DNA from: Bacillota bacterium
GTDB taxonomy: Bacteria > Bacillota > Dethiobacteria > Dethiobacterales > Dethiobacteraceae
Direction: 5' to 3'
Length of the DNA stretch: 34,130 bases
Assembly: GCA_012521405.1 (NCBI GenBank)
Contig: JAAYMK010000128.1
Span: 1 to 34,130, forward strand
Below are positions 1-34,130 of the stretch, piece by piece (positions within the stretch are counted from its first letter, which is position 1; each line of letters begins with the position of its first letter). The translations under genes and the position numbers were made by a program. The notes beneath the pieces are model-generated. The model had not been told where the DNA came from and did not search any database. It saw only the letters and a list, made by a program, of their open reading frames with translations.

Positions 1-12
1 TCGCAAGCTTTA

Positions 13-117
13 TGTCAACAACCACTTTCTGGTAAGCTCATTAAATTGTCTTGACTCTTTTGTTTGTTGCTGTGTCAACACGAGTCATATCGTACCATGA
101 ATTGAGGGTTTTGTCAA
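13..117 (-). promoter_or_regulatory. Minus-strand promoter facing the left edge, with repeated TGTTGACA boxes
   Basis: On the minus strand a TTGACA -35 (112-117) and a TACGAT -10 (89-94) are separated by exactly 17 bases, giving a predicted start near position 82 and transcription out of the window to the left. The octamer TGTTGACA occurs three times on this strand (complements at 112-119, 73-80 and 13-20). Only the first has a recognisable -10; the partner of the third would lie outside the window. Such dense consensus -35 elements are typical of highly expressed stable-RNA operons, but the transcribed gene is not visible, so that is inference. Confidence 0.6.
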
Positions 118-172
118 CATCTGAATTACATTGTTTTTTTTAGTTTTGGATGCTGTAGTTTGGGCAGTTTTC

Positions 173-823
173 CTATGTCTTACCGGAGAAATCCAGATTT
201 ATGACTGTATCCGGAACTTTGCCCGGGTAAATAGCGTCAACAATAGGTACGGTAGTAACAATCTCTGTCACATCAGACAAAAGAGGAATACCGATTCTGA
301 CCACTGCTTGAACCTGTAAATATATTTTGTGGCGCACCTGATTTATACCGGCATCTTCAAACTGATCAATAATCTCAGTATTAATATATCCTACCGGTGT
401 CAGGCGAACCGGTATTTTAGGGCCGGCATGTGCGAAAATATAGCTATCAAAAATTTGTCCCAGGGGAATTGCTAGCTTTTCTTTTTCTAATTGATTTAAT
501 GCTGCTTGTGCTTCCAAAGCTGTCTCTGCACAAATACTATTTACCTTTATATTGTTCACTTGTGCAAAAACAATTCTTCCTTCCTTATCCTTTGTAAGCT
601 GAATTAAATCCTGGTAATTTATTTGCTGCGCAACTTTCTCAAGGACGGCAGTATTAATGGCTTGAATGGCCAATGCCTCCGCTTTAACTTTGGCCAGTGC
701 CCACACGGTAGGGCGAATATTCTGCTCTAAAAAAAGCAAACTGCGCAAAAAAATAAAAATAAAGACCGACAAAACCAGGAAACTTTTTGCTTGTCGGCTC
801 AACTTAAAGCGCTGCGGCAACAA
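173..823 (-). CDS. yunB: Sporulation protein YunB family
   Basis: A 216-residue protein with one N-terminal membrane anchor (about residues 15-33) followed by a soluble domain that would face outside the cytoplasm or the intermembrane space of the forespore. Length, single anchor and the conserved C-terminal part (a PVRLTPVGYINTEI-like segment at about 137-150 and TVPIVDAIYPGKVP near 191-204) match YunB. In Bacillus subtilis YunB is a sigma-E-controlled sporulation protein of unknown biochemical role. Translation probably starts at a TTG codon: a GGGGAGTG ribosome-binding site lies 7 bases upstream, and the nearby ATG is out of frame. It is divergent from the downstream penicillin-binding protein gene and appears monocistronic. 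Family call from recognition of the sequence; function inferred. Confidence 0.8.
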   Translation of the reverse strand: MLPQRFKLSRQAKSFLVLSVFIFIFLRSLLFLEQNIRPTVWALAKVKAEALAIQAINTAVLEKVAQQINYQDLIQLTKDKEGRIVFAQVNNIKVNSICAETALEAQAALNQLEKEKLAIPLGQIFDSYIFAHAGPKIPVRLTPVGYINTEIIDQFEDAGINQVRHKIYLQVQAVVRIGIPLLSDVTEIVTTVPIVDAIYPGKVPDTVINLDFSGKT

Positions 824-842
824 GGCACATCACTCCCCGTAC

Positions 843-850
843 ATTATATG
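843..850 (-). promoter_or_regulatory. Possible sporulation sigma -10 element for yunB
   Basis: The minus strand reads CATATAAT here, close to the sigma-E -10 consensus CATACAAT, about 20 bases upstream of the yunB start. No clear sigma-E -35 is visible at the expected distance, so this is tentative. The rest of 851-1040 shows no gene on either strand. Confidence 0.3.
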
Positions 851-1047
851 AAACCGTTTGCGAAAGGTGACACCGGCTAGAAAGTAAAGAGTTTTACTTC
901 AATTAAGGGAAAATAAGGCAATCTTTTTATTTGTCGATATTTGTCTTGTTTGCTCCTTCCCGCCATCTCCAGACACGATTCTTGCGTATAACAACTAAAG
1001 ATGGCAATTTTGCTGGATTATGATCGTTTATCGTCAATGATTTGCCG

Positions 1048-1077
1048 TTTACCCTCTTTAAATAGGTATGGTATAAT
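1048..1077 (+). promoter_or_regulatory. Promoter of the class A penicillin-binding protein gene
   Basis: A perfect TATAAT -10 (1072-1077) is preceded, with an 18-base spacer, by TTTACC (1048-1053) as a -35. The predicted start is near 1084, leaving about 68 bases of leader before the ATG, with an AAAGGAGA ribosome-binding site just upstream of it. Confidence 0.6.
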
Positions 1078-1151
1078 CGGTAGAGAGTTTCAGATAAGTC
1101 AAAAAAAATTGTTTCCCAGCAAACACTCCCCTTGGGGAAAGGAGAACAATT

Positions 1152-3851
1152 ATGTCTAGAAAAGGGAGAAAAGATTATCCTACCAGAGGAAGAACAAAAC
1201 AAAGAAAAAAACACAAACTAAAACGCTTGTTTTCTGTTCTTGTAATAATATTTGTTCTGTTGGCGACAGTAGCCTCCGTTACTGCTTATGCGGCAGTTAA
1301 ATATTTTTTATCTGATTTACCACCGCTTGATCTTAAACAATTGGAACCGGCAAAAACATCGTTTCTTTACGATCGGGAAGGCAATCTGGTTACACCTTTA
1401 ATGGGGGCTGAAAACCGTGTCATCCTTACATTGGACGAAATATCGCCCTATTTAGTTAATGCTTTTATTGCCATTGAAGACGATCGTTTTTTTGAACATC
1501 CAGGATTTGATCTTCGCGGCATCATGCGTGCTGTTTGGAACAACATTTTTAAAAAAAGTGGCGTCATCCAAGGCGGTAGTACCATTACCCAGCAACTTGT
1601 CAAAGATGCCTTTCTCACTCCGGAACGCACGCCTAAACGTAAAGTGCAAGAAATATATATCGCCTACAAACTGGAAAAACTTTTCAGCAAAGAAGAAATT
1701 CTAGAACTCTATTTAAACCGCATCTTTTTTGATTACAACGCTTATGGTGTTGAGGCGGCTGCACAAACATATTTTAATAAAAGCGCCAAAGATGTTACAC
1801 TGGCGGAAGCTGCCATGCTGGCAGGGATACCTAATTTGCCGGGAAGATATTCACCCTACAGAAATTTTGAGGAAGCTAAAAAAAGACAAAGAATTATTCT
1901 TAATCGCATGGCAGAACTCGGCATGATCACCAAGGAAGAAGCCGAGGCTGCCGCAAATGAAGAATTAAAATTAGCCGGTATCCCTAAACGGACATACCCG
2001 CATCCTTGGTTTGTTGACCATGTTGTTTTGGAAGAAGCACCAAAAATCTTAAAACAATTACCGGAATATGAGCAAATGACAGAAGGTGAAATCCAGGCAC
2101 ATATTTATACATCGGGCTTGCATATTTATACGACGCTTGATCAAAGAATTCAGCAAGCGCTTACAGAGATTCTTGATAACCCCGAGATGTACAGTAAAAA
2201 TGTCCGGGAAGAAGGCAAACCTGTCCAGCCGCAAACGGCCGCAGTGGTTGCCGAACCTGACACAGGATATGTTGTCGCCATTTTCGGTGGGCGCGAAAAT
2301 GACAGTATCGGCGCCTTTAATCGTGCCACAGACGGAAAATGGCAAGCCGGGTCAGTTTTAAAGCCCATCCTTGCCTATGCTCCGGCTTTCAATGAGGGAC
2401 TTGCTTCACCGGCCACTGTTTTGGATGATGCACCCACAGAATTTGCCGGTATTCCGCCTTACTATCCTAACAACTATACAATGCGCTTTCTTGGTTTAGT
2501 TACTGCCCGTTATGCTTTGGCCCACTCTTTAAACATACCGGCTGTTCATTTATTAAATCAGTTGGGTGTTGAAAAAGGAAAAGAATATGCTAAACGCATG
2601 GGCATAACAAGTTTTGATGATGAACATGATCTTGGACTTTCCATGGTAGTGGGCGGCCTCTACAGGGGAGTCAGCCCTTGGGATGTGGCCCAAGCTTTTG
2701 CCGTTTTAGCCAACGAAGGTATTCGCACGGATTTTACCACCATTACGAAAATAGTTGACAGCAACGGCAGGGTGATCTATGAGCATGAGCCCAACAGGGA
2801 AGAGATCCTCTCCCCGGAAGCTGCTTGGCTGACCACAAGCTGCCTACTGGATACTGTTCGCTACGGTACAGCAACGTCTTTGAAAATCGGGCGGCCGGTG
2901 GCGGTAAAAACCGGCACCAGTGAATATGCCCGTGATGCTTGGGTAGCGGCTTATACACCGGACTATGTGACCACCTTTTGGTTGGGTGAAGATTCATGGC
3001 CTCAAGGTAAGGAAGGAAATTACCGTTCCTTTGAAATTGTGGGCAAATTTATGAATCCTATTTTAAAGGCTATCCATGAAGATTTACCGGTAAATGATTT
3101 TACCCGGCCTTCAACGCTGCGCAGTGCGGCAGTTTGTAAAAAAAGCGGCAAGCGCCCGGGCGAATTCTGTCCTGAATCTGAGATTATCACTGATTGGTTC
3201 AAGCGCGATCAGCTTCCTTCTGAGATATGTGATTTGCATGTAGAAGTTGAAATCTGCAGCGAAACAGGTCTTTTGGCTTCGGAATTTTGTCCTGAAGAAG
3301 TTAGAGAGAAAAAAGTTTTTCTCAACAGGCCTCCTTATATAGCAACAGATAAACGCTGGCCCGGCAGAGTTGGCCGCATCCCGGAAGATGCTGCCTTAAT
3401 GCCGCCCACAGAAACATGTGATAAACATGTTTCCTCCTCGCCTTCCCCCGATCACTCCGAGGCAAATTTTACTGCCAGACAGATCAGCCTCAATGGCGAC
3501 ATCTTACTGTCATGGAAGCCTGTTCCTAAAGCCAAAGGTTATTGGCTCGCCCGTAAAGGCCCTGAAGACAGTGAGTTTGTCAGGATTGTCTCTGAACCAA
3601 TTATCGGAGTTAGGTTTACCGATCGGGTCGATCTTCCCGGCACCTATACCTATCAAATTATTGCCGTAAATGACGAAGGGGTTGAATCGGCTCCGTTAAC
3701 TACCAGCGTAATCGTTCGCAGCGAACTTGAAGCTCCCCAAGATCCCCCCGAACCGGAAGAGCCCAATATGCCACAAGAGCCAAAGGAACCTCAAGAACCG
3801 GGCCGGGACGAAGAAGATGAGGAAGATCGCCGGGGACGCCGGGGACATTAG
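1152..3851 (+). CDS. Class A penicillin-binding protein (PBP1A family) with C-terminal FN3-like domain
   Basis: Bifunctional peptidoglycan glycosyltransferase/transpeptidase, 899 residues. A basic cytoplasmic N-terminus (1-25) and one membrane anchor (about 26-48) precede a GT51 domain with the catalytic EDDRFFEHPG motif (Glu109) and GGSTITQQLVK (141-151). The transpeptidase domain carries SVLK (Ser401/Lys404), SLN (459-461) and KTGTS (586-590), so both activities look intact. After it come two similar cysteine-containing segments (CKKSGKRPGEFCPES and CSETGLLASEFCPEE, about 665-735), a fibronectin type III-like domain (about 775-855) and a Pro/Glu/Arg-rich charged tail. The protein polymerises and crosslinks cell-wall glycan outside the membrane. 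The gene is monocistronic with its own promoter and a strong downstream hairpin. The tail is the variable part of this family and probably serves wall or partner binding (inference). Confidence 0.95.
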   Translation: MSRKGRKDYPTRGRTKQRKKHKLKRLFSVLVIIFVLLATVASVTAYAAVKYFLSDLPPLDLKQLEPAKTSFLYDREGNLVTPLMGAENRVILTLDEISPYLVNAFIAIEDDRFFEHPGFDLRGIMRAVWNNIFKKSGVIQGGSTITQQLVKDAFLTPERTPKRKVQEIYIAYKLEKLFSKEEILELYLNRIFFDYNAYGVEAAAQTYFNKSAKDVTLAEAAMLAGIPNLPGRYSPYRNFEEAKKRQRIILNRMAELGMITKEEAEAAANEELKLAGIPKRTYPHPWFVDHVVLEEAPKILKQLPEYEQMTEGEIQAHIYTSGLHIYTTLDQRIQQALTEILDNPEMYSKNVREEGKPVQPQTAAVVAEPDTGYVVAIFGGRENDSIGAFNRATDGKWQAGSVLKPILAYAPAFNEGLASPATVLDDAPTEFAGIPPYYPNNYTMRFLGLVTARYALAHSLNIPAVHLLNQLGVEKGKEYAKRMGITSFDDEHDLGLSMVVGGLYRGVSPWDVAQAFAVLANEGIRTDFTTITKIVDSNGRVIYEHEPNREEILSPEAAWLTTSCLLDTVRYGTATSLKIGRPVAVKTGTSEYARDAWVAAYTPDYVTTFWLGEDSWPQGKEGNYRSFEIVGKFMNPILKAIHEDLPVNDFTRPSTLRSAAVCKKSGKRPGEFCPESEIITDWFKRDQLPSEICDLHVEVEICSETGLLASEFCPEEVREKKVFLNRPPYIATDKRWPGRVGRIPEDAALMPPTETCDKHVSSSPSPDHSEANFTARQISLNGDILLSWKPVPKAKGYWLARKGPEDSEFVRIVSEPIIGVRFTDRVDLPGTYTYQIIAVNDEGVESAPLTTSVIVRSELEAPQDPPEPEEPNMPQEPKEPQEPGRDEEDEEDRRGRRGH

Positions 3852-3862
3852 TATAGTTATGT

Positions 3863-3912
3863 AAAAAGGGCTGCTGTAGCTGAACGTGAGTTCAACTGCA
3901 GCAGCCCTTTAT
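3863..3912. terminator. Bidirectional Rho-independent terminator between the PBP gene and mutS2
   Basis: A 12-bp perfect inverted repeat (3865-3876 with 3899-3910) surrounds a second inner hairpin TGAAC-GTGA-GTTCA (3881-3894). On the minus strand the stem is followed by five Ts; on the plus strand by TTTATTT. It ends the convergent transcripts from both sides, and the mutS2 stop codon lies in its base. Confidence 0.85.
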
Positions 3913-6251
3913 TTCAACTCTACAACTGTTACCCCGGAGCCGCCTTCAGCCGGATGCCCCATTCTCATTGAGGCGACAAGGGGATGATTTTGCAAGTATT
4001 TTTGGAGACCGGCACGCAGACGACCTGTCCCTTTACCATGGATAAGCCGGACTTCTTTCAGCGCGGAAACAGCAGCTTCGTCAAGATACATATCTACCTT
4101 TAGAATTGCTTCATCTAATGTCAGACCGCGTAAATCCAGTTCCCGGGGCACATTTTTTGCTGCATAAAAAGTCGTTACTCTCTGCGGAATTTCTTCCTGT
4201 TTCTTTTGTGCAGCCAAGGGGGCTAAATCTTCAACTTCAACGGTAACGCGCATAGGACCTACTTGCACCTGAATGTTTTTACCACTAACCTCAACAACCG
4301 TCCCCTGTTGATTCAAGCTCTTGACCATAACTTCCTGGCCACAAGCCAAATCTTCCGGTTTGAGCACAGTCTGCCCTACCGGAGGTGCAGCATAAGCATG
4401 CACCTCTGCCACTAAATTTTCCATCGCTGACGCCAGTGTCTCCACCTGCTCTGCGGCAGGTTTTGTTTCACTGTAACGCATTTTACGCAATTCTTTTAGG
4501 ATTTGTTGTGCTTCCCGCTTGGCACGCACCACTATTTCCAGCGCCTCATTGCGGGCTTTATTTAAAATTTCTTTTTTGCGGCGCTCTAATTCGGCTTTTT
4601 CCTCTTTTACTTGTCTAAGTAAACTTTGTGCTTGCCTGCGTTCATCTTCCGCTTGACGGGAAACATATTCCAAACGCTTACGGTCTGCCACCAAGTCAGC
4701 CACTAACTCTTCCAGATGTTTTTCTTCCCGGGTAAGAAACTCCCGCCCCCGTGCGATAATTTCTTCCGCTAAACCTAAACGTTTAGCAATGGCAAAGGCA
4801 TTGCTTACCCCAGGCACCCCCACAAGCAGCTGATAAGTGGGCCGCAAGGTGGCCACATCGAACTCCACCGAGGCATTTTCCATCCCGGGAGTTATATAGG
4901 CAAAAGTTTTTAACTGGCTGTAGTGAGTTGTGGCAATGGTGATGGCCCCAGAAAGGTGCAGGTGTTCCAAAATTGCCATGGCTAATCCTGCACCCTCTGT
5001 AGGATCGGTTCCTGCACCGATTTCATCAAGCAAAACCAAAGCACCGCTTTGTAAATTTTCCAGAATTTCAATAATATTTTTCATATGCCCGGAAAATGTT
5101 GATAAAGACTGGCTGATACTTTGTTCATCGCCAATATCGGCAAAGATTTGCGGAAAAACAGCCAATTGTGTGCCCTCGGCGGCGGGAACATGCAAGCCGC
5201 TTTGGGCAAGCATGGCAAAGAGGCCTACAGTTTTTAGGGTCACTGTTTTTCCACCCGTATTTGGTCCCGTTATCACCAAAGTTCGTATCTCTTTCCCCAT
5301 TTCCAAAGAAATAGGTACCACATCTCCCACCAGCAGAGGATGCTTGCCGTTAACAATCTTGATATATCCTGCTTCATTTAAATCCGGCTCAATGCCTTTT
5401 AATTTTAAACTTAAGTGTCCCTTGGCCAAAATAAAATCCAATTCCGCATATAAATTCAAAGTTTCTTTTAAAATTTCGGCAGCTTCACCGGTTTTGCGGG
5501 ATAAATGCAGTAAAATTTTTTCTTTTTCCTTTTCCGCTTCCCGGCGGAGCACCGCCAGTTTATTATTGGCTTCAACGGCCCATAAGGGCTCAACAAAGAT
5601 TGTTGCCCCGCTGGCAGATTGATCGTGTACCACACCCGGGACTTGTGCCCGGTATTCAACTCGCACAGGAACCACTAAACGATCTCCGCGCAAAGTAATT
5701 AGGCTTTCCTGCAGATATTTCTGCATTGACGGGTTTTTGATAAAACGGTCAAAACGCTCACGTAAATTTCTTTCCCCGGCATTGATGGCCCGGGTTAAGC
5801 GTTCCAATTCCGGGCTGGCGTTACTACGCAATTTGCCTTCATCATCAAGGGCCTGCCGCAACAATTCCCTTAATTCCGGCAGCGGATCCAACCGCTTTAC
5901 CAGACCTTGCAAGATGGGGTAACCTTCTTTTTCCCGAAAAAAGACTTTTACTTTTGTCACCGCCAATAAAAGTCGAAGTACTGCCCATAATTGTTCTTCT
6001 CCCAGCATCCCTCCTCTGGCGGCCAACGCCAAGACGCGGCGGATATCTTCCACGGGCTCCAAATCCAAATGGTAGCGCTTCATTAAAGAAACTGCTTCAG
6101 ATGTCTCTGCCTGCCAACGCCGGCAAAGGTTAATTTCCGTGGAAGGAATTAAATCTTCCGCCAGTTCCCGCCCCATGGAAGTTATGCATTGCTCCACCAG
6201 GGAAAGCCGGATTTTATCAAATTCCAAAAGTTTTATTTCTCTTTCCATCAT
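3909..6251 (-). CDS. mutS2: Endonuclease MutS2 with Smr domain
   Basis: MutS2-family ATPase of about 780 residues. It has a MutS core-like region (1-300), a Walker A GPNTGGKT (331-338), a Walker B ending LVLLDEIGAGTDP (about 407-419), a long charged coiled coil (about 515-600) and a C-terminal Smr nuclease domain (about 706-782) with ELDLRGL and IHGKGTGRL motifs. Unlike MutS it lacks the mismatch-recognition domain. Family members suppress recombination or, in B. subtilis, rescue collided ribosomes by splitting them. The open frame begins with GTG at 6257 overlapping the glycosylase stop, but AAGGAAG at 6258-6264 is correctly spaced for the ATGs at 6251 or 6248, so the start is placed at 6251. 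Residue numbers count from the GTG. It is translationally coupled to the upstream glycosylase gene. Confidence 0.95.
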   Translation of the reverse strand: MMEREIKLLEFDKIRLSLVEQCITSMGRELAEDLIPSTEINLCRRWQAETSEAVSLMKRYHLDLEPVEDIRRVLALAARGGMLGEEQLWAVLRLLLAVTKVKVFFREKEGYPILQGLVKRLDPLPELRELLRQALDDEGKLRSNASPELERLTRAINAGERNLRERFDRFIKNPSMQKYLQESLITLRGDRLVVPVRVEYRAQVPGVVHDQSASGATIFVEPLWAVEANNKLAVLRREAEKEKEKILLHLSRKTGEAAEILKETLNLYAELDFILAKGHLSLKLKGIEPDLNEAGYIKIVNGKHPLLVGDVVPISLEMGKEIRTLVITGPNTGGKTVTLKTVGLFAMLAQSGLHVPAAEGTQLAVFPQIFADIGDEQSISQSLSTFSGHMKNIIEILENLQSGALVLLDEIGAGTDPTEGAGLAMAILEHLHLSGAITIATTHYSQLKTFAYITPGMENASVEFDVATLRPTYQLLVGVPGVSNAFAIAKRLGLAEEIIARGREFLTREEKHLEELVADLVADRKRLEYVSRQAEDERRQAQSLLRQVKEEKAELERRKKEILNKARNEALEIVVRAKREAQQILKELRKMRYSETKPAAEQVETLASAMENLVAEVHAYAAPPVGQTVLKPEDLACGQEVMVKSLNQQGTVVEVSGKNIQVQVGPMRVTVEVEDLAPLAAQKKQEEIPQRVTTFYAAKNVPRELDLRGLTLDEAILKVDMYLDEAAVSALKEVRLIHGKGTGRLRAGLQKYLQNHPLVASMRMGHPAEGGSGVTVVELK

Positions 6252-6253
6252 TG

Positions 6254-6835
6254 TCACTTCCTTGACACGTATGGGTTATCGGCCAAATAAAAGCGCAAAG
6301 GTAAATCCTTTGCCTGCGAAATACCGATGCGAGTGGTTGTAATAATTTCTTTTGCCTCATAACCGTCGTCTGCCAAATATAAAGGTGGTTGGCGTAAATC
6401 ATGACCGTTATGGGTAAGATTAATGCCCATGGCACGACATAAATTTCCCGGTCCGGAAGCCAATTTCTCAAGCGGCGCTTGGCCGCGCCGCTTGCGCATT
6501 AAATCAAGCCCTGTTAATGGTTCCAAAGCCCGTACTAAAACCGCCTCCCCTTCCCCTATCTTTGCCGTAACCACATTAAAGCAGTAATGAATGCCATAGA
6601 TAAGGTAAATATAAGCTGTGCCGGCAGGGCCAAACATAGCCGCATTGCGGGCGGTTTTTCCCCGGGCAGCGTGACAGGCAGGGTCATTTTTGGCCAAATA
6701 GGCTTCCGTTTCCACAATCCGCCCGGCAGTAATTCCTTGTTTTGTCTCATGAATTAAAATTTTCCCCAAGAGCAATTGCGCCACAATTTCTGTTGGTTGG
6801 AGGAAAAAATCAGTTTCCAGCTTGTTTTTAAACAT
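6254..6835 (-). CDS. DNA-3-methyladenine glycosylase (AAG/MPG family)
   Basis: Base-excision repair glycosylase that removes alkylated purines such as 3-methyladenine and hypoxanthine from DNA. The 193-residue product contains RIVETEAYL with the catalytic glutamate, the substrate-pocket segment GTAYIYLIYGIHYCFNVV, and LVRALEP, all typical of the AAG fold; length matches bacterial members (about 190-210). The open frame extends upstream to 6922, but those 29 residues only shadow the end of the preceding gene, and family members start near the MFKNKL methionine at 6835, so that start is chosen. No strong ribosome-binding site is seen, which suggests coupling to the gene upstream, 28 bases away. 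It overlaps the mutS2 open frame by 4 bases. A repair operon polX-mpg-mutS2 is likely. Confidence 0.9.
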   Translation of the reverse strand: MFKNKLETDFFLQPTEIVAQLLLGKILIHETKQGITAGRIVETEAYLAKNDPACHAARGKTARNAAMFGPAGTAYIYLIYGIHYCFNVVTAKIGEGEAVLVRALEPLTGLDLMRKRRGQAPLEKLASGPGNLCRAMGINLTHNGHDLRQPPLYLADDGYEAKEIITTTRIGISQAKDLPLRFYLADNPYVSRK

Positions 6836-6863
6836 TCTCTGCAATGAAAACACATCCCTGCTC

Positions 6864-8393
6864 TCACTGAGAAAGTAAACGGGTCTTCTTTTTTTGTAAG
6901 CAACTAAGAATTTCATTCGCATTTCTGGTATTAATTACATCATCCGCAGTGAGCCAACCTCTGCGGGCTACGGCTAAGCCCAAAGTAATGTTGGCCAGTT
7001 CCAGCTGACTGTGGGCGTCTGTATTGATTGCGATTTTAATACTTGCCTTTTTCGCTTGCAAAACAATTTTATCCGTTAGATCCAAGCGGTCCGGGGAAGA
7101 ATTTATTTCCAGGATGGTGCCGGTGGCTTTGGCCACCCGCAAAATTTCATCGATATCAACTTCATACGGGTCCCTTTGCCCCAACAGCCTGCCGGTGGGA
7201 TGACCGAGAATTTGCACATACGGGTTTTGCATGGCTTTACAAATACGGGCAGTAAGTTTTTCACGACTTTGCCGGAAGCCGCTGTGCACAGAGGCAACCA
7301 CCACATCAAGTTGGGCTAAAATTTCATCTGGTGCATCTATGGATCCGTCATCGAGGATATCTGCTTCTATACCACAAAGTATACGCAAGTTGTATTTTGT
7401 TTGCAGTTTGTCAATGTATGCCCTTTGTTCCGCTAAACGCTGTAAAGATAACCCCCTGGCAACTTTCAGGGATTGGGAATGGTCTGTGATGGCCACATAT
7501 TCATAGCCCATTTCCACAGCCATTTCCACCATTTTTTCTATGCTGGCTGTGCCATCGCTCCAGTTTGTATGGACGTGCAAATCTCCTTTATAATCTTCTG
7601 CCCTAAGCAATAAAGGAAGCTCTCCTTTTTGGGCAGCAGCAATTTCGCCGCGGTTTTCCCGCAATTCCGGTTCTATAAAGGGCAGCCCGGCCAATTTATA
7701 AATGTCCGCCTCGCCGGCAAAAACATAAGGCGATGCTTGCCAGATATCTAAACCTGTATTCTCTTTAACCAAGCGGGCAACTTTTTTCACATGTTCTGTA
7801 GCACCTGTTGTCAGCCAAAGTTGGCGCACATAATCGCCTGCAGAAACTAAATCAAGGCGCAGCTTGACGCCAAAGCTATGCACTGTCCTACAGGTATTAT
7901 CCTCCCATTTTTGCCGGTGCAGCTGCGGATGCTGACTGATTGCTTTTTTTGTCTGTGCCAAATCCTTTGTCACCAGCAAAAGGCTTATTTCTGACACTGT
8001 CTCCTGGCGGCGGCGCATTTCTCCGGTAACTGTTACCTTTTCGACACCGTTAAGCTTCTTTAATTCAGGGATAAAATCTTGGCAAAATGTCAACGCCCAG
8101 GCTAAAAGTATTTGCTCGTTTACCTGCACGGGCGGAGTTTCTCCTTCCATTCTTTCTAGCAGCGCCAATTTCCCGGTTTTGACAATTTCTTTTATTTTGG
8201 CCGCCAGCGCCTTGCCCACCCCATCTATACTTTGCAGCCGATTCTCCTGCACAAGCTCAACAATACTTTCCGGTGAAGCGGCTACAGCTTGTGCCGCTCT
8301 TTGGTATGCGCGAATGCGGTAACGATTTTCTCCGCGTAAAGCCAGGATGCGGGCAGCACGGTCAAGCATTTCTGCCACATCTTTGTTTTGCAC
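6864..8393 (-). CDS. polX: PolX-family protein: degenerate polymerase domain plus intact PHP phosphoesterase
   Basis: A 509-residue PolX homologue, shorter than the usual 570 or so. The N-terminus has the helix-hairpin-helix region ending IDGVGKALAAKI (about 56-67), but the second helix-hairpin-helix segment expected before the palm is absent. The palm motif, normally GSxRR followed by DxD, reads GEMRRRQETVSEIS (124-137): the dNTP-binding Ser is Glu and the two metal-binding Asp positions are Glu135 and Ser137. The third Asp (LRLDLV, Asp181) and TGATEH remain. The PHP domain is complete: HVHTNWSD (His273, His275, Asp280), TDHS (304-306), GIEADI (Glu343), VASVH (His370), GHP (His398) and NTDAH (Asp459, His461). 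It probably acts as a nuclease or phosphoesterase rather than a gap-filling polymerase (inference). Start is GTG, with CGGAGTG at 8401-8407 as ribosome-binding site. Confidence 0.9.
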   Translation of the reverse strand: MQNKDVAEMLDRAARILALRGENRYRIRAYQRAAQAVAASPESIVELVQENRLQSIDGVGKALAAKIKEIVKTGKLALLERMEGETPPVQVNEQILLAWALTFCQDFIPELKKLNGVEKVTVTGEMRRRQETVSEISLLLVTKDLAQTKKAISQHPQLHRQKWEDNTCRTVHSFGVKLRLDLVSAGDYVRQLWLTTGATEHVKKVARLVKENTGLDIWQASPYVFAGEADIYKLAGLPFIEPELRENRGEIAAAQKGELPLLLRAEDYKGDLHVHTNWSDGTASIEKMVEMAVEMGYEYVAITDHSQSLKVARGLSLQRLAEQRAYIDKLQTKYNLRILCGIEADILDDGSIDAPDEILAQLDVVVASVHSGFRQSREKLTARICKAMQNPYVQILGHPTGRLLGQRDPYEVDIDEILRVAKATGTILEINSSPDRLDLTDKIVLQAKKASIKIAINTDAHSQLELANITLGLAVARRGWLTADDVINTRNANEILSCLQKKKTRLLSQ

Positions 8394-8454
8394 AAAACAT
8401 CACTCCGCAACTTTTAATACACTTTAGCTTGCCCGCAGTGATAAAAAAAATATG

Positions 8455-8489
8455 AAGAAAAAACCGCCAACCTTCTGCATAGGCGGCGG
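8455..8489 (-). terminator. Terminator after cvpA
   Basis: On the minus strand a CCGCC/GGCGG stem (8482-8486 or 8485-8489 with 8464-8468) is followed by a run of Ts (8456-8463). It would end the pheS-pheT-zapA-cvpA transcript before polX. The stem is short (5 bp) with a 13-16 base loop, so efficiency may be partial. Confidence 0.55.
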
Positions 8490-8496
8490 CTAAAGT

Positions 8497-9048
8497 TTAC
8501 AAACTTTTTTTGCTGAAGAGTAAAGCTTGCATCTGCTCATAAACAAGCGGCAAAACCAGAAAAATTCTCTCAGCAAAAAAAGATTTCTCCAAAGCTTCTG
8601 CCAGGAAAGGAAGGGGGATCAACTTGGCTGCGGCAACCAGAACCAAAACAATCAGTACTCCCTGGAGCGCACCAAGCAACATACCCCCCAGGCTATTAAC
8701 CAAACCTAAAAGCGGCAGAGCAAAAAGTGCATGTATCGTATTTCCCGTTACGGAAAAAAGAAGGCGCACCAGGCTGAAGAGCAAGAAAAAACCAAGCAAA
8801 CGCAGAAATATCTCACCCAGACTGATACCAAGCAAAGTAGGCTGCGCAAACCAATGCGGAAACCATTTTGTTAAAGGGATAAATTTGCTAAACTGCAGTA
8901 TAAATTCATTACCATAGTAAATGGCCACTAAATAAGAGGCAATTGTACCGGCAACAGCAAACAGCTGGCGTACAAGACCTTTTTGCGCACCAGCCAAAGC
9001 AGAGAACACCACCATAGCCACCATCAGTGCATCCAGCCAGTTCATCAT
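8497..9048 (-). CDS. cvpA: CvpA family membrane protein
   Basis: A 183-residue integral membrane protein with about four hydrophobic segments (roughly 5-45, 65-85, 95-115 and 120-145). The N-terminus with WLDALMVAMVVFSALAGAQKG and the glycine-rich SLGGMLLGALQGVLIVLV stretch are typical of CvpA/YshB proteins. In Bacillus the equivalent gene also follows zapA (yshA-yshB). The family is linked to colicin V production in E. coli and to envelope homeostasis elsewhere; the molecular role is unknown. It overlaps zapA by 4 bases (ATGA), indicating translational coupling, and it is the last gene before a terminator. Confidence 0.85.
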   Translation of the reverse strand: MMNWLDALMVAMVVFSALAGAQKGLVRQLFAVAGTIASYLVAIYYGNEFILQFSKFIPLTKWFPHWFAQPTLLGISLGEIFLRLLGFFLLFSLVRLLFSVTGNTIHALFALPLLGLVNSLGGMLLGALQGVLIVLVLVAAAKLIPLPFLAEALEKSFFAERIFLVLPLVYEQMQALLFSKKSL

Positions 9049-9308
9049 TTGGCATTCTTCTTTTTGAACAGGGATTCCAGTTCCCGCACCCGTTTTTGGG
9101 CGCGAAACAATTCATCGGCCAGATTTACTGCTGTTAAAATTGCCACTTTACTCGTGCCCAGCCTACTGTTTGCGGCGCCAATCTGCCGCATTTTTTCATC
9201 AACATATTGGGCCAAACGCTTTAAATAATCTGGCGCTGCCGTGCCGCACATGGTGTATTCTTCATGATAAATCTTTACGTTTACGCGATGCTTTTTTTCT
9301 TCAGCCAT
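9045..9308 (-). CDS. zapA: Cell division protein ZapA
   Basis: An 87-residue ZapA homologue: an N-terminal beta/alpha domain with HRVNVKIYHEEYTMCG, the YLKRLAQYVDEKMRQI helix, then a C-terminal coiled coil ending in RVRELESLFKKK. ZapA binds and bundles FtsZ filaments at the Z-ring in the cytoplasm. The length equals other Firmicute ZapA proteins (about 85). The ribosome-binding site GGGGGAGG is strong. The gene lies about 107 bases downstream of pheT with no terminator visible between them, so it is probably read from the pheST T-box promoter as in other Firmicutes. Confidence 0.9.
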   Translation of the reverse strand: MAEEKKHRVNVKIYHEEYTMCGTAAPDYLKRLAQYVDEKMRQIGAANSRLGTSKVAILTAVNLADELFRAQKRVRELESLFKKKNAK

Positions 9309-9415
9309 GCGGCTTCCTCCCCCGCCGTTTTCTCTTTCTTTTCTCCCTTGAGACGGTAAAATCCTGCTATAGCCCCTTTAAAGCAGTTTGTCTGGAGCTT
9401 TAAGCAGCCATGGGC

Positions 9416-11824
9416 TTAACTGCGCAGTTCCGCTCCCAGGCGTTCCCGTAAAGCCGCTTCTATTTTTTGATGCAAAGCAGCCACCACTTCATCACTTAGG
9501 GTGCGTTGTAAATCACGATAAGTTACGGCAAAGGCCAAACTGCGGCAGTTTTCCGGTATTTGTGGGCCCCTGTACTGGTCAAAAAGCGTTACCTTTTCTA
9601 CCAGCTTTCCTCCCACTTCAGAGATAACATCAATAACCTCCTTGGCCGTAACCGTGTCCGGAACCACCACCGCTAAATCTCTTAGTACAGCCGGGTAGCG
9701 CGGCAGCGGTACATACTTGGCTGTTAACCGCGCATGCTTTAGCAGCAGCTCTAAATTTAGCTCTGCAGCAAAAACCGGTTGTTCTAAATCATAATTGTCC
9801 AAGACATCAGGGTGAATACGACCCAGCCACCCCACTTGCTCTTGAGCGATAAACAGTGCTGCTGTCTGCCCGGGCTGGCACCAGGGAAGTTCACAGGCGG
9901 TAAATGTATACTCTGCAATTCCCAGGCGTTCTAGCAGTACTTCAACGATGCCTTTGACCTCAAAGAAATCTGTCGGTGATGGTTTTTGCTGCCAATGCTC
10001 TGCCGGAAAAGCCCCCATGAGTGTGATTCCTAACATGGTAGGCTCCTGGGGTAATTTGGCCAGAGGTTCTGCAGCAGGAATAAAGACGGAACCGATTTCA
10101 AATAATTTTAGATTACGCTCATTGCGGTTTTGATTATAAACCAAAACGTCAAGCAGGCCGCCTAGAAGCATTGTCCGCATCACACTCTGCTCTTCTGACA
10201 AGGGGTTGGCGATTTTTAAAACACGGCGCAAAGGACTGTCCATGGGCAAGCAAAGTTTATCAAATTGTTGCGGACTGATAAAGGAATAACAGATAGCTTC
10301 CGTCAACCCGCATGCTGTCAAAACTTCTTTTACTTTTCGCAAAGCACGCTGTTTTTCCGTAAGACTGCCCTGTGTGATGACACCCTTGGGCAAAGTTGTG
10401 TCAATTTTATCATAACCATAAATACGGGCAACTTCTTCTATAAGATCAACTTCTTCCTGCAAATCGGCACGCAAGGTAGGAACAGTAACATGTAACTGCG
10501 TCCCCTCTTCCACCTGAAAACCTAAACGTTTAAAAATATTGGCCATCTCCAGTTGCGAAATTTCCAGGCCTAATAACTTCCGGGCACGTTGCGGACGCAT
10601 ACTGATCCTTTTCGGATTACGCGGATTAATGTATGCATCAACAACTTCGCCGTCTACACTTCCCGCCCCTAAAATTTCCAGCAAGCGGGCTGCACGGCGA
10701 ATAGCTTCTGCACACCCGTTAATATCGACACCTTTTTCAAAACGCTGTTGTGCTTCCGAGTATAGGCCTAAAGCACGGCCGGTGCGCCGAATATTTACGG
10801 CAGTAAAATGTGCCGACTCCAAAAATACATTTCTTGTATTTTCTGTTACTTCCGTTTCCAAACCGCCCATCACGCCGGCCAATCCTACAGCCCGCTTGGT
10901 ATCGGCAATGACAAGCATCTCCGGAGTTAAGATCCTTTCTATATTATCTAAAGTTGTCAGTGTTTCGCCTTTGCGGGCCCGGCGGACAATAATGCTGTGA
11001 TCAGCGAGCGTATCATAATCAAAAGCATGTAATGGCTGACCGTATTCCCACATGACATAGTTTGTCACATCAACAATATTACTGATAGGCCTGATTCCGG
11101 CTTGCAACAAACGTACTTGTAACCAAATGGGGGATAGGTCTACTTGTACGTCCCTAATGACCAAGCCTACATAACGGCCGCATAAATCCTTTGCTTCGAT
11201 CTGTATGCTTGGCACAGGAAGTTGAGCTTTTGTTAGCTGCAAATTGTTATTGGGCAGTTGGACTTTTTTTCCGGTTAAAGCGGCCACTTCATAAGCAACA
11301 CCAATTAACCCCAGGCAATCTGCCCGGTTAGGAGTCAGATCTAAGACTAAAATAGGATCATTTAAAAGCAGTGCTTCTGCAAGGGGAACACCTACAGGCG
11401 TTTCACGGTCTAAAACTAAAACTCCATCGACACCGGGATTTAACGGCAGATCCAATTCCGCTGCCGAACAAAGCATTCCCATTGACTCAATGCCGCGCAG
11501 TTTTGCCTTTTTTATTTTTACACCACCGGGCAGGACAGCTCCGGGTTGTGCCAGCGGCACTTTATCTCCGGGGGCAAAATTATTAATCCCGGCCACCACA
11601 GTCTTTTCTTCACTGCCGTCATTGACCCGGACAACATACAGTTTATCAGCATCCGGATGCTTCTCTACCTTAAGTACCTCCGCCACAACAACTCCGCTAA
11701 AATTCGGTTGTAGGGATGTTATTTCGTCAACTTCTATCCCGGCATGAGTTAGCAAATCAGCCAGTTCCTGGGCAGGAAGCTCCAAATCAACAAAATCTTT
11801 TAGCCAAGTATAGGGAACACGCAT
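9416..11824 (-). CDS. pheT: Phenylalanyl-tRNA synthetase beta subunit
   Basis: A 802-residue PheT, the normal bacterial length. Domain order as expected: N-terminal segment MRVPYTWLKDFVDLELP, EMAP/OB tRNA-binding fold (about 40-150, with VVAEVLKVEKHPDADKLYV), B3/B4 editing domain that hydrolyses Tyr-tRNA(Phe) (about 215-385), B5 helix-turn-helix (about 405-475), a catalytic-like domain (about 485-690) and the C-terminal FDX-ACB anticodon-binding domain (about 708-802). It forms the alpha2-beta2 enzyme with PheS. The gene follows pheS by 23 bases with a strong GAGGAGG ribosome-binding site and shares its T-box-controlled transcript. Confidence 0.97.
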   Translation of the reverse strand: MRVPYTWLKDFVDLELPAQELADLLTHAGIEVDEITSLQPNFSGVVVAEVLKVEKHPDADKLYVVRVNDGSEEKTVVAGINNFAPGDKVPLAQPGAVLPGGVKIKKAKLRGIESMGMLCSAAELDLPLNPGVDGVLVLDRETPVGVPLAEALLLNDPILVLDLTPNRADCLGLIGVAYEVAALTGKKVQLPNNNLQLTKAQLPVPSIQIEAKDLCGRYVGLVIRDVQVDLSPIWLQVRLLQAGIRPISNIVDVTNYVMWEYGQPLHAFDYDTLADHSIIVRRARKGETLTTLDNIERILTPEMLVIADTKRAVGLAGVMGGLETEVTENTRNVFLESAHFTAVNIRRTGRALGLYSEAQQRFEKGVDINGCAEAIRRAARLLEILGAGSVDGEVVDAYINPRNPKRISMRPQRARKLLGLEISQLEMANIFKRLGFQVEEGTQLHVTVPTLRADLQEEVDLIEEVARIYGYDKIDTTLPKGVITQGSLTEKQRALRKVKEVLTACGLTEAICYSFISPQQFDKLCLPMDSPLRRVLKIANPLSEEQSVMRTMLLGGLLDVLVYNQNRNERNLKLFEIGSVFIPAAEPLAKLPQEPTMLGITLMGAFPAEHWQQKPSPTDFFEVKGIVEVLLERLGIAEYTFTACELPWCQPGQTAALFIAQEQVGWLGRIHPDVLDNYDLEQPVFAAELNLELLLKHARLTAKYVPLPRYPAVLRDLAVVVPDTVTAKEVIDVISEVGGKLVEKVTLFDQYRGPQIPENCRSLAFAVTYRDLQRTLSDEVVAALHQKIEAALRERLGAELRS

Positions 11825-11847
11825 AAAACAACCTCCTCAAACTGCAG

Positions 11848-12873
11848 CTAACGAAATTGACGCAGCATTCTGATATCGTTTTGGAAAAATAGGCGCAAAT
11901 CATTCACACCGTATTTGAGCATGGCAATACGTTCGATGCCCATGCCGAAAGCATAACCTGTATGTTCTTCCGGATCATAGCCGGACATAGCCAAAACTTT
12001 GGGATGGACCATACCTGAACCTAAAATTTCTATCCAACCTGTATGTTTGCAAACGCTGCAGCCACTGCCTTGGCAGATCACACAGGAAATATCTACTTCC
12101 GCACTAGGTTCAGTAAAAGGGAAAAAACTGGGGCGCAAACGCACCTGCTGCTTGGGGCCAAACATCTGCCGGGCAAAAGATAAAAGTGTACCTTTTAAAT
12201 CAGCCAGCGAAATATTATGATCTATGGCAAGCCCTTCAATTTGATGGAACATGGGCGAATGTGTGGCATCATCATCTCTGCGGTAAACTTTACCGGGAGC
12301 AATAATGCGCACAGGTACTTGAGGCGCAACTTTTTCCATGGTTCTGACCTGCATAGGAGAGGTATGTGTACGTAAAAGTATCTCCGGCTGAAAATAAAAA
12401 GAATCCTGCATATCTCTGGCCGGATGGTCCTTCGGGATATTTAGCGCCTCAAAATTATAATAATCCGTCTCCACTTCCGGGCCTTCGGCAATGGTAAAGC
12501 CCATTCCCAGAAAAATATCACAGATTTCTTCAATTACTTGCGTTAGAGGATGTAAAAAACCCTGCGCAAAGGGCCGTCCCGGCAGCGTAACATCCACCCG
12601 TTCTGCTTCCATTTGTTTCTGGCGCGCTTTGTGGCGCAATTTTTGTTCGCGTTCTTTGAGCAAAGTGGTTATTTCATCACGTATCTGGTTGGCCAGGCTG
12701 CCAATAATGGGTCTTTCTTCAGGAGAAAGTTTGCCCATACCGCGTAAAACTGCCGTGATCTCACCCTTCTTACCCAGGTAACGCACCTGTACTTTTTTTA
12801 GTTCTTCTTCCGTTTCTGCAGCATTAATTTCAGCACGCGCTTTTTCTGCGATTTCAGATAATTGTGCTTGCAT
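11848..12873 (-). CDS. pheS: Phenylalanyl-tRNA synthetase alpha subunit
   Basis: A 341-residue PheS, typical length. It has an N-terminal coiled coil (1-90) for tRNA binding and a class II catalytic core. Visible motifs: [20 protein letters not shown] (motif 1 region), [24 protein letters not shown] (motif 2), [10 protein letters not shown] and [12 protein letters not shown] (motif 3). The [17 protein letters not shown] cysteine cluster seen in many bacterial PheS is present. The enzyme charges tRNA(Phe) in the cytoplasm. Ribosome-binding site AAGGAGTG is well spaced from the ATG. First gene of the operon, controlled by an upstream T-box. Confidence 0.97.
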
Positions 12874-12902
12874 GAAATACCACTCCTTCCCGGAAAAACT
12901 AA

Positions 12903-13269
12903 TAAAAAAACGTCCCCACTAAGGGACGAAAGCTCTCTTCCGCGGTACCACCCAAATTAGCATACCTAAAATATACTCACTCACAGCTCTTTACCGGGAG
13001 CAACCGTCCGGACCTACACAGTTTTCCCTTCAGTCCGGCAGCATCAGGGAGGAACTTCAGTCAATTTGCGCTAGGCGCTCTCAGTCTAGGCGTCTTTCCC
13101 TGTAAACGCAAGTGTTGACCTACTCGTCCCTTCATCGCCTTAACATATTTGTGCTTCAAGAAGCTGTTTATAAAGCAAGTACGCTGTTATCGAACCAGTA
13201 CGTTCAAAAATATACCAAAATAATTTTGCGTCTATCACTATAACCACTCCTTATGCTGGGAATGGAACT
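12903..13269 (-). ncRNA. T-box leader (tRNA-Phe-sensing) of pheST
   Basis: The minus strand carries the T-box sequence GGTGGTACCGCGG (within 12940-12953) followed by a terminator hairpin CGTCCC/GGGACG (12911-12928) and a T-run (12904-12910). Upstream is a Stem I: AGGGACGAGTA (S-turn AGTA) pairs by AGGGA with TCCCT, and the opposing strand has GAAGTTCC. The TTC triplet at 13052-13054 is the likely specifier, a phenylalanine codon matching the downstream gene. Established mechanism: uncharged tRNA(Phe) pairs with specifier and T-box to favour the antiterminator. The leader is about 365 bases, of which the first 125 or so lie before the recognisable Stem I. Confidence 0.93.
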
Positions 13270-13275
13270 GTACTT

Positions 13276-13304
13276 ATTATAGCATATGGAGTGTAAGGAG
13301 ACAA
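13276..13304 (-). promoter_or_regulatory. Promoter of the pheS-pheT-zapA-cvpA operon
   Basis: TTGTCT (13299-13304) and a perfect TATAAT (13276-13281) are 17 bases apart on the minus strand; predicted start near 13269, just before the T-box leader. Confidence 0.8.
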
Positions 13305-13333
13305 GAAACTGCACGGAAAACGCGAAACTTGTT

Positions 13334-14119
13334 TTAGCCGTGTCTTTGCCGTGCAGCTTCAAAAAACAGCACGGACATGGCTATGGCCGCATTTAAAGAT
13401 TCCACGGTGCCAGACATGGGAATGGTAACGGCTGCATCGGCGGCTGCTTCAATCTCCGCCGCAATACCGCTGCCTTCATTGCCCACAACCACTGCTAGGG
13501 GGCGTGTCCAGTCAAAACGATGGTAAACGCAAGCATCACTGTTTGTTGTCGTTGTTACCAATAAAATTTGCTGCCTTTGCAAAGCTTGCTGTAATCTGGG
13601 GAAATCTGTTTCCACCACCGGCAAGGTAAAATATGCCCCCATGGATGCCCTTAATGCCTTTGGATTCGTAGGGTCTACCGTTTGCGGGAGGATAACAGCC
13701 CCGCTTGCCCCGGCGGCAGCGGCAGAACGCAGCATGGTGCCCAGATTACCCGGATCCTGCACCCGGTCAACCACAAGAATAAGAGCAGGTTTTTGACCAA
13801 AAAGCTCTTCTAAAACCACTTCCGGTTTTTTTACCACAGCCAAAATGCCTTGGGGTGATTCGGTAAAGGCAGCCTGGTCAAAAATGCTGCTTTCAACCCT
13901 GAAAATTTTTGTTTGTGCCGGTAAAGCATGTAGAAATGCCGGTTGTTCCACATTTTCACGCAAAAAAATGATTTCCGGGACTACTCCCCGCTGTAGCACG
14001 TCTGCAACCAGCCGCATGCCTTCCAACGGGATAAGACCAAGCTTTTTTCTAAATTTGCGTTTTTCCAAACATCGATACAGCTTCACATGCTGATTCTGCA
14101 GGCTTGTAATGATGGTCAT
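13334..14119 (-). CDS. TrmH/SpoU-family RNA 2'-O-ribose methyltransferase
   Basis: A 261-residue SPOUT methyltransferase that would transfer a methyl group from S-adenosylmethionine to a ribose 2'-OH in rRNA or tRNA. The N-terminal substrate-binding domain starts MTIITSLQNQHVKLYRCLEK. The knotted SPOUT motifs are present: LVVDRVQDPGNLGTMLRSAAA (motif 1), VVVGNEGSGI (motif 2) and IPMSGTVESLNAAIAMSVLF (motif 3). The open frame begins at 14158, but GGGAGGTG is ideally placed before the ATG at 14119, so that start is used. It lies between the L20 operon and pheS, as in other Firmicutes (YsgA-like). The exact RNA target cannot be told from sequence. Confidence 0.88.
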   Translation of the reverse strand: MTIITSLQNQHVKLYRCLEKRKFRKKLGLIPLEGMRLVADVLQRGVVPEIIFLRENVEQPAFLHALPAQTKIFRVESSIFDQAAFTESPQGILAVVKKPEVVLEELFGQKPALILVVDRVQDPGNLGTMLRSAAAAGASGAVILPQTVDPTNPKALRASMGAYFTLPVVETDFPRLQQALQRQQILLVTTTTNSDACVYHRFDWTRPLAVVVGNEGSGIAAEIEAAADAAVTIPMSGTVESLNAAIAMSVLFFEAARQRHG

Positions 14120-14214
14120 ACACCTCCCAGGTGACCTACGGTCCTGACCACCCCGCAAACTTAAGGGACTCCCCCTTAACCAATTATGTTAAGCTTAAGC
14201 TCATTTCCTAGCAC

Positions 14215-14250
14215 ATAAAAAGACGAAGTCAGAAGTTATGCTTCTGACTT
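14215..14250 (-). terminator. Terminator of the infC-rpmI-rplT operon
   Basis: A 10-bp perfect stem (AAGTCAGAAG 14226-14235 with 14241-14250, 5-base loop) is followed on the minus strand by TCGTCTTTTTAT, directly downstream of rplT. A further small inverted repeat TTAAGGG/CCCTTAA lies at about 14161-14179 before the methyltransferase gene. Confidence 0.85.
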
Positions 14251-14261
14251 GGCTGGAAAGT

Positions 14262-14615
14262 TTATAAATTTTCTTTGGCGATATTTACCAATTCTGTGAA
14301 ACCGGCTGCATCATTTACTGCCAAATCGGCCAACATTTTGCGGTTAATATCAATACCGGCCCGTTTTAAACCGTTAATAAAACGACTGTACGAGAGACCA
14401 TTCATTCTGGCAGCCGCATTAATACGTGCAATCCATAATTTGCGGAAATCACGTTTGCGCAGACGGCGATCACGATAAGCATTGGCAAGTGACTTCATGA
14501 CAGCTTGATTGGCGACGCGGAACAATTTACTTTTGGCGCCAAAGTAACCCTTTGCCAATTTAATTATTTTTTTATGTCGTCTACGCGTGACAACGCCACG
14601 TTTAACCCTAGGCAT
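14262..14615 (-). CDS. rplT: 50S ribosomal protein L20
   Basis: A 117-residue basic protein with the L20 hallmarks: [24 protein letters not shown] at the N-terminus, [21 protein letters not shown] and the C-terminal [14 protein letters not shown]. It binds 23S rRNA early in large-subunit assembly. In Firmicutes L20 also represses its own operon by binding the mRNA leader. Last gene of infC-rpmI-rplT, with ribosome-binding site AAGGAGGG. Confidence 0.98.
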
Positions 14616-14650
14616 GACAAAACCCTCCTTGCTTCAATAAGTATAACAAT

Positions 14651-14845
14651 TTAATAGGGGAGCATTTTCGCAACGCGTTTCGTTTCTGCAACACTTACAG
14701 CGGTGTTTTTGCGCAGACGCCGTTTACGTTTAGGGCTTTTCTTCTCTAAAATATGGCTTTTATAAGCATGGCTGCGCTTAAATTTGCCACTGCCTGTCTT
14801 TCTAAAGCGTTTGGCAGCTCCACGATGTGTTTTCATTTTAGGCAT
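14651..14845 (-). CDS. rpmI: 50S ribosomal protein L35
   Basis: A 64-residue, very basic protein starting [21 protein letters not shown] and continuing with [17 protein letters not shown], the full L35 signature and length. A small 50S subunit protein. It lies between infC and rplT with a strong AGGAGGG ribosome-binding site. Confidence 0.98.
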
Positions 14846-14871
14846 GACTATATATACCCTCCTAAACTAAA

Positions 14872-15384
14872 CTAGCTGGATTTCGGTGCCAGAATCATTA
14901 CCATATTACGTCCTTCAACCTTCGGCACGCGTTCCACGCTGCCCAAATCTTTTACATCCTCGGCAATTCGCATGAGCAATTTTTGTCCTAATTCCGGATG
15001 TGTAATTTCACGGCCGCGGAACATAATGGTTGCTTTAACCTTATCGCCGCTTTGTAAAAACCGCCGCGTATTTTTAAGTTTGACATTATAATCATGTTCT
15101 TCAATGTTAGGACGAATTTTAATCTCTTTGATGGTGATTTGTTTTTGATTCCTACGTGCCTCTTTTTCCCGCTTACTTTGCTCAAACTTATATTTACCGT
15201 AATCCATAATACGGCAGACAGGCGGTTTAGAGTGTAAAGAAACAGCAACCAAATCCAGATCATAATCTGCGGCAACCTGTAAAGCCTCATCTAAAGACAT
15301 AATCCCCAGCTGTTTACCATCCGGGTCAATTACCCGCACCTCCTTGGCACGGATTTGTTCATTGACAAGCAGATCCTTGCTAAT
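14872..15384 (-). CDS. infC: Translation initiation factor IF-3 (ATT start codon)
   Basis: IF-3 keeps ribosomal subunits apart and checks start-codon and initiator-tRNA pairing on the 30S. A conventional start search gives a GTG at 15339 and a 155-residue product lacking the family's N-terminus. Reading upstream in frame adds SKDLLVNEQIRAKEV, which matches the conserved start of IF-3, back to an ATT codon at 15382-15384. That ATT is preceded by AGGAGG with a 9-base gap, and the next in-frame codon but one upstream is a stop. The full protein is then 170 residues, the standard length. AUU starts on infC are established in E. coli, where they allow IF-3 to repress its own synthesis. N-domain about 1-80, linker with KREKEARRNQKQ, C-domain about 90-170. 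Confidence 0.95.
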   Translation of the reverse strand: MSKDLLVNEQIRAKEVRVIDPDGKQLGIMSLDEALQVAADYDLDLVAVSLHSKPPVCRIMDYGKYKFEQSKREKEARRNQKQITIKEIKIRPNIEEHDYNVKLKNTRRFLQSGDKVKATIMFRGREITHPELGQKLLMRIAEDVKDLGSVERVPKVEGRNMVMILAPKSS

Positions 15385-15565
15385 AAGTTATCACCTCCTG
15401 AGAAATCTATGGGTAAATAAGGAAAAAGCAGGTGGCTCCACCTGCTTTCACACACACTATTGAGCACAAATGCATACATCAAGTATACCTGCGTGCATAA
15501 CCCTGGCGGCTTAAGCCTTGGGGTGAGAAGCGGTGGCTTCTTCTTGGCAACATTAATAAAAGTGC
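15385..15565 (-). promoter_or_regulatory. infC-rpmI-rplT leader with attenuator hairpin (L20-leader type)
   Basis: The 180-base untranslated leader contains a perfect 11-bp inverted repeat (15425-15435 with 15438-15448) followed on the minus strand by TTTTT, a Rho-independent terminator ahead of the infC ribosome-binding site. Upstream lie further paired elements, including GGCTTAAGCC (15508-15517). Leaders of this operon in low-GC Firmicutes are bound by L20, which promotes termination (established for B. subtilis). Position and architecture fit; the specific L20 site was not verified. Confidence 0.75.
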
Positions 15566-15571
15566 GTTTTA

Positions 15572-15600
15572 ACTATACCACAGACAAATGACAAAGTCAA
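15572..15600 (-). promoter_or_regulatory. Promoter of the infC operon
   Basis: TTGACT (15595-15600) and TATAGT (15572-15577) with a 17-base spacer on the minus strand; predicted start near 15565. Confidence 0.8.
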
Positions 15601-15640
15601 CGTAATTCAGCAAAAAATTCGCCTGTTTTACAGCCTTAAT

Positions 15641-16390
15641 TTAGCTTTTGGGGAAGCTTACCCTTTCTCCGGCGGCGAAAATAGAACTTAATATGCCTCG
15701 TTTCACTATGGTTGCACATAAATGCGGGTCGTGAACCACAAAGCCACAGATGACATCAACCCCGAACTTAAACAAGACCTCAGACAAAGGAGCTACAGGA
15801 CCCACTAAAATTACCCGGGCATTTGCCGCTAAAGTAAGCAGCCGTGGCAGTGTTTTATAAATTAATGTTTCGCCGGTGATAAAAACATAGTCTTGTGCGG
15901 GCAAAAGATATTCGCAGGCAGCTTCAGGATAGTCTCCCGGCTGCGGATTTCTCTCCAGGATAGATAAGTCACTGCTTGCGCCAAGGGCCTGTACTACCGG
16001 CGGGAAATGACCTACAGAAGCAACTTTTTTTCCTTTTACCTCTTCTTTAAAAACGGTAAAAGCCTCACTATCCGCCTGCTGCCAGTGGTTGTGGGCAATA
16101 CCAAGTTTTATGGTCCGGGAGGCAGCGTTGTAATATGCATTAATGGCCGCCACCCCAATACTTGCCTCCAGCAGATTCCACGATTTAGCCGCCTCCGCCA
16201 CCTCTCTTAACGGCATGCCTTTAATGTGGTTGCCCAGCATAGGCTTCCGTGTAGCTTCCTTTACCGTTGTGGCCAAACCGATTCCGCCTGTTTCCGTCTG
16301 GATCATGGTCCAACTATTTCCGCACAAAAAATCTGCCACTTTTAATTCTTTAGGTATGGCACCAATTAAACTGTCGTATAACTTCCACAT
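15641..16390 (-). CDS. DUF364/DUF4213 domain protein (putative heavy-metal or cofactor-related)
   Basis: A 249-residue cytoplasmic protein. The N-terminal half (about 1-90) resembles DUF4213 with CGNSWTMIQTETGGIGLATT and GMPLREVAEAAKSWNLLEASIGVAAINAYYN. The C-terminal half resembles DUF364, with KKVASVGHFPPVV, ERNPQPGDYPEAACEYLLPAQDYVFITGETLIYKTLPRLL and a VGPVAPLSEVLFKFGVDVICGFVV segment in a Rossmann-like fold. The family is often described as putative heavy-metal chelation and is frequently found near molybdenum or nitrogenase-type genes; the activity is unproven. Here it lies immediately downstream of a molybdenum-hydroxylase operon, separated by a hairpin, with its own ribosome-binding site (GGGGGG). 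It may handle molybdate, its cofactor or a substrate (inference). Confidence 0.75.
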   Translation of the reverse strand: MWKLYDSLIGAIPKELKVADFLCGNSWTMIQTETGGIGLATTVKEATRKPMLGNHIKGMPLREVAEAAKSWNLLEASIGVAAINAYYNAASRTIKLGIAHNHWQQADSEAFTVFKEEVKGKKVASVGHFPPVVQALGASSDLSILERNPQPGDYPEAACEYLLPAQDYVFITGETLIYKTLPRLLTLAANARVILVGPVAPLSEVLFKFGVDVICGFVVHDPHLCATIVKRGILSSIFAAGERVSFPKS

Positions 16391-16440
16391 AATTTTCCCC
16401 CCGCTGTTTTATGTCGCCGGCATAATTTACCGTTTGTGGG

Positions 16441-16475
16441 AAAATCCCCGGCCTGCAAGCCAGACCGGGGATTTT
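16441..16475 (-). terminator. Terminator-like hairpin after the molybdenum-hydroxylase operon
   Basis: An 11-bp inverted repeat AAAATCCCCGG/CCGGGGATTTT (16441-16451 with 16465-16475) follows the FAD subunit gene. The minus-strand T tract is short (TTTT), so some read-through into the DUF364 gene is possible. Confidence 0.7.
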
Positions 16476-16484
16476 TCAGTCTCT

Positions 16485-18830
16485 CTATTGCTTTAGTGTG
16501 GCTAAAAGTGCACGTTTGACTAAGACTTTAGCAATTTGCACTTTATAAGTGGCATCTGCCACAGGTTGAGCATCCTCCACCGCAGCTTCTCCGGCAGCGG
16601 CTGCAAGCTCCTCGTTGAGCTCTTTGCCGGCAATGACTTTTTCCGCTTTAACGGCCCTATAGGGCACCGGAGCAACTGCATTAAGACAAATGCGCGGGTT
16701 GTCACCGCCTACCAAGACGGCACAGTTAAGAACAGGGAAATCAATAGATTTGCGCAGGGCAAACTTCATAAATAAGCTTTTTGTTCCCGCCGGTGGTGTA
16801 GGAATCTGAATCTCCGTAATAATCTCGTCTTTGTCCAGTACAGTACTGCCGGGAACTTTCACGGCAAAAAACTTTTCCGCAGGAATTGTGCGCTTGGTAG
16901 TAACAATTTTTGCATCAAGAGCGATCAGGGCCGGGGCAGTATCGGAAGCATTTACCGTGAAACAACTGCAATTCCGACAACGTTTTGCTTCATTAACGGC
17001 CTCTTCAGTGGTAGGTGTGGCAGCATCTTCCTTGTTTAAGGACCGCTCTTCCCGGGGAATTTCCCTTTGTTTTAGCGCCTCTTTCCGGTCAAACCCTTCG
17101 GGGTCAAAGGTGCGGAAACAAGTGCCGGCAGTTTCTTTTTTCTCCGCGACCACACCCAGATAACGGTTCATACCGTTGGCGGCTTTATGCCCGTTAGCAA
17201 TGGCGGCAATAACGGTAGCCGGACCGGTAGTAACATCACCGCTGGCAAAAACTCCTTCCCTGGAAGTCATTTGTGTCTCTTCGGCCACATCAATCAGGCC
17301 GCGGCGGTTTAACTGCATCTGGAATTTTTCACTTAAGAAGGAAAGGTCAACCCTCTGTCCTACAGCCATTAAAATATTTTCCGCATCGACAACAATTTTT
17401 TCATTTTCATCATACTGCGGGTTAAAGGCACCGTTCTCATCCCAGGGACTAATGCATCTTTTCAGCTCCATACCTTTGACGACACCGTTTTCCTCAACAA
17501 CTCTAGACAAGCCCCAGGAATTCATAATGATAATGCCTTCTTCTTCGGCTCTGGCCACTTCATCTTTACTGGCCGGCATCCTGTCTCTCGGTTCCAAACA
17601 AGCTAAAGTAACCTTTTTTGCCCCCAGGCGTTTAGCAGTAATAGCTACGTCCATGGCCACGTTACCGCCACCGGCTACAAATACTTCCGCGCCGATTTTA
17701 CCTTCCATCCATTTGTTAACCTCAACTAAAAAGTCAAGGCCAAAGACCGTCAACTCTTCACCGGCGATACCAATGACAGGACGTTTCCAAGTACCGGTGC
17801 TAAAGCAAATACTGTCGTATTGCTTCTCCAGGTCTTCCGGCATAACATCTTCGCCCACTTTGGTGTTAAGCACAAATTTAATGCCCATGTTTTCCAGAGC
17901 TTTAGTAAATTTGCGCACAATATCTTTGGGTAGCCGGTAAGCAGGAATGGCATACATCAGCATACCGCCGGCCTCTTCCTTGCTGTCATAAACAGTTACT
18001 TTATGTCCTGCTTTACGTAAATAATAAGCAGCAGAAAGGCCTGCAGGCCCTGAGCCAATCACCGCCACTGACTTTCCTGTTTCCTCCTTGGGCGGAGCAT
18101 AAAACTTGTGGCTGTTTTCCAAGATATAGTCACCTAATGTACGTTCAACGGCACGAACGGAAACGCTTTCGTCTTCATAGGCACGGTTGCAACCTGTCTG
18201 GCAAAAATGGGCACAGACGCGGCCGGTAATGGCCGGCATGGGGTTTACTTGCATAAGAATGTGTGCTGCTTCATCCCAATTTCCGTCCCGTAACTGGGCC
18301 ATATAGGCCGGGATATCTGTTTTGGCAGGACATTCCATGGTACATGGTCTTGTTTCTGTTTCCATCCCACCGAATATGGAATGATAGCGGTTTTCGCCTG
18401 TAGCGGCAAAACAAGTATGTCCGCCCTTGCGAATACAGTGGAAACGGTTTTCCGGTTTACGGAAATACCAGCAGCGATTAAACTGGGCAATATTGCCGGC
18501 AATGGTTCCCATATTACGGATGTTAGGTGCAGCTGCATGGGCGGCAGCTTGCGCCAAAGCGGAATATTTCTCTTTAATCACCGGGCTTTCTGCTATATCG
18601 GCCAGACGGGTTACCGCCCCGATTTTTAGCATGCCATCTTCTTCTTTAATATAATCAAGCCCGGGAATAGTTTTAATGTTGACGACCGTCTTGGGATAAT
18701 CCGGAAGAATGTTATCCTTTAATGTGGTTATAAGATCTGTGCCGCCGGCATTAAGCAAAGTACTGCCTTTGTTGAGAACGTCAGCGGCTTCTTCCAATGA
18801 CTTAGCATTAATATGGTTAAATGGTCTCAT
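16485..18830 (-). CDS. Molybdenum-hydroxylase FAD subunit with a nested GltD-like NAD(P)H oxidoreductase module
   Basis: A 781-residue chimera. Residues 1-154 are the first part of a XDH-type FAD-binding domain (NAGGTDLI at 27-34, NIRNMGTIAGNIAQ at 103-116) running into a cysteine segment (Cys120, Cys132, Cys140). At about 155 a glutamate-synthase-small-subunit-like module begins: CxxxC (163, 167), CxxxCxxxC (206, 210, 214), FAD site VIGSGPAGLSAAYYL (257-271), NAD(P) site VAGGGNVAMD (385-394) and GDVTTGP (531-537), ending in RCRNC (617-621). At about 622 the XDH FAD domain resumes (CFTVNASDTAPALIALDA) and ends with the CO-dehydrogenase flavoprotein C-terminal domain (about 650-781). Cys623 sits where insertion-free relatives carry the fourth cysteine of a 4Fe-4S site like that of 4-hydroxybenzoyl-CoA reductase beta, so the host domain probably still closes over the insert. 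The protein likely holds two FADs and several Fe-S clusters and links the molybdenum enzyme to NAD(P)(H) (inference). Last gene of a three-gene operon, 10 bases after the large subunit. Confidence 0.9.
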   Translation of the reverse strand: MRPFNHINAKSLEEAADVLNKGSTLLNAGGTDLITTLKDNILPDYPKTVVNIKTIPGLDYIKEEDGMLKIGAVTRLADIAESPVIKEKYSALAQAAAHAAAPNIRNMGTIAGNIAQFNRCWYFRKPENRFHCIRKGGHTCFAATGENRYHSIFGGMETETRPCTMECPAKTDIPAYMAQLRDGNWDEAAHILMQVNPMPAITGRVCAHFCQTGCNRAYEDESVSVRAVERTLGDYILENSHKFYAPPKEETGKSVAVIGSGPAGLSAAYYLRKAGHKVTVYDSKEEAGGMLMYAIPAYRLPKDIVRKFTKALENMGIKFVLNTKVGEDVMPEDLEKQYDSICFSTGTWKRPVIGIAGEELTVFGLDFLVEVNKWMEGKIGAEVFVAGGGNVAMDVAITAKRLGAKKVTLACLEPRDRMPASKDEVARAEEEGIIIMNSWGLSRVVEENGVVKGMELKRCISPWDENGAFNPQYDENEKIVVDAENILMAVGQRVDLSFLSEKFQMQLNRRGLIDVAEETQMTSREGVFASGDVTTGPATVIAAIANGHKAANGMNRYLGVVAEKKETAGTCFRTFDPEGFDRKEALKQREIPREERSLNKEDAATPTTEEAVNEAKRCRNCSCFTVNASDTAPALIALDAKIVTTKRTIPAEKFFAVKVPGSTVLDKDEIITEIQIPTPPAGTKSLFMKFALRKSIDFPVLNCAVLVGGDNPRICLNAVAPVPYRAVKAEKVIAGKELNEELAAAAGEAAVEDAQPVADATYKVQIAKVLVKRALLATLKQ

Positions 18831-18840
18831 ATTCTACCTC

Positions 18841-21195
18841 CTATGCCTTGCCCAGCGCCTTTAGGACCTTATCCGGAGTTGCCGGCGGGTCCACCCAGAC
18901 GCCGATCGCGTTATGGATAGCGATAATCACAAGATGTGTATTGGCCAGTGAATGGCTAATGCCACTTGCTCCATAAGCTGCGTTGCCTGCGCGTGTTTCC
19001 AAGAATTTGCGCTCCACATGAGGAACATCCAAGACACCGGGTTTTTTATAATCAATCATATTGGTATGCAATTTAACTCCGGTTTTTTTATCATAGACAA
19101 AATCTTCCAGCAATTGGCATCCCTGGCTGAAATACATTACTTGGTCTATCTGGCTTTCTAATGAGGTGAGGCGCATAATTTTACCCGGATCTGCCACCAC
19201 CCCAAAGCGCAGGATTTCAACCTCGCCTGTTTCTGTATCTACAGCCACTTCACAGAATGCTGTATTCATGGTATCAAGCATTCTCCCCATACCTAAACTC
19301 CAGAGCGCATCCGGCGGCCTGCCGGAATAAGTAGCAAAAATATTTTTTGTCACGGCTTCGGCAAGGGGAACGCCGATACTCGGATCAGATTTAAGGACAA
19401 CCTTACCATCCATTAGATCTAAATCTTCGGGTTTTAAATTCATGCCTTTAAAAGGACTGGGTGGTTTTGGCATGGCAAACATCCCTGTAGGGCGCGGCGG
19501 ATTTTCGGCTTCTTCAATGGCTGCCTCCAAAAGGCGTTGTTTAAGGATATGGGCGCATTCCTTCATGGCCCAAGCCGAAGCGGTGGTACCGTCCGAGCCA
19601 CCACCCACAGGGGTAAATTTTTCTCTGTAATCAAAATCAATGCTGATATCTTCATATTCCAAACCCAATTCTTCAGCCACAACCATGGCGTTAACTTCAA
19701 CGGCATACATTCCTGTTACGGGGCCCTGTGTCGGCAGGTGTACCACGCCGTTCTGATACTCCAGTTTACAGTCATATCCGGAGAATGCGTGACGTGGGCA
19801 GATCTGATACCTGAAACTGGCACCATGCATCCTGCCGTCAGGCAGCCTTTTGGTACCGGCAGGATGCCAGTTCCAATTCATTAATTTCTTTCCTTCCTCG
19901 AGGCAGGCTTCAAAGCTAGGTACCGGATTAGGATCATCTTGTGATGTGGGACCGTGCAAATTAATCTTGGCAATTTCAATGGGGTCTTTCCCTAACTTTT
20001 CCGCAATGAGATAAATGGCCATGGTCCCGGCATCCCAGTTAAAAGGACAATGTTGTCCGCTCACGTACATCTTACCGCGGTTGCTGTCAACAATCTCCAT
20101 TCTCTGTCTAATATTTTTGCACCTGAAAGTGTAATAAGGACCGTAACTTTGGTCACCGCTTGTACCGAAGGTGGAACTGCCCGGCACGCCACCGTCAGCA
20201 ATGGAATAATCGTCAATGGCGGTAATTAAGCCGTTATCCTTAAAGCCGACTTTTAAGTACATATAACGCTGCTTCATGAGAAAGTCGTATGTTTGCTCCC
20301 GTGTATTTACACAGCGTACCGGCCTTCCGGTTCGTTTGGCCAAAAGAGGTGTAATTTCTTGGGATCTACGCATTCCCCAATCACAATATTTACCGCCTTG
20401 GAAAAGTCCTTTTTGCACAGTCTTTTCTAAGGGAAGGCCGTACATGGCAGCAATCTGCTCTCTTCTTTGCACGGCGCCTTCAATGCGCAATGTTTTCCCC
20501 GGAGCATGGTAAGGATCATCTTCCCACCAAGCCACTGAACCGGGAGGGTTAGGCATATGGGAAGCAAAAGCAGGTATGGTTAAGTTAAACTCAATAATAT
20601 GGTCAGCTTCTTTAAAGCCGGCTTCAATATCACCGTCAATCACATAAGAATAAGAGACATTACCTTTTTTGGGAGGATTATCTTTACCTCCCATACCAAA
20701 CATGGATGGTATTTCAGGGAGACCTTCGCGGATTACAGGCGCATCCGGCTTTCTGCCTTCAAGGATATCCACAATATGGGGCAGTATTTCCCATTCAACT
20801 TCGAGCAACCGCAAAGCTTCATCGCAAATTTCTTCGCTCTCAGCCACAACAATTACTGCTACCTCTGCCCCTTCCTCATGGGCTATATTATCAAGCCAAG
20901 GTTTAGGGGGCCCGAATCCACCGGTACTTAATTTGATAAGATCTTCATCTTCCCAGGTCAAGATATCCACCACGCCCGGCAATGCCCAGGCTTTTGTTGT
21001 CTCTACACTGACAACTTTGGCGTGGGCATAAGGGCTGCGTAAAAATTTGGCATGCAGCATATTGGGAAGCACATAGTCTATACCAAATTTGGCAATCCCT
21101 GTTGCCAACGCATATGAAAGCCTGCCGGGAAGGTTGGGCTTACCGACAACACGAAAATGCTCCCTCTGCCCATTAACACCTGCCAGATCCGCCAT
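18841..21195 (-). CDS. Molybdopterin-binding large subunit, xanthine dehydrogenase family (divergent active site)
   Basis: A 784-residue homologue of XdhA/aldehyde-oxidoreductase large subunits, with the a/b-hammerhead domain at about 25-140 and molybdopterin-binding domains after it. The Mo-pocket loop reads GLFQGGK (263-269), equivalent to the family's GGFGGK. Two normally conserved features are altered. The HxPxEP-type motif is HMPNPPG (213-219). The C-terminal GxGE that supplies the catalytic glutamate reads YGASGISH (741-748), placing His748 where Glu is expected. The substrate is therefore not predictable, and hydroxylation by the usual Glu-assisted route is doubtful (inference). The first 2Fe-2S subunit gene ends one base before it and the FAD subunit follows, giving the order FeS-Mo-FAD. 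No signal peptide: cytoplasmic. Confidence 0.9.
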   Translation of the reverse strand: MADLAGVNGQREHFRVVGKPNLPGRLSYALATGIAKFGIDYVLPNMLHAKFLRSPYAHAKVVSVETTKAWALPGVVDILTWEDEDLIKLSTGGFGPPKPWLDNIAHEEGAEVAVIVVAESEEICDEALRLLEVEWEILPHIVDILEGRKPDAPVIREGLPEIPSMFGMGGKDNPPKKGNVSYSYVIDGDIEAGFKEADHIIEFNLTIPAFASHMPNPPGSVAWWEDDPYHAPGKTLRIEGAVQRREQIAAMYGLPLEKTVQKGLFQGGKYCDWGMRRSQEITPLLAKRTGRPVRCVNTREQTYDFLMKQRYMYLKVGFKDNGLITAIDDYSIADGGVPGSSTFGTSGDQSYGPYYTFRCKNIRQRMEIVDSNRGKMYVSGQHCPFNWDAGTMAIYLIAEKLGKDPIEIAKINLHGPTSQDDPNPVPSFEACLEEGKKLMNWNWHPAGTKRLPDGRMHGASFRYQICPRHAFSGYDCKLEYQNGVVHLPTQGPVTGMYAVEVNAMVVAEELGLEYEDISIDFDYREKFTPVGGGSDGTTASAWAMKECAHILKQRLLEAAIEEAENPPRPTGMFAMPKPPSPFKGMNLKPEDLDLMDGKVVLKSDPSIGVPLAEAVTKNIFATYSGRPPDALWSLGMGRMLDTMNTAFCEVAVDTETGEVEILRFGVVADPGKIMRLTSLESQIDQVMYFSQGCQLLEDFVYDKKTGVKLHTNMIDYKKPGVLDVPHVERKFLETRAGNAAYGASGISHSLANTHLVIIAIHNAIGVWVDPPATPDKVLKALGKA

Positions 21196-21196
21196 T

Positions 21197-21871
21197 CTAT
21201 TCGCCCCCTTCGGCCATTTTCATCGTTGCCTCCAGGATTGCTTGTGAATGGCGAGGATATGTTCCGCAGATGCAAATATTACCTGCTAGAGCTTCCCTAC
21301 ATTCTTCTTCAGTGGGATTGGGGTTTCTGTCTAAAAGTGCCTTGGCAGTCACCAAAAAGCCTGGTGTACAGTAACCGCATTGCATTGCATCCCACCTGCA
21401 GTAGGCGTCAATGAGAGGCTTCCACTTGGGATCAGCAGCAATACCTTCTACCGTTTCTATACGTTTGCCTTCACATTCTGCAGCCAGTGTGATGCAAGAG
21501 AGAACAGGACGTCCGTCAATGATGACGGTACAAGAACCACAGGCTCCATGGTCGCACATTTGCTTTGCCCCCGTCAGCCCCAGCTGAAACTGGAGGGTAC
21601 GCTGTAGAGTCCAATGGGGCTCAATGAGAACTTCACAATCTTTGCCGTTGACATTAAGCTTAACTACAATTGGGACAACAGAATCTGGGTGTTCATTTGC
21701 ATAGTGAAATTTTAAATCTTCATGGTTGACGCTAATTTTGCCGCAAATAGGACAACGATACTGTGCCGGTGTGGCAGGTAATGATGCCACTTTTTCGGCA
21801 GAGATGGCCTGAGCGGCTTCATGGTTTAGCACCATACTTCCTCCTTGTTTCATTTGCTCTCCCCTAGACAT
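21197..21871 (-). CDS. 2Fe-2S subunit of the molybdenum hydroxylase with N-terminal zinc-finger-like extension
   Basis: A 224-residue electron-transfer subunit. Residues 67-224 are a standard small subunit: plant-type 2Fe-2S with Cys106, Cys111, Cys114 and Cys126 (CDHGACGSC), then the helical 2Fe-2S domain with CGYC (165-168) and CIC (200-202). Residues 1-65 are extra: CPICGKISVNHEDLKFHYANEH forms a C-x2-C-x12-H-x4-H pattern (Cys40, Cys43, His56, His61), the spacing of a C2H2 zinc finger. Typical bacterial homologues are about 155-165 residues and lack this. It passes electrons between molybdopterin and FAD subunits. Ribosome-binding site AAGGAGGT (21878-21885). First gene of the operon. Confidence 0.92.
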   Translation of the reverse strand: MSRGEQMKQGGSMVLNHEAAQAISAEKVASLPATPAQYRCPICGKISVNHEDLKFHYANEHPDSVVPIVVKLNVNGKDCEVLIEPHWTLQRTLQFQLGLTGAKQMCDHGACGSCTVIIDGRPVLSCITLAAECEGKRIETVEGIAADPKWKPLIDAYCRWDAMQCGYCTPGFLVTAKALLDRNPNPTEEECREALAGNICICGTYPRHSQAILEATMKMAEGGE

Positions 21872-22041
21872 GAAAAACCTCCTTAAACAGTGTGATTATA
21901 GCGCTCTCGCTCTTATCACGCTTTATTTCAAGGCTTTTTGCAGCCTTAAAGTTCAACAGAAATTTGCGACCATACTCACAAAAAAATAAAATCTATTCGG
22001 AAAATTAATTGTCCTCTATCGCTCTTTATGTATTGATTATA
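21872..22041 (-). promoter_or_regulatory. Long structured 5' leader and candidate promoter of the molybdenum-hydroxylase operon
   Basis: A perfect TATAAT (22036-22041) on the minus strand lacks a good -35, suggesting an activated promoter. It predicts a leader of about 157 bases. The leader contains AAGGCT/AGCCTT (21930-21947), and immediately before the ribosome-binding site GTGAT-AAG-AGCG-AGAG-CGCT-ATA-ATCAC (21892-21919), a 9-bp hairpin with a symmetric internal loop ending 7 bases from the Shine-Dalgarno. This is compatible with translational or transcriptional control, unproven. No gene is seen in 21872-22097. Confidence 0.45.
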
Positions 22042-22097
22042 TCACGAAAATTTTACATCTGCAGTAATAATTATTACACAAGAACGTGAAAAAGCAT

Positions 22098-22697
22098 TTA
22101 TGTTAAGCAGTATTTCCGCACAGCAAAACTTTTTCCCTTTTGCCTAATTACATAAATTTCCGCATAATTTTGTCTAAGCGTGAAAAGTTTTGCCAAATCC
22201 AGCCGCTGTAAATGACAGAGAATCACTCTATTTACCCCGGCATGAGCAATAATGGCCAAATTACCGTCAATTGTTTCCAGCAGCTTCTCAAAAGCGGGAA
22301 TGACTCGTTTTTGCAGATCAGCAAAGCTTTCTCCCTGGGGAGGACGGAAATTAACAATATCTTGGCCACGTGCAACATACAAGGCGGGATATTTTGTTTT
22401 TATCTCCACACGCGGCCGGCCGTCCCACAAACCAAGATTAATTTCCCGCAATTCCGGTACACAAACGGGATTTAAACCATGCTGGCGGGCGATGATTTCT
22501 GCCGTTTGCCTGGTGCGTAAAAGGTCACTGCAAAAGACTGCTTCCAAATTACGTTTTTTCAAGAGCATGGCAAGTTTAGTTGCTTGCCTAAGACCTCTTT
22601 GGCTGAGCGGCAAATCCAACTGACCAAGATAAATTTTTTCCTTGCTGATTTGCACGGGTTCCGCATGTCTGATTAGATAGATTTTTCTTGCTTTCAT
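22098..22697 (-). CDS. Histidine phosphatase family protein
   Basis: A 199-residue member of the histidine phosphatase (phosphoglycerate mutase-like) superfamily. The phosphohistidine motif is LIRHAEP (Arg10-His11). It continues with GQLDLPLSQRGLRQA, FCSDLLRTRQTAEII, LREINLGLWDGR and IIAHAGVNRVIL carrying the second catalytic His. These resemble alpha-ribazole phosphatase (CobC)-type enzymes, but no cobalamin genes are nearby. Its start codon overlaps the stop of the MobA-HD gene by 4 bases, so the two are coupled. In this setting it may dephosphorylate a pterin or nucleotide intermediate of molybdenum cofactor maturation (inference). Confidence 0.85.
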   Translation of the reverse strand: MKARKIYLIRHAEPVQISKEKIYLGQLDLPLSQRGLRQATKLAMLLKKRNLEAVFCSDLLRTRQTAEIIARQHGLNPVCVPELREINLGLWDGRPRVEIKTKYPALYVARGQDIVNFRPPQGESFADLQKRVIPAFEKLLETIDGNLAIIAHAGVNRVILCHLQRLDLAKLFTLRQNYAEIYVIRQKGKSFAVRKYCLT

Positions 22698-23803
22698 TTG
22701 CTTTCGCCTGCTATCTCCAAGATGGGCTTACCGATAACCTGTTCTATTTTTTGTTGCCAAAAAAGTGCTTTTTGCAAACGTGATTCTACAGCTTGTTGTG
22801 CGGCGGCATTACCGGCAAAAAATGCATGTTTCTTTCTTTTTTTCTGCGCTAAAGAGACTATTTCCGTTCCTTCAACCATTTTATCCGCCAAAAACAAGAG
22901 CACTGCTTCATCAAGTTCTTCATGCGCGGCAGGCAAATTCATATGGGTCGCCACCAGGGACGCCACTTCTTTATATCCCAGGTTAGCCAAAAGCTGCCCG
23001 CCCTTTTCTGCATGGTTTTTCTGCCCTTTAGCAATATCATGCAGCAGACAGGCCGCTTGCAGTAAAGCCAAATGCAGGCGATAACCGCAACTGTTAAGAT
23101 AAAGGGCCATCATCTGGGCCAATTTATTTACCTGCTCCATATGCAAAATAACCTGTGGCAAAACATTATGTGCCGCTAAAATTTGCTCACACTCACTTCT
23201 GGTAGGATAACCGGCGGCAGCAGGCGGAAGCATCCTGCGGTAATGCTCTTCTCTATCTAAATCTTTTAAAACCCCCTCATCATCAACATGAAGCAATTTC
23301 TTGTTTTTTGCTTTGTTTAAAATAGTTTTCAGACCGCCTAGAGGCTCTGGCTGCAAAATTTCCGCACGCAATTGTGTGGCAATTAGCGGCGGGTGTCCCT
23401 TGCGGTTGTCGTGGACGGGAAAGATTACCTCGGCAGGGCTTTGTACATACATGTCCATTAATTTTTTAATGGTTTCGGCTTGCACCAGGGGGATATCAGC
23501 CGGCAGCATGAAAAAAGCTTTTATCTCCCGGGGCAAATTTTTTACCCCGGCTTGTACCGATGAATACATCCCTTGTGCAAAATTGATATTTTCAATCCAT
23601 TGGGCACCCATTCTTTCTACTACCGGTTTAAGCAAATGGGCATTATGGCCGACAACCACGTAAACATTTTTAATTCCGGCAGTTAAAAATGTAGAAAGGG
23701 ATTTTTCGAGCACTAAAGCATTACCTAATGGTAAAAGTGGCTTATAAAGCCCCATCCTTGAGGAAAAGCCTGCTGCAAGTATAATGGCTGCAAAATTGTC
23801 CAT
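22694..23803 (-). CDS. MobA/MocA-like nucleotidyltransferase fused to an HD domain
   Basis: A 369-residue two-domain protein. Residues 1-190 are a MobA-like nucleotidyltransferase: ILAAGFSSRMG (8-18) for the nucleotide phosphates, Lys21, LPADIP (100-105) with the metal-binding Asp, and KGHPPL (135-140). Relatives attach CMP or GMP to molybdopterin; XDH-family enzymes use the cytosine dinucleotide form, made by MocA. Residues 200-369 are an HD domain with His221, His255-Asp256, His287 and Asp307, the metal set of an HD phosphohydrolase. This fusion resembles the NTP transferase class typified by Desulfovibrio DVU_1551, found with molybdenum hydroxylases. Coupled to the histidine phosphatase gene and upstream of the xdh-like operon, so a role in its cofactor is likely. 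Ribosome-binding site GAGGAGG. Confidence 0.88.
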   Translation of the reverse strand: MDNFAAIILAAGFSSRMGLYKPLLPLGNALVLEKSLSTFLTAGIKNVYVVVGHNAHLLKPVVERMGAQWIENINFAQGMYSSVQAGVKNLPREIKAFFMLPADIPLVQAETIKKLMDMYVQSPAEVIFPVHDNRKGHPPLIATQLRAEILQPEPLGGLKTILNKAKNKKLLHVDDEGVLKDLDREEHYRRMLPPAAAGYPTRSECEQILAAHNVLPQVILHMEQVNKLAQMMALYLNSCGYRLHLALLQAACLLHDIAKGQKNHAEKGGQLLANLGYKEVASLVATHMNLPAAHEELDEAVLLFLADKMVEGTEIVSLAQKKRKKHAFFAGNAAAQQAVESRLQKALFWQQKIEQVIGKPILEIAGESK

Positions 23804-24028
23804 CCGGTCCTCCTCTACGGTGAAATGCTAAAACAATAGTTTCCTTACCTATTAAGATTTATTTTATTATAACATAAGATAAAACCGCTGACAGCCACAA
23901 TCGCAAGAAAAACGCTACGCGTTTTTTCCTTGATGCGTCTTTCTTGTACTTTAAGGGTTGCCACCCCACAGGCGCTATCAGATCAGAAGATAAAAGCTGC
24001 CGTCAGCTCATGCTGTCGGCAGCTTGTC
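23804..24028. promoter_or_regulatory. Intergenic region: promoter for mobA-HD and terminators after thrS
   Basis: No gene is seen. A TATAAT on the minus strand at about 23866-23871 with a weak CTGTCA-like -35 could drive the MobA-HD gene. A short hairpin AAAACGC/GCGTTTT lies near 23910-23928. Confidence 0.4.
23989..24025 (-). terminator. Terminator of thrS
   Basis: A 14-base stem with one mismatch and a 4-base loop (23994-24007 with 24012-24025) is followed by TTTTAT on the minus strand, directly after the thrS stop. Confidence 0.75.
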
Positions 24029-25930
24029 TTATTTTCGACTTTTTATTTCGTTAAGAATTTTTTCGACAAAGGCATTAACTTTAAAGGGTCCTAAATCTCC
24101 CTCACTGCGCTCACGCACAGACACTTCCTGGGCGGCGGCTTCCTTTTCACCCACAATCAGCATATAAGGGATTTTTTGCAGTTGCGCTTCACGAATTTTA
24201 TAGCCAACCTTTTCATTGCGCAGATCAATTTCAGCCCGAATTCCGGCAGTTTTTAGTTGCTGCAAAACCATCCGGGCATAATCATGATATTTTTCCGAAA
24301 TAGGCAGGATAATTGCCTGCACCGGGGACAACCACACCGGAAATGCCCCGGCATAATGCTCAATTAAAACAGCCATAAAACGTTCAATGGAACCGTAAAC
24401 CACCCGGTGCAACATAACCGGTCGATGCTTTTGCCCGTCTTCACCGATATAGGTTAAATCAAATTTTTCCGGCATCTGAAAATCCAACTGCACTGTACCG
24501 CACTGCCAGGTGCGTCCGATGGAGTCTGTTAAATGAAAATCAATTTTAGGACCGTAAAAAGCCCCGTCTCCTTCATTGACAGTATAAGCAAGACCGCGCT
24601 CTTCAAGCACTTCACGCAATGTCTCCGTGGCCAGCTCCCATTGTTCTTCAGATCCCATGGCTTTTTCCGGTTTGGTGGAAAGCTCTAAATGGTAATCAAA
24701 ACCAAAGACACTATACATTTTCTCGGTCAGGGCAATTACTTTCTTAATTTCATCTTTTATTTGCGAAGGTAGCATGAAAATATGGGCATCATCTTGCGTG
24801 AAGGTACGTACACGCATCATGCCGTGCAATGTGCCCGACAGTTCATGCCGGTGTACCAAACCCAATTCCGCCAAACGAATAGGTAAATCGCGATATGAAT
24901 GCATTTTTGTTTTATAAACGAGCATGGCGCCGGGACAGTTCATTGGTTTAATGGCATAATCTTGACCGTCAATTTTCGTAAAATACATATTGTCTTTATA
25001 ATGCTCCCAATGACCTGAATTCTCCCACAAGACACGGTTTAAAATGATAGGTGTCCTAATTTCATCATAACCGGCTTGCTGATGCTCCTGCCGCCAGTAA
25101 GCTTCCAATTCATTACGGATAATCATCCCCTTGGGATGCAGGAAGGGAAAACCGGGACCTTCGTCCTGGAGGCTGAAAAGATCAAGCTCCCTGCCTAATT
25201 TCCGGTGATCCCTCTTCTTGGCCTCTTCAAGACGCTGCAGATATTCTTCCAACTGTGATTTTTTCGCAAAGGAGGTACCATAAATCCGCTGCAGCATGGG
25301 ATTTTTTTCATCGCCGCGCCAGTAAGCACCTGCTAAATTTAGCAGCTTCACGGCTTTAACTTTTCCGGTTGAAGGCAAATGTGGACCGGCACAAAGATCC
25401 ACAAAATCACCGCAGCGGTAACAACTAATGACGGCATCTTCAGGTAAGTCATTAATGAGTTCCACTTTATATTTTTCACCAAGTTCCGTAAAGAAGGCAA
25501 CTGCTTCCTCGCGCGGCAAGGTAAAACGCTCAAAAGGCAAATCTTCTTTAATAATTTTCTGCATTTCTGCTTCAATTTTCTCCAGATCTGCCGGCACAAA
25601 AGACTCCGGGCGGTCAAAATCATAATAAAAACCGTCCTTGATGGCGGGCCCGATCCCTAAGAGAGCATCTGGAAATAAACGTTTAACCGCCGCCGCCAAA
25701 ATATGGCTGGATGAATGGCGATAAATATCGCGACCTTCTTCATCGGCAAAAGTGAGAAAACGTACTTCGGCATCTTCTTGTAAAGGACAAGCTAGATCAA
25801 CGGCAACTCCGTTGACAACGGCTGCCAAAGCTTCCTTCTTTAAACGTCCGCCAATATCATTAAGTATATCTAAAACGCGAGTACCTGCCGGGTACTCCCT
25901 GACATCATTACGTAGCGTAATTTTTAACAC
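24029..25930 (-). CDS. thrS: Threonyl-tRNA synthetase
   Basis: A 633-residue class II synthetase, normal length. N-terminal TGS domain (1-62), editing domain (about 65-225) with HSSSHILAAAVKRLFP and the YRCGDFVDLCAGPHL metal-like motif, then the catalytic core. The core has the zinc ligands in MNCPGAMLVY, LVHRHELSG and the later YGSIERFMAVLIEHYAG motif 3; the C-terminal anticodon-binding domain spans about 535-633. It begins with GTG; an overlapping ATG two bases upstream is out of frame, and GGGAG is suitably placed. It lies 66 bases after the DUF445 gene with no T-box in between, unlike B. subtilis thrS. Confidence 0.97.
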   Translation of the reverse strand: MLKITLRNDVREYPAGTRVLDILNDIGGRLKKEALAAVVNGVAVDLACPLQEDAEVRFLTFADEEGRDIYRHSSSHILAAAVKRLFPDALLGIGPAIKDGFYYDFDRPESFVPADLEKIEAEMQKIIKEDLPFERFTLPREEAVAFFTELGEKYKVELINDLPEDAVISCYRCGDFVDLCAGPHLPSTGKVKAVKLLNLAGAYWRGDEKNPMLQRIYGTSFAKKSQLEEYLQRLEEAKKRDHRKLGRELDLFSLQDEGPGFPFLHPKGMIIRNELEAYWRQEHQQAGYDEIRTPIILNRVLWENSGHWEHYKDNMYFTKIDGQDYAIKPMNCPGAMLVYKTKMHSYRDLPIRLAELGLVHRHELSGTLHGMMRVRTFTQDDAHIFMLPSQIKDEIKKVIALTEKMYSVFGFDYHLELSTKPEKAMGSEEQWELATETLREVLEERGLAYTVNEGDGAFYGPKIDFHLTDSIGRTWQCGTVQLDFQMPEKFDLTYIGEDGQKHRPVMLHRVVYGSIERFMAVLIEHYAGAFPVWLSPVQAIILPISEKYHDYARMVLQQLKTAGIRAEIDLRNEKVGYKIREAQLQKIPYMLIVGEKEAAAQEVSVRERSEGDLGPFKVNAFVEKILNEIKSRK

Positions 25931-25996
25931 ATAATCACTCCCTTTTGCAAAAAGTATTATACTTCATCATAATTGTTGGCCATTATCGTGTCAAGC

Positions 25997-26590
25997 CTAA
26001 GCCAGGTACCAGACAAAAAAAGCTTGCACCAAACCAACCACAAACCCAAGTAGTCCGCCAACCCATTCAATCATACGCAGTTCATGACGGGCCGCGTACC
26101 AAACCAATCCCTCTATTTCTGCTAGAGACAAGCCATTAATTTTCTCAACCACAATTTTGCGCACATCAATTTGTTTGCGTATGGAAAGCAAAAAGGCTTG
26201 CGCCATTTCTGGAAACTGCTCTGCCACTTTTCCCGCCACATGGTCACGCAAAAAATTTGTAATGTAATTGCGCAATTTGGTAGGCAACACCGCCAACTTC
26301 TCAGTACACCATACCACCACAATTTTTTCTACTGTACTTTTTACTTCATTTTGTAATTGCGATAAATCAACTTGTGCTGTAAGCTCGTCCAAGGAAAAAA
26401 GCTGTTCCGAGACAATATCTGCTATGTTTTCAGCCAGCTCCCCCCTTCTTTTGGGGAGCAAACCTTGTATTTTAAAAGGCAAGGGCCAAAGTTGCAGTGG
26501 CTGGCGGGGATGAAATAATAGCCGAATGGCTAAAAGATTAGTGATCCAACCAATAAGCGCACCCGTAAGAGGTAAAAAAATAAAAGTCAC
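25997..26590 (-). CDS. DUF445 family membrane protein
   Basis: A 197-residue protein with an N-terminal hydrophobic segment TFIFLPLTGALIGWITNLLAIRLLF, the conserved HPRQPLQLWPLPFKIQGLLPKRRGELA motif, an amphipathic helical middle (about 60-165) and a C-terminal membrane segment (about 175-195). This matches DUF445 (YheB-like) proteins of Firmicutes. Function unknown; some relatives are sporulation-associated. The open frame reaches 26626, but AAAGGAG lies 7 bases before a GTG at 26590, which begins the conserved N-terminus, so that start is preferred. Probably cotranscribed with thrS. Confidence 0.8.
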   Translation of the reverse strand: MTFIFLPLTGALIGWITNLLAIRLLFHPRQPLQLWPLPFKIQGLLPKRRGELAENIADIVSEQLFSLDELTAQVDLSQLQNEVKSTVEKIVVVWCTEKLAVLPTKLRNYITNFLRDHVAGKVAEQFPEMAQAFLLSIRKQIDVRKIVVEKINGLSLAEIEGLVWYAARHELRMIEWVGGLLGFVVGLVQAFFVWYLA

Positions 26591-26616
26591 CGTTTTATCT
26601 CCTTTCCGCCAGCTAC

Positions 26617-26622
26617 ATTGTA
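26617..26622 (-). promoter_or_regulatory. Candidate -10 for the DUF445-thrS transcript
   Basis: TACAAT on the minus strand about 27 bases upstream of the DUF445 start; the -35 (TTTTCC, 17 bases away) is poor. Confidence 0.35.
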
Positions 26623-26711
26623 TCACTGACTTATCCCCAGGAAAAGCTTTTTACGTATTTTTCTCGCCTGTTTATAAAAAAAGAGTTGCACCAACGCAAT
26701 GCAGCAACGCC

Positions 26712-26758
26712 AAAAAAATAAGAAAGACGCAGCGTTTAAAAAACAGAGCGTCTTTCTT
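26712..26758 (-). terminator. Terminator of ytxC
   Basis: An 11-bp perfect stem (AAGAAAGACGC 26720-26730 with 26748-26758) and seven Ts on the minus strand (26712-26718), right after the ytxC stop. Confidence 0.88.
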
Positions 26759-26763
26759 GTCTT

Positions 26764-27654
26764 TTAAGTTTTTCTTTTGTAAAAAATATTGTTTTTGGCA
26801 TCATGACATAATTTGCAGCGCTTACATAAGCTGACTCTTTGTTCAAAAACATGTTTTAAAGTGTCTGCGGCTTTGGGATATTTCAGGTAAACATTGTGAT
26901 GCAAAACAATCTGGTGTGGTGCAAGGGAAATAATGAGACTCACCAGTTGATCTTCCTCATCGCAGGAATCATTGTAACCTTCCCAGACAATTTCCTGTTG
27001 CTGTTCCACCGGCTGAAAAGTGTGATCGAGGAAATAAAAACAATCGTTTTCATTTAAAAGCACGTGTATTTGTTTGATCTTCGGTTCTTGTAAAGCAACA
27101 AAATATTTGAGTAGTTTAATAAACTCCTGATATTCTTTTTCCATTAAATAATCATCCACAGCTTTATCAAGGGTTTTGCGCACAAATTTTAACCAGGATT
27201 GCATTCTAAAAACAATCAACCCATGCAAGTTAACATAATCATTTTGTTCAAGATATTCCTGCAACTGCTGCAAAATTCCGGCATAAACTTGCCCTCCCTC
27301 ATCCTTTGCCGGATCAGCCAGATAAATTTTTTGCGCCAGAGTAAAGATATGATTTCTTTCTTCCGGGGGAAAATAAAAATAAGATTTTTTCATCATTTCT
27401 GTAAAAAACAAGTAAGCCTGTTCCTCAACAATATATTGAGCTAAACTTTGCGCCAATAAATTGCGAAAAACAAAACCGGAATTTGCTTTTTGCCCGTTTT
27501 GCAAATAAAATAGCAGATGAGGCCAGATCCCCCATTTTGTTTCTTCAAAAATTATTTTGCCGCCAGTTTGCTTGTATAACTGGAGACATTGATTCACCTT
27601 TGCTTTTAGCACAGGAGTAATATATTTTACGGCAATTGCAATTAATGCCACCAT
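26764..27654 (-). CDS. ytxC: YtxC-like sporulation protein
   Basis: A 296-residue protein recognised as YtxC-like by length, helical content and gene position: in B. subtilis ytxC also lies just upstream of thrS. It has the LLAQSLAQYIVEEQAYLFF and HGLIVFRMQSWLKFVRKTLDKAVDDYLMEKEYQEFIKLLKYFV segments typical of the family. YtxC is annotated as a putative sporulation protein without known biochemistry. The C-terminus carries CKRCKLCHDAKN, a possible metal-binding CxxCxxC. The open frame starts at 27660, but GGAAGGGAG abuts that ATG and is correctly spaced from the ATG at 27654, so the latter is chosen. Confidence 0.75.
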   Translation of the reverse strand: MVALIAIAVKYITPVLKAKVNQCLQLYKQTGGKIIFEETKWGIWPHLLFYLQNGQKANSGFVFRNLLAQSLAQYIVEEQAYLFFTEMMKKSYFYFPPEERNHIFTLAQKIYLADPAKDEGGQVYAGILQQLQEYLEQNDYVNLHGLIVFRMQSWLKFVRKTLDKAVDDYLMEKEYQEFIKLLKYFVALQEPKIKQIHVLLNENDCFYFLDHTFQPVEQQQEIVWEGYNDSCDEEDQLVSLIISLAPHQIVLHHNVYLKYPKAADTLKHVFEQRVSLCKRCKLCHDAKNNIFYKRKT

Positions 27655-27728
27655 TGTCATCTCCCTTCCTTAAGTAATATATGTTTGCCAAAATTTTTGT
27701 ATACTTTATCCGGCCATAACAGAAAGAG

Positions 27729-27758
27729 AAAAAAAGAGACGTGCGGAAACACGTCCCT
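27729..27758 (-). terminator. Terminator of the DUF1540 gene
   Basis: GGGACGTG/CACGTCTC stem (one G-U pair) with a 6-base loop, followed on the minus strand by seven Ts. Confidence 0.85.
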
Positions 27759-27765
27759 TGTAAAG

Positions 27766-27936
27766 CTAGTTTTTCGGTGAAAATGTGGCACAATCTGTTT
27801 CTTCAGTATCGGAAGCGTTGGGAGGCTGAATTTCTATACTGGAAGCCATACACTGGTCACCGCTTTCCCAGTATTCACAACTATCTACACAACATTTCAC
27901 CCGCATAATAGGTTCCGATTCTCTTGCTACGCGCAT
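27766..27936 (-). CDS. DUF1540 small cysteine-rich protein
   Basis: A 56-residue protein. Reading the minus strand from ATG at 27936 gives MRVARESEPIMRVKCCVDSC, then EYWESGDQCMASSIEIQPP, then a CATF-type end. The pattern CxxxxCxYW...C.A..I is the DUF1540 signature, common in clostridia and probably metal-binding. AAGGAGGG is 6 bases upstream and a terminator follows, so it is a monocistronic gene. Function unknown. Confidence 0.85.
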   Translation of the reverse strand: MRVARESEPIMRVKCCVDSCEYWESGDQCMASSIEIQPPNASDTEETDCATFSPKN

Positions 27937-28033
27937 CTATTACCCTCCTTGTTTATTTACTAGATTTAGTTTTTATTTATTTTTTCATCCTTATACCTAC
28001 CAAAGATTTCAGTAAGTAAAAGCAAAAGATCCC

Positions 28034-28062
28034 TTGATTTTTTTTTGTTTTTCTGATACAAT
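28034..28062 (+). promoter_or_regulatory. Promoter of tRNA-Val
   Basis: TTGATT (28034-28039) and TACAAT (28057-28062) separated by 17 bases, about 33 bases before the tRNA. Confidence 0.75.
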
Positions 28063-28095
28063 TAGTTTTGTCTTTCAAAGTTCTAATAAAAAAAC

Positions 28096-28170
28096 GGGTC
28101 GTTAGCTCAGGGGGAGAGCACTACCTTGACACGGTAGGGGCCAGTGGTTCAAATCCACTACGACCCACCA
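28096..28170 (+). tRNA. tRNA-Val (anticodon GAC)
   Basis: A complete 75-base cloverleaf. Acceptor stem GGGTCGT (28096-28102) pairs with ACGACCC (28160-28166); anticodon stem CTACC/GGTAG holds the loop TTGACAC, giving anticodon GAC (valine); the T arm is AGTGG-TTCAAAT-CCACT. The CCA end is encoded (28168-28170). A single-tRNA transcription unit. Confidence 0.95.
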
Positions 28171-28179
28171 TAGCAAATT

Positions 28180-28206
28180 AAGCCTGTCGCATGCGACAGG
28201 CTTTTA
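28180..28206 (+). terminator. Terminator of tRNA-Val
   Basis: A perfect 24-base palindrome (28180-28203) ending in a TTTT tract, 10 bases after the tRNA. Confidence 0.85.
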
Positions 28207-28388
28207 TGCTTTTAAGCAGATTTTTACTTCATATTCTCTTTTGTTGCATTTGCAGTTAACCAAGATACTTAATAAGTGGCCCCTCAGCCCTGGTATTATT
28301 TCCTTCTGAATCTACCCCTTAGGGCCTTCCTGGAAAAAGGCAATTAGGCCACCCAGACTTTTTGTGAATACGTTCACTTTCAACCGGC

Positions 28389-28615
28389 AAAAAAAAAAGA
28401 TGCGCTTACAGCCGCACTTGTGAATTTTGGAACATAAACTAAAAATAAAAAAACTGCTGGCGTTTTTTGTACTTTGCTGTTTGGCTCTCTACCCCTAATG
28501 TTTTACTATTTGAGATAGCCGATGCTGCTTGTCCCTCCCTTACCCGTGTGCTAAACATTAGGAATAGGCAGCAATATTCCGAGCTTTTTAGACAAAAAAC
28601 GACAAGGTTCTGCCC
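28389..28615 (-). ncRNA. Candidate structured small RNA, possibly 6S RNA-like
   Basis: A minus-strand unit of about 227 bases with no open frame but its own promoter and terminator. The predicted 5' part pairs with the 3' part in three nested steps: a 10-bp closing stem (28592-28601 with 28461-28470, CGTTTTTTGT/ACAAAAAACG); a 17-by-3 asymmetric internal loop; a 6-bp stem (28569-28574 with 28474-28479); a 1-by-9 asymmetric loop; and a 15-bp stem (28553-28567 with 28489-28503, two G-U pairs) enclosing 49 bases. A terminator hairpin (28400-28417) followed by ten Ts (28389-28398) ends it. A long rod with a large interior bubble is the architecture of 6S RNA, which inhibits RNA polymerase; identity is inference and no conserved primary motif was confirmed. 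The rest of 28207-28388 shows nothing recognisable. Confidence 0.55.
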
Positions 28616-28621
28616 ATGAAC

Positions 28622-28650
28622 ATTCTACTTGTTAAGACTGGTCCTGTCAA
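28622..28650 (-). promoter_or_regulatory. Promoter of the candidate small RNA
   Basis: Consensus TTGACA (28645-28650), 17-base spacer, TAGAAT (28622-28627); predicted start near 28615. A second TTGACA lies upstream near 28661-28666 without a matching -10. Confidence 0.75.
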
Positions 28651-28719
28651 TGACAAAAACTGTCAAGTCTTTGCGATGATTCTCTGGGTCATATCTCACC
28701 GTAGGCGGAAAAAGCATGT

Positions 28720-28762
28720 AAAGGGAAAGCCTTGCCGTTACAAAAGGCAAGGCTTTCCCTTT
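28720..28762 (-). terminator. Terminator of the carboxylase operon
   Basis: A perfect 17-bp inverted repeat (28720-28736 with 28746-28762) with a 9-base loop just after the carboxyltransferase gene. The T tract on the minus strand is poor (TTT, then TTTTT after 10 bases), but the stem is very strong. Confidence 0.8.
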
Positions 28763-28770
28763 GGGTAACT

Positions 28771-30822
28771 TTAATTTTCCAGAGGTTCTAAAACAAAAAG
28801 CAATTGACCTTCTTTAACCATTTCATTGAGTTCAACCTTAATGGCTACAATTTGCGCATCGAAGGGGGCCAAAACGGCAGTTTCCATTTTCATGGCTTCA
28901 ATGTTGGCAATCTCTTCACCTTTATGCACAATATCTCCCGGTTTAAGGCTGCCACGTTTGGGATTACCCAGCCGCCACACCGTTCCGTTGATGGGTGAAC
29001 CGACTTCATTGGGTCCTGTGGCCATTTCTTCTTTCTTTGTTTTCACACGCGGTGTTTCCACGGCATAAACACGCATTTTATTGTTAACACGCAAGATCAC
29101 ATGGATAATCCCTTCATGTTCTTCACCGATTGATACCAGTTCAATGGAAAACGGTTTGCCATTAATTTCAAATTCAACAGTATCCCCGTATTTTTTCAGC
29201 CCCTCACGCCAAACATTTGTCGGCAAAACATACGGAGCCTGCCCAAACTTCTCACGGAAGCGCAAATACTCAATGGCATCCTTTGGATGCATTAAATAAA
29301 GGATAAACTGTTCCTTGGTGGGCTCCCAACCTAAAGTTTCTTTCAAGGTATGCAATGCCTCATCTAAATCTTCATCGGGCAGTGAATCAAGCGGTGATTC
29401 CTCTTTCCGCTGGGCCATGGTTTCTTTCCATTCATTACCGAAAGCACTCTGATAAACCCAATCAGCAGGCCATCCCATGGGCAATTTGCCGTAATGGCCA
29501 AGAATTAAGTTTTTAAAATCACCGGGTGCATTAGCAAACAGGGAAAGCAACTCCTCTTGTTCTTCAGCATCCAAAGCAGCAAAATCCTGATTTTTTTCAA
29601 TCACAAATTTTTCTAATAAATCGATTAAATGTTTTACTCCGCTTTCCCCGCTCTTTTTGGCATACCGGTTAACAATGCCGCAACAAGTAGTCCAGGTAAT
29701 TTGTGATCCCGGCGTCACGTCAAAGTACTTTATAATCTGGTTGTAGAGGGACATAACTTTGAGAATAGATGGCATTAAATGTAGGAATCCGCCTTTTTCC
29801 GCCTGCTCAAAAGAGCTGGGGAAAGCCCCGCCGGGCATTCTGTGCTTTAAGACATTATGATCCAAACCTTTAAAGGGAGATTCAGCCCATTCATACTGGT
29901 TTATCCATTCACGAACTTCTTGGACGGCGTCCTCTGCCGCTTTTCTGTTTAAATGTACAGGAACGCCCGATTCTTCTAGATAAGCATGCACCCCCAAAAT
30001 AGGTGGCTGCCCATAAAAACGTGTCAATGAATCTTCTTCCACATCAAGAATCTTGGCCCCGGCTTGGGCTGCCGCCAATAAAGCGGGCAGGGCCAAGCCG
30101 TCTGTGGCATGGCGATGGTATTGAATTACCAGTTCCGGATATGCTTGTTTAATGGCATCTACCAAGCTGGCAATCCTGGCCGGACTGCCCACGCCGGCCA
30201 TATCTTTAATGGCCAAAATAATTTCATCTACGCCACCACAAAGAGCTACAATCTCGCGCACAACACTTAAGTAATATTTATTATCCGCCCAATCGGCTTG
30301 GGTAAAGGAAATAGCAGGCTGAAACAATTTTCCGCGCTTCATTACCGTTTCCGCCACAACACGCATATTGCGTACGTCATTGAGGAAAGAAAAACAGCGC
30401 CAAACATCTATATCCACATATTTAACAACATACTCAATGACATTTTTCGGGTACGGGCGATAGCCCCAAAGATTAGTTTCTCTCACCAATGTTTGCAGCA
30501 AAACATTTGGCATTTTTTCTCGTAAAAAGCGGATTTCATCAAAGGGACTTTCCCGCCTGTTCATAATGCCTACATGCCAGCGGGCCCCGCCGTGACATTC
30601 CGCACTAAATAAGCCCATCCGATTATAATGTGGAGCTAAAGTGGCCAAATCAAAATGACGCAAACGATTTTTGTAATCAGACTGCCCTGCATCCCTCATC
30701 CCGGTTGAAGTCAGGCAGACACCGGGTAGGGCGCGCACTTTTGCCACAATTTCTCGTGGAGACATTTCAGGGGTAACGAAAATATAATCATTGTCTTTTA
30801 CACATCCATTGTCTTTCCTCAT
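28771..30822 (-). CDS. Biotin-dependent carboxyltransferase with biotin carrier domain (pyruvate carboxylase subunit B-like)
   Basis: A 683-residue protein (numbers below count from the upstream GTG at 30837). A TIM-barrel carboxyltransferase (about 25-320) has RDAGQS (48-53), ECHGGARW (80-87), IKDMAG with Lys211, and HRH (241-243), matching the metal-binding and carbamylated-lysine positions of pyruvate carboxylase or oxaloacetate decarboxylase. A helical domain (about 320-550) includes MPGG (334-337). A C-terminal biotinyl domain (610-688) has EAMKMET with Lys650 biotinylated. Several pocket motifs differ: LRGQN is VRETN (118-122) and HTHDT is HRHAT. The partner biotin carboxylase is adjacent, so the pair is a split carboxylase, probably anaplerotic pyruvate carboxylase but possibly for another 2-oxo acid. 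GAGGAG (30829-30834) is spaced for the ATG at 30822, not the GTG. Confidence 0.85.
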   Translation of the reverse strand: MRKDNGCVKDNDYIFVTPEMSPREIVAKVRALPGVCLTSTGMRDAGQSDYKNRLRHFDLATLAPHYNRMGLFSAECHGGARWHVGIMNRRESPFDEIRFLREKMPNVLLQTLVRETNLWGYRPYPKNVIEYVVKYVDIDVWRCFSFLNDVRNMRVVAETVMKRGKLFQPAISFTQADWADNKYYLSVVREIVALCGGVDEIILAIKDMAGVGSPARIASLVDAIKQAYPELVIQYHRHATDGLALPALLAAAQAGAKILDVEEDSLTRFYGQPPILGVHAYLEESGVPVHLNRKAAEDAVQEVREWINQYEWAESPFKGLDHNVLKHRMPGGAFPSSFEQAEKGGFLHLMPSILKVMSLYNQIIKYFDVTPGSQITWTTCCGIVNRYAKKSGESGVKHLIDLLEKFVIEKNQDFAALDAEEQEELLSLFANAPGDFKNLILGHYGKLPMGWPADWVYQSAFGNEWKETMAQRKEESPLDSLPDEDLDEALHTLKETLGWEPTKEQFILYLMHPKDAIEYLRFREKFGQAPYVLPTNVWREGLKKYGDTVEFEINGKPFSIELVSIGEEHEGIIHVILRVNNKMRVYAVETPRVKTKKEEMATGPNEVGSPINGTVWRLGNPKRGSLKPGDIVHKGEEIANIEAMKMETAVLAPFDAQIVAIKVELNEMVKEGQLLFVLEPLEN

Positions 30823-30833
30823 CGGTATTCTCC

Positions 30834-32288
30834 TCACACCCAGTTTTGCGTACCTAAAGCTGAAATCTCAGCAACATATCTGGCAACTTTTAAAGCCTCG
30901 TCAACATCATCTTCCCCGGCAAAATTTGAGATTAAATCATCCATATTTTCTTCGATAAAACGCGTGGAAAAATCACCGCTGATAAATTTAGGATGACGAA
31001 TAATACTTAAAAGAAGCGGCGCCAGCGTTTTTACACCTTCCACCCGCAAATTTTTGCTTAAAGAACGATCCATGACGCGGATGGCATCTTCACGGTCCGC
31101 ACCGGTGGTCATAATTAACATGAGCAGTGAGTCATAATATGACGGAATTGCCGCCCCTTCGTAAACTCCCGAAGAAATTCTCACTGCAGGGCCGTGAGGT
31201 TCCGTCAGCCGGGTCAACCAGCCAAAAGATGGGCTGAAAGTTCGGGGATCCTCCGCATTTAACCGCACTTCCAGAGCCCAACGGTTAGGATGTATATCTG
31301 CCTGTTTAAAAGGCAATTCCTTGCCCATGGCAACGTCAATCATAATGCCAACAATATCCAAGCCGGTGATTAATTCCGTTATGCCATGTTCAACCTGTAA
31401 ACGCGTATTAACTTCAAGAAAGTAAAATTTCTGTGTTTTCGAATCAAATAAAAATTCGACTGTACCGGCAGAGGTGTAACCAATTGCTTGCATTAAAGTG
31501 ACAGCACTTTGACAAATTTCTTCTCGTAATTCCGGTGTTAATGAGGGAGAAGGTGCTTCTTCAATAATTTTTTGGTTCCGCCGCTGGATGGTACATTCCC
31601 GTTCACACAAATGAACCACATTTCCGTAGTGGTCGGCCACAATCTGTACTTCAATATGGCGACCGCGCTCAATATATTTTTCTACCAGGACTTTATCATC
31701 GCCAAAAGCTTTTCTCGCTTCGGAACGCACTTGTGCCAAAGCTTGCTGTAAATCTGCATCACGTTCAACTTTAACCATGCCTTTGCCTCCGCCGCCGGCG
31801 GAAGCTTTAATCATAATGGGGTATTCCACCTTTTCTTCCCGCATCCAGCGGATAATATCATCTACTGATTCTACATCACTAATGCCGGGAATTGTTGGCA
31901 CACCTGCTTTTTCCACAACTTCCTTCGCTTCAATTTTATCTCCCATCAACCGGATCACTTCCGGTTGAGGACCAATCCAAATGAGACCGGCATCAATTAC
32001 ACGTTGAGCAAACTCATGGTTTTCCGCCAGGAATCCCCACCCTGGATGAATGGCATCAGAACCGCTCTGCAACGCAGCGTCAATTATGCGGTCCATATTT
32101 AGATAAGAGTCACTGGGTGGTGCTTCGCCGATATGTACGGCGGAATCAGCCATAGTTACATGTTGAGCCAAGCGGTCGGGAGTACTGTACACCGCCGTAG
32201 TAAGGATTTTACGATCTATACAAGTATGCATAACACGAACCGCAGGAACCCCCCGGTTTGCCACCAGAATTCTCTTAATCTGCTTCAT
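30834..32288 (-). CDS. Biotin carboxylase subunit
   Basis: A 484-residue ATP-grasp biotin carboxylase that carboxylates biotin with ATP and bicarbonate. The N-terminal domain has ILVANRGVPAVRV, where the family usually has NRGEIA, and HPGWGFLAEN. The ATP-grasp domain has YPIMIKASAGGGGKGM, a glycine-rich loop, and IQRRNQKIIEEAP. The catalytic FLEVNTRLQVEH and RLNAEDP motifs are intact. It has no biotin domain, which is supplied by the neighbouring subunit. Length resembles AccC or PycA (about 450-500). First gene of a two-gene operon; its stop overlaps the ribosome-binding site of the next gene. Ribosome-binding site GGGAGG. Confidence 0.92.
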   Translation of the reverse strand: MKQIKRILVANRGVPAVRVMHTCIDRKILTTAVYSTPDRLAQHVTMADSAVHIGEAPPSDSYLNMDRIIDAALQSGSDAIHPGWGFLAENHEFAQRVIDAGLIWIGPQPEVIRLMGDKIEAKEVVEKAGVPTIPGISDVESVDDIIRWMREEKVEYPIMIKASAGGGGKGMVKVERDADLQQALAQVRSEARKAFGDDKVLVEKYIERGRHIEVQIVADHYGNVVHLCERECTIQRRNQKIIEEAPSPSLTPELREEICQSAVTLMQAIGYTSAGTVEFLFDSKTQKFYFLEVNTRLQVEHGITELITGLDIVGIMIDVAMGKELPFKQADIHPNRWALEVRLNAEDPRTFSPSFGWLTRLTEPHGPAVRISSGVYEGAAIPSYYDSLLMLIMTTGADREDAIRVMDRSLSKNLRVEGVKTLAPLLLSIIRHPKFISGDFSTRFIEENMDDLISNFAGEDDVDEALKVARYVAEISALGTQNWV

Positions 32289-32663
32289 CGCTTACAACCT
32301 CCCGTAAGGAATTCACTGTTACCAACTATTTCAGTGACATCGTTATATTATTTAGTACCCCAAGTAAATTTTGCCGGCTACGGAAAAAATTAACGCTCTA
32401 GCTAACGAAAGACCGGACCACATGTATTAGAAAAACATGTTTTCCGGCAACAGAAAGAAAAAGTAGCCTTCATCACTTTGTTACAAACTACGAAAGCAAA
32501 TGAAAAAACTATTTCTATATATTTTACGTGAAGCAGTTGTAAAGTTCAAGAATTTTTTTACTTAATTAAGTTTCCGGCTTAACTTAATATAAAAGTTTAC
32601 GGCAGCAATATTTCTCATTTTTGCGGGGATACTAATTGCACACCTATTTTCTGGAGGGGTTAA
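32289..32663. other. Divergent intergenic region with an interrupted inverted repeat
   Basis: No gene is seen in these 375 AT-rich bases between the divergent carboxylase operon and the membrane protein gene. The clearest element is the inverted repeat at 32413-32447. Poor -10-like sequences occur on both strands (TATAAC near 32342-32347 on the minus strand; TATAAA near 32588 on the plus strand) without convincing -35 partners. Confidence 0.5.
32413..32447. repeat. Interrupted inverted repeat upstream of the biotin carboxylase gene
   Basis: CCGGA-CC-ACATG (32413-32424) and CATGT-TT-TCCGG (32436-32447) form mirror arms around an 11-base AT-rich centre. It lacks an adjacent T tract, so an operator for a dimeric regulator is more likely than a terminator (inference). 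Confidence 0.5.
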
Positions 32664-33119
32664 ATGCTGCAAGACAGAGTAGTGCGGGGTTTTCTAGCCG
32701 GGCTTGCCGGCGGCATCGTCATGAATTTATACAGCTTCGCCCAGCTTAAGCTTAATTGGACAGAAATGCCCTTTTACAAATGGACTGCAATTATCATCTT
32801 GGGAAAAGAAGATGTGGGCGGAGCAATTGCGATAGTTCTTGGTGTTTTGGGCCATCTTATCTTCACATCTTTGATAGGTATTGGTTTTAGCTACTTAATT
32901 CCCCACATGCAAAGTCGCTACCTGTTATTTAAAGGCTGGATTTATGCCATAAGTATTTGGTTTATTATTTATGGACTTTCACTGCTTTTTAAAGTGCAGG
33001 GGATCATTCCCATTCTGCCGAAAACCGCCATTGCCAACTTTTTTGGTGCCAGCCTTTACGGTCTTGTTACCGCCTTTGTGTCTGCAAAGCTGGAAGAAAA
33101 ATCTGTTTTAAAGAATTAA
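32664..33119 (+). CDS. Small membrane protein (YqhR-like, uncertain)
   Basis: A 151-residue integral membrane protein with four predicted transmembrane segments (about 8-28, 48-80, 90-108 and 115-142). The first is glycine-rich (GFLAGLAGGIVMNLYSFAQ). It loosely resembles YqhR-type proteins of spore-formers, but the assignment is not certain; no catalytic motif is visible. Good ribosome-binding site (GGAGGGG) before the ATG. Followed by the DUF3787 peptide gene 82 bases on. Confidence 0.7.
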   Translation: MLQDRVVRGFLAGLAGGIVMNLYSFAQLKLNWTEMPFYKWTAIIILGKEDVGGAIAIVLGVLGHLIFTSLIGIGFSYLIPHMQSRYLLFKGWIYAISIWFIIYGLSLLFKVQGIIPILPKTAIANFFGASLYGLVTAFVSAKLEEKSVLKN

Positions 33120-33201
33120 ACGGCAAATGCATAAGTTTGCTCCTACAAAAAGACTCTCAAGCAAAAAGTAGCAAGACAAATCCCATTTTTAGGAGGAAAG
33201 A

Positions 33202-33369
33202 ATGGCTAAAAACAAAAAAAAGACTCACTCCCGGGCGGCCCCTGTGGAAAAGCACGATACTGCCGCTTGGGCAGATAGAGAAAAGCTAAAAAAAGATTCT
33301 CAGGTTAATCAACCTAGTGAAAAAGAGATACGCAATGCCAAAGAATATGCAGACAGCAACCAAAAATAA
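33202..33369 (+). CDS. DUF3787 small protein
   Basis: A 55-residue hydrophilic protein starting MAKNKKKTHSRAAPVEKHDT, continuing AAWADREKLKKDSQ and ending EIRNAKEYADSNQK. The PVEKH-TAAW core and the C-terminal NAKEW/Y-D-N-K motif match DUF3787, small clostridial proteins of unknown function. A strong AGGAGG ribosome-binding site precedes the ATG. Confidence 0.8.
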   Translation: MAKNKKKTHSRAAPVEKHDTAAWADREKLKKDSQVNQPSEKEIRNAKEYADSNQK

Positions 33370-33423
33370 ACAAGCCGCGGTTTGCCTTCAGCATAGATTG
33401 CTTTCTCGATAGAAAGAGAATAG

Positions 33424-33451
33424 GCGGAAGCTAAAGCTGTCTGCTTTTTTT
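33424..33451 (+). terminator. Possible terminator after the DUF3787 gene
   Basis: A roughly 9-bp stem with one bulged base (33424-33444) followed by seven Ts (33445-33451) on the plus strand. Confidence 0.55.
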
Positions 33452-33507
33452 GCTCAAAACTGCTGCCGGCAAGCCGGCCTTGATAAATAACACCGGCATT
33501 AAAAGTT

Positions 33508-33546
33508 AATCCCCCGGGTCAAATTGCTCTAACCCGGGGGATTTTT
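33508..33546. terminator. Terminator between the DUF3787 and copper-chaperone-like genes
   Basis: A perfect 12-bp GC-rich inverted repeat (33508-33519 with 33532-33543) followed by TTTTTT on the plus strand. It lies between convergent genes and probably serves both, though the minus-strand T tract is weaker. Confidence 0.85.
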
Positions 33547-33779
33547 TATTTGTCTTTTACTTGTGATTTTTTTACTTCATAACCAAGGGCAGTTATCGCC
33601 TTTTCTACATCTTCCACCGCCAGCTTCCCCTCATCAAAAGCAAATTTTAGTTTACTGGAATTAAAAAGTACCTTTACGCTTTCTGCATCTACGCCATCTA
33701 AAGCTTTCGCGGCACTCTCAATCTTTTGCACACAGGAGGGGCAAGTCAATGTTTCCAGGTAAATAGTTGCACTTTTCAT
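33546..33779 (-). CDS. Heavy-metal-associated (HMA) domain protein, CopZ-like
   Basis: A 77-residue single HMA domain. The metal-binding loop is LTCPSCVQKIE (CxxC); the beta-alpha-beta pattern continues through VKVLFNSSKLKFAFDEGKL and ends with AITALGYEVKK. Such proteins carry Cu(I) or Zn(II) to P-type ATPases. It follows the P-type ATPase gene by 25 bases and so is probably cotranscribed. GAAAGGAG ribosome-binding site. The metal is not determined by sequence alone. Confidence 0.88.
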   Translation of the reverse strand: MKSATIYLETLTCPSCVQKIESAAKALDGVDAESVKVLFNSSKLKFAFDEGKLAVEDVEKAITALGYEVKKSQVKDK

Positions 33780-33804
33780 TTCTATACTCCTTTCTTTTTT
33801 TACT

Positions 33805-34130
33805 TTAAATTCTTTTTAATTTAAACCGCAATAATCTCATACCGTTAAGAATGACCGCCAAGATACTGGCTTCATGAACCAGCATCCCGATGGACATATT
33901 CATCCATTGACTAAAAAACACGGCCGCCAGTAAAAATAGCACCACACCTACGGCAATGCTAATATTTTGCTTCATGTTTCTGAATGTGGCCTTTGCCAGT
34001 CCAAGGGCATGGGGCAGACGGCTAAAATCTGCATGCATTAATACTACATTGGAAGTTTCAATGGCCACATCTGTGCCACTCCCCATGGCAATACCGATAT
34101 GTGCCAAGGCTAAGGAAGGACTGTCATTAA
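33805..34130 (-). CDS. Heavy-metal P1B-type ATPase, C-terminal part (cut by the window edge)
   Basis: The last 107 codons of a P1B ATPase whose start lies beyond the right edge. The visible part begins in the hinge motif NDSPSLALAHIGIAMG (canonical GDGxNDAPALAxAxxGIAMG), then SGTDVAIETSNVVLM and two C-terminal membrane helices. The last helix has HEASILAVILNGMRLL, similar to the HEGS/HEGG motif of zinc/cadmium/cobalt-type pumps rather than the copper-type signature. The full protein exports or detoxifies a divalent metal with the HMA protein encoded downstream (inference). Confidence 0.92.
   Translation of the reverse strand, partial: NDSPSLALAHIGIAMGSGTDVAIETSNVVLMHADFSRLPHALGLAKATFRNMKQNISIAVGVVLFLLAAVFFSQWMNMSIGMLVHEASILAVILNGMRLLRFKLKRI

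Follow-up and report, generated by a model that had tools for sequence, protein, structure and literature searches.

A circularly permuted GltD/NfnB-like module nested in the [4Fe-4S] loop of an XO-family FAD subunit as a probable NAD(H)-linked electron module

The window analyzed here, a 34,130-nucleotide stretch of DNA from a Bacillota bacterium, encodes an XDH-type FAD subunit that raises the question of how a second, apparently complete flavoenzyme can be accommodated within its chain and what it would do there. The first-pass annotation had read the FAD domain as broken at about residue 155 and resumed at about 622, with a complete GltD/NfnB-like module in between. Our analysis supports this architecture and indicates that the nested subunit probably connects XO-family catalytic subunits to NAD(H) as an electron module, a permuted GltD/NfnB-like module being placed in the host [4Fe-4S] loop.

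The subunit comprises 781 aa in a single open frame (16485–18830, minus strand), devoid of stops or frame changes (Table 1). The Pfam profile FAD_binding_5 (PF00941) is split into residues 4–116 (profile 3–113) and a second piece at window 16797–16952 (profile 116–169), confirming the interruption. Between the two pieces lie Fer4_20 (E 1.6e-19) and Pyr_redox_2, constituting the proposed module, and CO_deh_flav_C follows the insert at residues 689–777. An end-to-end fusion was rejected, as the host profile resumes after the insert. The boundaries could be refined to residues 156–622 (467 aa) because the insert-free close relatives L039 and L040 show the junction, with ...GENRYHSIFG-NVK-DCLAVNPSD in these two and ...GENRYHSIFGG-[insert]-CFTVNASD in the window. 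The draft assembly behind the window has 165 contigs, which could speak for an assembly or frameshift artefact; yet identical junctions recur in many independent assemblies, one of them of an isolate, leaving a negligible chance for this explanation.

Table 1 Features of the nested subunit and its operon neighbours, with positions in the window.
Feature	Residues and characteristics	Position	Strand	Basis
DUF4213/DUF364 protein	downstream, possibly co-transcribed; adjacent in near relative L018, weak match at L082 locus	15641..16390	-	
Host C-terminal part	623–781; C623, FAD-domain end, CO_deh_flav_C	16485..16964	-	Pfam, alignment
Insert	156–622; permuted GltD/NfnB-like module, predicted NAD(H)/FAD/2x[4Fe-4S]	16965..18365	-	Pfam; PDB matches 9bov_A, 9n5u_A, 8oh5_C, 4ylf_B; VIA Z 25.3 to 9bov_A
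Permuted arm	575–621, ending RC618-x-x-C621	16968..17108	-	Fer4_20 profile 7–29 match, E 0.018; arm HMM
Two-Rossmann FAD/NAD(P)-binding part	254–547	17190..18071	-	Pfam Pyr_redox_2, E 6e-34
Nucleotide discriminator	A-C-L-E (410–413) replacing NfnB YRR	17592..17603	-	alignment of 19 nested sequences
Fer4_20 part of insert	159–239; C163, C214 distal; C167, C206, C210, E229 proximal	18114..18356	-	Pfam, alignments, PMC7596348 numbering
Host N-terminal part	1–155; AGGTD and GTIAGN..Q motifs; C120, C132, C140	18366..18830	-	Pfam 4–116, alignment to 5y6q_B/1rm6_B
Large molybdenum-type subunit	784 aa, type A; H748 at catalytic-Glu place	18841..21195	-	Pfam, alignment, model
2x[2Fe-2S] subunit	all eight cysteines; N-terminal C2H2-finger-like extension C40, C43, H56, H61	21197..21871	-	
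C2H2-like knuckle of [2Fe-2S] subunit		21689..21754	-	17/17 type A rows aligned, 0/6 other rows
MocA-like molybdenum cofactor cytidylyltransferase-HD fusion (DVU_1551 family)	possible cofactor maturation gene	22694..23803	-	

Scores of 123.4 bits for PF00941 and 50.2 bits for PF03450 (gathering cut-offs 27 and 25.5) place the host among the XDH/MOP-type FAD subunits. The cysteines C120, C132, C140 and C623 align with the four cysteines of the [4Fe-4S] loop of 5y6q_B, and the host part was also aligned to 1rm6_B. By these alignments the host is a [4Fe-4S]-bearing XDH-type FAD subunit of the HcrB/PaoB type; its score for TIGR03195 (4-hydroxybenzoyl-CoA reductase beta, 4-HBCR) was 118 bits against a cut-off of 404.55.

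The insert has the constituents of a GltD-like module, namely two [4Fe-4S] ligand sets including a glutamate together with FAD and NAD(P) Rossmann folds. In canonical GltD/NfnB proteins an N-terminal arm ending in RCxxC stands a few residues before the PCxxGCP motif, whereas the insert starts at RPCTMECP without such an arm and carries a similar one at its C-terminal end (RC618RNC621). The order of the profile matches follows this arrangement, residues 159–239 corresponding to Fer4_20 positions 28–111 and the C-terminal piece to positions 7–29. Furthermore, an HMM built from the 19 arms matched the N-terminal RCxxC in 10/10 canonical proteins with 9.7–21.1 bits, while 1000 shuffled N-termini reached at most 5.7. 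As the N-terminal-type CxxC arm sits at the C-terminus by both profile order and arm HMM, we count circular permutation of the GltD module in the insert as shown at the sequence level. The C-terminal RCxxC form is common to the insert, StnC-like, YgfK-like and related proteins.

This permutation also accounts for the complete ligand inventory. For T. maritima NfnB, PMC7596348 gives C39, C42, C47 and C100 as distal and C51, C90, C96 and E117 as proximal ligands, and the insert maps onto these one-to-one with C618, C621, C163 and C214 (distal) and C167, C206, C210 and E229 (proximal). A missing ligand set was hence rejected, since the permuted arm supplies C618 and C621; the earlier conjecture that RCRNC completes a cluster of the insert, which lacks the first CxxC, is borne out and explained by the circular permutation. 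C621 and C623 are ligands of successive clusters with one residue between them. None of the 19 nested sequences, which go down to about 50% identity, departs at the 12 cluster cysteines, at E229, R299 and E413 or in the two Rossmann motifs, and conservation of the insert equals or exceeds that of the host, corroborating the retention of both units claimed previously.

The AlphaFold model of the nested subunit is of low confidence (pLDDT 67.6, pTM 0.44), also around the clusters, with both folds recovered in VIA comparisons. The model matched 5y6q_B with a Z of 30.7 over 306 residues spanning 1..781, 4-HBCR beta (1rm6_B) with 28.8 and 5g5g_B with 28.3, and its insert matched 9bov_A with a Z of 25.3 over 369 residues (159..563; rmsd 6.4).

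With respect to the nucleotide, PMC7596348 reports that Y310-R311-R312 of NfnB bind the NADP phosphate and that DsrL proteins lacking YRR have a kinetically measured preference for NAD(H). The nested sequences carry CLE at this place in 18 cases and SLE in one, E413 being present in 19/19. NADH is predicted for the insert because YRR is replaced by CLE, and its nucleotide would hence be NAD(H) in place of the NADPH suggested in the first-pass annotation. Likewise, the insert falls outside the NADPH-dependent glutamate synthase small subunits, scoring 276.7 bits for TIGR01316 (cut-off 471.75) and 241.3 for TIGR01318 (482.95), in addition to its permuted arm and CLE motif.

These assignments suggest a continuous wire from NAD(H) through FAD, three [4Fe-4S] clusters, a second FAD and two [2Fe-2S] clusters to an active site. 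NADH would give its hydride to the insert FAD (or NAD+ take it there), from where electrons would pass to the proximal and then the distal insert cluster, on to the host [4Fe-4S] cluster and the host FAD, and finally via the small subunit's two [2Fe-2S] clusters to the large-subunit active site. The permutation brings both ends of the module to one cluster, so that the module fits in the loop. We propose this path because of the ligand assignments and the known roles of GltD-like modules, which, according to PMC8097209, pass NAD(P)H electrons via low-potential [4Fe-4S] clusters to a second domain.

A scan of genome contigs returned 25 loci, and 19 complete nested sequences from 17 genomes, including later additions, were aligned, all with the insert at the identical place. 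The hosts comprise Clostridia and other Bacillota MAGs, a Spirochaetes MAG, a Synergistaceae MAG and the isolate Acetobacterium tundrae DSM 9173 (L029). The distribution is patchy: within the phylum of the window at least 3 of 398 sampled genomes contain the nested form, and within another order at least 1 of 295, which is the centre itself; both are lower bounds, as the top two to three candidates per genome were scored. The L080 locus (1592–18370, plus strand) holds within 17 kb three pairs of large and small molybdoenzyme subunits and two nested FAD subunits, one of them cut by the contig end.

The insert accompanies two catalytic-subunit types that are about 25–29% identical, type A (window) and type B (L029, L031, L079, L080), and insert-free FAD subunits adjoin both types. 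L078 encodes one beside large (58%) and FeS (63%) subunits of type A, its genome containing a nested copy as well, and L146, L147 and L150 have insert-free FAD subunits with type B-like large subunits. Thus, of the two concerns attached to the original reading, an artefact did not stand up, and an insert-free close homologue in a matching operon does exist; L078 therefore indicates that the insert is removable and not an artefact. Since an un-nested subunit here partners a type A catalytic subunit, NADH input via the insert is not obligatory. L078 keeps a longer loop at the insertion site, FGGTTFETSPGVNRIC, which could be a scar of insert loss. The same locus adjoins an OYE-type reductase, and neighbours of the un-nested L146 and L147 resemble CoA ligases by length and opening residues only.

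Phylogenetically, the inserts form one clade (support 100/100), whereas the host tree rejects a single clade of nested copies (p-AU 0.0013; 0.0005 without L078), so that a single insertion in a common host ancestor followed by plain descent was rejected. The insert/host divergence ratios were 0.72–1.44 within type A and 0.44–0.69 for L029/L031 against type A. Because of the single insert clade, the conflicting host tree and the low L029/L031 ratios, we prefer exchange of the insert between hosts, for which recombination at the same site would be the simplest reading, losses alone being the alternative. The behavior of the insert, present with both catalytic-subunit types and missing from some copies, is that of a cassette.

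The large subunit of the window belongs to the XO family by its MoCoBD_1/2 and Ald_Xan_dh_C domains, and its model matched the CO dehydrogenase large chain 1n61_B with a VIA Z of 35.0. It departs from the canonical molybdenum hydroxylase site, however, as H748 (window 18952–18954) replaces the XO-family catalytic glutamate, a histidine conserved across the type A clade: GxGE reads GISH or GIAH in 25/25 type A rows examined. In addition, RG(F/Y/A)G of the molybdenum pocket is (S/T/C)GQ in type A and the GQG-like motif is also altered, while type B large subunits keep the catalytic glutamate. With this Glu-to-His exchange, type A may perhaps not perform ordinary hydroxylase chemistry. Type A large subunits often occur as solitary additional genes, no FeS or FAD gene accompanying them in 15–20 kb stretches at L116 (the window's genome), L117 and L119, and in shorter or contig-edge stretches at L118, L121 and L122. 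At L121 (136–6033, plus strand) the large subunit has as neighbours a glycyl radical enzyme and its radical-SAM activase. In the window's genome (G000), two type A large subunits face one FAD_binding_5 gene; the second large subunit (L116:9321–11717, minus strand; G000:C81) shares 81% identity, and the surrounding 17.8 kb contain neither an FeS nor a FAD gene. One electron module might hence be shared by several catalytic subunits. More tentatively, and on balance doubtful to us, type A could represent a new kind of XO-fold enzyme, marked by the Glu-to-His exchange, lost pocket motifs and a finger-bearing [2Fe-2S] subunit, with several lone catalytic subunits per genome drawing on one NADH-driven nested hub for reductions unlike molybdenum hydroxylation, possibly with an altered cofactor. 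Host genomes encode MoaC in 11/12 and MoeA in 9/12 cases, so that cofactor synthesis is likely in the hosts, which is no proof that type A binds the cofactor. No MoeA match was found in the nested-operon genomes G486, G490 and G491, nor MoaC in G490, perhaps reflecting assembly incompleteness.

Many XO-family enzymes are dehydrogenases, and the same wiring could run oxidatively, the catalytic subunit oxidizing a substrate and electrons leaving through the insert to NAD+. DsrL-1-type GltD-like proteins do work towards NAD+ (PMC7596348), adding to the case for this direction. We nevertheless consider it unlikely, as a [4Fe-4S]-bearing host of this kind is familiar from 4-HBCR, whose electron flow is inverted (a reference given in PMC12771579), type A lacks the hydroxylation glutamate, and the neighbours of nested type B genes fit a reductive handling of aromatics; these encode B12-binding proteins and URO-D proteins along with regulators of the PucR and LysR kinds (L029) and transporters of the MFS kind (L079, L080). 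By analogy with 4-HBCR the direction would be reductive. PMC12771579 describes a gut Enterocloster XO-family dehydroxylase taking NADH and 4-HBCR taking ferredoxin, and for type B an NADH-driven reduction, as for the urolithin C dehydroxylase Ucdh, is our best guess.

Electron bifurcation, in which an NfnB-like insert FAD would send one share of the NADH electrons to a low-potential carrier, for instance ferredoxin, and the other into the FAD/molybdenum branch of the host, draws on the homology to NfnB, on the invariant R299 as counterpart of the NfnB arginine contacting N5, and on E229 as the retained NfnB-type glutamate ligand of the proximal cluster. NfnB bifurcation requires a second acceptor branch (NfnA-like [2Fe-2S]/FAD) beside the bifurcating FAD, yet no NfnA-like gene was found in the operon, and the cluster sets appear to lie on one linear path. 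R299 does not discriminate either, because StnC keeps this arginine though its flavin does not bifurcate (PMC10482914). We thus judge bifurcation improbable, and the link to ferredoxin or a bifurcating flavin raised by the first-pass annotation found no supporting evidence. Still less credible, and in our view very improbable, is a structural or degenerate insert with electrons entering at the host [4Fe-4S] cluster from ferredoxin: un-nested relatives do manage without the insert, but the invariance of its cofactor ligands and both dinucleotide motifs in 19/19 sequences and its conservation at or above host level argue for a working module.

Compared with known systems, HcrB (1rm6_B; TIGR03195) and the FAD subunits of [4Fe-4S] aldehyde oxidases (PaoB, 5g5g_B; 5y6q_B) share the FAD fold (Z 28–31) and the loop cysteines of the host, but have no GltD insert. 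The best PDB matches of the insert, StnC and the NfnABC large subunit (8oh5_C, 9bov_A, 9n5u_A), contain a permuted GltD-like module with a C-terminal RCxxCxC; there, however, it is joined end to end with NuoG/FdhF-like domains and not nested in an XDH FAD subunit, and the Stn-like proteins examined carry the NADPH-type YRR in place of CLE/SLE. NfnB, GltD and the DPD N-terminal module (4ylf_B, 2vdc_G, 1h7x_A) have the same fold, NfnB also the same eight cluster ligands, but their CxxC arm is N-terminal, NfnB has the NADPH-type YRR, and they occur as separate chains or end-to-end fusions. The nearest non-nested relatives of the insert, with weak tree support, are GltD-like proteins of 902–913 aa with a ferredoxin-like tail and a CLE/SLE motif (L011, L152–L154; YgfK/PRK12771-like), which are separate chains with matches below the NCBIfam cut-offs. 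Ucdh of Enterocloster, a gut Clostridium relative, is comparable as a reductive XO-family enzyme with NADH as donor (PMC12771579). A full-text literature search found no description of the nested arrangement in the titles, abstracts and passages covered.

The nested subunit would represent a new combination of known modules, a complete, presumably NADH-oxidizing enzyme inside the Fe-S loop of an XO-type flavin subunit. It appears as a natural plug-in, with a permuted NADH module in a cluster loop and host and guest clusters having adjacent ligands. If true, anaerobes would supply NADH to 4-HBCR-like molybdoenzymes and swap this supply between catalytic subunits, which would suggest a donor for some reductive XO-family enzymes in gut and sludge bacteria and offer a design rule for wiring redox enzymes. 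The analysis also exposes a clade of catalytic subunits with a non-canonical active site, the partner in the window's genome being very unusual.

A different association of an insert-free XDH-type FAD subunit was seen in the Spirochaetes MAG G482 (L077:1785–5540, minus strand), where its immediate neighbours are a molybdenum subunit of the DMSO reductase family and a 4Fe-4S ferredoxin-like subunit, an unusual mix of two molybdoenzyme families.
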